Assembly (NCBI GenBank): GCA_003602605.1
Contig: QQRW01000028.1
Coordinates: forward strand, 1-56,283
Direction of reading: 5' to 3'
DNA from: Candidatus Poseidoniales archaeon
GTDB taxonomy: Archaea > Thermoplasmatota > Poseidoniia > Poseidoniales > Poseidoniaceae
DNA length: 56,283 nt
The translations under genes were made by a program, and so were the position numbers. This document shows positions 1 through 56,283 of the stretch, in pieces. The first letter of the stretch is position 1. The number at the start of each line of letters is the position of its first letter. The notes under the pieces are model-generated. The model ran no database searches. It saw only the letters and a program-made list of their open reading frames with translations, and was not told where the DNA came from.

Positions 1-617
1 CCTCGGTCGGATGAACGTTGTGAGCCAACAAAGGCAATACGGCCAGGAGGGATTTCGCCCTTGCCACCCCAAGCGAAACTCATTGCCGCTGAGGAGATAT
101 GTAATGTGTCGGTCCCATGCGTAACGACCACGCCATCGCATCCGTCATCAAATGCTTGCTTAGAAGCTTGAATCATTGTATTCCAGTGTTGAGGGCGGAT
201 ATCATCGCTGAACATATTGCCGAGTTTGACCGCTTCAATGTTGGCTATGCTAGCCAGTTCGGGTAGGCTTGCAATCATTTCTTCAGGCTCAAATCGGGCT
301 ACTACTGCACCAGTGGTATAGTCGACTTTGGATGCAATTGTACCTCCAGTATGGAGGATTCGAACACGCGGGAGTGAATCATCGATTTCGATCTCTTGTT
401 GCACAGACTCAACCGTATTTGTGACTGCTTTCGATGGTAGTAATTCTACGGAAGTGACTTCATCAAGAGGATAACTTGCGTTGTATCCGTTGACAAGTTT
501 GACCGTCAAGTGATTCTTTGCGGCAGGATGCAGCACTACGCCTTCGATGTGTGTTTTCCCGTTGCGAGATTCCACTTCGATTTTGACCCGCTGGCCTGCT
601 GGGGGGACATCAACCAT
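1..617 (-). CDS. gatD: Glu-tRNA(Gln) amidotransferase subunit D, 3' end outside the window
   Basis: The reverse strand reads an N-terminal beta-barrel-like domain followed by the start of a type I asparaginase domain. Visible motifs are LHTGGTIASK, which carries the first nucleophile Thr, and THGTDTLH with the second Thr-Asp pair; SFAWGG and FVGSQRSSD follow before the window edge. The N-terminal extension before the asparaginase fold is what separates GatD from plain asparaginases. In archaea GatD frees ammonia from Gln or Asn and passes it to GatE, which converts Glu-tRNA(Gln) to Gln-tRNA(Gln). The ATG at 617 gives MVDVPPAGQRVKIEV, the usual family beginning; an in-frame GTG at 641 is a possible alternative. 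Only about 205 residues are inside the window. tRNA-Met lies just upstream on the same strand. gatE is not visible here. Confidence 0.93.
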   Translation of the reverse strand, partial: MVDVPPAGQRVKIEVESRNGKTHIEGVVLHPAAKNHLTVKLVNGYNASYPLDEVTSVELLPSKAVTNTVESVQQEIEIDDSLPRVRILHTGGTIASKVDYTTGAVVARFEPEEMIASLPELASIANIEAVKLGNMFSDDIRPQHWNTMIQASKQAFDDGCDGVVVTHGTDTLHISSAAMSFAWGGKGEIPPGRIAFVGSQRSSDR

Positions 618-703
618 GACTCGGCTAAAAGAGGGCGGCACATCAAGGGTTCGCCATCTTGCTGTGAACAAAACTCGTTCGTACCGACGGGTAGTGAATT
701 GTG

Positions 704-833
704 TGGTGCCGGGAGCGGGGCTTGAACCCGCGACCTTCGGATGTCTCAGACACCGCAAGGGGTTTGCACGTCATACGATTGCCTTGTAGGCTGCCCTATG
801 AGTCCGACGCGCCACCAACTACGCCACCCCGGC
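704..833 (-). tRNA. tRNA-Met (CAT), elongator type, with a 37/38 intron
   Basis: The reverse strand folds as a tRNA. The acceptor stem GCCGGGG pairs with TCCCGGC (one G:U), the discriminator is A and CCA is encoded (704-706). The T arm is GCGGG-TTCAAGC-CCCGC and the anticodon stem is TCGGA/TCCGA. The anticodon CAT is at 798-800. The two anticodon-stem halves are held apart by 54 nt inserted just after position 37, the canonical archaeal intron site. The G1:C72 pair argues for elongator rather than initiator Met. tRNA-Ile2, whose CAU is modified at C34, is the alternative that cannot be fully excluded from the gene alone. Confidence 0.92.
743..796 (-). other. tRNA-Met intron (54 nt)
   Basis: This segment interrupts the anticodon loop between A37 (complement of 797) and A38 (complement of 742). 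The position is that of canonical bulge-helix-bulge introns removed by the archaeal splicing endonuclease. The exact boundaries can slide by a base or two because the cut sites depend on the bulge geometry, which was not computed. Confidence 0.8.
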
Positions 834-925
834 TTATCTCTCGCCTGTCGCGTTCCCCATTTCAACCATACGGATGAAAAGTGATGTAAAATCACCGTAG
901 CCTTCATGCACTCTACGCCTCAGGG

Positions 926-1849
926 ATGGGCATGGTAGACCTCAATACTGCTATGGCCGCCGCAGCCGGTGAACGGCAAAAGCGTATGGCGGATGAGGGT
1001 AAGGAGCGTAAAAAGCGTCGAAGTGGCAGCGACCTAGGTCTCGAGGCTTTCGATCCCGTCAAACATGTCACGAAGGAAAAAGCCGAAACAGTCTCAATGT
1101 GGCTGGTTATTGGATTCTCTGTTCTCGTATCCATGTTAATGAGATATGTGCTGATGCCTCGCACGACCGTCGAGAAATCTGATATTCTCTACCTTGCTCC
1201 TTTGGCGGCAATTGCACTCATTCCCCAAATCCATCGTATTGTGTTGCCCGAATCATTGAATGAGGTTTACACGAAAGGTACCTGGTTCAAGGCAGGTTTT
1301 CTTCACACATTCACTTTTTTGGCAATGGCGTTTTTGCTTGTTAATCCTCCGCTGGGTGATATTGTTGCACCACAACTTGCCGACAAATGGGTGTTGGTGC
1401 AGGATGAAAACGGTGAACTTACTTTTTCAGACATGAAAGGGGCTTCTTCCTCACTCACTTGGGAGGTCAATTCGAGTACTGGCCTCTCGGGAGACATTTG
1501 GTTGTTGTTCGGTCTCGCCGACAATCACAATGTCGAAGGGGCGAATGTTTCAGTTGAACTTACCAATAACGCCGGTAACGACCTTCAGAAAACGAACGAC
1601 CTCAACTTTTGGGACACTCACGCAGAATCAATTGGAAACAATACAATGTCCAGTAAATCCGTTTCCAAGTTAATCCCTCATGGTGAACTTGACCAACGGT
1701 TCGCCCTTTTACTTGGTACGAACTTGGCAGTTGGGGAGCACCAAATAACCGTGAATATCATTGAACAGGGCGACCCTTGGGAAAACACCCGCACCTATGT
1801 TTGGAACTTACTTGTTGTTGAAAAGTTGGCTGAAGTCGATGCTTCATGA
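926..1849 (+). CDS. Unknown membrane protein, 307 aa
   Basis: No family was recognised. The N-terminal ~50 residues are basic and charged (KERKKRR), with no signal peptide. Hydrophobic stretches at about 57-78, 88-103 and 120-142 suggest three membrane helices near the N-terminus. The remaining ~160 residues are polar and rich in Asn, Ser and Thr with several N-x-S/T sequons (for example NSST, NVS, NNT), so they probably face outside. The shape is a cytosolic basic head, a membrane part and an extracellular beta-rich domain. A second in-frame ATG lies two codons downstream and either could start translation. The gene sits divergently from tRNA-Met and gatD and converges on a small minus-strand reading frame. 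A conserved lineage-specific envelope protein is the best guess. Confidence 0.7.
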   Translation: MGMVDLNTAMAAAAGERQKRMADEGKERKKRRSGSDLGLEAFDPVKHVTKEKAETVSMWLVIGFSVLVSMLMRYVLMPRTTVEKSDILYLAPLAAIALIPQIHRIVLPESLNEVYTKGTWFKAGFLHTFTFLAMAFLLVNPPLGDIVAPQLADKWVLVQDENGELTFSDMKGASSSLTWEVNSSTGLSGDIWLLFGLADNHNVEGANVSVELTNNAGNDLQKTNDLNFWDTHAESIGNNTMSSKSVSKLIPHGELDQRFALLLGTNLAVGEHQITVNIIEQGDPWENTRTYVWNLLVVEKLAEVDAS

Positions 1850-2044
1850 CAGCATATCGCTGTGCGCAACGAGAATTCTGTTTAACAGACGGCTGATTCT
1901 GTGGATGTCACGTTGCTCTTGAGTTTGCTTCTGTAACTGTCGATTTCGTAGATTTCTTACCAGGGGGGCGGCAGCAGTCCAGCACATCAAGTCAAGAGAG
2001 CGGTTCAGTAGATTGGTCATGGTGCTGGCTGTAAGAGCGCCCAT
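1844..2044 (-). CDS. Possible small basic helical protein, 66 aa
   Basis: This is an ATG-started frame that fills the gap downstream of rfcS on the same strand and overlaps the end of the 307-aa membrane protein by 6 nt. The product is rich in Arg, Leu and Gln (NRQLQKQTQEQRD) and would be largely alpha-helical. There is no recognised domain and no clear Shine-Dalgarno sequence before the ATG. It may be a real small gene co-transcribed with rfcS or a chance frame in its 3' region. Conservation across relatives would decide. Confidence 0.3.
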   Translation of the reverse strand: MGALTASTMTNLLNRSLDLMCWTAAAPLVRNLRNRQLQKQTQEQRDIHRISRLLNRILVAHSDMLS

Positions 2045-2060
2045 GGAGTGATTTCTTCAA

Positions 2061-2087
2061 GCCCGTAATGTGAAAGTGAAAGTGAAA
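2061..2087 (-). terminator. Pyrimidine-rich element directly after the rfcS stop
   Basis: Read on the minus strand, the bases immediately after the rfcS stop codon are a threefold T/C run of the form TTTCAC repeated, then CATTAC. A similar element follows the stop of the small Cys protein near 49.78 kb. T-rich tracts without a hairpin act as terminators in archaea, so a termination or 3'-processing role is possible. This is inference from position and composition only. Confidence 0.35.
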
Positions 2088-3044
2088 TCAAGAACGCAGA
2101 TGAGTGACTAAGCGTGCTGTGAGAGCATCCAACTGGATCTGCTCCCCCCCGCCTTCTACCAATCTGTAATCGACTTCAGCCATCCATTCTGTCATGTCCA
2201 GTTTTGCGTCTTCTGTGAGGAAGTCCGCAGTATACAGTTCACGGTGGAGTTGATTGACAAAGTCAGTTCCAGCAAGTCCATACTTGTCAAGCAATTCCCT
2301 TAACCGTCGCCGTGCAGCATGAAACCCGTCGTCTCGACAAGCCATGAGGTATTGATGCAGAGCTTCTGGAGGAGCGGTTGCTGAAGTCTCGTAGATAAGG
2401 TCACGACTGATTTTCATGTCCAATGCTGCAGCAACCTGTAGTCCAGTCAAAGCTTTTCGTAAATCTCCCTGTGAAATACGTGTCAAAGCCTCGCCAGCAT
2501 CATCGGCAAGTTCCACGCCTTCTGCATCAGCGACATGGTGGATTTGAGCATTTACATCTGCGTCAGCCAACGGCCGAAATCTAAACACGGCACATCTTGA
2601 TTGAATCGGTTCAATGATTTTAGAGGAGTAATTGCATGAGAGAATAAAGCGGCAGGTTTCGGCATACTGTTCCATAATGCGTCGCAGTGCTCCTTGAGCA
2701 TCATTGGTGAGTGCATCAGCTTCATCGAGGAAGATAATTTTGAATGTCGCTTGGCCGTAAGGGGCCGTACGTGCAAACTGCTTCACCTTTGTTCGGATGC
2801 TTTCCAATTTTCGTTCGTCCGAGGCGTTCATTTCCAGTAGGTTTCGCCGGTACTCTGGTCCGAATACATCCTTGGTGAGCGCCATAGCAGCGGTTGTCTT
2901 ACCCGTCCCAGGTGGGCCCGCAAACAGTAGGTGTGGGAACTCTTTTTTCTCAGAGTAGATTGTTAATCGCTGCACTACCGCTGCTTGGCCACGGATTTCA
3001 GTGACAGACTGAGGTCGGTGCCTTTCAACCCACAGCTCACTCAT
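2088..3044 (-). CDS. rfcS: Replication factor C small subunit (sliding-clamp loader)
   Basis: At 318 aa it has the normal length for archaeal RfcS. It is an AAA+ ATPase with Walker A GPPGTGKT (K49), Walker B IIFLDEADAL, the RFC-box-like start LWVERHRP, sensor 1 FILSCNYSSKI and the arginine-finger motif IQSRCAVFRF. The C-terminal part forms the collar domain. With the large subunit RfcL it opens and loads the PCNA clamp onto primed DNA during replication. It reads away from the giant surface-protein gene. The start at 3044 (MSELWVERHRP) fits family alignments, which nearly always begin a few residues before WVE(K/R)xRP. No intein is present. Confidence 0.96.
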   Translation of the reverse strand: MSELWVERHRPQSVTEIRGQAAVVQRLTIYSEKKEFPHLLFAGPPGTGKTTAAMALTKDVFGPEYRRNLLEMNASDERKLESIRTKVKQFARTAPYGQATFKIIFLDEADALTNDAQGALRRIMEQYAETCRFILSCNYSSKIIEPIQSRCAVFRFRPLADADVNAQIHHVADAEGVELADDAGEALTRISQGDLRKALTGLQVAAALDMKISRDLIYETSATAPPEALHQYLMACRDDGFHAARRRLRELLDKYGLAGTDFVNQLHRELYTADFLTEDAKLDMTEWMAEVDYRLVEGGGEQIQLDALTARLVTHLRS

Positions 3045-3213
3045 GGGACATTGTCATTGCCGAGCCTCCTTGAACATTCTCCTTGCAAGCGAAGAGATTC
3101 CAACTGCATTTGTCCAACTTTTCAATTCTCTCAACAGTGATGCCGTAAGGTGTTTTCATGACGCTCAAGCGAAAAGACAGTAAATGGAGGTGGGCTTGAT
3201 TGCCTTGAGCCCC

Positions 3214-6200
3214 ATGCTACGCGAGACAGCCCCCCGCCGAACCGCTTTGACCATCTTCCTTGTCCTAATGTTCCTGTTCGCTGATTTACTTCTGCCTCAG
3301 TCCATCGATTTTGAGCAGAATCTTGACGATTCATCACGAATATACTATGTCACTTCAACAGATTCAGTTCTGTCTGACACCTACATTACGGAAGCAAATC
3401 CTTCAAGCAACTACAACTCATCAACCACAGGTGCTCTCGGAACATCAACGAGCGGTTATGAGAGCAGAATTCTTTTTGATTTCGCAATGAATTTTTCCGC
3501 TGCAGATACGATACATTCGGCGACTTTGAACATTGTTTGTGATGTTGTTTCGTTATCACCGGCGACAATGAACATTTATGCGGCATCATCGAATTCATGG
3601 AATTCAAGCACAGTGACATGGTATCAGTCAGACATGGGTATGCCATGGGGCGAAACAGGTGCAGACGGCACAAACGACAGAAGTTCGTGGGAGCCGCCTT
3701 TCAGAGCGATGACCAATGGCACATATTCGCTTAATGTCACTGCGTTCGCACAAGAAGCAGCTTCAAACAATGAGACTCACTTCGGCGTTCTGCTTTCTGG
3801 CCTTGGCTCACACTTCGAGTGCAAAATGTCAGAATCATTCCCGATCACAGACCGTCCTGAATTGGTCATGGTGACCTCTTCAAACGCAGCCGGAAACGGT
3901 GGCTCTGTCACATCAAACTTTGCTACTGATGGAATGCCATTGATGACGAATGGCCTCATCTTAGCGGCCGATACAGCTCCAACTTTGTCCTATGAGTCTC
4001 TCGTCGGAACACACGTGGACTTCCAACTTTCACTTGATTCTGCTTTCAAAGATTACAATGATTTAGATTGGTATTATTCAACGATTACGGACAGTTTCTC
4101 GACGACAAGTTCCAGCGGGACATATACCATTCCATCGTCCGATCGTTTCGATAACGGAACTCGTGTATTCTACCGGGTTCGCAGCATTGATACGACGGAC
4201 ACGCTCAGTGAATGGTCGACAACCGAAAGTTTCCTTCTGCCATCTCACACCGTGACCGATAACGGCGATGGTACGGCAAGTATCGAAGTCACCCGAAATC
4301 AGTTGGGCGATATCGGTACATTCATTGAAGACTCGTACTCAAACGAGCTGAGCAAGAATACCAAATATGGTTCAGATAGTATACTTGAAACCAGCGTTAC
4401 TTCGAATAAGGAGTCTCTCATCCATCTTCGAATGGATTTGAGCCTTCTTGGGCTACCATCAAATGCAACCATCATCGATGCTCAAGTGAACTTGACTCGT
4501 GATTCTTCATCCAATGACCCGATGCTTTCGATGCACGAAATGGAGTCGACACCATGGGTTGAATCAGAGTTGACATGGAACCGTGAGTCAAATGCAAACA
4601 GTTGGTCGGATGGAGGGCGTGTCTATTCATCCGTTGCTTCTGCGACTGGGTTTAACGGTACGCAAACCAGTGATGATTACGGGTTTGCCTTCACCGATGT
4701 TGCCCAGTCTTGGCTTGAAAGTGGCGATTCCAGTGCTTCCGAGTTTTTGATTACGGCACGTGGTAAGGACGAAGCATACTCGACAACAGGCACCAAGAGT
4801 ATCTCGTTTTTCAGTACTGAAGCATCTATTGAAGACGACCAACCCTATGTTTACATCCACTATGGCTTGAACACTGGCAATCAACTCTCTACAGTTGTAC
4901 TCACCGGGCCGGCTGAAGATGCTGCAGTATGGAATCAATCCGGCCATAACTTCACTGCAAATCTCACCCCTTCCATAACATGGACTCCGTCGGCTTCCAA
5001 CGGTGAAATGCTCTTGCAGATGGCGACCGATGAACAATTCAGAAATGTGGTTTTGACATCCAATACGGGCATTGAAAACGACTTCTCCCCCTCCGACGGT
5101 ATTCTCAACATGACGGGTGAAAACACTCTCACTGCAGGAAATATGTATTTCTGGAGGATGGCATACTTGGATTCTGACGGAAGGTATGGGCCATGGTCTA
5201 CCTCAAACTTCTTGGTGAGTTCACTCGAGAGTACATGGCTTGGTGGTGAACGCTCAGAATTTAGGATGAAGCACGGTAACGGTACGACGGATGGCTTGTA
5301 CCCTGAATGTCTCGATACGTACATTGACAGTGGCACTCCGAACCAAAATTACGATGATGAGTCAAGGCTTCTCGTCTCTTACAACACCTATCCCATTGAG
5401 GCAATGGCTTTGCTGAATTGCAATTTGCGTTCCAATCTTCTGCCAGCTGGCTACGCTGTTGAATCAGCACAACTCTCGATGGTTATCGCAAGTACCCCAT
5501 CGAATTCACCACGGGTCGCCGTTTGGGAAAACACCCAAAGCAATTGGACCGATAGCGGCGCAACTTGGAATTCTTACGATGGCACGAACTCTTGGACCAC
5601 CGCAGGAGCCAAAGGTTCCGAGCGTTCCTCACTGCTCGACTCAATTCAACTCGATTCATCGTATTCCAATGGTGACCGAATTTCTTGGAACGTAACATTA
5701 GGCGTTCAAAACGCAATGCGGCAAAACAGCAGTGCAGACTTCATGATTGGAATACTTGGAGTTGGCTCGGGTTCGAACCGTGAAGTCCAGCTTTATCCTG
5801 GATTTGCAGCGGATGTACGCAAACCGGAATTGACCTTCGTTTATGTTCCAGGTTCAAATGTTGTCCCGAATAATCCATCTCCAGTTTCGCCGCTCAACGG
5901 TTCTTGGTCGATGGGCACCGGCGTTGACCAGACTCCAATCAAGCGACCAACGCTGGAATGGTCCTTTGGGAACGCAGTTGGTGTTGCCGGTTGGGCTGTA
6001 CAACTCGATACATCTGATTCCTTCGATTCAGCATCTCTTCTAACGCGCACTTCATGGAACGACGGTGGTTTTGACTCAACCAACTTCACTTACACTCCGA
6101 CCTCTGATTTGGACGATGGTGCGACATGGTACTGGCGAGTTCGTGCGATCTCCGCAACCAACCAAATTGGTAACTGGTCGAACATCTTCACCTTCTCCGT

Positions 6201-9200
6201 GCCTGACCTTACCACTTGGCAAACCTGTGCTGATGGCTCGTGTGCATCTGTTGAATTGCATCACAGAGAGGCTATGCCTGAATTGAATTTGCCGAATTTT
6301 GTCGACACCTATGTCATACAGTCTGGTTCTGGCTCATCCAGTACTTACGATACCTCGAATCAACTGAAAGTTGGTGCAACAAGCAACAATGTGCAAGCAC
6401 TCTCCCTTCTTCGAATCCCATTGAATTCTCTTCCACAGCCAACGAACGCTCGGGTAACGGGTGCAGAATTGAATTTGTATTCTGAGTTCTCATCAGCTGT
6501 CGGCGAACCAATTGCGGTCAGGCCAGTGCTCCAAGCGTGGAATACTTCGGCGAATGGCCTTACGTATGACGGCGTGAACAACTGGTCACAAGCTGGAGGC
6601 CGTGACCTTGGTACCGACCTTGGCGCGTATGTTGACCTGCAAGATTCGATTGCCTCGGGATGGATGAATTGGGATGTCAGTGAAGCCGTTCAAGCAGCAC
6701 TGGATGCCGGATCATCTACGCTTTCATTAGCTATTTATGCTTCAAACGACATTACTTCGTACTCCAACGGACCAAATGTGGTGACCTTTACTTCGACGGA
6801 TGGGACATCCTCTCAGCATCCTTGGCTGAACCTTACATGGTCGAACGGTACAGGATCTGTTCCAGCAACACCCGGCGTAAACGTAGGTCCTGCGAACGAT
6901 TCGGTATCATGGGATTCAAGTTCGCATGCATTGCTTGCAGATGAAACGCCTCTCTTCTCATGGAATCTCCCATCATCTGTTGCTGCAGACGCATGGCGAA
7001 TACACATATTTGCAGACTCTACTGATGATATGGCGGGTCGATACACTTTCGATTCACGTGATGACCCAGACCTGTTCGATTTGCCAAACAAGACGTTTCA
7101 ACCGACTTCCCCAGTTGACTACTCTCCTACGGTTCGATGGACAGTTCAACCGATTCATCTCGGTATGATTGGCCCTCAAAGCACCTCCACTCTTTTCTAC
7201 GTGCCAGAGGTTGATTCAGCAGAAGTTGACGCAACACACGCATGGGTTGCTCTTCAAGAAGGCGCGATGGTCGATGAGGAAGGATACCCAATGATTACAT
7301 CGGACACAACACTTGACGGTGGTAATATATTCAACAATAACGGAGCTTCTTCGGCTCTGCTTGTGGGCCGTAGCCCGTCGAACAGCCTCCTTCGGACCAG
7401 TTCTCTTATCGAAATTGACTTCTCATCGTTACCATTACCTGCAGTTTACGAAATTAACAATGCGACCTTGACACTCACTGCATTTTCTGGAAGCGGTGAA
7501 GTGTTTGTGACCGTTTCAGAAATGATCACGAACTGGAATGAATCATCGAGTTGGGCTTATCCAGGTAACAATTCAACCTCATGGGTCGGAGCAGGTGCAT
7601 ACCAGTCCGCCGACTCCATGGTTCCCGAGACACGCGGCTTTTGGATGAATGAAACAGCAGATTTCGAAATCAACGTTACTTCAATGCTCCAACATGCTGT
7701 TGAACGGGGTCAAGAGAGCCTGAACATTCTTTTGCAAGCGGAAGACGCTTTCGGAACCGTTGCTGGAACATACTACATCGCTAGCAGCGAAAACTCAGTC
7801 ATTGACGATCGTCCAAAACTCACGATTGGATACGAACTCACATCACCATGGACTCCAACAAGTCCTACAAACCTCGAACCCTTTGATGGATCCACACTTT
7901 GGAACCTTTCCTCTGCGTTACCAGCTGGAACAGAAACGGTTGAAAGCAATTGGACTTCATCGGATTCAAATCAAACGCAATGGGTTCTCTGCGGTGCATT
8001 CAATCCGAGAATGACAGTAGGCCTTGAATGCTACAATTCCACAGCACTCTCCTTTGATACAGATCTCGACATAACTTGGGATGCACAAAATCTCTCTGTT
8101 TTCATCGAAGGTCTTGAACAGGCTGATGAATGGAAGTATTGGCGAGTTCGTGGTGACCAGGACGGCCGGATTGGCCATTGGTCAACTGTGCATAAGTTCC
8201 GCATTCCTGACGTGAAGCAGACTGATGCTTCTTCTGATGGACTCGGAAATTACTCAGTTACCCTCTCACGCGGCTCACTCTTTAGCGATACTGGCCTCCT
8301 TCCAGAAGTTCCTGATGCTGAAATATCATCTTCTGCCACAACACCTCTTGGTTTATCGAACCAACTGAATCTCGGAACTTCTGCATCGGGCACTGGTGAA
8401 AGTCAAGTTCTGCTCGAATTCGATTTGAGTTCACTTCCATGGCCTGCTGCTATAACACCAACCTCTATGCTTCTCAGTTTGTACCGAACCAGCGTGACTG
8501 GTACTTCAGCAACCACTGTGTCAGCACATGCTTGTTCATCGTTCGTTGAAGCTACCGTTGACTGGAGCACGAGCGGCCCGTGTTCGAACAGTGAAATAAC
8601 TCGTTCGACTCTCACTTTGAGCCCTGCTTCTGGTTGGGCTTCTTGGGATCTGACAAGTTTAGCGCAGAGCAACATTGCCAACGGGAATCTCACCATGACC
8701 ATCCTGCTGAAGTCAGTTGGTGCACCTGCGACAAATCATGCCTTCTACTCGTCAGACGGGAGTAATACGCTTCTAAGACCGAAGCTCGTTATCGATTATG
8801 TGGACAACGTCAACGGCGTATTGCCACCTGCTCAACCCGCTCTCAGCACGCCTCAAGATGGTTCAGTACTGTACAATGTGTCTGGCTCAGTACTCGAATC
8901 GAACGATCGTCCAGTACTCGTGTGGTCTCCAGTATCTGGTGCTACTGGCTATATTCTTACCATTGCGAACGAAACAGGTGTTGTCAAATACAATTCATTG
9001 GATTCCTCTGCGATAACCGGGACAACCTTCCGATTTGCCAACTCACTTCCGAATGGTGAAGTGTTTACATGGTGGGTGCAAGCTATTAATCAATCGATAC
9101 CGGGGCCTTCATCATCACGCTGGACCTTCGCTATCGGCGCTCCAGACCATGTTGATAACGGTGATTTGACTTTCACATACACCTTCCAAACAGGCAGTGA

Positions 9201-12200
9201 AGTCTCACAGTTTGGACATACGAACATTCGAGAAACACATCTTAACGAGGCTGAACCATCAACGAACTTTGGTGATTCGAGCCGTGTTGAACTTGGTACT
9301 GGCTTTGGTCCAAACTCTGGGATGCAATCTCATCTTACCTTTGCTCTAGATAACGGACAAGTTCCACTTGCTGGGCATTCAAACATCCATTCTGCAAGCG
9401 CAGGATTCTACATTGATTCGTGGACTGAAACCGGTGGCGCAACTGAGATGACATTCAGCGTTCACCGAATTATTAACTCGCAGTGGGCACAATCTTCGTC
9501 AACTTGGAATGCGTCTTCGAGTTCAACTTCAGGCGCTTGGGGTGCACCTGGAATGCAGGCTGGTGTTGATTATGATGCCACGCCAATCTCTACGTTTGTT
9601 GAGACGAACATGAATGAGGACCGATGGATTTGGTTTGACATTGGTGTGGACGGTATGCTCATAGATAACGACAATTCTTGGATTATCATTGGAACTCCAA
9701 ATCAGGGAACCCTGATGGCAGAGTTCTACTCTAGCGAGTATTCAGTTTCCGACAAGCGTCCTAAGATTCTCCTTAATCACACGGATGTAACGACAATCTC
9801 GGTTTCTCCGACTTCACCAACGACGGATGCAGACACGAGTGTTTCCTTCTCGAACGTTGTATACGACCACCTTAACATGGCAATCGGTGCTCCAATCGTA
9901 TGGAGCGCAAGCAACGGGTCTATCACTCAATCTGGCGTATTTACTCCATATGCTACAGGTCAGCACACCGTCACTGCTTGCTTTGGTATCATATGTACCA
10001 GCGAAACAGTAACGGTCACACCCGGTGCGCCAGTTGAACTGGTTGTATCGCCAGCGACTGCAACAATTACGGCAGATCAATCCTTGCAAATCGTGGCATA
10101 TGTGGTCGATCAGTTTGGTAACACCGTACCTGGTCAGACCATTGCCTACCTCCCAAGCAACGGTAGCATGGACTCCTCCACTGAAGGTTTGTTCTTACCG
10201 GTAAGTGCAGGTCTTCAATCCGTAGATGTTACTTGGAACGGTGCTATGATGACGCCCCAGACCATCTCCGTTTCAATTCTTGTTGAGACTGGTCTTCCGT
10301 CCTATTTCGTTCTCGAGGGTTGTCAAGGCACTGTTCCTGCTGGAATTCTTTGTGCCATCACGCACACGCTTTACGACCAATTTGGAAACGAAATTCTTGA
10401 TGTTTCAGAGGCAGGAGACTTCACTTGGACTGCCTCAAATGGTAACTACAGCGAAACAACCGGTGAGTACTTCCCAGACCACGTTGGTGATTGGTACCTC
10501 AACTTGACATCCACTTCCGGTGCGCACGGCTCATTGCTGATCACTGTTGGCCATGGCCAGATGGCAAGTCTTGAATTGGCAGCTTCGTCCACATCGATTA
10601 CTGCTGATGAACAAGTATGGATTAACACGACTCGAATTGATATCCGTGGAAACCGATTACCAGTTCTTCTTGAACTCGATAACTGGATAACTCCTCAAGA
10701 CAGTCAATTGTTACCGGGCGCTCCAGCAATCTGGTCGCCAACCTCTCGTGGTGCCAAGATTATTCAGGCCACGTACGAAACGATTTCTTCTGAAATTACA
10801 ATCACTGTAGAGGAAGGTGCCATTGTGTCGCTTATGCTTCTTGTCGACAATGATGTAGCAACTTGGGAACATTTCGACATCACCGCTGACGACCTTTTCG
10901 ATGTAAAGGTCAAGGCATACGATCAAAAGGACAACCGTTGGATTGTATCTGCTAATTGGAGTTTAACTCACCCTGAATGGACCTCACAATCTGCTCTAGA
11001 GCAGTTGACGGGAGACGAGACAACATTTGTCCCATACCTCGCTTCAACTGAACGTTACACTATTACTGCCGCATACTACGATGGAACTACTTTCCATGAG
11101 GTGAGTATCAACGTAACAGTTTCTCACGGTGATTTGAATTCAGTCACGCTAACTGCGACTGGTAGTGATGGCCTTGCAAACACAGTCTTTGACATGACTT
11201 CTGATGAATACATCGACTTTACATCGGCTCTCGCCGATTTGGACATGAATCCAATCGACTCTTCCATTCTTGAATGGTACCTCAAGGACACCGATACCGG
11301 TGTCTACACCGTCATCACCGACGAATTGGTTGCAAACAACATGCGTTGGGAGGCTTCGGCGGTTGGCAATTGGTCGATTTCGGCCTCTGCAATCAGTGAT
11401 TCTGGATACAATATCAGTGATACTGTTACTCTTTCAGTCGTTCATGGCAAGGCAGTTAGTGTGATTGCAGTTCTTGATACCACGACCCAAACAGCAGGTG
11501 AAGAAATCACCATGGTTGTCACCGGAACAGATTCAGATGGCAACACATTCCCACAAAATGTAGAATGGTTGGAGAACGACGTAACAGTTGAGAACATTAC
11601 TGCTGGGGAAAGCGAAGGGACATATGTCTACTTAGCGACCACCGCTGGTGAACATACGCTGAAGTACACGACAGGGTCCGCTGACTCATCGCTTGTAATC
11701 ACTGTTGAAGCACAGCGTATCGTTGATTCTTTGGATATCCAAATATCCTCACAATCAGTTGACCAACTGTCGAACTTTACGGTTACTGTCAAAGCCTTTG
11801 ATATGTATCTTAATCAAATCGAAGTCCCACCGAGTGCGGATGTAGACGCCACTGGTCGAGCTGAAGTAGTGCAGCAAGGACCTGGCGTTTGGAACGTTAT
11901 CACGCTTGATGATGGCACAGTAACGGTGACGATTACCGCAGGCAAAGTGTTAGAAGAAAGAAATATCGAAGTTGAAGGCAATATTGGTGGATTCTTCAAG
12001 GCAGGCGGGCCACTTTACTATGTTGGAGCAGTTCTTCTTGGAATTGTTAGCATCGTCGTTGTTGGCTTATTGATCTCCATGCTTCGTGGTGGCGATTCTG
12101 GTTACGATGACGACGACGATGAGTACGACGATTATGATGACGACGATTCAAGCGCTCCTCTAAGTGCTGCCTCTGGCCCATCAGGTCCTGCTCCGGCCAT

Positions 12201-12399
12201 TGGTCCAACAGGTCCTGCGCCAGGCCCATCAGGCCCCGCTCCTGAACAGAAGGAAGTGCCAGAAATAGTGCAAGAAGACACATCATGGCAAGTCGACCAT
12301 CGTGTCGATGAAGATGGAACGGAATGGGCACAGGATGAAAATGGCACATGGTGGTATCGCCAAGAAGGCGACACCGATTGGGGCGAATGGAAGGATTGA
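3214..12399 (+). CDS. Giant modular surface protein (3,061 aa): seven DNRLRE-like/Fn3-like repeats plus Ig-like stalk
   Basis: The start chosen (MLRETAPRRTALTIF) gives a basic N-terminus plus a ~20-residue hydrophobic signal segment. Seven modules follow, opening near nt 3373, 4328, 5314, 6304, 7303, 8315 and 9233, that is every ~920-1010 nt. Each has a beta-sandwich of the DNRLRE/CBM96 kind, with a D-T/S-Y-x opening and lines such as SLLRIPLNSLP and SSWxxxG. Most are followed by an Fn3-like domain with a WYWRVRA-type strand. From ~9,784 come about eight Ig-like domains (SPATATITADQSLQIVAYV pattern). One membrane helix follows at nt ~12,000-12,080, then an Asp-rich tail, a Pro-Gly-Ala segment and a Trp-rich end (GTEWAQDENGTWWYRQEG). 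N-x-S/T sequons are frequent. Adhesion, polysaccharide binding or a cell-surface fibre are plausible roles. No catalytic residues are recognised. An in-frame ATG at 3184 is less likely because a GGAGGTG lies downstream of it. Confidence 0.85.
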   Translation: MLRETAPRRTALTIFLVLMFLFADLLLPQSIDFEQNLDDSSRIYYVTSTDSVLSDTYITEANPSSNYNSSTTGALGTSTSGYESRILFDFAMNFSAADTIHSATLNIVCDVVSLSPATMNIYAASSNSWNSSTVTWYQSDMGMPWGETGADGTNDRSSWEPPFRAMTNGTYSLNVTAFAQEAASNNETHFGVLLSGLGSHFECKMSESFPITDRPELVMVTSSNAAGNGGSVTSNFATDGMPLMTNGLILAADTAPTLSYESLVGTHVDFQLSLDSAFKDYNDLDWYYSTITDSFSTTSSSGTYTIPSSDRFDNGTRVFYRVRSIDTTDTLSEWSTTESFLLPSHTVTDNGDGTASIEVTRNQLGDIGTFIEDSYSNELSKNTKYGSDSILETSVTSNKESLIHLRMDLSLLGLPSNATIIDAQVNLTRDSSSNDPMLSMHEMESTPWVESELTWNRESNANSWSDGGRVYSSVASATGFNGTQTSDDYGFAFTDVAQSWLESGDSSASEFLITARGKDEAYSTTGTKSISFFSTEASIEDDQPYVYIHYGLNTGNQLSTVVLTGPAEDAAVWNQSGHNFTANLTPSITWTPSASNGEMLLQMATDEQFRNVVLTSNTGIENDFSPSDGILNMTGENTLTAGNMYFWRMAYLDSDGRYGPWSTSNFLVSSLESTWLGGERSEFRMKHGNGTTDGLYPECLDTYIDSGTPNQNYDDESRLLVSYNTYPIEAMALLNCNLRSNLLPAGYAVESAQLSMVIASTPSNSPRVAVWENTQSNWTDSGATWNSYDGTNSWTTAGAKGSERSSLLDSIQLDSSYSNGDRISWNVTLGVQNAMRQNSSADFMIGILGVGSGSNREVQLYPGFAADVRKPELTFVYVPGSNVVPNNPSPVSPLNGSWSMGTGVDQTPIKRPTLEWSFGNAVGVAGWAVQLDTSDSFDSASLLTRTSWNDGGFDSTNFTYTPTSDLDDGATWYWRVRAISATNQIGNWSNIFTFSVPDLTTWQTCADGSCASVELHHREAMPELNLPNFVDTYVIQSGSGSSSTYDTSNQLKVGATSNNVQALSLLRIPLNSLPQPTNARVTGAELNLYSEFSSAVGEPIAVRPVLQAWNTSANGLTYDGVNNWSQAGGRDLGTDLGAYVDLQDSIASGWMNWDVSEAVQAALDAGSSTLSLAIYASNDITSYSNGPNVVTFTSTDGTSSQHPWLNLTWSNGTGSVPATPGVNVGPANDSVSWDSSSHALLADETPLFSWNLPSSVAADAWRIHIFADSTDDMAGRYTFDSRDDPDLFDLPNKTFQPTSPVDYSPTVRWTVQPIHLGMIGPQSTSTLFYVPEVDSAEVDATHAWVALQEGAMVDEEGYPMITSDTTLDGGNIFNNNGASSALLVGRSPSNSLLRTSSLIEIDFSSLPLPAVYEINNATLTLTAFSGSGEVFVTVSEMITNWNESSSWAYPGNNSTSWVGAGAYQSADSMVPETRGFWMNETADFEINVTSMLQHAVERGQESLNILLQAEDAFGTVAGTYYIASSENSVIDDRPKLTIGYELTSPWTPTSPTNLEPFDGSTLWNLSSALPAGTETVESNWTSSDSNQTQWVLCGAFNPRMTVGLECYNSTALSFDTDLDITWDAQNLSVFIEGLEQADEWKYWRVRGDQDGRIGHWSTVHKFRIPDVKQTDASSDGLGNYSVTLSRGSLFSDTGLLPEVPDAEISSSATTPLGLSNQLNLGTSASGTGESQVLLEFDLSSLPWPAAITPTSMLLSLYRTSVTGTSATTVSAHACSSFVEATVDWSTSGPCSNSEITRSTLTLSPASGWASWDLTSLAQSNIANGNLTMTILLKSVGAPATNHAFYSSDGSNTLLRPKLVIDYVDNVNGVLPPAQPALSTPQDGSVLYNVSGSVLESNDRPVLVWSPVSGATGYILTIANETGVVKYNSLDSSAITGTTFRFANSLPNGEVFTWWVQAINQSIPGPSSSRWTFAIGAPDHVDNGDLTFTYTFQTGSEVSQFGHTNIRETHLNEAEPSTNFGDSSRVELGTGFGPNSGMQSHLTFALDNGQVPLAGHSNIHSASAGFYIDSWTETGGATEMTFSVHRIINSQWAQSSSTWNASSSSTSGAWGAPGMQAGVDYDATPISTFVETNMNEDRWIWFDIGVDGMLIDNDNSWIIIGTPNQGTLMAEFYSSEYSVSDKRPKILLNHTDVTTISVSPTSPTTDADTSVSFSNVVYDHLNMAIGAPIVWSASNGSITQSGVFTPYATGQHTVTACFGIICTSETVTVTPGAPVELVVSPATATITADQSLQIVAYVVDQFGNTVPGQTIAYLPSNGSMDSSTEGLFLPVSAGLQSVDVTWNGAMMTPQTISVSILVETGLPSYFVLEGCQGTVPAGILCAITHTLYDQFGNEILDVSEAGDFTWTASNGNYSETTGEYFPDHVGDWYLNLTSTSGAHGSLLITVGHGQMASLELAASSTSITADEQVWINTTRIDIRGNRLPVLLELDNWITPQDSQLLPGAPAIWSPTSRGAKIIQATYETISSEITITVEEGAIVSLMLLVDNDVATWEHFDITADDLFDVKVKAYDQKDNRWIVSANWSLTHPEWTSQSALEQLTGDETTFVPYLASTERYTITAAYYDGTTFHEVSINVTVSHGDLNSVTLTATGSDGLANTVFDMTSDEYIDFTSALADLDMNPIDSSILEWYLKDTDTGVYTVITDELVANNMRWEASAVGNWSISASAISDSGYNISDTVTLSVVHGKAVSVIAVLDTTTQTAGEEITMVVTGTDSDGNTFPQNVEWLENDVTVENITAGESEGTYVYLATTAGEHTLKYTTGSADSSLVITVEAQRIVDSLDIQISSQSVDQLSNFTVTVKAFDMYLNQIEVPPSADVDATGRAEVVQQGPGVWNVITLDDGTVTVTITAGKVLEERNIEVEGNIGGFFKAGGPLYYVGAVLLGIVSIVVVGLLISMLRGGDSGYDDDDDEYDDYDDDDSSAPLSAASGPSGPAPAIGPTGPAPGPSGPAPEQKEVPEIVQEDTSWQVDHRVDEDGTEWAQDENGTWWYRQEGDTDWGEWKD

Positions 12400-12440
12400 A
12401 CAGCGAATCATTGATACACATTGACGAGGAAGTTGAGCAC

Positions 12441-15143
12441 ATGAAAAATACGAGTGACTACAAATCCATCATCTTGAGTTGTGTTTGTGTACTGCTCTTT
12501 TCCTTCCATGGTTTTTCCATCTCTGAACCTCAGTTTCCATCCCTTGAAGAACAAAGTATTGTCTCCAATCAAGGCGGTGTCCAACCCGTTCGTGTAGAGG
12601 TCTCAGCAGAATTGGTATCGATCACAGCAGATGAAGTAGTCATGCTTACAGCACAACTGTACGATAATCTCAACAACATCGTGACTGGAGAGGTTGTCTG
12701 GAGTTGCGCAAACGGTTCAATTACCGAGGATGGAATTTTCTATCCGTGGTCTTCTGGTCTCATTCAAATTGACGCTACGCATAATGGCTTAGTTGGCTCG
12801 ATCAACATCACCGTGGCACCCGGTGTAGGGCAATCCCTTAGGATTACAAGTTTGACCGCACATGCGCTCCTACCAGTAACGCTCACAGCCGAGGTTTTGG
12901 ATGCGCGTGGAAATGCCCAACCTGCATCCAATGTTGTCTGGACCATTGATGGTTCATACGCTGGAGTAGGTTCACCGACTTGGACTGCGCAAGACATTGG
13001 TGAATATCCGATTCGCGCACGGCTCCATCAAATGGAACATGTCGAGACAATCGAGGTCTTGGCAGGAGCGCCTCACGAGTTCATCTTTGACGAGGGCATG
13101 CAAGTTCGTAGCGGCTCAACACTCTTGATGACTCCTCGTTTGGTCGATGTGAACGGCTTTGAAATGAACATAACTACCGCAGGCAACCGAGTATGGGAGG
13201 TGGAGAACGGCACGATTATTCCTTCAGGATGGTTTACTGCAACCCAACCTGGGCTCTGGGCAGTCAATGTTTCGGCAGGCAACATTACCGGTACAGGAAT
13301 GATTCGAGTTGTTCCAGCAGATGCCACAATCTCGCAAGTAACGGTGCTCTCGGAAGATGGGCTCGAAAATCCACAATTTACTGCAGGTGTGGCCTACGAG
13401 CTTGTAGCAATGCGCACCGACTCGCTCGGCTATACAGGTACAATAACACCGCCTTTGGCTAATTTCACCGTATCAAGTGGAGGTCTTTCAAACATCAGTG
13501 GAGCCGTCTACTGGACGCCTGGCTCAGTAGGTATGCATGAAGTACGAGTGGACGATGACGGAGTAGTTTCGACGTTGTCTGTCGAAGTCGTACACGGTCC
13601 AGCTATCGATGCTGAATTGACGCTTACTTCTCCGGACTTTTCAGCCGGTGGTCAGAGTACCATTGAATTCATCGCTTCCGATGTGGTTGGTAATGAATGG
13701 CTCGTAAACGGTTCGATGACACTCGTGAATGGCAACAGTTCACTGTACACTGTCTCCACAGGATACGCTGTAGTGACCCCGGAAGAAACGCTCATATGGA
13801 GAATTGAAGGGAACTGGTATGATGTTTCGACAGGTACACGGTTTGAACCGGTTTTCCAAATGCAGTCCACACCAGGGGAACTCGCTTTTATCCTCCTCAA
13901 CGGCGAGGGCACAATACTACCTGCAGACGCCTTACTGGCTCTCAATCCCCTTTTCTATGATGCGTACTCAAATCAACTTGATGAAATAGCATTGAACTGG
14001 ACCGTTGATGGCATCGATTCCACCGTCGACATTCTACTTTCTGACATGCACTGGATACCTACCACTGTTGGAGGGCATGAGATTCGAGCAAATGCCGGAG
14101 GAGTCTTTGCTACGGTACGATTAACCGTTGTTGCCGGTGATGCTCGAAACCTTGTCACTAATTTTGAGGATGGTCTTACTGTTCAAGCAGGTGTAGCCAC
14201 TGAATTGTTTATTCAAACCATTGACGCTCACGGAAACTTGGCACCATCGACTGCTGTTCTATCAACGCTTGATGAAGAATTTGGTTCGCTCGTGGCCTCA
14301 TCGTCAGGTGACGGTTACTGGGACTTTACTGGTCGTATGAAGGGCACATATTCGCTTGAGTTGATACAGGACAACGCCACCCATATCCTCCCTCTCACAA
14401 TTGAATCCGGTGCACCTGTTCGACTGCTCTCAACCATGGAAATTGAGAACATCGCACAAGGCGATACTGTCCTTCTACGCGTTGAATCAGTCGATGTTTA
14501 CGGAAATCCTGTGGATGTTGTTCCTGAAAACACAACGGTTAGTTGCACTTCGGGTTCTTCGAAGCATGTGACTTCGGACACTTGGGAATTGGATATCTCT
14601 TCCTCCGGAAACGATCGCTCTTGCAACATTCTGTGGAATGGTTTACTCTCGCAAAATTATTTTGATGTTGAGTCTGTTTTGCTCGGCGGAGCAGTTGGTT
14701 CGACCAATACGGCCATGGGTCTTGGTATCTTTTTCCTATCACTGATTTTGGTTACTCTTGTGGTATTGGTTCGTAAAGCCAACCAAGAAGAAGTTGACTG
14801 GACCGATGATACATTTGACGATTACGATGAATACGATTCCGCAGAGGATGAGGATGGTGACAAATTGTATGATGCAACATCAAAATCCGATGACGGCGGT
14901 GAAACTGTTGCCAAAGGCAATGAAGAAGATGAATTGACCAGTGAAAGTACTGATGTCAAATCCTCAATGCCAACATTATCCGATGAAAACCGCAAGGCTC
15001 TCGCCCAAAAAGCAGCAGAAGTCGGAGTTATGCAAGCCATTACCGGGACGAAACAAGGATCGAGCGGTTGGTACGTGGATGTAAGCGGTGAAATCCAATA
15101 CTGGAACGTCGGTGACGATGGTTCATGGACTCGGGTTGAATGA
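12441..15143 (+). CDS. Surface protein with Ig-like repeats and C-terminal membrane anchor, 900 aa
   Basis: The start at 12441 (MKNTSDYKSIILS) is followed by a hydrophobic signal segment ending near SISEP, and a GAGGA lies upstream. Upstream in-frame ATGs overlap the end of the giant gene and give no signal peptide at the N-terminus. The body is about eight Ig-like domains of the invasin/Big type, each with a V-D/Y-x-x-G-N strand turn, closely resembling the stalk of the preceding giant protein. A membrane helix (FFLSLILVTLVVLV) is followed by a highly acidic cytosolic tail. It ends with ENRKALAQKAAEVG and a Trp/Tyr-rich closure (SGWYVDVSGEIQYW). It starts 41 nt after the giant gene and is probably co-transcribed with it. 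It may be a partner or paralogue that lost the DNRLRE modules. Confidence 0.85.
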   Translation: MKNTSDYKSIILSCVCVLLFSFHGFSISEPQFPSLEEQSIVSNQGGVQPVRVEVSAELVSITADEVVMLTAQLYDNLNNIVTGEVVWSCANGSITEDGIFYPWSSGLIQIDATHNGLVGSINITVAPGVGQSLRITSLTAHALLPVTLTAEVLDARGNAQPASNVVWTIDGSYAGVGSPTWTAQDIGEYPIRARLHQMEHVETIEVLAGAPHEFIFDEGMQVRSGSTLLMTPRLVDVNGFEMNITTAGNRVWEVENGTIIPSGWFTATQPGLWAVNVSAGNITGTGMIRVVPADATISQVTVLSEDGLENPQFTAGVAYELVAMRTDSLGYTGTITPPLANFTVSSGGLSNISGAVYWTPGSVGMHEVRVDDDGVVSTLSVEVVHGPAIDAELTLTSPDFSAGGQSTIEFIASDVVGNEWLVNGSMTLVNGNSSLYTVSTGYAVVTPEETLIWRIEGNWYDVSTGTRFEPVFQMQSTPGELAFILLNGEGTILPADALLALNPLFYDAYSNQLDEIALNWTVDGIDSTVDILLSDMHWIPTTVGGHEIRANAGGVFATVRLTVVAGDARNLVTNFEDGLTVQAGVATELFIQTIDAHGNLAPSTAVLSTLDEEFGSLVASSSGDGYWDFTGRMKGTYSLELIQDNATHILPLTIESGAPVRLLSTMEIENIAQGDTVLLRVESVDVYGNPVDVVPENTTVSCTSGSSKHVTSDTWELDISSSGNDRSCNILWNGLLSQNYFDVESVLLGGAVGSTNTAMGLGIFFLSLILVTLVVLVRKANQEEVDWTDDTFDDYDEYDSAEDEDGDKLYDATSKSDDGGETVAKGNEEDELTSESTDVKSSMPTLSDENRKALAQKAAEVGVMQAITGTKQGSSGWYVDVSGEIQYWNVGDDGSWTRVE

Positions 15144-15144
15144 G

Positions 15145-15294
15145 ATGCCTCTCGAACAACCTCTTGACGCTTCGAGCGATTTCAATGAATTAGTGTGGCT
15201 TCTTTCCGCCTTCCTCTGTTGGAAGGGTAAAACGGTCGTCACACTTGTGCTAAACAGAGTTGTCGAGCCACTTATGGGCTTGGCTCTGGCGTAG
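15145..15294 (+). CDS. Possible 49-aa hydrophobic peptide downstream of the surface-protein pair
   Basis: An ATG lies one base after the stop of the 900-aa gene and the frame runs open to the end of the convergent permease gene. The peptide has an acidic start (MPLEQPLDASSDF) and two hydrophobic patches around LVWLLSAFLCW and LNRVVEPLMGLAL. Translational coupling to the upstream gene would be possible. There is no homology recognised and no SD of its own, so it may equally be 3' UTR. Confidence 0.25.
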   Translation: MPLEQPLDASSDFNELVWLLSAFLCWKGKTVVTLVLNRVVEPLMGLALA

Positions 15295-15295
15295 A

Positions 15296-16921
15296 TTATT
15301 CTTCGCTTTGTGACTCAAATGCAAGGAAGAACTCATCGATATCGATGAATCCGTTTTCATCCATGTCAGCGTTATGGAAAATACATCGGACTTCATCTGA
15401 TGTGTACTCAAAACCTAGGGCTTTCAACGCGTTTTGGAACTCTCGTAGGGTGAGATGGTTCTTGCCACCATAGTCCGCCGCATGGAAAGCAGCAAGCCGA
15501 CGCTCATGTTCGGCAACAGTCGTGAATTGGAATTGCTTTCGAAACGACTGAATCGGAGTTGTTTGGGACACAGCGTGTTTCTTACCATAGAGGTAGTATG
15601 TGGCTGCACCTGAAATAATCGCAGCACCACCGCCAATGAACGCCTTTGAGCCGATGAAACTGATCAGCACTGCTCCAGCGAGAATACCCCACATGTGGAT
15701 GTAGGGGTACATTGGAGCCTTGTATTTTGGATCCCAACCGTGCTCTTTACTGGTTCTTCGAAGAATGATAACACAGGAGTTTATCATGATGAAAATCATA
15801 ATTTTAAACCCTGATGCGAGTTTAACTACGTCCTTTAGCGGTACGAACAGAATTGCAAGTCCCATTGCCACTCCAGTGACTATAATCGGCCAGTGAGGGG
15901 TTTCAAACCGCACATTGACTTCTTCGAGAGCTTGCGGCAGTAGGTTATCTCTGGACATCGCAAACAAAAATCGAGAAGATGCCAAGATTCCTGCGAGTGC
16001 CATGGAGATCATTGTGAGAACGGAAAGAATCGCTGCAAAGATTCCAAACTTTGTCCCTGCTACCGTTTCAGCGAAAACGAAGATAGGGTTTTCAACAACT
16101 TTCCCGTCTTGTATCCACCATTCGCCAGGAATTGCCGCCATCATGAGGTAAGCAATTGCGGAGTAAAGCACAGTTGCAATGAGCAGTGAGAGCATAATCC
16201 CAGCGGGTAGATTTCGCTCAGGATTCTTCACTTCTCCGCCAATCGCAGCAACTTTGGTGACACCAGCATAAGCTACAAACACAAACGCAGCAGCTTCGGC
16301 CAGCGACCATACACTCACATCAAAAGCTTCTGTAAACGGTCCTTTGGCATCGAAATCATCGACAAACAGTGCGGCGATACAGGTAAACACCAGAAGTCCT
16401 ACCGTGGAGATGACAATCGGAGTTTGAATGGCTTTCACTTTCGAGACTCCGAAAATGTTGACCATCGTGATGAGAACCAGAGCACTCATCGAGAGTACCA
16501 TAATGCTTATCTCGACATCAAAATATGTAGTGACGGCAATGAGGTAAGCAGAGAATCCAATCAGTGCAAAGGCCGATTTGAGTAGAAACGATGCCCATAA
16601 TCCAAGGCCGCTGATGGTTCCAATAAGTGGTCCATATGTACGTTCTAAGTAAACATAGGAACCACCGCTGGATGGCATTCCTGATGACAATTCTGATTTT
16701 GATAATGCACCAGGAAGAACAACAGAAGCAGCGAGAAGGTAGGCAAGCCATATTCCAGAACCCATAATTTCAGCAGCGAATGTTGGTGTGACGAAAATAC
16801 CGGGCAACATTGCTGAGAGTGAGATAATAACAACACCAGCAAGGCCTGTGGTGCGCTTCAAAGTATTCTTCAACTCATCAGCTGCATTTTCGATAATGTT
16901 TTTTGGTGTCAAGTCCGACAT
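15296..16921 (-). CDS. APC-family amino-acid permease with C-terminal EF-hand domain, 541 aa
   Basis: The first ~440 residues are a 12-helix APC-superfamily transporter: TM1 with TGLAGVVIISLSAMLPG, GGSYVYLERTYGP after TM2, AYAGVTKVAAIGGEVKNPER in the TM6 loop and ASSRFLFAMSRD later. The last ~50 residues are cytosolic and form an EF-hand pair. The second loop is canonical (DMDENGFIDIDE, residues 519-530), and the first (DYGGKNHLTLRE) lacks most acidic ligands. The fusion suggests calcium-responsive uptake. The ATG at 16921 is preceded by GGGGAT at a good distance; the in-frame start 24 nt upstream is less likely. It lies downstream of the ring-cleavage dioxygenase genes on the same strand, so the substrate could be an aromatic amino acid or derivative; that last point is inference. 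Confidence 0.9.
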   Translation of the reverse strand: MSDLTPKNIIENAADELKNTLKRTTGLAGVVIISLSAMLPGIFVTPTFAAEIMGSGIWLAYLLAASVVLPGALSKSELSSGMPSSGGSYVYLERTYGPLIGTISGLGLWASFLLKSAFALIGFSAYLIAVTTYFDVEISIMVLSMSALVLITMVNIFGVSKVKAIQTPIVISTVGLLVFTCIAALFVDDFDAKGPFTEAFDVSVWSLAEAAAFVFVAYAGVTKVAAIGGEVKNPERNLPAGIMLSLLIATVLYSAIAYLMMAAIPGEWWIQDGKVVENPIFVFAETVAGTKFGIFAAILSVLTMISMALAGILASSRFLFAMSRDNLLPQALEEVNVRFETPHWPIIVTGVAMGLAILFVPLKDVVKLASGFKIMIFIMINSCVIILRRTSKEHGWDPKYKAPMYPYIHMWGILAGAVLISFIGSKAFIGGGAAIISGAATYYLYGKKHAVSQTTPIQSFRKQFQFTTVAEHERRLAAFHAADYGGKNHLTLREFQNALKALGFEYTSDEVRCIFHNADMDENGFIDIDEFFLAFESQSEE

Positions 16922-17032
16922 TGTAAATCCCCGCTTTATGACCATTTAGGGCCAGTTATTAGCCTGCAAGTGGCGATAGAACTTATTGTCTTGTATCGAT
17001 TTAAGTGACATTGTGTCGGATTCCGGTAATTT

Positions 17033-18457
17033 TTAGTTATCCGGAGCTTTTGCAATCACTTTCATTTCTACTGCGATAGGTGTGGGTAAGGCACGGATTG
17101 CCAAAGTTGTACGTGTAGGTCCAACTTTGCCCAATGTCTCTGCCCAAACTTCGTTGTATCCTTTGAAATCACGGTCCATATCGACGAGGAATGATGTGAC
17201 ATCGAGTACATCGTCAATGGAGCCACCCGCTTCTTCAAGAATGCGGGTGATGTTTTGGACTACTGCATGCGTTTGCGCCTTGATATCGTAATCGAGGGGT
17301 TGGCCATTTGCGTCATGTATCGGTCCGCCAGGTATGGAATTGGTACCAGGTTGTCGTGGGCCGACTCCTGAGAGGTACAAGAGGTCACCAACTCGTCGAG
17401 CATGTGGGTAGGCGCCAACTGGTTTGGGTGCAGCATTGCTGTTGACCGAGTCTTTACTTTCAGTTGGTTCCCACAGCGCGGGGCCGTTTGATGTCGTGGA
17501 GTTCGTCGACGCTGGTTCACTCACCATCTCGTTTTCTTCACCTTGGGAATCGAGAACATTTCTTTCCCCCGAGAAATATTCGACATCGTCTTCATCGTAT
17601 TCTTTGTCACCAGCTCCTGATGCAGCAGGGTCGAGATGAACCACAGCGCCTCCAGCACCGTGGATTGCTTCGTATGCCAGAACTTCGCCTGTGAGATTGT
17701 TCCTGTTTTGATTCATTCCAGAAAGCCACCACATTGGCTTGAAAGCAACCACCTTGTTGACCCGTATTTGCTGGTGTATTGTTCGAGAAAGTTGGCCAAC
17801 ATCTTCGAGCCGACCTTCGCCCAAGAACTCCAGAATCTTACGGTTCCATTCATCGTCTTTTAGAGAGTGAATTTTGTCGTCTTTTGGGTCAATTGGTTTT
17901 GTGAACATCCTGTTCGATAGAGACATTGCGGTAACTGCTACTGCTTTTCGTCCAGTCGCCTTGACGACATCCATGCATGCTTTGGCAAGAACAGTCGTCT
18001 CAGCACGGTTCGCATATACATTGGATGAGACGATGACGGCAGGAATTGCATTGTCGGGATTGAGTAATTTGAGTGCGACAACAGAGCCAACATCGATTGG
18101 GAATCCATGGTATGCCACAGTACGACTCTTGAGTCCACGGTTTTCATTGGCTTGATTCCATGCATGCGCAAAATCTTCGTCGATGTTGAACGAATAGGGT
18201 ATAGACCCCAAGTCATGGAAGTCATTGTCGACCATGACCCATTCTGGATTAGGATCAGCAATGATTTGATGACCTATGATGCTAGGCCACGTGGTCGAGT
18301 AAATGATGAGTAGGTCTGCATCACTGTCTTTGATTCGCTGAGCAGCCTCTCCAAAAGCGTCTCGAAGGCGACCCCAACCCTCGTTTTGGTCTGCTGCCAA
18401 AACGGTATGCGGGTGGACAGGTACGATGTATGATCCTACTAATTTACCATCACTCAT
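17033..18457 (-). CDS. Class III extradiol dioxygenase alpha-like subunit fused to RidA/2-aminomuconate deaminase-like domain, 474 aa
   Basis: Residues ~1-262 have the LigB fold of the AmnA-type alpha subunit. The position of the second iron-binding His of catalytic subunits reads STTWP instead of SPHW, and the Glu ligand region is absent, so this half should be non-catalytic and structural. An acidic Ser/Asp/Glu-rich linker follows (~263-345). Residues ~348-474 form a complete RidA (YjgF/UK114) domain with GAYPHARRVGDLLYLSGVG, GYNEVWAE, GPTRTTLAIRALP and IAVEMKVIA; the substrate-binding Arg is in GPTRTT. The long YPHxRRxGD opening is typical of 2-aminomuconate deaminases (AmnD/NbaF). Its ATG overlaps the TGA of the upstream catalytic subunit gene (ATGA), so the two are translationally coupled. 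Joining ring cleavage and deamination in one polypeptide is unusual. Confidence 0.88.
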   Translation of the reverse strand: MSDGKLVGSYIVPVHPHTVLAADQNEGWGRLRDAFGEAAQRIKDSDADLLIIYSTTWPSIIGHQIIADPNPEWVMVDNDFHDLGSIPYSFNIDEDFAHAWNQANENRGLKSRTVAYHGFPIDVGSVVALKLLNPDNAIPAVIVSSNVYANRAETTVLAKACMDVVKATGRKAVAVTAMSLSNRMFTKPIDPKDDKIHSLKDDEWNRKILEFLGEGRLEDVGQLSRTIHQQIRVNKVVAFKPMWWLSGMNQNRNNLTGEVLAYEAIHGAGGAVVHLDPAASGAGDKEYDEDDVEYFSGERNVLDSQGEENEMVSEPASTNSTTSNGPALWEPTESKDSVNSNAAPKPVGAYPHARRVGDLLYLSGVGPRQPGTNSIPGGPIHDANGQPLDYDIKAQTHAVVQNITRILEEAGGSIDDVLDVTSFLVDMDRDFKGYNEVWAETLGKVGPTRTTLAIRALPTPIAVEMKVIAKAPDN

Positions 18458-19356
18458 TCGCTCGCCTCCTGATGGTTTCGTTCGGGCCATTCAACGATTG
18501 CATTCCCTGTTCCAATGATGGTACCGTAACCGTGCAGAATCCCAGGGTAGTTGGGGATGTCAAGCGTTGAAAGGAGCCAAGACAAACCGCCTCCGTCGCT
18601 TTCTGCGATTGCTTGTTCGGTAAACTCTGGCATTTCGTCAAGTATTCGCTGCGATTGTCCAGTCCGGAAGTATTCGATCATTCGCATGTCCCATAGATGC
18701 ATTGCATGGCTGGTAATATGTTCCTTGCTCATGTCTTCAGGGATGGCTGATTCCGTAGTGAAATGTCGGTGTGAAAGTGAATTACTTGCGAGTACAACCA
18801 CTTTTTTCCCACTGGCGAGGATTGCTTCACGTGTGACTCGACCCAGTTCCATCATCATCTCTTGCATAACTTCGACGGAATAGTAATCTCTCGAACGGTT
18901 GCTTGACAAAACCACCAGCGGCTTATCCCATTGCGGATTGAACATGTGTCCGGTCGTTATTGTTCCATAGTCCACTCGGAAGTCTGGGTTTTCCATCATT
19001 TTGACGGCGAGCCCAGCGTCCGCAGCTCGGTCATGTATTTGGCGAGCCAAGTCAACATCGATGTTCAAGTCGTAGTGGTATCGGAATAAGTTAGGGAAGA
19101 CTGGGTCGACTGAGAGACTCTTGAAACTGGGCAGACCAAGAAAGTGTGTACCGATGTAGGTCTGCCAATGCGGAGAAAGCAAAACAATTGCATCGTAATC
19201 AACATCGGCCAGCGATTCACGCAACCGCTCATATCCCCAACGTAACTGCTCCCAACCGCCTTCCGCAGTTGGCTCATTTTGCTCGGGATTCTCTGCATAA
19301 ACCAAATGCGGTGGATGCGGTGCTAAGCAGCCTGCGACAATTTCGCCCTTCGACAT
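18454..19356 (-). CDS. Class III extradiol ring-cleavage dioxygenase, catalytic beta-like subunit (2-aminophenol 1,6-dioxygenase-like)
   Basis: This is a 300-aa LigB-family protein. The expected non-haem Fe(II) ligands are present: H14 in APHPPHL, H63 in LLSPHWQTY and E252 in AIAESDGGGLSW. The spacing equals that remembered for AmnB of 2-aminophenol 1,6-dioxygenase (H13, H62, E251) shifted by one. Length and subunit pairing with the downstream alpha-like gene also match that enzyme. It would cleave an o-aminophenol-type ring next to the hydroxyl to give an aminomuconate semialdehyde. Start MSKGEIVAG at 19356; an ATG 15 nt upstream is possible. Other catechol-type substrates cannot be ruled out. 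The gene is divergent from a small membrane-protein gene. Confidence 0.88.
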   Translation of the reverse strand: MSKGEIVAGCLAPHPPHLVYAENPEQNEPTAEGGWEQLRWGYERLRESLADVDYDAIVLLSPHWQTYIGTHFLGLPSFKSLSVDPVFPNLFRYHYDLNIDVDLARQIHDRAADAGLAVKMMENPDFRVDYGTITTGHMFNPQWDKPLVVLSSNRSRDYYSVEVMQEMMMELGRVTREAILASGKKVVVLASNSLSHRHFTTESAIPEDMSKEHITSHAMHLWDMRMIEYFRTGQSQRILDEMPEFTEQAIAESDGGGLSWLLSTLDIPNYPGILHGYGTIIGTGNAIVEWPERNHQEASE

Positions 19357-19456
19357 GAACAACCCATGCAACGGGGGATTATATCGGCATCGGAGAATGC
19401 CGCTTCTCTCGTTCTTTCAACCGAACCCTCAAACAACACGGGCATTTGGGGGTGAT

Positions 19457-19948
19457 ATGGAGCAGGACGAGGTGAGCACTGAGGTGCCGATTCAAAATCA
19501 GTTCTTACTTCGAGCCTTTGATTTTGACACCGGCTTGCGGCATATTATCGCTCCTGCGCTACTTGGAGCAGTCTTCGGTGGCCTATGGCAATACAGTGTT
19601 ATGCCAAATATTGGTGAAATCAATCTGCCAAATCCAATACACGGTGCATTTCTGGTCAGCATTCTGTTGTCTCCACTGATGTATCGTATTTTGGTCGGCG
19701 ACGAAATGTCCCGATGGAAGGAATACACACTTGGCCTTTCTTTGCTTGGACTCGTATTTTCGATGATATGGCTCTCTGGCTGGGGCGCAGTATTTTGTGG
19801 AGGATACGGCGCCTTGCTGGTTTGGGTCTGGATCAGTACGGATTGGGGGAGATACGATCTTCCTCCATTTCGTTATGGAATATGGCATGCTTTTGCTATT
19901 GACTTGGGTGCGTTTGCAGGAAGTGTCTTGGTGTACGCACAACTCTAA
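19457..19948 (+). CDS. Unknown multi-pass membrane protein, 163 aa
   Basis: The ATG at 19457 is preceded by GGGGGTG, which fixes this start over in-frame upstream ATGs that would overlap the divergent dioxygenase gene. The product begins with an acidic soluble stretch (MEQDEVSTEV) and has about five hydrophobic segments, around residues 30-45, 60-76, 88-105, 110-124 and 144-162. There is no conserved motif that I recognise. Its stop abuts the stop of panB with no spacing. Function unknown. Confidence 0.7.
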   Translation: MEQDEVSTEVPIQNQFLLRAFDFDTGLRHIIAPALLGAVFGGLWQYSVMPNIGEINLPNPIHGAFLVSILLSPLMYRILVGDEMSRWKEYTLGLSLLGLVFSMIWLSGWGAVFCGGYGALLVWVWISTDWGRYDLPPFRYGIWHAFAIDLGAFAGSVLVYAQL

Positions 19949-20770
19949 TCACGAGGTGTAACTTTCATCGTTGTTCGGGAAATCTCCCGAACGGACATCT
20001 GAGCAGTAACTCTTGATGGCGCCATCAATCTCATCAGCAAGGTTGAGGTATCGCCGAAGGAAACGCGGCGAGAAGTCCATTGTGATTCCAAGCAGGTCAT
20101 GAAGAACCAAAACTTGTCCGTCGCAATCAGGTCCTGCTCCAATTCCAATCGTCGGAATTGAGATGGCTTCACTGACTTTTTGAGCAAGTTCGCGAGGTAT
20201 TTTCTCCAGCACTATCGCAAAGCAGCCAGCCTTTTCAAGTAACTTTGCATCTTGAATAAGCTTCTCAGCCTCTTCATCTTCTTTTGCACGAACAGTGTAT
20301 GTCCCAAACTTGTAGATGGATTGGGGTGTTAGGCCGAGGTGTCCCATTACGGGTATTCCGGCAGTAAGGATTCGTTCGATAGATTGCAATATTTCAGCAC
20401 CGCCTTCAAGCTTGACAGCATGGCCTTCAGATTCTTTCATGATTCGAATTGCAGATTCCAGTGCGATGGCAGAGTTTCCTTGGTATGTACCAAAGGGCAT
20501 ATCGACGACAATCAAAGCACGATCAACCGCTCTTTGAACGCATTGAGCGTGATAGATCATGTGTTCAAGCGTGATGGGCACTGTAGTGACCTGCCCAGCC
20601 ATGACATTCGATGCGGAGTCACCGACCAAGATGACGTCGACACCCGCTTTGTCAACGAGTTTGGCTAAAGAGTAGTCGTATGCGGTCAGCATGGTGATTT
20701 TTTCACCTGCACGCTTCATCTCCTGAAGTGTGTGGGTAGTTATCTTACGCGCTTCTTTGTGAACCGACAT
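19949..20770 (-). CDS. panB: 3-methyl-2-oxobutanoate hydroxymethyltransferase (ketopantoate synthesis)
   Basis: At 273 aa it is close to bacterial and archaeal PanB. Motifs visible are [28 protein letters not shown] with a metal-binding Asp, VVDMPFGTY with the second metal Asp, [17 protein letters not shown], and [21 protein letters not shown] near the end. It transfers a hydroxymethyl group from methylene-tetrahydro(methano)pterin to 2-oxoisovalerate, the first committed step toward pantoate and coenzyme A. The start at 20770 ([10 protein letters not shown]) leaves a 43-nt gap after the LON-domain gene; longer in-frame starts overlap that gene. It may belong to the operon that starts with the luciferase-like monooxygenase, although the pathway link is not obvious. 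Confidence 0.95.
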
Positions 20771-20813
20771 GGATGTGCCACGGTTATGTTTGATTTGAAA
20801 CCCTCGCAGGAGT

Positions 20814-21539
20814 TCATTCCTCGTCGTCTTGCACCATGGCCACATTATGTATCAATTCTTCAATCGCCTCGTCAATGGATGAGCATGCAAGGACTTGCTG
20901 TTTCGCCTCCAGTGTTGAGAGTACGAGGCCAGCAACAGCGTAGATGGAGTCGGAATTCTCATCGATTGTTCGATTAACCCGTTCACTCACCCACATTTCC
21001 AAGATGTCTTCTTCAATCCGTAAGACTGTCCCTATACGGGTTAGGACATGATTCATCATCCCTTTGAGAATAGATTGTTGTTCTTCGGTAATGTTTGAAT
21101 CCATTGTGTGGAACTCTACATTAGCACTGATGTAGAGTTTTGAGTGCTCGGCATCGTCTGGAATCATGTCAAGCAGTTGTTGGACATCGGGTAAGATTCC
21201 ATCGTCTTCAACCATTTCCTCAAACATCGGAGCACTAAACGGTGGCAATGCTGGAGCAATAGTGTCCGTGATTGTGAATCGCCTTCGACCGATAATTTGT
21301 ACGAAATGATTGCTGCCTTTGGTTTCGTGATGAAGGATTTCTGCTTCACAGCCATGTGTTCTTGGTCCATCCCAAGCATTGGTCGGTGAGAACGGGTCGT
21401 TCATCACTACGCCGAAATTATTCTCATCAAGCAGACAGTCATCGAGCATTTGTCTGTATCTTGGCTCGAAGATTCGTAATTCTTGAATTTCTCCTGGCAT
21501 CAGTACCATAGGGAGAACGAAGAGCGGCAGTTGAGACAT
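20814..21539 (-). CDS. LON substrate-binding-domain protein, 241 aa
   Basis: The protein opens with [14 protein letters not shown] and [12 protein letters not shown], the signature of the N-terminal domain of Lon proteases (PF02190 type), and continues with [12 protein letters not shown]. There is no ATPase or protease domain, so it is a stand-alone LON-domain protein. The C-terminal ~90 residues are helical and acidic. Stand-alone LON domains bind protein substrates or act in ubiquitin-like systems in eukaryotes; the archaeal role is not known to me. A membrane LonB gene is ~20 kb away, but no direct link can be shown. Spacing to ALDH upstream is 36 nt and to panB downstream 43 nt. Confidence 0.85.
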
Positions 21540-21575
21540 ATTCTCAAAATCGGCGTTTACCTTTTGAAGATATGT

Positions 21576-23036
21576 TTAGTTAGGAGATTCGGGGTTCTTG
21601 ACGCAAACATTGGTCATTTCTGAAAAGAATTCCATCGACCATTTGCCGCCTTCTCTCCCTACGCCAGAATTCTTAACTCCGCCGAATGGTGTCCTAAGAT
21701 CTCTGTGCAACCAGGTGTTTACCCAGACGATTCCAGTTTCGATTTTCGTTGCAAAGTTTCGACCACGTTCAAGATCCTTGGTCCAAACAGAACCTGCAAG
21801 CCCGTATTCGGAATGATTCGCCATCTCAATGGCCTGTTTTTCCGAATCAAAAGTATGAATCGTAACCATTGGACCAAAGATTTCCTCCGTAGCGCATCGG
21901 GATGTGTAGGATAATCCAGATACAACGGTTGGTCGCAAAAATGCTCCAACACCATCAGGGCCCGTGAAACCAGTCATCGCCCGGGTTCCACCCGTCAACA
22001 CTGTTCCCCCTTCAGCGAGCCCCAACTCAATGTACGACTCGACTTTTTCGAGATGCTCAGGGGAGATCACTGACCCCATGACCGTCTCATCTAAAGACGG
22101 ATTACCAATTTTGATTGAATTGACTTTTTCGATAAACTGCTCGGTGAATTCTTCTGCTATTGCCGAGTCGACGATTATTCGAGAACCACAGAGGCACACC
22201 TGCCCCGAATTGGTGAAGGCGGCCCGTACTGCACCGTCGACGGCCAGTTTAAGGTCGGCATCTTTGAGCACGATGGTTGCGTTTTTGCCACCCAGTTCCA
22301 ATGATAATTTCTTGAACATAGGTGCAGCAGTTCGTGCCACTATTCGACCGGTTGCTGTGCCGCCGGTAAAGGAAATTCCCTTGATGCCTGGTGCTTCGAG
22401 GATGGACTGACCAACCTCTGGTCCAAGCCCGTGAACGAGGTTAAACACACCTGCAGGTAAGTCCAATTCATCCAAAGTTTCCGCCAATATATTTGCTGTG
22501 AGCGGTGTGATTTCACTCGGTTTAGCAACAATTGTATTGCCCATCAGAAGTGCGGGTGCAACCTTCCAACTGAGGAGATAGAGAGGCAGATTCCATGGTG
22601 TGATGAGGCCAACGGTTCCAACCGGCGAACGGTGGACATAGTTCATTGCATCAGGCATTTCAAACGTCATTTCAGTTTGTTCCCTGCTGAAACCAGCAAA
22701 GAACCGAAAGTTACTGACCGAACGTGAAGCATCCACGCGACGAGCAAGTGAAATTGGTTTCCCAGTATCCATCGATTCAGTTTGTGCAATGTGTTCATGT
22801 TTCTTTTCGAGAGCGTCTGCGATGCGGTCGAGCCAATCTGCTCGTTCAAGCATTGAAAGAGCACCCCATTCAGATTGTGCTGAGTGCGCAGCATCGACTG
22901 CCATCTGTACGTCGCTCACTTTTGAACGTGGAATCGTTGCAATACACTTTGCAGTTGCTGGGTTGTAATCCTCGAGTGTCTCCCCATCCAATGCGGCTTG
23001 AAACACTCCACCGATGTAGTTCTTGATTTCGAGCAT
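21576..23036 (-). CDS. Aldehyde dehydrogenase, 2-aminomuconate-6-semialdehyde dehydrogenase-like, 486 aa
   Basis: This is a full-length NAD(P)-dependent ALDH. It carries VGLITPWNLPLY for the oxyanion Asn region, the cofactor turn FTGGTATGR, the general base Glu in LELGGKNA, the nucleophile Cys in NSGQVCLCGSR, and EEIFGPMV. The LHRDLRTPFGGVKNSGVGREGG ending (positions near the 3' end) and overall style resemble the ALDH8/AmnC group that oxidises 2-aminomuconate or 2-hydroxymuconate semialdehyde. The start at 23036 (MLEIKNYIGG) follows the asparaginase stop by two bases. The product of the nearby LigB dioxygenase pair would be a natural substrate. Succinate-semialdehyde or betaine-aldehyde type activity is the alternative. 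Confidence 0.88.
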   Translation of the reverse strand: MLEIKNYIGGVFQAALDGETLEDYNPATAKCIATIPRSKVSDVQMAVDAAHSAQSEWGALSMLERADWLDRIADALEKKHEHIAQTESMDTGKPISLARRVDASRSVSNFRFFAGFSREQTEMTFEMPDAMNYVHRSPVGTVGLITPWNLPLYLLSWKVAPALLMGNTIVAKPSEITPLTANILAETLDELDLPAGVFNLVHGLGPEVGQSILEAPGIKGISFTGGTATGRIVARTAAPMFKKLSLELGGKNATIVLKDADLKLAVDGAVRAAFTNSGQVCLCGSRIIVDSAIAEEFTEQFIEKVNSIKIGNPSLDETVMGSVISPEHLEKVESYIELGLAEGGTVLTGGTRAMTGFTGPDGVGAFLRPTVVSGLSYTSRCATEEIFGPMVTIHTFDSEKQAIEMANHSEYGLAGSVWTKDLERGRNFATKIETGIVWVNTWLHRDLRTPFGGVKNSGVGREGGKWSMEFFSEMTNVCVKNPESPN

Positions 23037-23038
23037 GC

Positions 23039-24154
23039 TCACATCTCCACATCGTACAGCCATCTGTCTTGATCTGGGTCCCATTCATCCCAAGTCGGTA
23101 ACTTTTCCAGATGAGGAAGGTAGTGTTCAGGTACAATGCCCGGGACAATGAATGCTTTTTGTCTGTGCAGAGGGTAAGGGTTACGTAGGTTTATTCCGAG
23201 TACACCAAGCACTGCGCGGGCAACATACCACATTGCTTGGGAGTTCCAGCCATGTGCGATTTTAACTACAATTCCGAGTCCTTTTGGGTAATCTGGGTGT
23301 TCAATAGCTAGTCCAAGTAATCCATCAGCGCCCTCTTTAGCGATGACTTTTCCTTCTCCCGCCTTGAGAACAGTTGAGTCGAGGCGATTGAAACCTCCGA
23401 CAAGGTCTGGATGACGAACCATCGCCTCCCAAATCCAATCTTTGTCCTTGTCTCGCACAAGCCCAGCATAGATTTGAGCTAATTCAGCAACAGTGTTGGA
23501 CACCGTTGGTAGCCCACAACCGTCTTTTGCAATTCGAAGAGGTTTCCATTCTTCACCGAGATAGGTTCTTAATTCAGCCATGTAGGCATCGAATACCTCG
23601 TGTGTAGGAAGAGTGTACCCTGCACGATTCCAGCCCTTTTTCCGGCAACCAAGTAAGATTGCTGCGTGTTCTCCTGAACAAGTGTGATACCACCTGCGGG
23701 GCCTTCTGACTTGACGTCCAAATTGGATTAATGGTACATCGAGTGGAGTGAGCATGAGTGGCCATTCCTCCTGCGCTAACAGCGATTGAGCGGCAGCAAC
23801 GTGTTCCGTGTCACCGTTGTGAGATGCCACCGCTATCGCTTTCTGTTCCCAACTGGTGTCGGCCAGTTCTTCAGTGAACGCTTTGAGCATGAAGGGTTTC
23901 ATCATTGAACGCCCGTAGCACAATACATTTCCTCCAAAGGAATGGATGACTTCATCACCGTGTGACCAAGCGATTGCTCCATGAATGGTCGTTTCAGATA
24001 CGCCATTTCTTCGATAATCGACCAATGGCTCCCAAGCCACTTCTCGGCCCGTAGGAATTCCCTCTATTTTCTCGCCGAGAGGTGATTCCGGGTAGAGTGA
24101 ACTGCCTGGCTTGCCGGGCTCAACTGCGGATGGTGTACTGTGGTCGATTGCCAT
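23039..24154 (-). CDS. L-asparaginase II family amidohydrolase, 371 aa
   Basis: It resembles the thermolabile asparaginase II family (PF06089 type): E-x-x-HxG(A/C) near the N-terminus (ETTIHGAIAW), the SMMKPF motif, ASHNGDTEHV, CSGEHAAIL and KDGCGLPT, then a conserved EGADGLLG. The family hydrolyses L-asparagine, and members may use other amides. The ATG at 24154 has GGAG about ten bases upstream, and this start lies 4 nt after the luciferase-like gene; a TTG six codons upstream is rejected. The tight spacing to the monooxygenase and ALDH genes suggests a shared catabolic operon, perhaps releasing ammonia from an amide intermediate. The real substrate is unknown. Confidence 0.88.
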   Translation of the reverse strand: MAIDHSTPSAVEPGKPGSSLYPESPLGEKIEGIPTGREVAWEPLVDYRRNGVSETTIHGAIAWSHGDEVIHSFGGNVLCYGRSMMKPFMLKAFTEELADTSWEQKAIAVASHNGDTEHVAAAQSLLAQEEWPLMLTPLDVPLIQFGRQVRRPRRWYHTCSGEHAAILLGCRKKGWNRAGYTLPTHEVFDAYMAELRTYLGEEWKPLRIAKDGCGLPTVSNTVAELAQIYAGLVRDKDKDWIWEAMVRHPDLVGGFNRLDSTVLKAGEGKVIAKEGADGLLGLAIEHPDYPKGLGIVVKIAHGWNSQAMWYVARAVLGVLGINLRNPYPLHRQKAFIVPGIVPEHYLPHLEKLPTWDEWDPDQDRWLYDVEM

Positions 24155-24158
24155 TCTT

Positions 24159-25409
24159 TCACGCTCCTTCAAGCATTTTTTCGACCCGAGGTGCGACCTG
24201 TTCCATATAGGCAGTCATGTCTCTGCATACTCTTTCTGAGTCGTGATTAAAGAAATCGAACCATGCCATGATTCGGTCTTCTGGATGGAAACGCTCTACG
24301 ATTTGCTGAGCGATCTCTTCTGCATTCCCAATGAGCGCATTTTGCGCAGCATTCTCGACTTTCGACGGATCGATTGTTCCTTCGAGTGCATTCCAATACG
24401 CTCCCAATGCAGCTTTGGCTTCTCGGTGAGCAGCCAGACTCTGTTCTTCAGAAGTAAGGCCGTCTTCAGCGTTCAAGAACACAAACGATGTTCGTGGCAT
24501 ATCGCTGCGCTTCCATGAGCCTCCATCGGGATGGAATACTTCGCTCATCCGTGCGTGAGTCGCATCAATGACTTCCGGCTTGGTTATTGAAAGGTTGAAC
24601 ACTTTAACCGGCAAGATTGTGTTAAGATACTCTTGAGCACGTGGGTCATGAGTTCCTGCTATGAGGCCCAATAACTCTCTTCGGAAGGTGCATGGGATAA
24701 TTTTCAGATCTTCAAACACGTATCGTTTAGGGATTTCAATTTCTTCTGGTGTCTCGTTTAATTGTTCAAACTCGACTGCAGCATTCTGCACTTTCTCCCA
24801 ATCTTCATCGCTGCGAAAATTCGCTCGAGTTAAGACGGTTTCATAGGTGGAGTTCGAATTGACCACATCACCTCGAAGGAGTTTCAAGAAAATGTCACTC
24901 GCTTCCATGAATATTTGGCCACGAAGAGCGGGCCATGCTGCCTCTTCAATTGAATTGCGTGGCACGATGCCATACGGTCTTGCCATAAATTCAAATCGTC
25001 CAGCAGAGAATCCGATGTGCAATTTTCGCTTTTCATCGGGGTTGAGTCCGTGCAAATGGAGTGTATTTGCGATTCGTTCGGCCTGAGCAATCGGGCCGCC
25101 GGATGCTAGAATCGAGACAACGGCACTACCAATTTCGATGTTCTTGGTTTGACGAAAGGATTCCATTGCCAGTTGAGGAAAATCGGTACAAAGACCAACT
25201 TCGCCTTTCCAATGAGGTACAACTGGCTTTGAATTCATTTGCTGTGTTACGGTCGATAAATGGGCCTGAGCAATCCATCCAACACCGAAGCCTAGTGAAT
25301 CAGCAACCTTGAGTTGTTGGAAGTAGTTTCGGAACATTTCCTGTTCTGTTGGAACATGTCCTTTGGCGTCAGGAGTCTGACTGATTGAGAAGAAAATGTC
25401 ATGTTTCAT
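24159..25409 (-). CDS. Luciferase-like flavin-dependent monooxygenase, 416 aa
   Basis: The protein has the bacterial luciferase (LLM) TIM-barrel layout: a strand start HDIFFSIS, ADSLGFGVGWIAQAH, IEIGSAVVSILASGGPIAQAERIANTLHLHG as one long conserved core, and IGFSAGRFEFMARPYGI. An AEEIAQQIVERF helix near the C-terminus is where family members close the flavin site. Such enzymes use FMNH2 or F420 and are either monooxygenases or dehydrogenases; archaeal members may use F420. It is the first gene of a close cluster with asparaginase II and ALDH. Substrate unknown. Confidence 0.82.
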   Translation of the reverse strand: MKHDIFFSISQTPDAKGHVPTEQEMFRNYFQQLKVADSLGFGVGWIAQAHLSTVTQQMNSKPVVPHWKGEVGLCTDFPQLAMESFRQTKNIEIGSAVVSILASGGPIAQAERIANTLHLHGLNPDEKRKLHIGFSAGRFEFMARPYGIVPRNSIEEAAWPALRGQIFMEASDIFLKLLRGDVVNSNSTYETVLTRANFRSDEDWEKVQNAAVEFEQLNETPEEIEIPKRYVFEDLKIIPCTFRRELLGLIAGTHDPRAQEYLNTILPVKVFNLSITKPEVIDATHARMSEVFHPDGGSWKRSDMPRTSFVFLNAEDGLTSEEQSLAAHREAKAALGAYWNALEGTIDPSKVENAAQNALIGNAEEIAQQIVERFHPEDRIMAWFDFFNHDSERVCRDMTAYMEQVAPRVEKMLEGA

Positions 25410-25473
25410 CGGTGGGCACCATTACGCCCAGTCGAGACCACATCATAACGAGTGTGGATGAACCGTATGGATT

Positions 25474-26319
25474 TCAGTCTTGATTTGAATTTGAATTACG
25501 GTTGTTAAAATCGGCGAGGTCCTCTATTCTTTGACGAACTGCGATTGGGGTTGGCAATCCTGCATTGATGAAGGTGTGGAGGCAATCCGACAGTTGAAGC
25601 ATTGCTGTCTCGTAGTCCTCTGCAATCTCAGCGATGTCAGCAAGTCCCCACCGTGCAACGAGTTGACCTGAAAGGTCTTCCAACTCACCAGCGAGTTCAA
25701 GCGATTGTTCATACAGGTCTTTGGCAGCAGCGAAGTTTCCGATGGTAGCCTGTGAATGCGCAAGGTCTGCCATTGCTTCGATTTGTGCTTCTTCATCTTT
25801 CATCTTTAATGCCAACTCGATACGACGTGTACCGTGTATAATCGCAGTGTCATGATCGTTCATTCTTTTTGCGCATGTTTCCAATAATGCAAGTCCGTAC
25901 GCAATCCCAGACGAGTCCTCAATCGACTCTCGTAGCCTGATTGAACGGTTTGTGAAGGTTTTCGCCTCCTCATATTCTTCTTTCCCTAAATGCAGGAGGG
26001 CGACATGGTGGAACACAGCAGCTGCGAGCGGAGCACCGCCCTCAATTAATTCAGATTTAACAGCCAGTTCTGTGAATATATCGACATCAGCAACTGAATA
26101 TTTATGCCCCTCAAAATCTGCCCAACCTTGTTCGATTTCATCCGCAGCATTTTGTTTGGCATGGTGCAATAAGCGCTCAGACAATTCGATATCATCGAGT
26201 TCCTGCGCTAAAGGAATGAGTCGAAGGGCGAGTGGAGTGTTGATGTCGTCCATTGCTCCACCAGCAGTGAGCATGTCCAGGATTTTGCGTGCTTGTTCAG
26301 CATTGACTTCTCCGTTCAT
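25474..26319 (-). CDS. TPR-repeat protein, 281 aa
   Basis: The protein is entirely helical with tandem tetratricopeptide-like units. Examples are AAVFHHVALLHLGKEEYEEA, AIHG-type helices, and AAAKDLYEQSLELAGELED with LVARWGLADIAEIAEDYETA. Each pair has the usual A-x-x-Y/F and G-x-A spacing. There is no signal peptide and no catalytic domain. TPR proteins act as scaffolds for complexes; no partner can be named. It lies 64 nt upstream of the luciferase-like gene on the same strand and may share its transcript. The C-terminal end is Asn/Ser rich. Confidence 0.8.
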   Translation of the reverse strand: MNGEVNAEQARKILDMLTAGGAMDDINTPLALRLIPLAQELDDIELSERLLHHAKQNAADEIEQGWADFEGHKYSVADVDIFTELAVKSELIEGGAPLAAAVFHHVALLHLGKEEYEEAKTFTNRSIRLRESIEDSSGIAYGLALLETCAKRMNDHDTAIIHGTRRIELALKMKDEEAQIEAMADLAHSQATIGNFAAAKDLYEQSLELAGELEDLSGQLVARWGLADIAEIAEDYETAMLQLSDCLHTFINAGLPTPIAVRQRIEDLADFNNRNSNSNQD

Positions 26320-26408
26320 GCCTCGTCGCAGTCACCACGCGTCAAGAACCTATGTGTTTCTCATCTTCGAAGTTAAACCTTGATAACAGAGTTCACGCAT
26401 GGCCATGT

Positions 26409-27389
26409 ATGGGAAATTATGATGGGTATCTACAAGGGTTGAGCCTTGCAGCCATTCTCATCCTTGCCCCAATTGCCCTGCAGTCCATATTGTCCGACGA
26501 TTCGGAAGTCGTCTATGTGCTGGTTCCTGGCGAAGATGAGACGACGACGATTTACATCGAAAACAACACTTCAACGAACGATGCACGTGCACCGGAACTC
26601 AATCGGTCAGAAGTTGCACGAATCGCTTCGTTCAACATCAAAGTATTTGGAGAAACCAAGATGAGTAAACCAGCAGTAGTTGACGCATTGGTCGATATTG
26701 TTCTTACCTATGATTTGGTAGCTGTCCAAGAAATCAAGGACATTGACCAAACGGTTCCCTACGATTTCCTTGATGCAATTAATGCCAAGTCTCCAGTTAC
26801 TTGGGAAATGCTTCTCAGCCCGCGTAGCGGTCTTCAGGACGACGACCAATCTTCACAGGAACAATATGCGTTCTACTACAACACCTCTGTTTTTCAAGCG
26901 ATAGGGAACGGAACGTTGCACAACGACAGCGTAAATGATGACTTCCAACGAGAACCGTTCATCGGACAGTTTGAACTGCTCGATGAAAACGGCACCGGGA
27001 CTGGCTTTGATTTGAGCCTCATCACAATACACACCAAGCCAGGCGATGAGACAATTGGAGAAATCAATGCTCTCCACAATGTAGTGAATACATATTTGGA
27101 AAACAATTCTGATGAGGAGGAAGTGGTTATACTCGGAGATTTAAACGCTGCATGCTCCTATGTTTCATCGAACGAGTTATCCAATTCCCCGTTGGCTCAT
27201 TCCAATTACACTTGGATTATTGAAAACAACGTTGATACAACCGTTTCTGACAGTTATTGCGCTTATGATCGAATCGTTACGAACGGTGACTTAGATGGCC
27301 GTTTAGTTGGCACTTGGGGCGTTGACACGTCCTTCTCTGACAGCGATATATCAGACCATTATCCGGTTTGGTTTGATATCAAAAGATGA
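26409..27389 (+). CDS. Secreted or membrane-anchored endonuclease/exonuclease/phosphatase (DNase I fold), 326 aa
   Basis: An N-terminal hydrophobic segment (LSLAAILILAPIALQSIL) acts as signal or anchor. A DNase I-like domain follows with all main motifs: ASFNIKVFG (Asn), AVQEIKD (metal Glu), LITIHTKP (catalytic His), VILGDLNAACSY (Asp and Asn), YDRIVTN and the final SDHYPVWFD (Asp-His). The start MGNYDGYLQG at 26409 places the hydrophobic segment correctly. Secreted nucleases let marine microbes take phosphorus and nucleosides from dissolved DNA. A phosphodiesterase acting on another substrate is the alternative. The gene lies between two minus-strand genes, and its stop abuts that of the SDR gene with zero spacing. 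Confidence 0.88.
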   Translation: MGNYDGYLQGLSLAAILILAPIALQSILSDDSEVVYVLVPGEDETTTIYIENNTSTNDARAPELNRSEVARIASFNIKVFGETKMSKPAVVDALVDIVLTYDLVAVQEIKDIDQTVPYDFLDAINAKSPVTWEMLLSPRSGLQDDDQSSQEQYAFYYNTSVFQAIGNGTLHNDSVNDDFQREPFIGQFELLDENGTGTGFDLSLITIHTKPGDETIGEINALHNVVNTYLENNSDEEEVVILGDLNAACSYVSSNELSNSPLAHSNYTWIIENNVDTTVSDSYCAYDRIVTNGDLDGRLVGTWGVDTSFSDSDISDHYPVWFDIKR

Positions 27390-28205
27390 TTATATTCCAC
27401 GCAAGCGTCCACCGTCAACAGCAAGACTGACGCCACGAATTCCTCCTGAAGCAGGTAGGGTGAGGAATGTGATTGCGGATGCAGTTTCAAGAGGCTCAAT
27501 TAATCGCTCAATTGGAACTTGACTCATCCAACCGCTGTGGACTTCTTCGACCGTTTTTCCTGTGCGTTGGTTGATCGACGAAGCCAATGAACCCAAACGT
27601 TCGGTGTTGGTGAAGCCAGGAAGTACGTTGTTAATGGTAATGCAAGGCGCCAACTCCCGAGACAAACTCTTGGCCCATGAAGCCATTGCCCCACGAAGGG
27701 TGTTTGAAAGGCCAATGTTGGGGATTGGTTCCTTCACGGAAGTCGAGATAATTTGGACAATCCGTCCATAGCCATCTTCTTCCATACCTGGGCTGATGAT
27801 TTGAGTGAGCGTATGTGCAGCATGGAGGTGGCGCTTGAATGGAGCCTCAAAATCATTCACAGTATTCGCAAGAAGCGGGCCTCCTGGTGGCCCTCCTGCG
27901 TTGTTGATGAGGATGTGTACATTGCCTCTTTGTTGAAGTAAATCAGAAACGGCTGTTCGTATCGATTCAGTATCTTCAAGATCCAGTGGCAGAGCATGGT
28001 GATTGCCATTTCCGAGCGTTTTCAATTCTTGACATAGTTGATTCAAAGCCTCCTCACTTCGGGCGCAAACGGTTACATCTGCGCCGGCTTTCGCAAGCAT
28101 TTTTGCTGTTGCAGCACCGATTCCTTTGCTTGCTCCACACACCAAGGCATGCTTGCCTGTGAGAGCGCTGGTCGAATAGGGGTAGTCGTTGCCGAGGAGG
28201 TCCAT
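27390..28205 (-). CDS. Atypical short-chain dehydrogenase/reductase lacking the catalytic Tyr-Lys, 271 aa
   Basis: This is a Rossmann SDR with the cofactor motif CGASKGIGAA, an ARSEE acidic/basic turn, LINNAGGPPGG and a C-terminal VDGGRLRG. The catalytic Ser is in IISTSVKEP, but the place of YxxxK reads LSNTLRG, so both Tyr and Lys are missing. This matches the BKR-like SDR subgroup known to lack a perfect tetrad. The protein may bind NAD(P) and a ligand without classical catalysis, or use other residues. It sits 40 nt downstream of the kynurenine-formamidase-like gene on the same strand, so the two probably form an operon. Confidence 0.88.
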   Translation of the reverse strand: MDLLGNDYPYSTSALTGKHALVCGASKGIGAATAKMLAKAGADVTVCARSEEALNQLCQELKTLGNGNHHALPLDLEDTESIRTAVSDLLQQRGNVHILINNAGGPPGGPLLANTVNDFEAPFKRHLHAAHTLTQIISPGMEEDGYGRIVQIISTSVKEPIPNIGLSNTLRGAMASWAKSLSRELAPCITINNVLPGFTNTERLGSLASSINQRTGKTVEEVHSGWMSQVPIERLIEPLETASAITFLTLPASGGIRGVSLAVDGGRLRGI

Positions 28206-28245
28206 GTACCCGGCAGAGGGTGCTCTTCAAAGGGTCTTCTGTTGA

Positions 28246-28992
28246 CTAAAGCCAGTCGAGTATGGCGTCCAGTTCGACCAACCAATCGTCTGAAGCCACG
28301 TCAATGATGGAATAATGGTCGCCAGGTAGCCACAACTTCTGCACATCCGTACCTTTGGCCGACATGACTCGGGCGTATGTCTCAGACTGTTCTTTCGGCA
28401 CATCTACATCTTTTTCTCCATGTATCAATAAAACCGGTGCCACCGGTGAGTGGTCCACGGGATTCAGTTGGCTCCAAAGCGTAGGATCTTCCTCTGGGCT
28501 GCAACCAATCCATCTTCGCACGGCATCGCCCTCATCAGAGAGTTTTGCTTTGTCAGCACTCACCAAGTCCGTAAGAGGCGCTTGAGCGATGGCCAGCCAA
28601 GGTTTTCTCTCTGCCTTGGAAGCCAATAAAAGAGCAAGGTGGCCGCCTGCAGAATGGCCCATCACCATAGAGCGGGTCACATCAATGCCCGGTAGCAAGG
28701 CCAACTGTCCCCATGCCCGCATCACATCAGACAAGGTATCCATCCACACGCCCTCATCTCCTTCGCTCCATCCTTTGAATTCAATGTTCCATGCGGCAAC
28801 ACCAGCTTCTGCAAGGTCTTCTGCGATGGGTTTCATCAGTTCACTGGTCCACTTCGTTTTCCAAAAGCCACCGTGAATGAGCATAACGCAAGGAATGCCC
28901 GTTCCCTTTTGGTAAGGTGAAGGGTCGTCTGGCATGTACAGGTCGGCAAATTGCCACTCCTCAGCACCCCATTGCATACGGTCGACGGACAT
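28246..28992 (-). CDS. Alpha/beta hydrolase resembling kynurenine formamidase, 248 aa
   Basis: The oxyanion-hole motif MLIHGGFWKTKW is the HGG[FY]W signature found in kynurenine formamidases and related carboxylesterases. The nucleophile Ser lies in MGHSAGGHLAL, the acid in HGEKDVDVP and the His in PGDHYSIID, so the triad is complete. Kynurenine formamidase hydrolyses N-formylkynurenine in tryptophan breakdown. No tryptophan dioxygenase, kynureninase or kynurenine hydroxylase is in this window, so the assignment is by motif only; a general esterase or peptidase remains possible. Starts at 29046, 28992 (MSVDRMQWG) and 28977 are all in frame. 28992 is chosen because the hydrolase homology begins just after it, but no SD separates them. 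Confidence 0.8.
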   Translation of the reverse strand: MSVDRMQWGAEEWQFADLYMPDDPSPYQKGTGIPCVMLIHGGFWKTKWTSELMKPIAEDLAEAGVAAWNIEFKGWSEGDEGVWMDTLSDVMRAWGQLALLPGIDVTRSMVMGHSAGGHLALLLASKAERKPWLAIAQAPLTDLVSADKAKLSDEGDAVRRWIGCSPEEDPTLWSQLNPVDHSPVAPVLLIHGEKDVDVPKEQSETYARVMSAKGTDVQKLWLPGDHYSIIDVASDDWLVELDAILDWL

Positions 28993-29078
28993 ATGGTCAA
29001 CACATCGCACATCGTCTATCACCCTTACTCTTCGAAACGAATACAAGAATTGAAGTGCAGAACCCCTAAACGCAATCT

Positions 29079-29534
29079 ATGCACAATCCATTGGACATTG
29101 AAATTGAAACTATGAACGGCGAGAGCACGACGTTGAGGGCGTTGGGCAACGATCAAACCGAACATTGGGTTGTTGTAAATGTAGCAAGTGCATGCGGCTT
29201 TACTCGTCAATACGCTGGACTTCAAACACTCTCACAACAAGATGGAGTGACAGTCGTAGGTTTCCCCTGCAACCAGTTCGGCGCCCAAGAACCAGGAACC
29301 CATCAAGAAATCTGCGATTTTACTGCAGAGAAGTTTGAAGTTGATTTTCCACTGATGGCTAAAATTGACGTGAAAGGAGATGCTTCTGCGCCATTATTCC
29401 AGGCTCTTTCGACTACACCAGACGCTTCAGGATACACAGGCGACATACGCTGGAACTTTGCTAAATTCGTCATCAACGCTGACGGTAGTGTTTCGAGATT
29501 CACAAGCCGTGATGAGCCTGAAGACCTACTTTGA
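29079..29534 (+). CDS. Glutathione peroxidase-family thiol peroxidase, 151 aa
   Basis: A thioredoxin-fold GPx with the peroxidatic Cys39 in VASACGFTRQYAGL, the second conserved Cys-Gln in GFPCNQFGAQEP and the WNFAKFVI motif carrying the Trp-Asn of the catalytic tetrad. The N-terminal core is slightly short (family ~158-185 aa), and the ending EPEDLL stops a few residues earlier than most. Many Cys-GPx proteins are in fact thioredoxin-dependent. It reduces hydroperoxides in the cytosol. It converges on a GST-fold gene with 3 nt between the stop codons, which raises the question of whether this archaeon has a low-molecular-weight thiol. Confidence 0.92.
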   Translation: MHNPLDIEIETMNGESTTLRALGNDQTEHWVVVNVASACGFTRQYAGLQTLSQQDGVTVVGFPCNQFGAQEPGTHQEICDFTAEKFEVDFPLMAKIDVKGDASAPLFQALSTTPDASGYTGDIRWNFAKFVINADGSVSRFTSRDEPEDLL

Positions 29535-29537
29535 CAT

Positions 29538-30203
29538 TCATTCATGGTCAAAGGCGCCAGGCTTGAACACCCATCGGTATTCATCCTCACGATCGTAGTA
29601 TGCCTTCACTCGAGGGTCGTTTGCGACTTTGTCGTGATACTTCAAAAGAGTCGGGTAAGCCTGAGCCATTGCCACATCGATCCCGTCAAACTGCCCCGAA
29701 AACATCATGAAAATGTTGAGGAAGGCTTTGACGTCAGCGAGCGTCATGTCTTCAGTATCGGCCAACCATCCAGTTGATGATGTATTGAACAGTGATTCTA
29801 AATCCTTCAAGCCGAGGTCAAGCTTCGTCCCTTCAACGAACAGTGCCTTGCGTGCAGCGATACGCTCATCCAAGTCCTCAATTCTGAATGTTGGAGTGAA
29901 ATCAGTTCTCCATCCTTGTATGAGTTCGATGATTTCATCTACCTTTGCACGTACAAAGAGGTCTTCAGGTTCGAGTCCAGCAACTGCCGCAGCGTATCGC
30001 ATCAGTGCATTGGATTCAGCGATTGTACCTTGAGGGGTTTTGAGCACAGGTAAGAATCCCCATGGCAGTTCTCCGCTTTCTTTGAGGGCTTGATAACCAG
30101 CCCAATCAACGATTGTATTCTTCCAGGGTAGTTCAGAAATTTCCAAACAAAAGCGGGTTGGCTCAGCAAATCCAGGTGAGTTGAAGTAAATCAGTTCGTG
30201 CAT
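29538..30203 (-). CDS. Glutathione S-transferase-fold protein, 221 aa
   Basis: The N-terminal thioredoxin-like domain starts LIYFNSPGFAEPTRFCLE and has the cis-Pro motif FLPVLKTPQGTIAES, whose Glu-Ser would bind the gamma-glutamyl group. A helical C-terminal domain follows with GWLADTEDMTLADVKAF, the N-capping box typical of GST C-domains. The YF-x-x-x-G-x-AE-x-x-R opening looks like the sigma/mu type common in eukaryotes and some marine bacteria. It would conjugate or isomerise thiol-activated substrates, although the real co-substrate in an archaeon is unclear. GST-fold proteins are uncommon in archaea, so horizontal origin is likely. Confidence 0.9.
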   Translation of the reverse strand: MHELIYFNSPGFAEPTRFCLEISELPWKNTIVDWAGYQALKESGELPWGFLPVLKTPQGTIAESNALMRYAAAVAGLEPEDLFVRAKVDEIIELIQGWRTDFTPTFRIEDLDERIAARKALFVEGTKLDLGLKDLESLFNTSSTGWLADTEDMTLADVKAFLNIFMMFSGQFDGIDVAMAQAYPTLLKYHDKVANDPRVKAYYDREDEYRWVFKPGAFDHE

Positions 30204-30248
30204 AGAGCACGCTCAAAAGGGCGGTAGAAGAATACTTCGCCAGACAAA

Positions 30249-31655
30249 TCAGGGACTCACTCTTCGTCGGTCACGAGGGAACAAAACAGTTTCTCGAACG
30301 TTCTTAGAGCCGGTGAGTTTCATCAAAATGCGCTCAACACCGAGTCCCCAACCTGCATGGGGTGGGACACCATGTCGGAATCCAGCGACATAGAACTCAA
30401 ATTCTTCAGGGTCAAGTTCCATCGCCTTCAGGTTTTCAATGAGTACATCCATTCTGTGCTCTCTTTGTCCGCCCGATGTTAGCTCATCTCGGCCGAAGTT
30501 CAGGTCAAATCCACGGCTAAGTTGACGTCCGGTGCTCCCATCCTCGCCTTCGACATGGTGTATGTAAAACGGCTTGAGATCCATCGGCCAGCGTGGAAGG
30601 AAGTAAAATTGGGGTAAATCTTCAGCTAAGAGGTCGGAGTTCTCGGCGTCAATATCGTCTCCCCATTCGATTTCCCCACCTTTTCGCTGAATCGTTGCTA
30701 TAGCGTCGCAGTAGGATAGTCTCGGGAACGGTAACTCCGGTACGATGACTTCTATTGGTTCTTCGTTCTGAGTTGCTCGGTAAGTGTTGATTGTGGCAAT
30801 GTGCTGCTGAGATTCAGGGTCTTCCGAAACCGACTTCCACATGTGGTGGATCATACGCTCGAGAACGCCCATGACGTCCTCATCGTTTGCCCATGAGCAT
30901 TCGATATCAAACGAAATGAACTCGTTCAAGTGCCGGTATGTGTCGTGCTTTTCGGCACGGAATGCAGGCCCAATTTCAAACACTCTTTCGAGTCCGCCTG
31001 ACATGCACAGTTGTTTGAACAACTGCGGAGACTGGTTGAGGAATGCAGGGGTGTCGAAGTACATCATTGGAAACAAGTCTGTACCGCCTTCTGTTGCAGT
31101 TGCTACAATTTTGGGTGTGTGAGTTTCAAAGAACCCCTCGTTGATCAGCGCTTCACGCCCATACTGAAGGATCTTTCCTCGTAAATGGAACATGGCATTG
31201 ACATGCGAGCGTCGCAGATCAAGGAATCGATTGTCGAGACGGGTGTCGAGTGCGACGTGGACGGTGTCTGTCACGCCGAGTGGAAGCGGTGCTTCGGCAC
31301 GTGCAATGACGTTCACTGAAGTTGCAATGACTTCGTATGCAGGCGGTGGTACGGGCTCACCTTCCTTTGTCTTCGGTGGGCGCTTTTCAGAAACGGTACC
31401 GGTGAATTGTAACGTTGATTCGCGGGTCATGCGTTGGACCATATCAAGTGCTTCTTCACCAATGTTGTCTTTCTTGAGGAAAATTTGTGTGATTCCAGTA
31501 CCATCCCGTAGATCGACAAAACAGATGGCTCCTTTGCCTCTGTTTGCTTCCATGAATCCAGATACGGTGACTTCTTGGTCGACGAGTTCAGCGCCATTGC
31601 TTTGAATTTCACCAAGTGTGTGCGTACGATATGCAGTCGGAACCCAAGTGCTCAT
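30249..31655 (-). CDS. aspS: Aspartyl-tRNA synthetase, archaeal type
   Basis: A class II synthetase of 468 aa. The N-terminal OB fold (VTVSGFMEANRGKGAICFVDLR) binds the anticodon. The catalytic domain carries motif 2 (FEIGPAFRAEKHDTYRHLNEF) and motif 3 (GWGLGVERILMKLTG), ending LFPRDRRRVSP as in archaeal AspRS. The length without a bacterial insertion domain and the VRETVLFPRD end separate it from AsnRS and from bacterial AspRS. It charges tRNA-Asp, and many archaeal versions also charge tRNA-Asn for later amidation. The ATG at 31655 (MSTWVPTAY) is chosen over an in-frame TTG 30 nt upstream. It is divergent from metK. Confidence 0.95.
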   Translation of the reverse strand: MSTWVPTAYRTHTLGEIQSNGAELVDQEVTVSGFMEANRGKGAICFVDLRDGTGITQIFLKKDNIGEEALDMVQRMTRESTLQFTGTVSEKRPPKTKEGEPVPPPAYEVIATSVNVIARAEAPLPLGVTDTVHVALDTRLDNRFLDLRRSHVNAMFHLRGKILQYGREALINEGFFETHTPKIVATATEGGTDLFPMMYFDTPAFLNQSPQLFKQLCMSGGLERVFEIGPAFRAEKHDTYRHLNEFISFDIECSWANDEDVMGVLERMIHHMWKSVSEDPESQQHIATINTYRATQNEEPIEVIVPELPFPRLSYCDAIATIQRKGGEIEWGDDIDAENSDLLAEDLPQFYFLPRWPMDLKPFYIHHVEGEDGSTGRQLSRGFDLNFGRDELTSGGQREHRMDVLIENLKAMELDPEEFEFYVAGFRHGVPPHAGWGLGVERILMKLTGSKNVRETVLFPRDRRRVSP

Positions 31656-31779
31656 ATTACGTGGGGTAAGGGTAGAGGACATCAACCATTCGTTTCTTTT
31701 CGGTTGTCAACAGTAGAGTGATTGTGTATATTCTTACTGAATATTCCTTTGCAGAATATTATTGGCCAAGAATAAGCGG

Positions 31780-31796
31780 TTTATTCATATATACCG
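31780..31796 (+). promoter_or_regulatory. TATA box of metK
   Basis: TTTATTCATATATACC ends about 18 nt before the metK ATG and its core is centred ~25 nt before it, so transcription would begin at or next to the start codon (leaderless mRNA). The box also helps reject the longer GTG-started frame that runs through it. Confidence 0.6.
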
Positions 31797-31813
31797 GGCT
31801 GAGCGCGACAGCC

Positions 31814-33052
31814 ATGACTGGAGACCTCTTTTCATCCGAATCAGTAACACGCGGCCATCCTGACAAGCTATGTGACACTATTTCAGACGCTATCGTTGAT
31901 GCCTGCCTCGCCATTGACAGCAACGCTCGTGTTGCCGTTGAAACCTGTGTAAAAGGGAAGGAAGACATGGGGCTCATTGTGCTTGCAGGCGAAGTTTCAC
32001 TTTCCGGCGAAGCACCGGATTATGAGGCTGTGGCCCGTGAAGCAGCAGCTCAAGTTGGCTATACCTCGCACGCAATAGGCATGGATGCAACCACCTCGCA
32101 ATATACCGAAGTTCAAGTCCATATCACGACGCAATCTTCGTACATTGCACAAGGTGTCAATCAAGACTTACTCGCACAAGGTGCAGGAGACCAGGGGTTG
32201 ATGTTTGGCTACGCTTGCACAGAAACCGAGGACTTCGATCAACTCAAAGGTCGATATTTCCCGCTCGCAGCAGCACTCTCTCAGCGCCTGACCCGTCGCC
32301 TCACTCAAGTTCGAGAACAAGGAATTCTGCCTTGGTCTAGGCCAGATGGAAAGTCACAGGTAACTGTGGAATATGACGAAAATGGGGACATCTCGCGTGT
32401 GCACACCGTTATTATCGCCATTCAACACGATGACAAACTGAAAGACCAATTTGATGGCTCTGAAGAGGAGGAATTGGAATACGTGCGTTCGCAAGTGCTT
32501 GAACACGTCGTGAAAGAAGTCATACCCGCTAATCTTCTTGACGAAGATTGCAAAGTAGTGGTCAACGGTACCGGTCGTTTTGCAGACCCCGGAGGTCCAT
32601 ACGCTGATGCAGGTCTGACTGGGCGTAAAATCATCGTTGACACCTACGGCGGCATGGGTCGACACGGTGGTGGAGCTTTCTCTGGAAAAGACCCGTCGAA
32701 GGTCGACCGTTCTGCAGCATATGCATCTCGCTGGGCTGCCAAACACGTCGTTGCTTCTGGCCTCGCAACTCGCTGTGAAATCCAATTGGCTTATGTGATC
32801 GGAATCGCAGAGCCTGTGAGCGTTCGTGTCGAAACTTTTGGAACATCCACGGTTCCTGCACGTGAAATTGCTGAGCGTGTAAAATCAACGTTTGATTTCC
32901 GCCCAGGGGCGATTGCCCGAGATCTCAAACTTCTCAACCCAATTTATTCAGTTACGGCATCAGGTGGTCACTTCGGTCGTAATCCAGGTTCCGATGGGAG
33001 TTTCCCTTGGGAGCAAATCGAGGAAAGTCGTATCAACTCGTTGCTCAACTGA
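31814..33052 (+). CDS. metK: S-adenosylmethionine synthetase, bacterial-type MetK, 412 aa
   Basis: All MetK signatures are present: SESVTRGHPDKLCDTISDA at the N-terminus (ATP and metal), GAGDQGLMFGYACTET, DPGGPYADAGLTGRKIIVD and GGGAFSGKDPSKVDRSAAY with the phosphate-binding Lys and Arg. The enzyme makes SAM from Met and ATP. Most archaea use a very divergent MAT (archaeal family), so this bacterial/eukaryotic-type enzyme is a probable ancient acquisition in this lineage. Start at 31814 (MTGDLFSSES); the upstream in-frame GTG extension covers the TATA box and has no homology. trmI, a SAM user, is 4 kb downstream. Confidence 0.96.
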   Translation: MTGDLFSSESVTRGHPDKLCDTISDAIVDACLAIDSNARVAVETCVKGKEDMGLIVLAGEVSLSGEAPDYEAVAREAAAQVGYTSHAIGMDATTSQYTEVQVHITTQSSYIAQGVNQDLLAQGAGDQGLMFGYACTETEDFDQLKGRYFPLAAALSQRLTRRLTQVREQGILPWSRPDGKSQVTVEYDENGDISRVHTVIIAIQHDDKLKDQFDGSEEEELEYVRSQVLEHVVKEVIPANLLDEDCKVVVNGTGRFADPGGPYADAGLTGRKIIVDTYGGMGRHGGGAFSGKDPSKVDRSAAYASRWAAKHVVASGLATRCEIQLAYVIGIAEPVSVRVETFGTSTVPAREIAERVKSTFDFRPGAIARDLKLLNPIYSVTASGGHFGRNPGSDGSFPWEQIEESRINSLLN

Positions 33053-33124
33053 AAAAGCCAGTTTTGTACGGCCCGTAGGGCCGATTCACTCAAGTGGTAT
33101 GCATGGGTGGCTTGACTTGGTCTT

Positions 33125-36100
33125 ATGTCGAATCGTCCAACTCGTGCCGTCGCCTTTGTGCTCGTGCTGCTGTTCGCAAGCATGTCTCCGCTTGCTTTGC
33201 AAGTCAGCGCTCACCAGAGCATCTTGTTGTCAACAGATACATCTCATGTCATCCTCATGGGAGGCGAATCCGGCAATGTGACCTTAAACATCGAAAACAA
33301 CGCTACTGCCATTGAATCGTTCAACGTCACCGTCGACACTTCCGGTCTCTCCTCCGTTTGGCAGGTAATTCCGAGCGAGTCTACAGTCGAAAATGTGTTT
33401 CCAACTTGGAGCAAAAACACAACGATTGTTGTCCGCCTGAGTGAAGGTGCTCTCTCAACCGACAGTGGCTCTTTTGATATTCATGTTACTGAACCTGATC
33501 AAAACTTCAGCAGTTCAATCACGATTTATGTTTCAGTTGCCCCATCGTATAATCCATCGCTGGATCTTTCGCAAATGGGTGGGCCACTTACCTCGATGGA
33601 GGCCGGTTCAAACACTACGTTTTCGATCGGAGTCGAAAATCTTGGATCTGTTGAAGACACAATACTCCTTGATGTCGAATTTGAACCCGACTTGGCCGCC
33701 TGGTGGGCGAATTATACCAATGGCTCAAGCAACAATTCTGGAAATAACACAGGCAACAACACCGGCGGAAATGGAACTGGAAACGGAACGGGTGGTAACG
33801 GAACAGGAAATGGAACCGGCGGAAATGGAACTGGAAACGGAACGGGTGGTAACGGAACAGGAAATGGGACCGGTGGTAACGGAACTGGCAACAACACAAC
33901 CTTGGCCGTAGACAATGTACTGATGTTTGGTAACAGCTACACATTGTTCAATTCGCTCGGCTCTATGGTCGAATCACTGGGTGTTACCAACGCAGATGTT
34001 GTTGCAGCTGGTGGTAATGACCTCGCAGATCATTGGGCCAATGTCAATTTTTCAGGAAGCAATTCGAACACTACACTGCGTGACCCAAATATTGACTGGG
34101 ACTTCGTCGTCTTGCAAGACCAAAGCCAAATTCCTTCACTGCCAACAAACGATACCAATTGGCAGGCAAGTAAGAACGGTTCAGTCAACCTCGCTACCGA
34201 AATCGAAGTTGAAGGGGGAGACTCCGTTCTTTTCATGACCTGGGGCCGACGGAACGGTGAATCAGCGAATCAATGGCATCAACATAACAACATCAATCAA
34301 AACTTTACGGATATGCAAAATCGATTAGCCAATGGGTACTACCGCTATGCGGAGAATATGAGTGCTGCCGGAAACACGGTATGGATTGCACCCGTAGGGC
34401 TCGCCTATGAACACATTCACGACTACATCCTCGCAGGCGGTGTCAACCCGACCTCAACGGGTAATACATTCTACAATTTGTATGACGCAGATGGAAGCCA
34501 CCCCTCCGTTTCAGGCAGTTATCTTGCCGCTTGTGTACTCTATGCGACCATGACTGGAAATTCACCGGTTGGTTCCAACGACACAGTGTCGCTTAGTGCG
34601 GCTCTCAAACTTGAACTCCAGCAAGCAGCTGCTGCAACAGTCTTCAACGAAACTTCGCACATCGACTACCCATGGGAATCGTCCCCATCCCCATCGAGCA
34701 TGATGATGACATCTCCTCGCGGACTCGGTGGAGGTATTCCGAGCGGATGGAATGTGCAATGGAGCAACGATCAGTATTCGAACATGCCCGCAGGTAGTTC
34801 ACAAACCGCAAACCTTCACATTTCAGTTCCAAGTAACGCTGCACCGGATTACTACGGGTTCAGATTGTTTAGCGCTTCCACAGGCGGCAATGTATCGTCA
34901 TCGACTTTAATCGTGGTACAAGTTAACGAAGACCATCAAATTAGCGTAGCCTTCCTCGGCCAAAACAACGAATTCATCCCAGGCCTTGCGACTGATTCTT
35001 CAATTCAAGTCACGAACACTGGGAACGCCATGGTTGATTACGACTGGGCACTCTCGGTTGAAGACGGTCCTTGTGAAGTCATGCTTGCTACGGCAACATC
35101 TTCCCTAGCTTCGAATGATGTCGTAGATGTCGATTTCCAGTTATCTGTTCATGAAGAGGCAACAAAGTCTGACAACTGCGATTTGAAATTCGAAGGAACA
35201 GGTTCCTCAAATTCTGAACAACATTCAGTTGAACCGTATTTATTTACAATCGATGTTGATGAACTGGTGGAATTTGAACTGGTCGGTCCAACGACGAACG
35301 TGGAGGTTGCACCGGGAACCCCAGTTGAATACGAAATGCGGATTCTTAACAACGGTAGCGAGACAGTGACCTTCTATCTTGACGTACTATCCACATCTGG
35401 ATTGACGACGGCCATTGTCTCGGGTTCGAGCGTTACTGTGGCGCCTGGTGAATCGGGAGTTTGGAGCTTGTCAACCGATGCAGACGTAGGCCAGTCTGGC
35501 TCCCTCATGCAGATGTTTTCGGTAAGTTATTCAGATTCCTCGTCTTCTGAGACCGTTCGTGTTGAGATCTTGGGCGTGAGTCAAGCAACCATTACAGGTC
35601 CTCTGGATGGAAGAATTCAAGTCCGACCGGGTGAATCAGTCACTACCAATTTCACACTCGAAAATACAGGGACAACGGCCCTCACTTTGAACGCAGCACT
35701 CCTTGGATTGCCTGCCGAAGTAGAGGCGGCATTGAGCAATAATTCAGTGACTCTCAGTGTTGGGGAATTGAGAGAAGTTCAACTCACGCTTACCGTCTCG
35801 ACTTCCGCATCAGCCAGCACAAATGAAATTACGTTTGCATATTTGGATTCAGAAGTTTCAGCTCACTTGACGCTCTCTCTCCAAATCCAGGAACGGATTG
35901 CAGTTCTGCTCGGTTCCACGACCACTCGAGTTGTGGCCGGGCCGAGTGCTGATGCTGTGTTCACATTTGATGCGACCAATCTCGGCACTTCCTCCGATAC
36001 ATTGTACGTGAGTTTGGTCGATAATGGCGCTTCAGACTGGTTTGAGTTTGAACTCTCAGCAACTTCTCTTCTTCTCGAATCTGGCGAATCCATGTCCGTG

Positions 36101-37255
36101 ACTCTTCTTGTGCGAGAAATTTCTTCCGGCGCTCCAACGAACGGTGTTGTCGTTTCGGTTCAATTGCGTTCATCAAGTGATGACTCCATCTTTACGCACC
36201 TCAACCTCACCGTGGAAGCTCTCGTCGCAGGCGCTGACATCACCGTTCTCTCAGATGATGACTCTGCTCCGCCTTCCGGTGTCATTCATGGCACTGTAGT
36301 TGTTACAAACAGTGGTTCAGGTTCGGACCAATTGCTTCTCAGTACCGTGGGAATTGATTGCGGTGTTTCGACAGTACTTTCTCTCGGCGCAGGAGAATCC
36401 TCTGCAGCGCTGCCGTGGTCCTGCACCTTGCCAGAAGATGCTGAGGCAGGCTTGAAAGAATTAAGATTCCGTGTCACCAGTTCTTCTCGAACCTCGTTTT
36501 CAGACAGCAGTGTTGAAATCTACACTGTTGAACCAGTGTGGGATGATTCTGGTGTACTCCAACTGGTGTTCGATGAAGCCTCTCTCTCCGTTCCTTCTTC
36601 CGGTGGCTCATCAATGGTTCTCACTGTTACGAATCTCGCTAATGCACAAGTCACAGGAACACTATCACTCGATGGAATTGGCGATGGTCTCATGGTCAGT
36701 GAATGGATAAGGCTATCTGATAATTCCACAACAAACCAATTTACGCTTTCACCGGGCTCATCAATTCAGTTTTCTCTCAGTTTAACCTCACTGGTCTCCA
36801 CCAATGAGGAGGCGACACTACAGGCCCGAGCGACATACCTCATCGGCGATACGACCTCTTCAGAGACATCCGATGATGTTGTGGTTAGTATTGTTGGCCC
36901 TGAATTACCGCCGAACGGAATACTCTTGCCGTTTGATGTTGCTCTCAGTCAATCTGATTCGCTCAATGCAATGCTTGGTGGTTGGGGATTGTCGCTGCTT
37001 ATTCTTACAGTGCTCTACTTGAGGCGTGGTAAGAAGAACTCGGTTCCTCGTGAAGAAGAAGACGTGTCTGAATACGATGAAGCAGAAGTTGTCGAAGAGG
37101 AGTCTACAGAACTCGGCTACAATGAATGCCGTTTGGAAGGTGACAAGGTATCCTGTCCTTCATGCGATGCTAGACTTGGTGTCCCTCGTGGCAGCGAGCC
37201 GCCGTTTAGATTTACATGCCCGAAGTGTTCGACGCTCATCCGAGTGATTGACTGA
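33125..37255 (+). CDS. Surface protein with sequon-repeat linker, SGNH hydrolase-like domain, beta-sandwich stalk and cytosolic zinc ribbon, 1,376 aa
   Basis: A signal peptide (AVAFVLVLLFASMSPLAL) is followed by two beta-sandwich domains. Residues 214-258 are five exact nine-residue units rich in N-G-T. An SGNH/GDSL-like domain comes next (~262-480) with nucleophile Ser271 in MFGNSYTLF, AAGGNDLADHW and the D456-x-x-H459 pair in DADGSHPSVSGSYLA. From ~560 to ~1,280 there are several NEW3/CARDB-like beta-sandwich repeats (VAPGTPVEYEMRILNNGSE style). One membrane helix (GLSLLILTVLYLRRG) leads to an acidic stretch and a C-terminal zinc ribbon with CPSC and CPKC pairs. Likely an outside-facing esterase or deacetylase acting on glycans, anchored in the membrane. 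The zinc ribbon on the inside is unusual. Confidence 0.85.
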   Translation: MSNRPTRAVAFVLVLLFASMSPLALQVSAHQSILLSTDTSHVILMGGESGNVTLNIENNATAIESFNVTVDTSGLSSVWQVIPSESTVENVFPTWSKNTTIVVRLSEGALSTDSGSFDIHVTEPDQNFSSSITIYVSVAPSYNPSLDLSQMGGPLTSMEAGSNTTFSIGVENLGSVEDTILLDVEFEPDLAAWWANYTNGSSNNSGNNTGNNTGGNGTGNGTGGNGTGNGTGGNGTGNGTGGNGTGNGTGGNGTGNNTTLAVDNVLMFGNSYTLFNSLGSMVESLGVTNADVVAAGGNDLADHWANVNFSGSNSNTTLRDPNIDWDFVVLQDQSQIPSLPTNDTNWQASKNGSVNLATEIEVEGGDSVLFMTWGRRNGESANQWHQHNNINQNFTDMQNRLANGYYRYAENMSAAGNTVWIAPVGLAYEHIHDYILAGGVNPTSTGNTFYNLYDADGSHPSVSGSYLAACVLYATMTGNSPVGSNDTVSLSAALKLELQQAAAATVFNETSHIDYPWESSPSPSSMMMTSPRGLGGGIPSGWNVQWSNDQYSNMPAGSSQTANLHISVPSNAAPDYYGFRLFSASTGGNVSSSTLIVVQVNEDHQISVAFLGQNNEFIPGLATDSSIQVTNTGNAMVDYDWALSVEDGPCEVMLATATSSLASNDVVDVDFQLSVHEEATKSDNCDLKFEGTGSSNSEQHSVEPYLFTIDVDELVEFELVGPTTNVEVAPGTPVEYEMRILNNGSETVTFYLDVLSTSGLTTAIVSGSSVTVAPGESGVWSLSTDADVGQSGSLMQMFSVSYSDSSSSETVRVEILGVSQATITGPLDGRIQVRPGESVTTNFTLENTGTTALTLNAALLGLPAEVEAALSNNSVTLSVGELREVQLTLTVSTSASASTNEITFAYLDSEVSAHLTLSLQIQERIAVLLGSTTTRVVAGPSADAVFTFDATNLGTSSDTLYVSLVDNGASDWFEFELSATSLLLESGESMSVTLLVREISSGAPTNGVVVSVQLRSSSDDSIFTHLNLTVEALVAGADITVLSDDDSAPPSGVIHGTVVVTNSGSGSDQLLLSTVGIDCGVSTVLSLGAGESSAALPWSCTLPEDAEAGLKELRFRVTSSSRTSFSDSSVEIYTVEPVWDDSGVLQLVFDEASLSVPSSGGSSMVLTVTNLANAQVTGTLSLDGIGDGLMVSEWIRLSDNSTTNQFTLSPGSSIQFSLSLTSLVSTNEEATLQARATYLIGDTTSSETSDDVVVSIVGPELPPNGILLPFDVALSQSDSLNAMLGGWGLSLLILTVLYLRRGKKNSVPREEEDVSEYDEAEVVEEESTELGYNECRLEGDKVSCPSCDARLGVPRGSEPPFRFTCPKCSTLIRVID
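33764..33898 (+). repeat. Five 27-nt tandem repeats encoding GGNGTGNGT
   Basis: Five in-frame 27-nt units code for GGNGTGNGT (the last ends GNNTT). Units alternate between two synonymous DNA versions, so units 1-2 and 3-4 form a nearly perfect 54-nt higher-order repeat. Each unit has two N-G-T sequons for archaeal N-glycosylation, giving a densely sequon-bearing flexible linker before the SGNH domain. Copy number could vary between strains by slippage or recombination. Confidence 0.9.
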
Positions 37256-38044
37256 TCATTCGCGCCGATAAGCGAGAAGTAAAAACGCCGTATGTCCAAA
37301 CGGACCGTTGACTGGTCGAACGCCACCTTTGGAGGCCTTACCCCACTGGCGTTGAATGAGTTCGCCAGCCCATTCAATTTCAAGGCCCTCTTCTTCACAG
37401 GCAATCCACGCATTTTCGAGTTGACTCGTTACTGGACAGTAACAAACCATACGACCTCCAATGTTGAGCATTGATGCCACGGCGTGTATCGCTGAAGGAT
37501 GCTCTGGTAGGTCGAGAATAATTGCATCATAGGATGGGCTAATTGCGGATATTTCATTGGCAACTTCTTCGATTGTACCCTCAATATGGTGATGTGAAGG
37601 GAACTCAGTCCAGCTTTCTTCACATCTGCGCAAGTTCTCGAGGGCAACATCAGCGTGCTCACTGCGGGGTTCAACGGTGACATGGATTCCACTGCTTCCG
37701 AGAATGCGGGCGATGTACATCGAAAGACCTCCGCTACCTATTCCAGCTTCAAGCACACTGTCGCTCGGCCCAATACCCATTCGTGAGGTGATGAATCCAG
37801 CATCTTTGGCAGAGATTGTTTGGGCACGTCGAAGCATGCCTTTACCCATCTCTGGAAGGCGGAGGGGTACACGTGTCAACACCTTCTGTCCAACCAAGAC
37901 CTCTTCTCCGATGTCAATGCCCGAGAAGAGTTCCTTCGCATCGATGACTCCAAGTCCTTTGATTTTCCGAACTCCATCCAGCATTTCAACGATGTGAACT
38001 CGACCGTCTGCTTCTACAAACGCTGACCATTTGACTGGGTTCAT
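37256..38044 (-). CDS. trmI: tRNA (adenine-N1)-methyltransferase (m1A57/58)
   Basis: A class I SAM-dependent methyltransferase of 262 aa in the TrmI/Trm61 family. Features are RRAQTISAKDAGFITSRMGI before the core, the SAM-binding VLEAGIGSGGLSMYIAR, the acidic turn VTVEPRSEHADVA and motif IV AIILDLPEH, followed by MVCYCPVTSQLENAW. The N-terminal beta domain is shorter than in bacterial TrmI. It methylates A57 and/or A58 in the T loop of tRNAs, which stabilises them. Its stop overlaps head-to-head with that of the surface-protein gene at TGATCA. A divergent promoter region separates it from the thioredoxin-like surface protein. Confidence 0.92.
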   Translation of the reverse strand: MNPVKWSAFVEADGRVHIVEMLDGVRKIKGLGVIDAKELFSGIDIGEEVLVGQKVLTRVPLRLPEMGKGMLRRAQTISAKDAGFITSRMGIGPSDSVLEAGIGSGGLSMYIARILGSSGIHVTVEPRSEHADVALENLRRCEESWTEFPSHHHIEGTIEEVANEISAISPSYDAIILDLPEHPSAIHAVASMLNIGGRMVCYCPVTSQLENAWIACEEEGLEIEWAGELIQRQWGKASKGGVRPVNGPFGHTAFLLLAYRRE

Positions 38045-38142
38045 GGTCTTGCCAATCGCCCTTGTGCCTAAATCTTGTTGTCCGGAGAAATCTATATTAC
38101 TGTTTATTTCTTACATCCCATTTACTCACTTGAAAGGGTGGG

Positions 38143-38152
38143 TTTCATATAC
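38143..38152 (+). promoter_or_regulatory. TATA box of the thioredoxin-like surface-protein gene
   Basis: TTTCATATAC is centred ~20-25 nt upstream of the ATGs at 38168 and 38174, as expected for a leaderless transcript. It lies in the 123-nt divergent region shared with trmI. It may favour the second ATG as first base of the mRNA. Confidence 0.5.
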
Positions 38153-38167
38153 TGTCTTGTCAGTGCG

Positions 38168-41100
38168 ATGCCCATGAAGATGCTTGCGCGCCTCATGGCC
38201 CTGACAATTACGGCTCTGTTCATTGGAAGTACAATGACTCACTTTGTTGGCCCTCTCCAGCTCGAAAATGACGACTATTCGCTGGATGACGAGCATGAAG
38301 TCTCTCGTGCAGCAACCTCTCCAGGTCATACCGTGTTTGCCGAATACTACGGTGCGGATTGGTGTCCACCATGCCAAAACGGTGGCTCCCCGTCTCACCA
38401 CGCTCTCAAGACGAATTTCCCCGACGATTATGTCTACATCTCTTACTTTGAGTCAAACGGTCAAGGTGTCAGCGATCCGTTGAATCGACTTGCTCACGTC
38501 CGAGATGGTACAGGCTCGATTCCTGCGGCGTCGTTTGGTGACGCCCGAGCAGGTAGTTCATTCCACAAGCTTGGTGCTGCCACAGGGACCACTGCTTACG
38601 ATACCCAATTCTCAAACGGTGGAGACATGAAGTCGGTGAATGATTTCAAACTCTCAGTCAGCCAATCTCAAACTGGTTCCAACATGGACATCACTTACAC
38701 TCTCGAATACCTCGGCATTTCGTCGAGTAAGACGGTTTATCTTCTCGCTGTTGTGGCAGAGGAAACCAGCCCTGATACCTACAACAACGGCCAAACTCAT
38801 CCACATAATGTCATCCGTTCTTGGTTACTCAATTCGAACAACAATGGCTTTGAATCCTTTACCCTCACTCCAAACAACCCAGTCACAAAGACATGGACAA
38901 TGCCTGTGAATACTGTACGGGCAAACGGTGCTACAACTGCGGCTGACAACTTTATTTCAATTGGTGCAATAATGGGCGGACCCCACACCTCTTGGAACGA
39001 TGTGTATGTAGCTGCTGATTCCAACATGGGTCCTAAGTTGGATATCTCAGTTTCCGACTTTACGGTTAATTCTGCGGAATCCACGAACTCGGGCTTCGTC
39101 ATTGGCGACTCGTTGACGATCGATGCCACGGTGAGGAATGTTGGTGATTTGGACTACTCTGATGGTGGCTCGCTCGTCTTCTATTACAAGAACGGTGCAT
39201 CGGAAGTGACTCTGTCCTCATACTCGCTGAACAATCTCAACATCCAAGGAACTCAGACCGAGCAATACACCTTCGATTCCTCATCTCTCCCATCCGGTTG
39301 GAAAACTACGTTTGGGGCTAAAATCACTGGTATCATCGGCGATGTAAGTGGGATGAACAATGTTGCTCAGCAACAATATGATCAGGACCGCCCTCCAGTG
39401 TCGAAGAACCCTCAAATCCAAGGTGACCAACTCATCGAACGTGGAAACCACGCAATGGTTCTCGCAAAGGCCGATGCCGACGACACTGTTGACACGACTG
39501 CTTCCATGTCTTTTAATGTCGAAATCTCTCCTGCTGGTCTCAACCAATGGTCCAGTTCAGTCATTTCTGGTGGACAAAATGTGGTTTACTCCGGAACAGC
39601 AAATGAAGGCCGTGAATACGTAATCACGCCGTCTGGAACGATGGCTGCAGGATGGTATGATGTTCGTTCACAAGCAGTTGATTCACGTGGTCAAGTCGGC
39701 GACTGGAAGGTCATTAATGGACAATCTGGCTTCGAACTCAAGAACGGCGCTCCAGTCGTTATTGCCGACCCAATCCCTTCGGTCATGTGTGATACTACAA
39801 CAAAGGTCTCGATGGCCGGGCACATTGTCGACCCCGAGACGCCACTCAGCGACCTTATTGTTACTTCATCCGACCCTTCGTTCATTGCTTGGCATCCCCT
39901 TACCGAGGAACTTGAAGTCAACTTTGCATGGTCTGAACTCAACGGATGCCCTCTTGGACAACAAGGAATCGAACTCTCAATTGACGATGGTGGCGATTAC
40001 TCCGCAGCCGGAGAACTTCCATACGGCACAATGCTGTTTAGTGTCACTGAAAATGGGCAGCCTCGGTGGAATGGATTGCCTTCTCAATTCGTTGATGAAG
40101 GTGGCAGTGGAGTTCTAGCCCTTCTCCCGTATTTGTTTGACACCGATGACTTTGGAAACCCGACACCAGTCGAAGACCTTTCCATCCAACTCATCAGCAA
40201 TTCCAACGAACAAGCAATTACGGCTTCCCTCGACGGAAACACCATTGGTTTCCAAACCGTTGATGACGATTCAAACGGGCAAGCGATTCTTACACTTCGT
40301 GCAAGCGACGGTGTAAAAACTTCTGATGCAACCCTCAAAATTAACATTCAACCAATCAATGATGCTCCTCGCCTTGTACCGATCGATGACATCACTACTC
40401 TCACAATGAAACGTAATTCTCAATTGGTGATCGACCTTGCTAGCCGTGTAGTCGATGTTGACAACCCATCTGATGAAGCTTTCATCACAGTGTCCTCCAG
40501 TGAGGCAGGCGCTGCACGCTTCAGTTTCATCGATGGAAGCCTAACACTGGAATTTGAGGAAATTGGCATGCATACGGTCACCATCCTCTTGCAAGACAAA
40601 TTCGATTCACAATCGTACACTCTCAATGTGGAGGTCTTTGATGCATATCCATTCTTGATTTCGAAGGAAGAATCGGATACCAGCTACATGTTCGTTACCC
40701 TTGAGGATACATACATTGGTCAAATCCCAACAGTGACAATGTTGCTCACTGATAACTCCCCAACTTTTACCTTCATTTCCGTCACTTGGAACGTATGTAA
40801 CAAGCTCACTGGAACCTGTGATGGTATTATGCAATACAACCTTGACACATCGAAATCAAATGTTGGTTGGACCGACAAACTTCTCGTGCCCTCGATATTG
40901 ACGCCGGGCGAATTTGCACGTGAAGACGGTTCACAATACAAGGACTACTACCAACTGGTCATTTCCGCAGTCGACAGTAACGGCGACGATTACAAGATGA
41001 TGTCTGATTTGAAATGGGACATTACCGAATCAATGCCGACCATCTCTGAAATGGATGAAATAATGTTCTCCAACTATCTCGAAGACCTCATTGCTGACAA

Positions 41101-41653
41101 AGAAGAACTCGTTGCTCAAATTGATGCTTTGAATGAAGGAGAGGATTCCAGTGCTCTTGAAATCGAACTTTCTGAACTAAACGTCGAACTCGACCTCGCT
41201 TGCAACGACCCACGTGCCTCGTGTACAGATGAAACAGTTGCTGGAACAACCCTTGATACAACTGATAACGAACTGAACCTGCAAATGATTGGTCTGATTG
41301 GCGGAATAATTCTCGCAGGTCTTCTCATCGGACTCATGTTCTCTCGTAGGAACGGTGACACAATACCCAAGGATGTCTGGAACAACACTGGATGGAACCC
41401 GGATATGGTACCTGCTCACGACACAGTCGCTAATTCGATGTATGGTGGCGCTCAAGCAATCTTCCAACAACCAATGGCTGTCGCCCCTACTCCAACGCCT
41501 CAACCAGTATTCCAACAACCAGTAACAGTCGCCCCTGCTCCAGTGCCTCAAGCCATACCTGGACCACCTTTGCCTCCAGGCGGTTTGCCGGCAGGTTGGA
41601 GTCCTGAACAGTGGGCTTACTACGGCCAGCGATACCTCGATGGTACGCTATGA
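38168..41653 (+). CDS. Surface protein with N-terminal thioredoxin-like CPPC domain, 1,161 aa
   Basis: A signal peptide (LMALTITALFIG) is followed by a thioredoxin-like fold with EYYGADWCPPCQN, C66 and C69 being the redox pair. Beyond come a CARDB-like domain (~290-400), several beta-sandwich domains with cadherin-like strands (AILTLRASDGVKTSDATLKI), and a coiled segment DLIADKEELVAQIDAL. One membrane helix (IGGIILAGLLIGLMF) leads to a proline-rich cytosolic tail with QQPxxVAPxPxPQ units and an end GWSPEQWAYYGQRYLDG. The protein might catalyse or repair disulfides outside the membrane or respond to redox state. Start at 38168 or 38174 (two ATGs in frame). lonB follows 66 nt downstream on the same strand. 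Confidence 0.85.
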   Translation: MPMKMLARLMALTITALFIGSTMTHFVGPLQLENDDYSLDDEHEVSRAATSPGHTVFAEYYGADWCPPCQNGGSPSHHALKTNFPDDYVYISYFESNGQGVSDPLNRLAHVRDGTGSIPAASFGDARAGSSFHKLGAATGTTAYDTQFSNGGDMKSVNDFKLSVSQSQTGSNMDITYTLEYLGISSSKTVYLLAVVAEETSPDTYNNGQTHPHNVIRSWLLNSNNNGFESFTLTPNNPVTKTWTMPVNTVRANGATTAADNFISIGAIMGGPHTSWNDVYVAADSNMGPKLDISVSDFTVNSAESTNSGFVIGDSLTIDATVRNVGDLDYSDGGSLVFYYKNGASEVTLSSYSLNNLNIQGTQTEQYTFDSSSLPSGWKTTFGAKITGIIGDVSGMNNVAQQQYDQDRPPVSKNPQIQGDQLIERGNHAMVLAKADADDTVDTTASMSFNVEISPAGLNQWSSSVISGGQNVVYSGTANEGREYVITPSGTMAAGWYDVRSQAVDSRGQVGDWKVINGQSGFELKNGAPVVIADPIPSVMCDTTTKVSMAGHIVDPETPLSDLIVTSSDPSFIAWHPLTEELEVNFAWSELNGCPLGQQGIELSIDDGGDYSAAGELPYGTMLFSVTENGQPRWNGLPSQFVDEGGSGVLALLPYLFDTDDFGNPTPVEDLSIQLISNSNEQAITASLDGNTIGFQTVDDDSNGQAILTLRASDGVKTSDATLKINIQPINDAPRLVPIDDITTLTMKRNSQLVIDLASRVVDVDNPSDEAFITVSSSEAGAARFSFIDGSLTLEFEEIGMHTVTILLQDKFDSQSYTLNVEVFDAYPFLISKEESDTSYMFVTLEDTYIGQIPTVTMLLTDNSPTFTFISVTWNVCNKLTGTCDGIMQYNLDTSKSNVGWTDKLLVPSILTPGEFAREDGSQYKDYYQLVISAVDSNGDDYKMMSDLKWDITESMPTISEMDEIMFSNYLEDLIADKEELVAQIDALNEGEDSSALEIELSELNVELDLACNDPRASCTDETVAGTTLDTTDNELNLQMIGLIGGIILAGLLIGLMFSRRNGDTIPKDVWNNTGWNPDMVPAHDTVANSMYGGAQAIFQQPMAVAPTPTPQPVFQQPVTVAPAPVPQAIPGPPLPPGGLPAGWSPEQWAYYGQRYLDGTL

Positions 41654-41707
41654 GTTTAACACAAGTTCATAGATGGTAGATTGTAAACCCATAAAGGGGA
41701 GCGACCC

Positions 41708-41713
41708 GGAGGG
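41708..41713 (+). promoter_or_regulatory. Strong Shine-Dalgarno of lonB
   Basis: GGAGGG lies six bases before the ATG at 41720. It is the clearest ribosome-binding site in the window and shows that this archaeon uses SD-led initiation for some genes beside the apparently leaderless ones. Confidence 0.75.
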
Positions 41714-41719
41714 TATACT

Positions 41720-43786
41720 ATGACCGACATCGACACGACCTTAGATTCGTCTTCAGACGTCGAAGAATCAATCGACTTGGCGGACGGCGTTGCAGATGTT
41801 GAAGAGGTTACAATTTGGGCTCCCGAGCCTGGTCCTGACTCGGACGACATACTCGGTACCAGTATCGATGAATGGATTGAATCGGTAGACTTCACGTCGA
41901 CAGAAGATGTCCCTATTCCTGACCGTTTGGTCGACCAAGTCATCGGTCAAGAAGCCGGCTCTGTTGTTATCAAGAAGGCGGCAGAGCAACGACGTCACAT
42001 GCTCATGATTGGTGACCCTGGAACCGGTAAGTCGATGTTAGCTCGATCAATGACCGACCTTTTGCCTAAAGACTCTCTTGAAGATCTTCTGGTTTACCCG
42101 AATGAAGACGACGAGAATGAACCTCGTGTTCGCTCTGTTCCCGCTGGCCGTGGTGATCGTATTGTGAAGTTACAAAAGGAATCCATGCGCACACAACGGG
42201 AACGCTCTCAAAAGATGCTGTTAATCGCTTTCGCAGCGGTAGGTTTCCTACTTGTCATCGCTACAATCCAAAGCGGAGATATACTCACGCTGTTGTTTGG
42301 TGGATTCTTGCTCATGTTTGGTTATATGTTCATCCGTGGGCGTCTAGGCTCCGGTGATGAAAGCAGAATCCCAAAGGTTCTGGTCAAGCATGCGAACAAA
42401 GACATGCCACCGTTTGTCGATGCAACTGCAACACTATCCGGTTCTCTACTGGGCGATGTCCGCCACGATCCATTCCAATCCGGTGGAATGGAAACGCCAG
42501 CTCATGACAGAGTCGAGCCAGGGGCTATTCATCGCGCACACAAGGGCGTTCTCTACATCGACGAGGTTAACTTGCTTCGTCTTGAAGAACAACAAGCCCT
42601 CCTCACCGCAATGCAAGAGCGTGCTTTCCCGATCTCAGGCCGCTCGGAACGTTCTTCCGGAGCATTGACGAAGACAGAACCTGTACCTTGTGACTTTATC
42701 CTCATCGCAGCAGGAAATCTCGATGCAATTCAAGGCATGCACCCCGCTCTTCGAAGTCGTATTCGTGGATATGGATACGAAGTGTACGTGAATTCAGAAA
42801 TGCCAGATACGGCACGTAACCGACGTCGGCTTATACGTTTCATCGCACAGGAAGTTCGCAGAGATTTGGGAACTTCTCGTGAAATCCCCCATTTCGAAAA
42901 GTCTGCAGTTGGAATCATCCTACGAGAAGCCCAACGCCGTGCAGGTCGTCGTGGAAAACTCTCGCTACGTCTCCGTGAACTCGGCGGATTGGTACGAATT
43001 GCCGGTGACCTGGCAATGGAAGAGGGTGCACCATTTACCACAGCAGCGCATGTGCTTGGCGCCCGAAACATCGCTAAGCCGCTTGAGCAACAGGTTGCCG
43101 ACCGTATGATTGAACGTCGCCTCGACTATGCCATGATTGTTAATTCTGGACAACGAATCGGCCGTGTCAACGGTCTTGCAGTTCTCGGAGCTAATTCAGG
43201 ACTATCCGATTTCAGCGGTATTATGTTACCCGTCGAAGCCTTAGTGACTCCTTCTCAAGGTGGCGGAGGTAAGATTCACGCGACCGGTGGTCTGTCAGAC
43301 CTCGCCAAGGAAAGCGTCACCAATGTAAGCGCAGTCATCAAGAAGTTGACTGGAAAAGACATTTCAGACTACGACATCCACATTCAATTCGTGGACACAC
43401 ACGGAGTCGACGGCGATTCAGCATCCATTACCATCGCAACAGCAATCATTTCGGCGTTGGAAAACATTCCAATTCGACAAGACTTGGCAATGACAGGCTC
43501 GCTGTCGGTCCGAGGTGAAGTACTTCCAATCGGTGGCGTAACGGCTAAGATTGAGGCTGCAGCACGGTCAGGAATCAAAACAGTCGTCATCCCGCGCGCA
43601 AACATGCAAGATGTTCTTTTGGACGAGAAATTCGAAAAAATGGTCGAAGTAGTCCCTGTCGATACCCTCGATGAGGTCATGGAGTACGCACTTATCATGC
43701 ACGATCAAAAGGAAAGTTTGGTTGAGCGCCTTGGTGCTGTTATCGATCGACTTACCCCTGCTGCAAACACCATGCCATCAGCGTGA
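41720..43786 (+). CDS. lonB: Membrane-anchored ATP-dependent protease LonB
   Basis: At 688 aa it has the archaeal LonB plan. An acidic N-terminal extension (~70 aa) is followed by an AAA+ module with Walker A GDPGTGKS (K104). Two membrane helices (residues ~172-208, [16 protein letters not shown] and [15 protein letters not shown]) are inserted between Walker A and Walker B ([11 protein letters not shown]). The Lon protease domain holds the dyad Ser567 in [12 protein letters not shown] and Lys610 in [10 protein letters not shown], 43 residues apart as in Lon proteases generally. It degrades damaged and regulatory proteins, on the inner face of the membrane. The preceding gene encodes a surface protein and the following one an exporter-like MFS protein. 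Confidence 0.96.
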
Positions 43787-43856
43787 AACGATTGAATCAA
43801 CCTCCGCCTACATCCACTGAGCGAGGGTTACTAAAAGGCCGAGTCTTGGCGGTAAC

Positions 43857-45227
43857 ATGAGTGAGTCGGCAAGTACAGGCATTACCGCCCGTGATGCGAG
43901 CAAAGGTGCTCTCTTCGTACTCTTTCTCGTGACCATGATTGACATGATTGGTTTCGGAATTGTCATTCCATTTCTCACTTACCTGGTCGAAGATTTAACA
44001 CCTGAAGGTCAAACTGCAAACATTGGTCTTTGGGTTGGACTACTCATGACTTCGTATTCTGCCGCACAATTCTTATTTTCGCCGTTCTGGGGCTCTGTCT
44101 CCGACCGGATTGGACGCCGTCCAGTGCTAATGGTAGGACTGGTTGGAAATACAGTATTCTTCACAATGTTCGGTCTCGCAAACACACTCCTCATCGCCTT
44201 TGCCGCTCGGTTTATGGCTGGTGTGTTTAACGGCAATATCGCAGTGGCACGCGCCTATATTGGTGATGTGAGCAATCCTCACCAACTCGCAACTCGCATG
44301 GGTATCATCGGGGCGGCGTTCGGTCTCGGCTTTACGTTTGGACCATTCATCGGCGGTGAACTTTCCGATCCAGCTGCGCGCTGGGGTTGGTTCGTAGGAA
44401 CCATCTTTGAAACCCATCCATACCTGCTTCCATGTTTAGTTGCGAGTGTGTTGTCAGTGTTTTCTCTCGTCATTGCCTTTCGCTCATTGCCGGAGTCATT
44501 ACCACCTGAATCACGAACGCAGAAAGAGTCAGTTCCATGGTTGACGAACATGGCTAACATCATGAGAAGTTCTGTTTCAATGCTTCGAGCTCCTGGCGTT
44601 TCATTGGTCATTTGGGTGTCGATGCTGTTTACCTTTGGATTTACGATTATGCATGCTGTGTTCATTCTGTATACTGAAATGTCTCCTGAAAACGGGGGTC
44701 TGGCATTTTCTGAAGCGGATAATGGACGAGTGTTTGCCATGATCGGTATCACTGGTATAGTTACTCAAGGTCTCTTCATTGGTCCTTTGACTCGGAAGTT
44801 CGGTTCGCGGAATCTTATTCCAATAGCGAGTGTTTTGACTGGAATTGGACTTGTCCTCATCCCTTATACTGAGGCTGAGAGCAGCTGGTTTCACATCCTC
44901 ATTGTGTCGGTCATAATCGCCTTAGGTAACGGGATTTTCCAACCATCCTCTTCTTCTTTCCTTACACGGGTAGCCAAAACAAACGGGTATGAACTTGGAG
45001 TTGTGATGGGAGCGCAGGAATCACTCGGTGCTTTTGCCCGAATTCTCGGTCCACTGACAGGGGGTCTTGTGTGGACATTAACCGTAACTCGGGAGTGGCC
45101 ATTAGATTATCACACCGCTTTCCATATATGCGGATTGATGATGCTTCTTGCGGCCCTTCTTTCAATGCGACTTCCCCATGTCCATGAAGGAAATGACGCT
45201 TCAACTGGATTCGGAGAAGAATCCTAA
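43857..45227 (+). CDS. MFS transporter, DHA1/TetA-like, 456 aa
   Basis: Twelve hydrophobic segments are visible, with MFS motif A GSVSDRIGRRP between TM2 and TM3 and the antiporter-type motif C region GLGFTFGPFIGG in TM5. It opens LVTMIDMIGFGIVIPFL, the TetA/multidrug-exporter beginning. It would export drugs, metabolites or toxic compounds by proton antiport; the substrate cannot be read from the sequence. A TATA-like TTACTAAAAG sits ~28 nt before the ATG, so the mRNA is probably leaderless. The AI-2E family gene follows 33 nt downstream. Confidence 0.92.
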   Translation: MSESASTGITARDASKGALFVLFLVTMIDMIGFGIVIPFLTYLVEDLTPEGQTANIGLWVGLLMTSYSAAQFLFSPFWGSVSDRIGRRPVLMVGLVGNTVFFTMFGLANTLLIAFAARFMAGVFNGNIAVARAYIGDVSNPHQLATRMGIIGAAFGLGFTFGPFIGGELSDPAARWGWFVGTIFETHPYLLPCLVASVLSVFSLVIAFRSLPESLPPESRTQKESVPWLTNMANIMRSSVSMLRAPGVSLVIWVSMLFTFGFTIMHAVFILYTEMSPENGGLAFSEADNGRVFAMIGITGIVTQGLFIGPLTRKFGSRNLIPIASVLTGIGLVLIPYTEAESSWFHILIVSVIIALGNGIFQPSSSSFLTRVAKTNGYELGVVMGAQESLGAFARILGPLTGGLVWTLTVTREWPLDYHTAFHICGLMMLLAALLSMRLPHVHEGNDASTGFGEES

Positions 45228-45260
45228 ACACTCAAGAGGTGATGGTGTTTATCCATCCAT

Positions 45261-46691
45261 ATGGAGAGTGTAGGTGCCGTAGGTCCAGCATGGGACTCTG
45301 GTCGATTTAATCGTCGCGTATCGACATTTGCCCACATTTCATTGCTGGTGACCTTGCTGGTCATTTGGCTCATTGTGCTCAAAGGCGTTCTCCAACCGTT
45401 CTTCATTGCTCTGGGCATTTACTTCGTGCTTAAGCCGGGTTCGGATTATCTCTCAAGTAACGGATTTCCGGTTATTCTATCATACCTAACTATGGTATTG
45501 CTCACATTACTAATCGTCTCCGCAGCCTCCTTTATTGCGTATCAACAAGCGAATGATTTGGTCCAAGATCAAGAAAAAATGGATTTATACAATTTGAAAT
45601 TAGAAGAGCGATGGAGCGACCTGAAACAATCACCCTTGATTAACTCCGCTTTCAGCGCCGATTCAGACTCTGCGAATTCTACACTCGTGGATGATCTATC
45701 GTCTTTGGGCTTGCTTGAAGATGACCAGCAAGTCTCGGACGCCGGGTTAAGCATGCTAACGAATGTTGGAGGATTATTGGCGACAAGCGTTACAGTCATG
45801 TTTTTCCTCATTTTCATCATCTTCGAAGCCAGTTTACTTCCCGGGAGAATCGAACGTGCTTGGCCAGACGGCGGCAGTCAAAAAGTTCAGATTGTTCGTT
45901 CAAAGATTGAAGCTAGTGTCAATACCTACATTATCGTGAAAACCGGTGTTGGCGCCGGTACAGCGCTCTGTGCAGGTGTCGTCATGCTTCTGTTCGGGAT
46001 TGACTTGTGGTTTACTTGGGCACTCATCACTTTCTTGTTGAACTACGTCCCATACATCGGTTCTTTGATTGCTACTATGCCTCCAATCATCTTGGGAGTA
46101 ATCCTTCTGGAACCAAATTCCCTCATGCTTTTGATTCTCTTGCTTCTCGCAAACCAGCAAGTATGGGGTCAAATTATCGAAACTAAATGGGCAGGCCGAG
46201 CTCTCGATCTCTCACCGGTTCTTCTGCTTCTTGTAACTTCGATTTCGTTTGCAGGATGGGGAATTCTCGGAATGGTCCTTGCCGTACCGTTTGCAGTGAT
46301 TGTCAAGATTGTACTCGAAAACATTGAGGCAACACAGCCGTTTGCGATTTTGATGTCTGAACGTGCCCCCTCTATCGATGAAGCATGGGATGATGCCATG
46401 CGTGATGGGAAAATATCCAATTTTGAAAGCCAATCGCTCAATCAATTGCAAGTGTTGTTGGGCTATTCCGATTTCAAGGTCAAAATGATTGCCGGCAGAA
46501 TTGCGGCGCAGCGAGCATTGAAGAGAAACAAGATTACGGATGACCAGATTGATATTATTTCGCTGGCGGCCGACGCAGTGGGTGACCATCCGGTAATGAC
46601 AGAAGTTGTCTCGCTTTTATCCGAGGGTAAGATAGACAAGGAGTTCCGGCCAGTGCTAACAAAATTCATCAAAGTGATGGAAGAAGAGTAA
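45261..46691 (+). CDS. AI-2E/PerM family transporter with C-terminal helical extension, 476 aa
   Basis: The membrane part fits the AI-2 exporter (UPF0118, PerM/YdiK) family: paired N-terminal helices (LLVIWLIVLKGVLQPFFIALGI region), a soluble helical insertion at ~105-165, then the conserved ALITFLLNYVPYIGS, PPIILGVILLEP and GWGILGMVLAVPFAVIVK. Family members export autoinducer-2 or act as Na+/H+ antiporters. The last ~90 residues (after SIDEAWDDAMRDGKIS) are cytosolic helices whose pattern is reminiscent of the TerB fold. This tail is not usual for the family. Its stop abuts that of the UPF0147 gene. Confidence 0.9.
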   Translation: MESVGAVGPAWDSGRFNRRVSTFAHISLLVTLLVIWLIVLKGVLQPFFIALGIYFVLKPGSDYLSSNGFPVILSYLTMVLLTLLIVSAASFIAYQQANDLVQDQEKMDLYNLKLEERWSDLKQSPLINSAFSADSDSANSTLVDDLSSLGLLEDDQQVSDAGLSMLTNVGGLLATSVTVMFFLIFIIFEASLLPGRIERAWPDGGSQKVQIVRSKIEASVNTYIIVKTGVGAGTALCAGVVMLLFGIDLWFTWALITFLLNYVPYIGSLIATMPPIILGVILLEPNSLMLLILLLLANQQVWGQIIETKWAGRALDLSPVLLLLVTSISFAGWGILGMVLAVPFAVIVKIVLENIEATQPFAILMSERAPSIDEAWDDAMRDGKISNFESQSLNQLQVLLGYSDFKVKMIAGRIAAQRALKRNKITDDQIDIISLAADAVGDHPVMTEVVSLLSEGKIDKEFRPVLTKFIKVMEEE

Positions 46692-46958
46692 TCACAGAAC
46701 TTCAGTGAGAATCTTCTCAAGTTCGGTGTTAATCATCAAGATGAGTGTTCCAAATTCCGGAGGAATGTTTGGGTCTTCATACAATTCCTCTAACTTTGAT
46801 TGTGCCATTGCGATTCGAACATCCAATTTCTTCGACTTGTTAAGGAGCCATTGCTCGCACGCTTCTTTGGCTTGACGGCGAATGTTACGTGGTACTTTCG
46901 GGTCGTCAATTTGGTTGATGACGGTGGCTACTTGTTGAAGTCGGCTTTCAATATCCAT
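46692..46958 (-). CDS. UPF0147 family protein, 88 aa
   Basis: A small all-helical protein of the UPF0147 family, conserved across archaea: DDPKVPRNIRRQAKEA, then VRIAMAQSKLEEL and a P-x-x-x-G/R region DPNIPPEFGTLI. Family members have no assigned function. The size matches the family. It lies between the AI-2E-like gene (convergent, zero spacing) and the peptidase gene (divergent). Confidence 0.9.
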   Translation of the reverse strand: MDIESRLQQVATVINQIDDPKVPRNIRRQAKEACEQWLLNKSKKLDVRIAMAQSKLEELYEDPNIPPEFGTLILMINTELEKILTEVL

Positions 46959-47031
46959 TTACATTCACCACTGGTCGTATTGTGTCGTGTGTGGAGGCCG
47001 TCTTTAAGTCCATTGCCGCCATCCGAAGGGT

Positions 47032-48033
47032 ATGGCCCTCTCCGAGACTGATATTCTAGGATGGGCTCGGATCTTCACACTCTTGCTCGGGATGGGCTGG
47101 GCCGCATGGATGGATCATAAAGAACGCCGAGTAAAAAATGAACACTGGCTTGTTTGGATTAAACCGGCATTGTTCCTATGGGCGTTGGACTTGATGGTTC
47201 AAGGTGCAGATTGGACGATTTATCTCACCGCGTCAGCATCAGTTGCTTACGCCAGTGGGGCGGTTATTGGCCGACCTACTTTAGCAGATATTCGAGCGGG
47301 TTCTCGACTTGACCAAATTGTAGTATTTTGGTACCTCGTCAGCCTCTTCGGATTGATATTTGGAGCGGTGGCCTACCAATCTGTTCACCCAATCGATGTT
47401 CTCCTCGGAGACGAGCAAGGCCTCGGTGCACTTTGGTGGACGACGTTGGCGGTACTCCCACTCATTCTTTTGATTGACCTTGCTTGGCGAGTTCGAATGC
47501 TTCATGGTGGAGCAGATGCAAAAGCACTGATGTGGGTCGCAATATTGATTCCGAGCTGGTCAACAATGCCATTGACGTACGGCAACGCAACATCTGAGGC
47601 GTTGTTCGCTTTACCTCCAGCGTTTGCCTTGTTGATGTGGGGTGGGCTGTCATTCCTTGTGATACCGTTCATACTCTTAGCCCTCAATCTCGTTCGTGGA
47701 CATGTCCGTAGCTTCGGAGATCTTCTTTTGGCGTGGCATGCTATACAGATGCCGAGAGATGAGGTTCGTAACAGACATGTGTGGCTTCTCACAACGCTTG
47801 TGGAAAAACCGGATGGTTCAGTGGTTGTTCACCACCGTAAGCGTGCACCACGTAAATCACCGACGAGTGCGGAAGTTGAGATTGCGCTCATGGAGTTAAA
47901 GGAAGCTAGCGTCGAACAGGTTTGGGTCAGTCAGAAGCTTCCCCTGCTTGTTTTCCTCTTCCCTGCAATCTTTCCGTTGTTTTTGCTTGGAGACCCAATG
48001 GCAATAGCTATGCCGCTGCTCGGATTGGACTGA
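47032..48033 (+). CDS. A24 prepilin/preflagellin peptidase (FlaK-like), 333 aa
   Basis: A polytopic membrane aspartyl protease of the GxGD class. The first catalytic Asp is in AAWMDHKERRVKN after TM1, and the GxGD-type motif is LHGGADAKALM in the middle. Around these are eight or so hydrophobic segments and a basic cytosolic loop (HHRKRAPRKSP). In archaea such enzymes cleave signal peptides of archaellins and type IV pilins. No pilin or archaellum genes lie in this window. It is longer than typical FlaK (~230 aa) because of an extra C-terminal region with a further helix. A TTTAAG lies ~30 nt before the ATG. Confidence 0.9.
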   Translation: MALSETDILGWARIFTLLLGMGWAAWMDHKERRVKNEHWLVWIKPALFLWALDLMVQGADWTIYLTASASVAYASGAVIGRPTLADIRAGSRLDQIVVFWYLVSLFGLIFGAVAYQSVHPIDVLLGDEQGLGALWWTTLAVLPLILLIDLAWRVRMLHGGADAKALMWVAILIPSWSTMPLTYGNATSEALFALPPAFALLMWGGLSFLVIPFILLALNLVRGHVRSFGDLLLAWHAIQMPRDEVRNRHVWLLTTLVEKPDGSVVVHHRKRAPRKSPTSAEVEIALMELKEASVEQVWVSQKLPLLVFLFPAIFPLFLLGDPMAIAMPLLGLD

Positions 48034-48058
48034 GAAGTATCTCAAGTGGATTATTTCA

Positions 48059-48208
48059 TCATGCGCCCTTGCGCTCGATGTTCTTAGGACGTAGTCCCTT
48101 GTAGCTGCACTTTCTGCAGCGTGCAGCACGGACTGCGTTGCGTGCGTTACAGCGCATGCAAATCTTGCGGTGAAGCAAGCGAGCTTCAGCTTCTGGGAAT
48201 CGTGCCAT
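48059..48208 (-). CDS. rpl40e: Ribosomal protein eL40, 49 aa
   Basis: The reverse strand encodes 49 residues starting [19 protein letters not shown]. It carries two Cys pairs (CMRC and CRKC) forming the zinc ribbon and ends with [10 protein letters not shown]. This is archaeal eL40, the ribosomal protein fused to ubiquitin in eukaryotes and stand-alone here. It is part of the large ribosomal subunit near the factor-binding site. The ATG at 48208 has an AT-rich TATA-like box centred ~26 nt upstream, giving a leaderless mRNA. Short genes of this size are easily missed in automatic annotation. Confidence 0.96.
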
Positions 48209-48230
48209 GCCTTTGCGACTCACTTCCCCT

Positions 48231-48237
48231 ATTTAAT
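48231..48237 (-). promoter_or_regulatory. TATA-like box of the eL40 gene
   Basis: On the minus strand ATTAAAT is centred ~26 nt before the eL40 ATG. The distance corresponds to transcription starting at the start codon. Confidence 0.5.
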
Positions 48238-48299
48238 CGCAACCGAGCGGCATAAAATGGAGATGGCATTGCTGTCTTCGCACCTCTCTCTGGAAGAGT

Positions 48300-49097
48300 A
48301 TGGTTCAAAGTGTACCTGTACTTCGCAAGAGCATGCGTGTCTTACGCCTACCAGCGATACATCACGACGCCAATTTGGTTGTCATTGATGGTTCAATGGG
48401 CAATCTCTTGATTGATGCTGGTACATCGTGGTACCAAGGTTTGCAAGTTGAACGCATCAAGGGTGTTCTCGGTGGAGATGCAGAACTCGACCGAATTCTT
48501 CTCACGAGCAAACGCTATCCATGTTCAGGCGGGGCTCTTCATCTTTCTCAATCCTTCAACGATTGTGCAGTTCACGTCCACCCGGATGGTCAGAGCGCAT
48601 TGGAAACAGGTGATTTTTTTACAACGTGGGCAAACCGGTTCGATTCAGATATGCCACCCGTCAAGGCAGAAGAAGTCGCTGACGGTGAAGTTTTTGCTCT
48701 TGGAAATGGCCATGTCGAATCGATTTCTATTCCTGGGCATTCCTCTGACGGGATGGGCTACTGGATTCCGGAACAGAAAATGATGGTCGTTGGGACATTG
48801 ATTCCTCGTGCCGACCGTCCCACACGATGGGATTTACCAGGTGGATGTCTGCCAGATTTAATCACCAGTCTTCAAAGGATTTTATCGTTCCAACCCAAAT
48901 CTTTGATTCCACTTCAGGGCCCGGCAATCAAAGGGGCGAAACATATTCGTGAAGTCATTGAGCAACACATTGATTTCTTTCAGAAGTGCTTGAACGATGA
49001 CGGTCAAGTTCCGCGTTCAGTGCCGCGGCCAGCTCCGACGGCGTTATGGTACACTCCTCACCCGCCTTGGCCCTTACAAGAGACTGAGAGTCTCTAA
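48300..49097 (+). CDS. Metallo-beta-lactamase-fold protein with degenerate metal motif, 265 aa
   Basis: The frame has the MBL fold order: ANLVVIDGSMGNLLIDAG, RILLTSKRYPCSGGALHLS, VHVHPDG, the later strand VESISIPGHSSDGMGYWIPEQKMMVVG and IPLQGPAIKG near the end. The HxHxDH loop that should follow LLT reads SKRYPCSGG, so the three first metal ligands are gone, while the later His in PGHSSDGM remains. Metal binding may be reduced to one ion or lost, so a non-hydrolytic or altered activity is likely. Starts at 48300 and 48333 are both in frame. The end overlaps the convergent propeller-like gene by 4 nt. Confidence 0.78.
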   Translation: MVQSVPVLRKSMRVLRLPAIHHDANLVVIDGSMGNLLIDAGTSWYQGLQVERIKGVLGGDAELDRILLTSKRYPCSGGALHLSQSFNDCAVHVHPDGQSALETGDFFTTWANRFDSDMPPVKAEEVADGEVFALGNGHVESISIPGHSSDGMGYWIPEQKMMVVGTLIPRADRPTRWDLPGGCLPDLITSLQRILSFQPKSLIPLQGPAIKGAKHIREVIEQHIDFFQKCLNDDGQVPRSVPRPAPTALWYTPHPPWPLQETESL

Positions 49098-49711
49098 CCA
49101 AGAACAGGTAAATCTAGCATTAAGGGTTGTGATTTCTCTTTCCGCAATTGTTCTGATTCAAGAATCCGAGCACGTCTGTTTGCCCTTTGAATCTCCTTCA
49201 CCTGGAACTTTTTGGTACCATCAAATACACTGGTTGTCTCGCCAGTCCAGTCGTATGTACGTCGATTCCATCCACTCTGAATCAGTATCGATTCACCTTG
49301 CACACGTAGGCTGGTAATTGGCCCAGTGTGTGTGAAGAGATGAACAACTCTCCCTGGTACTTCATTGCCAATGACCCAGACACTACCATCTTGCGCCGCA
49401 GCGAGGTATTTGCCGGATGACTCAGTGACGGCATTTATTGATCTCACAATTCCACCTTGAATCATGTATTTGTCTATAGTGTCGAGGCGGGGCAATGAAA
49501 GGATGCTTACTCCACCTGTTGAATCACCAACTGCAACTACGTCATAACTTCCAGAAGGGCCTTTGACTGCTAAGAGTACAGTTGCAATTGCTTCGAGTTT
49601 AATTTGAACTCGTGTCCCAACCGTCGGCCTCCAAACAATGGCTCCGTCGTCCATTGCCACAAGGCTGCCCTCGGGTGTAACGAGGCTGCGAATGACTACT
49701 CTGTTGTTCAT
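49094..49711 (-). CDS. Beta-propeller-like protein of unknown function, 205 aa
   Basis: The sequence consists of repeated short beta strands (PEGSLVAMDDGAIVWRP, YDVVAVGDSTGGVSILS, GKYLAAAQDGSVWVIG, GPITSLRVQGESILIQSGWN), roughly four WD40- or PQQ-like blades. At 205 residues a closed seven-bladed propeller is not possible, so it may be a partial propeller or oligomer. The C-terminal ~40 residues are basic and helical (RANRRARILESEQLRKEK). There is no signal peptide. It follows the small Cys protein gene on the same strand. Confidence 0.65.
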   Translation of the reverse strand: MNNRVVIRSLVTPEGSLVAMDDGAIVWRPTVGTRVQIKLEAIATVLLAVKGPSGSYDVVAVGDSTGGVSILSLPRLDTIDKYMIQGGIVRSINAVTESSGKYLAAAQDGSVWVIGNEVPGRVVHLFTHTGPITSLRVQGESILIQSGWNRRTYDWTGETTSVFDGTKKFQVKEIQRANRRARILESEQLRKEKSQPLMLDLPVLG

Positions 49712-49756
49712 ACATGCGAAACCAGAGCCGTCGGTATACTTTCTTTCGCAACACCC

Positions 49757-49780
49757 CTAAGGTGAAAATGAAAGTGAAGT
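49757..49780 (-). terminator. Pyrimidine-rich element after the small Cys protein gene
   Basis: Directly after the stop codon the minus strand reads a C/T run with a CTTTCATTTTCACC-type pattern, resembling the element behind rfcS. The gene pair around it is co-oriented, so this might separate the transcripts of the Cys protein and the propeller-like protein. Boundaries are approximate. Confidence 0.3.
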
Positions 49781-50059
49781 CTAGTAAGTGTCCTCAGACT
49801 TGTTGTCTTTCTTCCACTTTCTGTAGCAACTCTTGCAGACTCGGACGCGACCTTTGCGTTCGGTGTATCCACTGTCGCCCCAGACATCGATAGCGTTGTC
49901 AATCGAGAGTGAACGACCGCCGAAACTCTTGTCGGCGAATCCATCACAGGATTTGACACCGCAAGGGATTTCTCCGACTTTCGGAGATGATTTCTTTGCA
50001 GTAGTAGTTTCTTCACCAGATTCTGACTTGTGCTTTCGCGCCTTTGCTTTGAATCCCAT
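49781..50059 (-). CDS. Small basic putative zinc-binding protein, 92 aa
   Basis: It starts MGFKAKARKHKSE, rich in Lys, and carries four Cys as two pairs: a C-x4-C (PCGVKSCDG) and CKSC near the C-terminus (RVCKSCYRKWKKD), suggesting one zinc site. The middle segment SIDNAIDVWGDSGYTERKGRVRV is conserved-looking. There is no recognised family; nucleic-acid binding is plausible from the charge. The start at 50059 is preferred over the one 30 nt upstream, since the basic core begins there. It lies between tfb and the propeller-like gene on the same strand. Confidence 0.65.
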   Translation of the reverse strand: MGFKAKARKHKSESGEETTTAKKSSPKVGEIPCGVKSCDGFADKSFGGRSLSIDNAIDVWGDSGYTERKGRVRVCKSCYRKWKKDNKSEDTY

Positions 50060-50113
50060 GAATATCCGCCAACCGATGTTGTCCTTCAAGGTTCTGCTTC
50101 GTTTGAGGCGAAA

Positions 50114-51127
50114 TTACTGCTTTGAAACTTCACCGAGTTGACCGAGCAAACCTTCAATCAGCCGTAGTAGGCCACGTAGGGTAACTTCAGACACATTAGC
50201 GACTTGGCATACTTCAGACTGCGTCCGAGGTGAACTTGATTCGTTAGCGACCTTGTACAGTAATGCTGCTGCAACGCCCATGGGTTTCTTTCCTTGCCAA
50301 AGTTCATCATGCGGCTGAATGACATTCCAAAGGTGATCAAGTTGTGTATGGATACTTGGTGGTAGTTGCAAGTCGGAGATGAACTTGTCAAAGTATTGGT
50401 CAGGTGAGGATATCTTGTGAAGGTTGAGTTTTCTCGAAACTTGTCGAATCAATCTCGACAATTCTTTTTCTTTCACATCAAATGCTTCAGAGATTTCGCT
50501 GATTTGGCGAGGAAGATTTTCTTGTCGTGCTACAAGATATGTGCACGCTGCAGTGACTCCTGCAATTGAACGTCCGGTAACGAAACCTTCTCCCGAGAGA
50601 CGACGGTAAAGCCGAGCAGATTCTTCTTGCAGAGGCTTTGGTAGTCCGGAGTGGTCTCGAATGAATTGGTTCGCACGAACCAAGTTTCTCTCTCGACTCT
50701 TGCGGGTTTTGGAACGTTCGTCAATAACACGTCGACGTCGCCATTCTCGACGCGACTGCGAGGAGATTCCATGCCTTCCTGCACTACCGGTGTTCAAATC
50801 TCGAACATCGATTGTGGTATTGAGTCCTTTGTCAGCGAGTGTATAGGTTAGTGGTTGCCCCACCCTTGATCGGTCTTGGCTTCGGTCACGGTTGGTCCAT
50901 TCAGCTCCTGGATCAATCACGTTCTCTTCGACCACCAGACCACAGCTGTTACAGGTGATTTCACCACGGCTGTCGTCCATTTGCCAATCTGTCACACCGC
51001 AGTCTTCGCAAGGCCGTGTGTGGCCTTCGAGGGTACGACGAATGATTCCCGTACCACTGCGGTTTGTGTCGCCTTTCTGTCTTCTGTTCGGTTCTTCACC
51101 GGCGTTGCCTTCTGAATAAATCTTCAT
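50114..51127 (-). CDS. tfb: Transcription initiation factor TFB
   Basis: 337 aa. The N-terminal zinc ribbon has CEDC and CNSC pairs (PCEDCGVTDW, ITCNSCGLVVEE). The B-reader/linker follows with WTNRDRSQDRSRVGQP, then two cyclin folds, of which GRSIAGVTAACTYLVAR and KKPMGVAAALLYKVAN are the classic repeats. The C-terminal helix-turn-helix (QVANVSEVTLRGLLR) recognises the BRE element. TFB joins TBP and RNA polymerase at promoters. The ATG at 51127 has GAGGT seven bases upstream and a TATA box about 40 nt upstream. A non-conserved ~35-residue charged N-terminal extension precedes the ribbon. Confidence 0.97.
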   Translation of the reverse strand: MKIYSEGNAGEEPNRRQKGDTNRSGTGIIRRTLEGHTRPCEDCGVTDWQMDDSRGEITCNSCGLVVEENVIDPGAEWTNRDRSQDRSRVGQPLTYTLADKGLNTTIDVRDLNTGSAGRHGISSQSRREWRRRRVIDERSKTRKSRERNLVRANQFIRDHSGLPKPLQEESARLYRRLSGEGFVTGRSIAGVTAACTYLVARQENLPRQISEISEAFDVKEKELSRLIRQVSRKLNLHKISSPDQYFDKFISDLQLPPSIHTQLDHLWNVIQPHDELWQGKKPMGVAAALLYKVANESSSPRTQSEVCQVANVSEVTLRGLLRLIEGLLGQLGEVSKQ

Positions 51128-51463
51128 CTTGTTAACCTCATGTTACATAGTTGTCATCCGAGGTATATAAATCCCACGAGGGGATGCTCGCCGTGGCTGA
51201 AACTGCGTGGAGCGGTTTTACACTGTGGTGTCCGTGGTTGGCAACAAGCAGGAATATCTTGGTACTGATTATAAAAGGTTGTTTTTTAGTCAGTATTGTA
51301 ACCATTCTACCTACCATGCAAATCCAACTGAAGTGGGTGTATGAATGTGAAAGTTTCAATCGTAATACTCGGGTTTCATCCAAAGTACTTGCTCTCCAAA
51401 CAGCAATTTTGGAACGGATAGTTCAAAGACGGTACGCGAGGGCAATGGTTTGAGGAGAGTTGA
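51128..51463. other. 336-nt intergenic region between tfb and purA
   Basis: The region holds the tfb promoter at its left end and the purA leader at its right end. GAGGAGAG sits within 15 nt of the purA ATG as its ribosome-binding site. Between them, 51,265-51,330 is AT-rich. I see no convincing tRNA, hairpin riboswitch or small gene; a frame on the plus strand (51151-51453) has no protein-like features. Confidence 0.5.
51163..51173 (-). promoter_or_regulatory. TATA box of tfb
   Basis: On the minus strand GATTTATATAC is centred ~40 nt before the tfb start codon, leaving a ~15-nt leader that contains the GAGGT ribosome-binding site. Confidence 0.65.
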
Positions 51464-52765
51464 ATGCCAGCTACAGTTGTTCTTGGAGCTCAATGGGGAG
51501 ATGAAGGTAAGGGGAAACTTGTCGACAGAATTGCCGAACAAGCCACATGGGTTGCTCGCTTCCAAGGCGGCAACAATGCAGGACATACGGTTGTTCTTGG
51601 CGATCAAATTCTGAAGTTCCATCTACTGCCGTCCGGTATTACCCGCAAGGAATGCCACCTCGTTCTTGGCGATGGGATGGTTATCGATCCTTGGGTTCTT
51701 GATTCCGAATTGACCGGGTGGAAGGATTCAACCGGTGAGGATCCGCGTGGAGACCGCCTCTACATCAGCGAGAGAGCACATGTGATTCTGCCATATCATC
51801 GATTCCTTGACGGATTGGACAAGGAAATTGGAACCACAGGCAGAGGTATAGGGCCAACTTATGCCGATAAAATCAACAGAATTGGTTTGCGGTTTGGTGA
51901 CCTCTCCGAAGTTTTAGCCAATGATGCTTGGGCAGCTACTACGGCTGAACGAATGAATGCGACCCTCGCTGCTGCAGGATCGGACGAACGAATAACCGCC
52001 TCAGGATTGCAATCGGATGTAGAATGGGTCTGGAACGCCTACAGTACTTCCATCCGTAACACTGGCTTAATGCTCGACAACGCTCTCAAATTGGGTGAGC
52101 ATGTCATTCTCGAAGGTGCTCAAGGATGCCTCTTGGACATCGACCAAGGCACATTCCCGTTCGTCACCTCATCTGTAACTTCTCGTGGCAACGCCTCTCA
52201 TGGTGCTGGCATCCATCCTGGTCACGTAGAGGATGTTATTGGAATTACCAAAGCCTACATTACTCGGGTCGGGAACGGTGCTATGCCAACAGAACTTGAT
52301 GACGAAGCAGGGGAGCACCTCGGGACAGTAGGTCATGAGTTCGGTACCACCACTGGCCGTAAACGTCGATGCGGATGGTTTGATGCAGTCGTAATGCGAC
52401 ACGCAAACCGAATCAACGGTTTTACTGGGCTTGCTCTTACGAAGTTGGATGTCTTAGGTGGGCTTGACGAAATCAACATCTGCGTTGCCTACGAATTGGA
52501 TGGACAAGAGATTCTTGAGATGCCTGCCAGCGCTACAGCGCTAGCACGATGCAAGCCAATTTATGTCACCATGCCGGGTTTCCCGTCGCATTCGCTTGAA
52601 GAATGGCTTGGAATTGCAAAGATGGCCAACGATCGAGGACTTGGCTACTCTGCTCTTCCTGCAGCGGCCCAACAATACATCAAGAAAATAGAAGCAATTG
52701 TTGGCGTTCCATGCACAAGTGTTGGTGTTGGTCCTGACCGCGATGCAACCATTGATGCTGTTTGA
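51464..52765 (+). CDS. purA: Adenylosuccinate synthetase
   Basis: 433 aa, full length. Motifs: GAQWGDEGKGKLVD (P-loop-like GTP site with catalytic Asp), GGNNAGHTV with the His general acid, TGRGIGPTYADKINRIGLR, EGAQGCLLDIDQGTFPFVTSS and TTTGRKRRCGWFD. It joins IMP and aspartate using GTP to give adenylosuccinate, the first step to AMP. The start at 51464 (MPATVVLGAQWGD) has a good ribosome-binding site. It is a bacterial/eukaryotic-length PurA, not the short form found in some archaea. tRNA-Ala follows 57 nt downstream on the same strand. Confidence 0.97.
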   Translation: MPATVVLGAQWGDEGKGKLVDRIAEQATWVARFQGGNNAGHTVVLGDQILKFHLLPSGITRKECHLVLGDGMVIDPWVLDSELTGWKDSTGEDPRGDRLYISERAHVILPYHRFLDGLDKEIGTTGRGIGPTYADKINRIGLRFGDLSEVLANDAWAATTAERMNATLAAAGSDERITASGLQSDVEWVWNAYSTSIRNTGLMLDNALKLGEHVILEGAQGCLLDIDQGTFPFVTSSVTSRGNASHGAGIHPGHVEDVIGITKAYITRVGNGAMPTELDDEAGEHLGTVGHEFGTTTGRKRRCGWFDAVVMRHANRINGFTGLALTKLDVLGGLDEINICVAYELDGQEILEMPASATALARCKPIYVTMPGFPSHSLEEWLGIAKMANDRGLGYSALPAAAQQYIKKIEAIVGVPCTSVGVGPDRDATIDAV

Positions 52766-52822
52766 TTTGAGTCGCTCCAAGGTGAAGACTCAAAAAGGAT
52801 TGACTCGACGGAATGGATACAG

Positions 52823-52898
52823 GGGCGTTTAGCTCAGTTGGAAGAGTGCTTGGTTTGCAACCAAGATGTCGTGGGTTCAAATCCCACAACGTCCACCA
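52823..52898 (+). tRNA. tRNA-Ala (TGC)
   Basis: A 76-nt cloverleaf. The acceptor GGGCGTT pairs with AACGTCC and includes the G3:U70 identity pair of tRNA-Ala. The anticodon stem CTTGG/CCAAG encloses TTTGCAA with anticodon TGC at 856-858 (52,856-52,858). The T arm is GTGGG-TTCAAAT-CCCAC, the discriminator is A and CCA is encoded. There is no intron. It marks the boundary to a stretch of small accessory-looking genes. Confidence 0.96.
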
Positions 52899-52995
52899 AA
52901 TCCCTGCATACGGGCCTAAAATCCGTAAGTTTAGACTTGTCAGGGCTTTCTAGACATTTACCACTTTGCCTACTTACGAGTAAAAATACGCAATT

Positions 52996-53301
52996 TTAGT
53001 GATTTACGACTCTGTAAGCGTTTGAAAAAAGGTGTTCTCTAGCAGTTTCTTTTTCCGGGCATCGTTTGCACGGGCCTTTCTTGCTTTTTTTCTTGTAGCG
53101 TTTACAACATTTGGATTTCAGTTTTTTCGTTTGTGAACCGCAGTTCGACTGGCAGTTCGAGGAACAAGCGCTTTGAGCGTGTTCCATTATTGACAAGTTT
53201 GGATTGAGGAAGTTTGTTTGTTGCCACCCACAAAAAGGGCATGCTACCCAACCGACTTCCATCGTAACACCGCAAACGGTACAGCTCTCTTGCAGGCACA
53301 T
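52996..53301 (-). CDS. Cysteine-rich small protein with zinc-ribbon start, 101 aa
   Basis: Starts MCLQESCTVCGVTMEVGW with CxxC followed by CPFC (VACPFCGWQQ), a likely zinc ribbon. A Ser/Cys stretch (SACSSNCQSNCGS) and a Lys-rich KSKCCKRYKKKSKKGPCKRCP block follow; about fourteen Cys in all. The CC-x-x-Y-K..C-x-x-C-P block looks like a recurring small motif, though I cannot name a family. Likely a metal-binding cytosolic protein. It is the first gene of the region behind tRNA-Ala and reads toward it. Confidence 0.6.
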   Translation of the reverse strand: MCLQESCTVCGVTMEVGWVACPFCGWQQTNFLNPNLSIMEHAQSACSSNCQSNCGSQTKKLKSKCCKRYKKKSKKGPCKRCPEKETAREHLFSNAYRVVNH

Positions 53302-53506
53302 ACCTCTCCGTGATTTAGGGCACCCTAAAACCTTTCCTCGTAACAGTTCTGAATATCAGTCGAACACTTGAGGTACCAAGAGTCGGACCTGTAATTGGGT
53401 TTACCCAGAGATGACATTACGAATTAGCAAGCATTTTGAGTTTCAAAAGTCGCAAACAATCTACGTCCATATACATCGCAGTCGGCTGAACTGCAGGCTG
53501 AATGAA

Positions 53507-53956
53507 TCACTCTTCTTCATCAAGAGAAATAACAATCATCGAAGGTTTGGTGCTGCGCAGGTTTGGTTTTGAATCGGTCAAGAAGGGATATTTCTGGATT
53601 ACAAGAGCAAGTATTCGCTTATCTGCTGCCTGCAAGCTGAAAAAGGGGTAAGCGATTTTTTTGGGAATCCCTGCAGTCTTGGCTAGATGTTTTGTCGCTT
53701 TCTGGTATCTGTTATACTTTGTAGTACTTTGAGCAGTACCCACAATCAAGAGAAATAGTCCAACAATGATACTACCGCAGCACAACGAACCGTCACCGTA
53801 AAAGGCGTCTTCAATCGAGAAAAAGGGTATGACAAACAAGAAGATCAAACTGATTACGGCGACCAAAGTTCCTGTGTTTGGCTCTTCTTTGATCGAGATA
53901 AAATCCTTGTAACTCTCGAATACGGCCGACTCTTCTGAGTTTTCCTCTTCACCCAT
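53507..53956 (-). CDS. Unknown two-helix membrane protein, 149 aa
   Basis: An acidic N-terminus (MGEEENSEESAVFES) is followed by two hydrophobic segments, VAVISLIFLFVIPFFS and SIIVGLFLLIVGTAQ. The cytosolic C-terminal ~75 residues include KATKHLAKTAGIPKKIAYP and end acidic. No family is recognised. The start at 53956 has no obvious ribosome-binding site. It is co-oriented with its neighbours. Confidence 0.55.
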   Translation of the reverse strand: MGEEENSEESAVFESYKDFISIKEEPNTGTLVAVISLIFLFVIPFFSIEDAFYGDGSLCCGSIIVGLFLLIVGTAQSTTKYNRYQKATKHLAKTAGIPKKIAYPFFSLQAADKRILALVIQKYPFLTDSKPNLRSTKPSMIVISLDEEE

Positions 53957-54120
53957 GGAACATTCTCATACGCATCTCAATTAACTCTTACCCATACATC
54001 GGTTAGTCAATGCATAATGCCAGCGTTGGGGCAGCCAACCACTCTTGATTCGCTGTATGCTTGTGGGGATTGATTTCCATTGAATCGTATGGATTAAAAT
54101 CACAAGGGTTTGGTTTCCAG

Positions 54121-55068
54121 TCAATTCTTTTTACGCAGAGTGACCATGAGTATGACAACAAGCAAGACAACACCTCCGATCCCACCGCACAGAACGGCTT
54201 GGGCGCCGATTGAGTTTGATATGAAATCAGGTGTTGAACTTCCAAGTAACGATTGGTTTTGGTAAAATATGACTTTTTGAACGCTTGTTGTTGTTAAACA
54301 ATCTCCGTTTTGGCACCCTAGTTCACTTTCCACAATGACGTTGACTTCCATCTCGAAAATGTGTCTGCCACTCGAATCTACTTGCCAATCCGAGCCATCG
54401 CTGGGGCTGTAGACCGTCATTCGAAATCTTTCAGGCGTTGGAACTGAATCGGCTTGTATGGTGCTTGATGGCAAGGAAAAATCGGCACCGTTCGTTTGCG
54501 CATAATCAAGTTGAACATTGAATTTGTCCACTCCATTCCCCGTGTTATACAACAGAATTTCTAAATCTAAATTACTACCTGTTTTCACCTCGACAATGGG
54601 TGACTCCATCTCGACATTAAATTCTGCAAATTGCATAATATTTACGATATTACTCGATTCTGACGACGCAATATTTGGGGGGGGTACTCCACTTATCTCT
54701 TGAACCGTTGCGGTCACCGTCAAAGTTCTCGATTGTGCATTCATTCGCGAAGACGCTCGAACATTGACCTGAAACTCTTCTTCACCGCCTGCGGCAACTG
54801 TGACGGAGCCTGGTGCTGCAACAGCTAATCCATCTCCCTGAACGTCGATATCTATTTTCTCAACATGTATTGTCGGATTGCTCACTGTGCAGATCGTGTA
54901 ACCTGTCAAAGTAGCCCCAGGGCTTACATCGATATCAATTGAGCCACCGTTAACGGGATTACATTCTAAATCCACCGCAGCAACAACTGATTGGCCGGAT
55001 GAATTCCCGATGAATGGGACACAGAGTGCGAAAATCAGCAAGAATAACACCAACATCTTGCTACGCAT
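54121..55068 (-). CDS. Surface protein with beta-sandwich domains and C-terminal anchor, 315 aa
   Basis: Signal peptide MRSKMLVLFLLIFALCVPFIG, two or three beta-sandwich (COG1470/NEW3-like) domains with the VSNPTIHVEKIDI and LYNTGNGVDKFNVQL patterns, then a membrane helix (GGIGGVVLLVVILMVTL) and a very short basic tail RKKN. A possible disulfide is formed by CQNGDC. Unlike the large surface proteins of the window, it has no Trp-rich tail. A run of eight G at ~54,674 (coding PPP) is a candidate slippage site. A TATA-like box precedes it. Confidence 0.75.
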   Translation of the reverse strand: MRSKMLVLFLLIFALCVPFIGNSSGQSVVAAVDLECNPVNGGSIDIDVSPGATLTGYTICTVSNPTIHVEKIDIDVQGDGLAVAAPGSVTVAAGGEEEFQVNVRASSRMNAQSRTLTVTATVQEISGVPPPNIASSESSNIVNIMQFAEFNVEMESPIVEVKTGSNLDLEILLYNTGNGVDKFNVQLDYAQTNGADFSLPSSTIQADSVPTPERFRMTVYSPSDGSDWQVDSSGRHIFEMEVNVIVESELGCQNGDCLTTTSVQKVIFYQNQSLLGSSTPDFISNSIGAQAVLCGGIGGVVLLVVILMVTLRKKN

Positions 55069-55336
55069 GCAGTTGCTACTGATGTCTTTTACTTTATTAT
55101 ATTCCCAGCAACAGTATTCACGGTAGTTGTAAGGATGTTGTGAGTGTATACATCCACAGCCTTCACAACTCTAAATCATCTCATTTTACGGGTTATAACT
55201 TCGTAAACATGTGGTATTGCGCCGATGAATTCGTATAACGCATATTTGCGAATGTCATTCGAAAGTCCAAGTTTTATTTTAGCGAGTAAAACTCTTAGAA
55301 AGCGTAACTTGAAGGGCAAAAAGGAAATCGCACATC
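55069..55336. other. 268-nt divergent intergenic region
   Basis: It separates the minus-strand surface protein from the plus-strand DUF309 gene. It is AT-rich and holds TATA-like boxes toward both ends (TTATTATA at ~55,095, and TTTTATTTTAG at ~55,270). I see no RNA gene or short protein in it. Confidence 0.5.
55095..55104 (-). promoter_or_regulatory. TATA-like box of the 315-aa surface protein
   Basis: On the minus strand GAATATAATAA is centred ~31 nt before the ATG at 55068, implying a very short leader. Confidence 0.5.
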
Positions 55337-55735
55337 ATGGGGGTTACCTGCCCGCTTTCTCAACAAGAGCAAAGATGGCTTGATGCCGGCATTATCAAAT
55401 TCAATACAGGTAAGTATTGGCATGCCCACGAGGACTGGGAGGAGATGTGGAAGTCTCTCAAGGCTAGGGAGGTTGAGCAGCGTTACGTCTTGGGAATCCA
55501 AGGACTTATTCAAATGACAGCTTTGATGCTTCAATACGAGCGGCAAAAAACCCAAGGGGTCATCAAAATGTGGAGTAAATCAACCGACAAAATCGGCTCG
55601 CCGGAATCACCTTTGTTTGAGATGCTATGGTGTGTTGATGTTCCAAAACTGCTTCAAGATGTCCACCCTTTTCATTCCGATGCAATCGCTGAAGAACCAA
55701 AGTGGAATCTCAATCCAAACGCAGTACAGATGTGA
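55337..55735 (+). CDS. DUF309 family protein, 132 aa
   Basis: Matches the DUF309 pattern: a helical protein with GIIKFNTGKYWHAHEDWEEMW, the conserved F-N-x-G-x-[YF]-[FW]-x-[AC]-H-[ED]-x-x-E-x-x-W, followed by LGIQGLIQMTAL. This motif looks like a metal or phosphate site in bacterial homologues, and function is unassigned. Start MGVTCPLSQ. It is bracketed by surface and TspO-like genes and has no other link. Confidence 0.85.
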   Translation: MGVTCPLSQQEQRWLDAGIIKFNTGKYWHAHEDWEEMWKSLKAREVEQRYVLGIQGLIQMTALMLQYERQKTQGVIKMWSKSTDKIGSPESPLFEMLWCVDVPKLLQDVHPFHSDAIAEEPKWNLNPNAVQM

Positions 55736-55760
55736 AGTGCAATTGAGGAATCATTTTTCT

Positions 55761-56141
55761 TCACCTCGCATGAACGTAATAGGCAGTATTGATGGCAGCA
55801 GCAAAACTGATCCAGGCGAGATAGGGCCAAACGAGCATGGATGCTGTGGGAAGATGAACATAGGTAAGGTAAGCATAGATTGATGTTAGGACAATCATCA
55901 AGATAATCATCACCAGTGAGAGGAGGTAACGTTCGGAATTGAAGACAGATGGCCAAGCCAGATTCAGCGCAAGTTGAACTAGGAACAAGAGAATGATTGC
56001 ATTGGAATGCTTCAACTCTTCTCGGTGGTTCAATACTGAACTGATACTTATCGCAATACAGGTGTACAGAACAGCCCATATTGGAGCGACAACCCAGCCG
56101 GGTGGCTGGAAAAACGGTTCGTATTCTGAATCAAAAGTCAT
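55761..56141 (-). CDS. TspO/MBR-family protein lacking the first helix, 126 aa
   Basis: The sequence matches TspO from the end of TM1 onward: EPFFQPPGWVVAPIWAVLY (conserved PPxWxxxPxWxxLY), AIILLFLVQLALNLAWPSVF, and LVWPYLAWISFAAAINTAYY with the ligand-binding Trp/Asn-rich end. TspO has five helices and ~155-170 residues; here only four are encoded and the ATG at 56141 begins right before TM2. Upstream DNA on the same strand does not show a missing hydrophobic helix in any frame. TspO binds tetrapyrroles and cholesterol-like ligands. Truncated form, alternate start or loss of function are all open. Confidence 0.85.
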   Translation of the reverse strand: MTFDSEYEPFFQPPGWVVAPIWAVLYTCIAISISSVLNHREELKHSNAIILLFLVQLALNLAWPSVFNSERYLLSLVMIILMIVLTSIYAYLTYVHLPTASMLVWPYLAWISFAAAINTAYYVHAR

Positions 56142-56168
56142 CGAACTCGACTGACCTTCGGTGACTTT

Positions 56169-56179
56169 GAATATAGTTT
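56169..56179 (-). promoter_or_regulatory. TATA-like box of the TspO-like gene
   Basis: On the minus strand AAACTATATTC is centred ~32 nt before the ATG at 56141. Its presence supports this ATG as the true start of the short form. Confidence 0.45.
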
Positions 56180-56283
56180 TGTGCTACAAATCGTGGGATT
56201 AAATTCACTCCGCTGTATTGAACATTGGTAATCATGTTTTTATGGCTCCAATGCCAATGAAAATTCATATCAGATCAATTTTG

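Follow-up and report, generated by a model that had tools for sequence, protein, structure and literature searches.

A Poseidoniales amino acid permease with a C-terminal EF-hand pair, a candidate calcium sensor

Introduction

Eukaryotes possess transporters that are gated by EF-hands fused to them. The DNA analyzed here (the window) is a stretch of 56,283 nucleotides from Candidatus Poseidoniales archaeon, contig QQRW01000028.1, and it encodes a permease for which an initial annotation proposed a cytosolic EF-hand pair at the C-terminus. This raises the question of whether the fusion is real and shared with other archaea, and whether calcium might control uptake by the transporter. The literature searched yielded no published description of such a permease-EF-hand fusion. 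EF-hand fusions to transporters are not new as such; the novelty lies in this particular combination, its lineage and its breadth, which had no counterpart in that literature. A study from 2022 described gene modules with calcium-binding domains in a subgroup of the Poseidoniales; the permease is not named in the text examined (PMC9258230).

Results

The permease gene is present as a single copy in the window's genome. Its open reading frame (Table 1) is intact, with an ATG start codon at 16921 and the stop codon at 15296-15298; a second in-frame ATG is located at 16945. Pfam assigned residues 33-425 to AA_permease_2 (E=3.6e-40, 138.6 bits versus a cut-off of 27), a domain of the APC superfamily. 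The CAT-type APC permease GkApcT (PDB 5oqt and 6f34) is homologous to the window permease over the full core. Residues 20-450 aligned to residues 22-458 of 461 of this protein (phmmer, E=5e-31), whose chain stops at the end of the core and carries no EF-hand tail. The TIGR00909 model (2A0306) was matched across its full length with E=5.9e-58, but the score of 196.8 bits stays below the curated cut-off of 556.8 for this amino acid transporter subfamily. GkApcT possesses 12 membrane helices and a cytosolic C-terminus. By homology, the tail that follows residue 450 of the window permease should also lie on the cytosolic side, which supports the proposed location of the EF-hand pair.

Table 1. Features of the permease locus in the window (residue numbers refer to the permease).
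Feature	Position	Strand	Remarks
Permease gene	15296..16921	-	541 amino acids; APC-fold transporter with C-terminal EF-hand pair (open reading frame, Pfam)
APC transporter core, residues 18-448	15578..16870	-	AA_permease_2; phmmer to GkApcT
TM1 residues P40-G41	16799..16804	-	replace G-[ST]-G of other members (alignment)
Linker, residues 449-468	15518..15577	-	short helix predicted at about 456-464; T455-P456 near-invariant (alignment, models)
EF-hand pair, residues 471-536	15314..15511	-	Pfam, PDB profile search, tail model, fold search
EF loop 1, DYGGKNHLTLRE, residues 483-494	15440..15475	-	degenerate (ligand positions 3 and 5); no calcium binding predicted
EF loop 2, DMDENGFIDIDE, residues 519-530	15332..15367	-	canonical, conserved; predicted metal site
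2-Aminophenol 1,6-dioxygenase alpha-like subunit fused to 2-aminomuconate deaminase-like Rid domain	17033..18490	-	neighbour with conserved linkage to permease
2-Aminophenol 1,6-dioxygenase beta subunit	18454..19371	-	phmmer to 8ihg_A, E=1e-105; linkage

The motif G-[ST]-G in the unwound TM1 is usual in the APC superfamily, without being a strict criterion for it. In the alignment it is absent from the clade of the window permease, where TM1 reads ML-PGIF and the P-G is one residue shorter than G-S-G. This form is common to the window permease and the sequences closest to it, both tailed and tail-less. Most other Poseidoniales members have GSG and the outgroups GSG or SSG. The exchange suggests an altered substrate recognition in the window clade. 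A further difference from GkApcT is a Ser in the alignment column of the TM5 Lys. The description as a standard APC transporter thus holds for the AA_permease_2 core and the homology to GkApcT, but not for TM1 of this clade.

In the tail, Pfam detected an EF-hand_7 pair at residues 478-532 (E=2.2e-8, 34.7 bits versus a curated cut-off of 30), which places it in the EF-hand superfamily, as well as EF-hand_1 (E=1.1e-6). The canonical loop of 12 residues, with ligands at positions 1, 3, 5, 9 and 12 and Gly at position 6, is present in loop 2 only. Loop 1 carries Gly at position 3 and Lys at position 5, and the canonical loop reported for this tail was therefore recovered in one half of the pair. 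Among the 46 tailed members, loop 2 retains D1 in 46, D/N3 in 45, N/D5 in 44, G6 in 46 and E12 in 43 sequences. Loop 1 has D1 and E12 in 41/46 each, but mainly G at position 3 and K at position 5. It is conserved within the genus as GGKNHLTLRE, and a near-canonical form persists in a small number of sister-family members. The tail is thus an EF-hand pair with one predicted metal site, located in loop 2.

An AlphaFold model of the tail only (pLDDT 81) displayed the helix-loop-helix pattern of an EF-hand pair. In the PDB, the profile of the tail matched eukaryotic EF-hand chains, among them calmodulin and centrin. A fold search with the tail model retrieved calmodulin and centrin lobes at borderline E values of about 1e-3 (probability 1.00), and the matches include 4zcu, in which the regulatory domain of the human ATP-Mg/Pi carrier is bound to calcium. 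Consequently, the EF-hand pair fold is predicted with good confidence from the tail model and the profile. Fold and sequence profile are shared with the calmodulin and centrin lobes; the differences are that the tail is a single pair on a membrane protein and that one of its loops is degenerate. For the full-length protein the alignment was shallow and the mean pLDDT was 46, with a poor membrane part and the tail as the best-modelled stretch, and thus a contact between tail and core cannot be claimed.

Matches were found in 54 of 60 relatives and, in a sample of 293 genomes from the class, in 241. The extracted relatives fall into two groups, one with the tail and one without, the latter ending shortly past residue 450. 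Of 64 distinct relatives from Poseidoniales (Marine Group II), 46 carry the tail; they come from both families and many assemblies, and two tailed copies lie on one contig of a single-contig chromosome (G061; CM001443). The tail is thus not a one-off of this genome and, together with the Pfam E values, its presence in 46 sequences puts the fusion of an EF-hand pair to an archaeal APC permease far from chance. Beyond the Thermoplasmatota the survey consists of one degenerate-pattern scan, sensitive to close relatives only.

A tree was calculated by a quick method from the transporter core alone, with 74 rows, of which 46 have the EF tail, 18 lack it and 10 are outgroup sequences. The distribution of the tail requires 6 changes on this tree, at least 5 of which are forced by well-supported branches; some long branches are unsure, e.g. 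those of the tail-less L093 and L095. The changes alone cannot separate gain from loss. However, with the outgroup as root the tails are spread over deep branches of both Poseidoniales families, which makes one early gain followed by about five losses the simplest reading. The tail-less genes share the neighbourhood of the tailed genes, flanked by the LigB-RidA gene and, on the opposite side, by a large convergent gene, and are therefore mostly orthologues that lost the tail. This LigB-RidA neighbour and their nesting within tailed clades exclude most of them as distant paralogues. Apparently, the tail was dispensable in about five lineages, which lost it and retained the transporter. Where synonymous sites were unsaturated, the pairwise dN/dS was 0.012-0.17 for the EF region (471-536) and 0.016-0.071 for the core. 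Purifying selection thus acts on the tail with about the same strength as on the core.

The nearest permeases outside the order, from other Thermoplasmatota, share 33-37% identity with the core, and their open frames comprise about 620-790 amino acids. One of them, L091, contains a PTS_EIIA_2 domain at residues 500-617 (Pfam, E=4.3e-11). The C-termini of L083-L090 are visibly similar to that of L091, which is the one among these that was scanned with Pfam. In permeases of the L091 type an accessory domain is fused at the same place as the tail of the window permease, namely an EIIA-like domain within an extension of about 180 amino acids instead of an EF-hand pair. Since the nearest outgroup permeases have either PTS_EIIA_2 or a different long domain there, the C-terminus of these permeases looks like a slot for regulatory modules, occupied by the EF-hand pair in Poseidoniales. 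Tandem universal-stress domains, suspected by eye at the C-terminus of L082, were supported by neither Pfam nor PDB searches.

The initial annotation had placed the permease beside genes of aromatic catabolism, and these were identified as the alpha and beta subunits of a 2-aminophenol 1,6-dioxygenase with a Rid fusion (Table 1). In the fusion protein the alpha-like part resembles 3vsg_A (E=9.5e-37) and the Rid part is closest to the 2-aminomuconate deaminase 6izh_A (E=6.4e-26). It combines two steps of one pathway; its alpha-type subunit has TTWP where the beta subunit has SPHW and is likely non-catalytic. Encoded at 21576-23084 is a 2-hydroxymuconic semialdehyde-type aldehyde dehydrogenase that scores under the cut-off of that family. 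The dioxygenase, Rid and aldehyde dehydrogenase genes match three steps in a meta-cleavage route of the aminophenol type. In most of the relatives read, the permease gene is likewise linked to the LigB-RidA gene or to panB, and an aromatic amino compound is therefore a reasonable guess for the substrate. A tryptophan 2,3-dioxygenase is encoded elsewhere in the window's genome; kynureninase, sought as the enzyme completing a route from tryptophan to aminophenol, was not found, the genome being 86% complete. At 3184-12399 and 12348-15143, the window encodes two predicted surface proteins of very large size; their open reading frames as listed overlap by 52 bases. Each has an acidic stretch beyond its C-terminal membrane helix.

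In a phylum-wide sample of 194 genomes, PF13499 pairs occurred in 47 of 48 Poseidoniales genomes versus 6 of 146 others, with 3-13 places per genome within the window's family. The view that such fusions are unusual in archaea accordingly fits the rest of the sampled phylum, whereas within Poseidoniales EF-hand pairs are common and the tail looks ancestral. The window's genome has about ten EF-hand places and two genes of the Na/Ca-exchanger family. Further EF-hand hosts in it are the A-type ATPase subunit I, a multi-pass protein of 656 amino acids and, with a single motif, a GyrA-like protein. The permease may thus belong to a set of several calcium-sensing fusions of this lineage.

Subunit I of the A-type ATP synthase (G000:C34:3-2258; L076, L102) carries its EF-hand pair between its two halves. 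This insertion was observed in 19 genomes of the window's genus including the window's own (relatives L103-L120). It is absent from L121 with 694 amino acids, and other relatives are likewise shorter and lack the EF-hand pair. In the subunit I pair (e.g. DLDDSGLIDCYE and DLDGDGKINLPE) loop 2 is canonical in 19/19 and both loops are canonical in 11/19. The 656-amino-acid membrane protein (G000:C35:59800-63000; L075, L122) belongs to no recognised family and bears its EF-hand pair at the C-terminus. Its pair and that of subunit I are closely alike, with about 50-69% identity, which suggests that the domain was copied from one protein to the other. A single weak motif (DTDNDGIVTREE) is located at the C-terminus of the GyrA-like protein (G000:C30:3086-3166, L081). 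Two EF-hand pairs are also present in an acidic zinc-ribbon membrane protein that several Poseidoniales genomes encode (G000:C33:1438-2193; L072, L074; L066-L069).

Discussion

We consider it somewhat probable that the protein is an APC importer with a cytosolic, calmodulin-lobe-like EF-hand pair as a built-in calcium sensor. The permease would act as a secondary importer of amino acids or aromatic amino compounds. One Ca2+ would be bound by loop 2, possibly in competition with Mg2+, and loop 1 would have a structural role as its partner. Metal binding would then shift the EF pair relative to the cytosolic gate or the linker helix and thereby raise or lower transport. This reading is favoured by the conserved loop 2, the purifying selection on the tail, its probable early gain, the resemblance of the tail model to calmodulin and centrin lobes and to 4zcu, the domains in the same slot of the outgroup permeases, and the Na/Ca-exchanger-family genes and further EF-hand places of the genome. 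The degenerate loop 1 and the loss of the tail from about five lineages that kept the transporter speak against it. We infer calcium regulation of uptake from the comparison of the C-terminal slot and from the analogy with eukaryotic carriers. Like the window permease, the mitochondrial ATP-Mg/Pi carriers (SCaMC) and the aspartate/glutamate carriers are solute transporters with a fused EF-hand sensor. These eukaryotic proteins have the mitochondrial carrier fold, an N-terminal sensor and more EF-hands. Pfam identifies an APC permease and no mitochondrial carrier fold in the protein studied here, so the likeness is one of analogy only.

The main rival explanation, which we hold to be unlikely though serious, is that the EF pair is a constitutive module for folding, membrane anchoring or partner binding, permanently occupied by Mg2+ or Ca2+ and unresponsive to signals. 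The single canonical loop would agree with this, as would the conservation of loop 1 within the genus, which is as for a structural surface, and cytosolic Mg2+ at millimolar concentration could fill the loop. Moreover, we know of no calcium transients in these archaea. Yet position 12 of loop 2 is Glu in 43 of the 46 sequences, a residue typical of Ca2+-selective loops, and the outgroups have a signalling-type domain in the same slot.

That the tail is a local calcium buffer or a localisation tag unrelated to transport activity appears improbable. The lineage does place EF-hands on unrelated proteins as well, but one predicted site per transporter would make a poor buffer, and the tightly conserved TP motif of the linker beside the core suggests a defined geometry. 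Hardly credible, finally, is an artefact of assembly or gene calling that joined two genes, or a vestigial domain. The repeated losses of the tail can be read as decay, and nothing else was found in support. Against it stand the low dN/dS and the uninterrupted frame shared by 46 distinct sequences, which come from many assemblies including a single-contig genome. Thus, neither an absence of the tail from the relatives nor an assembly error, two outcomes that could have counted against the initial annotation, was encountered.

A broader reading of the sensor is that Poseidoniales possess direct calcium signalling, in which EF pairs were repeatedly fused to membrane machines (the permease, the A-type ATPase subunit I and the 656-amino-acid multi-pass protein) and cytosolic calcium would set nutrient uptake and energy conversion jointly. 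We regard this as doubtful and put it forward tentatively. The enrichment of EF-hands makes the question of archaeal calcium signalling testable on soluble, expressible tails, and the orthologues without the tail provide natural controls. If the permease is indeed controlled by calcium, this fusion, order-wide and kept by selection in surface-ocean archaea that rank among the most abundant in the sea, would directly exemplify the regulation of nutrient uptake by calcium in a prokaryote.

Follow-up and report, generated by a model that had tools for sequence, protein, structure and literature searches.

The window considered here, the whole stretch of DNA that was analysed, comprises 56,283 nucleotides of a contig (QQRW01000028.1) from a Candidatus Poseidoniales archaeon. 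It contains a gene for a surface protein with an exported SGNH domain, Ig-like repeats, a membrane helix and a cytoplasmic ribbon, an architecture that is real and far beyond chance. The gene, its parts and its two neighbours are as follows.

33125..37255, + strand: whole gene, a genuine open reading frame encoding a single-pass surface protein of 1376 amino acids (orthologs found in 139 of the 145 same-family genomes searched)
33125..33211, + strand: signal peptide, residues 1-29 (hydrophobic segment 5-30; cleavage site inferred from sequence)
33212..33550, + strand: Ig-like domain 1, residues 30-142 (nine strands in the model)
33551..33721, + strand: first half of Ig-like domain 2, residues 143-199, ending EPDLAAWW (kept in orthologs with and without SGNH; strands in the model)
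33722..33910, + strand: Gly/Asn/Thr tract, residues 200-262 (14 N-x-S/T sequons in 63 residues; low pLDDT; length differs among orthologs)
33761..33892, + strand: tandem DNA repeat of 27/54 bp encoding the sequon tract (Tandem Repeats Finder)
33911..34684, + strand: SGNH (DUF4886-type) domain, residues 263-520 (alignment, DUF4886 profile, AlphaFold2 model and structural matches)
33935-33937, 34490-34492 and 34499-34501, + strand: SGNH triad, Ser271, Asp456 and His459, respectively
34721..34942, + strand: second half of Ig-like domain 2, residues 533-606 (NPCBM_assoc/NEW3 match at 538-576; only the tract parts the halves in tract-only orthologs)
34943..36910, + strand: stalk of further Ig-like repeats, residues 607-1262 (FixG_C, HYDIN-like and related Ig matches)
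36959..37021, + strand: membrane helix, residues 1279-1299, followed by RRGKK (hydropathy; helix in the tail model)
37154..37228, + strand: four-Cys ribbon, Cys1344, 1347, 1365 and 1368 (motif conservation and tail model, below)
31718..33052, + strand: S-adenosylmethionine synthetase (metK), conserved upstream neighbour (Pfam; synteny)
37256..38044, - strand: GCD14/TrmI-like tRNA methyltransferase, conserved downstream neighbour (Pfam; synteny)

The SGNH domain interrupts the second Ig domain at one of its loops and follows the sequon tract; in the window, no tract was found on the 3' side of the SGNH domain. The Pfam NEW3 model matches only the second half of the split Ig domain, as it does in the two tract-only orthologs tested, so the assignment of the two halves to one domain rests on orthologs and strand order: in 16 orthologs the halves are parted only by a tract of 42-110 amino acids, and the strand order of domain 2 in the model parallels that of domain 1. 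A profile comparison of the two Ig domains gave a weak match (hhalign probability 31-65%). What the insert splits is a NEW3/NPCBM_assoc-like Ig domain.

The SGNH domain has the alpha/beta fold of its superfamily, with the catalytic Ser of block I and the Asp-x-x-His of block V. The sequence-only reading had named Ser271 and Asp456-x-x-His459 as the active-site residues, and they are as stated: each is kept in 93 of 94 alignment rows (93 distinct full SGNH domains and the query), the lone exception being L196, which has T-N-E in their place and has lost all three. Gly296, the candidate oxyanion-hole glycine of block II, is also kept in 93/94 rows, and in place of the block III GxND (with the oxyanion-hole Asn), which is not seen, there is a near-invariant QDQSQ region. 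All 23 members examined match the DUF4886 profile (PF16227; best E 2.3e-12), while the window's copy on its own scores 19.8 bits, below the curated Pfam cut-off of 26.7. The same reading had proposed structure prediction as a check, and the AlphaFold2 model of residues 28-606 does have the SGNH fold, with pLDDT mostly near 90 in the SGNH part except for one weak loop. Ig proteins filled the Foldseek list for the three-domain model, and VIA-align was therefore used for a second look; the top matches of the SGNH model were 4i8i (Z 21.9 over 217 residues, 2.5 A) and 4s1p (Z 20.7), followed by known esterases at Z 13-15, including acetyl-esterases. The structure alignment took in 41 of 55 candidate loci, a propeller locus (L092) being left out. 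In all eight close pairs compared, dN/dS for the SGNH domain was 0.02-0.11, indicating strong purifying selection. The domain is likely to be catalytically active, to judge from its conserved triad and this purifying selection. DUF4886 members are without known activity according to one account, which also places acyltransferases and one RNA-binding family in the SGNH superfamily (PMC9487903). The domain could accordingly be a lectin-like binding module or an acyltransferase instead of an esterase, as might be suggested by this breadth of the superfamily, by the binder-like appearance of other occupants of the same site (a propeller, beta domains) and by the triad-less L196; the near-universal triad, the strong purifying selection and the presence of acetyl-esterases among the matches ranked under the two DUF4886-type structures speak against this alternative, which seems somewhat unlikely.

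The order metK / stalk gene / methyltransferase is conserved whether or not SGNH is present; for the 50 orthologs listed, metK was found upstream in 36 and the methyltransferase downstream in 46. The contents of the Ig-2 loop differ at this one locus. Among 91 distinct orthologs, 69 have SGNH, one has SGNH and a propeller, one a propeller and 20 something else, of which 16 have the tract only, proportions that do not represent population frequencies because the fetched loci were enriched for best hits and SGNH-less cases. An earlier first filter passed 111 open reading frames; those lacking both Ig-2 halves in order were left out of the 91, which is why L184 and the G034 copy, both partial and at contig ends, are absent. 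Most loci come from metagenome-assembled genomes, in which repeat tracts can misassemble. Closely related bodies can carry different contents: L186 (tract only) and L184 (propeller) are 93% identical over 750 amino acids, and in g11 the bodies of L076 (SGNH), L067 (propeller) and L168 (tract only) are 73-76% identical. The SGNH domain itself is nearly always single-copy: of the 187 genomes having a match, 182 had just one, as did 68 of 68 in a second survey. It is housed either by this chassis or by other membrane proteins, at their N-terminus. It is also present at the same site in five Thalassarchaeaceae-side loci (L115, L121, L124, L127 and L128). The Ig-2 loop is an exchange site and SGNH an exchangeable head; with differing modules or a bare repeat in the same loop, lineages appear to swap what they display at the surface.

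The SGNH tree conflicts with a body tree (46 rows) and with a housekeeping tree (51 rows; a quick tree with no bootstraps); several branches in these trees are long. The chassis of the window gene groups with L004/L091, and its SGNH domain with L011/L012/L020 and g10, at support 100/99. In AU tests on the SGNH data, the 12-row chassis clade was rejected (p 0.0012), as was a second clade (p 2e-66). For the SGNH domain of the window, a comparison of segment identities found no sharp recombination breakpoint, with shifts mainly at residues 341-420; it is the tree conflict that suggests a swap. Strictly vertical inheritance of an ancestral SGNH domain, with several losses and a conflict generated by model error or uneven rates, would find some backing in the long branches and in the Thalassarchaeaceae-side loci, whose occupancy of the same site makes an old presence plausible. 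Both AU rejections and the position of the conflict on branches of 100/99 support count against it, as does the propeller, which vertical descent does not explain, and exchange-free descent of the SGNH domain is considered improbable.

The propellers of L067 (g11) and L184 (g1) are identical at 640 of 666 DNA positions (96%), whereas the chassis bodies are 48% identical, and the edges of the shared segment are sharp: DNA identity rises from about 50% to 97% at the 5' tract and falls from 96% to 35% past the 3' tract. On these identities, the propeller case cannot be vertical. Misjoining of repeats shared by surface genes might have produced most of the variety in the loop during assembly, given that the tracts are near-identical repeats, that many genes contain propeller blades (G047 has 33 matches) and that the majority of the genomes are metagenome-assembled; yet four genomes (G018, G034, G047 and G092) have propeller versions, those of G018 and G047 are embedded in long contigs (141 and 619 kb) and flanked on both sides by sequence of the host's type, many g11 genomes have tract-only versions, and the SGNH tree conflict recurs in the window, L081 and L082, which come from different assemblies, so that an artefact on this scale appears rather improbable. 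A stronger form of the exchange reading, in which the Ig-2 loop would be a dedicated cassette site with glycosylation-tract repeats as seams, receiving DNA from other genera and holding about one SGNH per genome, is put forward only tentatively, as a possibility more doubtful than not.

At the other end of the protein, the CxxC-x17-CxxC motif is present in 100 of 100 distinct tails, always with a spacer of 17, and the tail model shows a single helix and, after it, a small beta domain predicted with confidence (pLDDT about 93). Apart from the signal peptide segment, residues 1279-1299 are the sole hydrophobic segment above the cut-off, and the charges of RRGKK just past the helix favour a cytoplasmic ribbon. 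The one helix, the signal peptide, RRGKK and the models bear out the proposal that the exported SGNH domain and the intracellular four-Cys tail lie on opposite sides of the membrane. A Foldseek search with the tail model returned nothing significant (best match LysW, 3vpb, E 0.95), and the tail matches PF13717, which is related to MJ0042-type ribbons, at E 0.6, under the cut-off. The idea that the ribbon is peculiar to this protein was rejected, because at least three further membrane proteins encoded in the same genome have similar C-terminal ribbons. The ribbon is part of the anchor, and zinc binding is predicted. Of the sensor or anchoring role that had been suggested for the combination, anchoring is the one favoured. 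A transmembrane sensor, whose outer SGNH domain would sense or process a ligand and signal to the cytoplasmic ribbon, is very improbable, and was rejected as the leading interpretation, because SGNH-less and propeller orthologs keep the ribbon, ribbons of this kind end other membrane proteins and a long flexible Ig stalk with one helix offers no clear coupling, even though one chain carries both modules on opposite sides of a single helix and all four Cys are conserved.

The explanation considered fairly probable is a tethered surface stalk whose glycan-directed esterase head is interchangeable by recombination, this function being predicted. The signal peptide, Ig-like repeats, single membrane helix and cytoplasmic zinc-ribbon-like tail form the stalk, and the loop of the second Ig domain bears the head. 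In the window's lineage this is the DUF4886-type SGNH hydrolase, placed after a flexible, sequon-dense and putatively glycosylated tract, and it would most likely strip acyl (probably O-acetyl) groups off glycans on the cell surface or on particles touched by the cell. Recombination at this single locus would swap heads between lineages, and for the propeller cassette the repeat tract may supply the edges. For the abundant, uncultured Marine Group II archaea, a gene that keeps its position among housekeeping genes and joins a constant stalk to a changeable head offers a direct handle on contact with particles, algae and viruses: the head type can be scored in genomes and metagenomes against depth, bloom stage and virus pressure. 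A candidate role is also offered for an uncharacterised SGNH family. If the stronger cassette reading is correct, the loop would provide domain-level surface switching in abundant ocean archaea, with heads alternating among esterase, propeller, other domains and a bare glycan brush on a conserved stalk.

Searches of the open-licence literature found no paper linking Poseidoniales with SGNH or Marine Group II with GDSL, and none linking zinc ribbon, MJ0042 and membrane protein; for DUF4886 they turned up one review, and among the titles and abstract starts, none was recognised as treating this gene. The DUF4886 structures 4i8i and 4s1p share family, fold, block I Ser and block V Asp-x-x-His with the window domain, but these solved relatives are bacterial, whereas the window domain interrupts an Ig domain of an archaeal protein that also has a sequon tract and a membrane anchor. 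The tail ribbon resembles MJ0042-type zinc ribbons, with which it shares two CPxC knuckles and a VP...FxC core; it differs in forming a C-terminal tail in the cytoplasm and in its spacer of 17 residues. The NCBIfam 'choice-of-anchor' family NF041740 is a weak match (39 of 70 bits). Like this gene, 'choice-of-anchor' families are surface proteins that exchange parts modularly; in them it is the anchor that differs, whereas the present protein keeps its anchor and changes its head. Membrane surface proteins of archaea that differ in domain architecture at a syntenic locus, in an island partly shaped by recombination, have been described (PMC4535781); the whole ectodomain type varies there within the genomic island of one species, whereas the present gene, flanked by housekeeping genes, keeps stalk and tail constant and differs from genus to genus in one Ig-loop insert. 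The proteorhodopsin 'overwrite' also occurs in Poseidoniales, the same order as the window, and involves a whole gene (PMC6461757), whereas here it is a domain within a gene that is otherwise retained.

The surface protein under study carries an exported Ig-like stalk, and the contents of one loop in its second Ig-like domain are changeable between orthologs. Its features are:

33125-37255, + strand: ORF encoding 1376 residues
Protein N-terminus: signal peptide
After the signal peptide: first Ig-like domain
Interrupted past residue 199: second Ig-like domain, first part
Between residue 199 and the SGNH domain: Gly/Asn/Thr tract of 63 residues with 14 N-x-S/T sequons
Residues 263-520: SGNH domain
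Residues 533-606: second Ig-like domain, remainder
Between residue 606 and the membrane helix: additional Ig-like repeats
Residues 1279-1299: single membrane helix, then RRGKK
Between RRGKK and the Cys tail: strongly acidic linker
Cys1344, Cys1347, Cys1365, Cys1368: tail cysteines

The nearest named relatives belong to Candidatus Poseidoniaceae (Marine Group II). Orthologs, found in 139 of 145 genomes of the same family, share one locus: among 50 listed orthologs, metK was found upstream in 36 and a GCD14-like methyltransferase downstream in 46, the neighbour not being found in the others, partly because the contig or stretch ends. An ortholog of the window's next large exported protein (38075-41653; 1192 aa, with CPPC in a thioredoxin-like start and a cadherin-like match that is weak) lies downstream in most of the loci listed for neighbours, and the window also holds a 3071-aa ORF at 3184-12399. 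The modelled strand order of the second Ig domain parallels that of the first, with the insert following the domain's first strands; profile comparison of the two domains gave the same placement, as a weak match.

Among 91 distinct orthologs with both halves of this domain resolved (loci chosen rather than sampled, such that the proportions are not frequencies), the loop holds an SGNH domain in 69, SGNH plus a propeller in one, a propeller without SGNH in one and other contents in 20: the tract only in 16, a 161-169-residue insert in two and 325-326 residues in two, of which L072, the one scanned, matched an InlB-like B-repeat domain. In tract-only orthologs, a spacer of 42-110 residues consisting of the sequon tract separates the halves. 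Propellers also occur in two partial orthologs, L184 and that of genome G034 (propeller, then SGNH). One genome, G047, has 33 propeller-repeat matches spread over many contigs, and therefore a large pool of related blades as a possible source.

Comparison of the protein bodies, or chassis, points to exchange. Over 750 residues the body of L186, which has only the tract, is 93% identical to that of L184, which has a propeller. Within genus g11, bodies 73-76% identical carry SGNH (L076), a propeller of seven blades (L067) or the tract alone (L168). The propellers of L067 and L184 (genus g1) share 640 of 666 bases, their bodies 48%; against the G034 ortholog (g1), identity climbs from about 50% to 97% at the 5' tract and drops from 96% to 35% past the 3' tract. 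Repeat tracts invite misassembly, and nearly all these genomes are metagenome-assembled, but propeller versions lie within 141-kb (G018) and 619-kb (G047) contigs with host-type flanks on both sides.

SGNH trees conflict with the body tree and with a quick housekeeping tree built without bootstraps. The window chassis clusters with L004 (L091 in the named set), and its SGNH domain with L011, L012, L020 and genus g10 (support 100/99); the SGNH domain of locus L081 is 94% identical to it. AU tests on SGNH data, for groups defined from the body and housekeeping trees, rejected keeping a 12-row chassis clade together (p 0.0012) and also the clade L085, L126, L130 and L138 (p 2e-66). A search by segment similarity for a sharp breakpoint around the window's own SGNH found none, the shift being strongest at residues 341-420, and the window has no repeat tract 3' of SGNH. 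SGNH at the corresponding site in Thalassarchaeaceae-side loci leaves room for an old origin, followed by losses and swaps. One search matched SGNH in 187 genomes, once only in 182 of them, and another found it singly in 68 of 68; in genomes lacking it in this chassis it can sit N-terminally in other large membrane proteins, and many g11 genomes gave no SGNH match at all. SGNH also occupies the mature N-terminus of two or more other membrane chassis (L068, L070, L073, L144, L156; and L075, L078, L079, L200).

Pfam DUF4886 is matched by each of the 23 aligned SGNH members (best E 2.3e-12); taken by itself, the copy in the window scores 19.8 bits, below the cut-off of 26.7. A 2022 review gives no activity for DUF4886 (PMC9487903). 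A profile search retrieved two related solved structures, 4s1p (E 4e-21) and 4i8i (E 2e-8), which also head the structural ranking of the AlphaFold2 model (Z 20.7 and 21.9, respectively), with known esterases lower (Z 13-15). The triad named in the sequence-only reading holds: when the query is aligned with 93 distinct domains, Ser271, Asp456 and His459 are each conserved in all rows but one (93 of 94). That row, L196 (genome G140), has T-N-E, and may be a natural pseudoenzyme or an assembly error. The domain is under purifying selection (dN/dS 0.02-0.11 in eight of eight close pairs). The fold match, conserved triad and low dN/dS make a functional enzyme very probable, one that most likely deacylates surface or environmental glycans.

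The four-Cys ribbon proposed in the same reading is present as CxxC-x17-CxxC in 100 of 100 distinct tails. The tail is modelled as one helix and a small beta domain of high confidence; among structural matches LysW ranks first, without reaching significance. Weak matches of the tail profile in the window's genome include the membrane proteins L241, L242 and L244, in which one or two CxxC ribbons terminate the chain beyond the membrane helices; the ribbon is thus a recurring type of anchor tail rather than a special partner of SGNH. It would bind zinc and dock the protein on the inner side. The sequon tract is probably N-glycosylated, one STT3-family match having been found in the window's genome, and such tracts may serve as recombination seams. 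This STT3/AglB-type match, L239 (G000:C21:146307-147122), lies on the window's contig outside the window, in an open frame whose 3225 aa would be an unusual length for an oligosaccharyltransferase, being very long.

A search of open-licence papers found none on this gene. The syntenic 'major variable surface proteins' of Haloquadratum walsbyi vary in domain architecture within an island shaped by recombination (PMC4535781), and in Poseidoniales a single-copy proteorhodopsin is replaced by 'overwrite' (PMC6461757). The window gene is a domain-level variant of both: unlike the Haloquadratum proteins, it keeps stalk and tail constant around a changeable insert in one Ig loop, and, unlike the proteorhodopsin gene, it is replaced in that insert and not as a whole.
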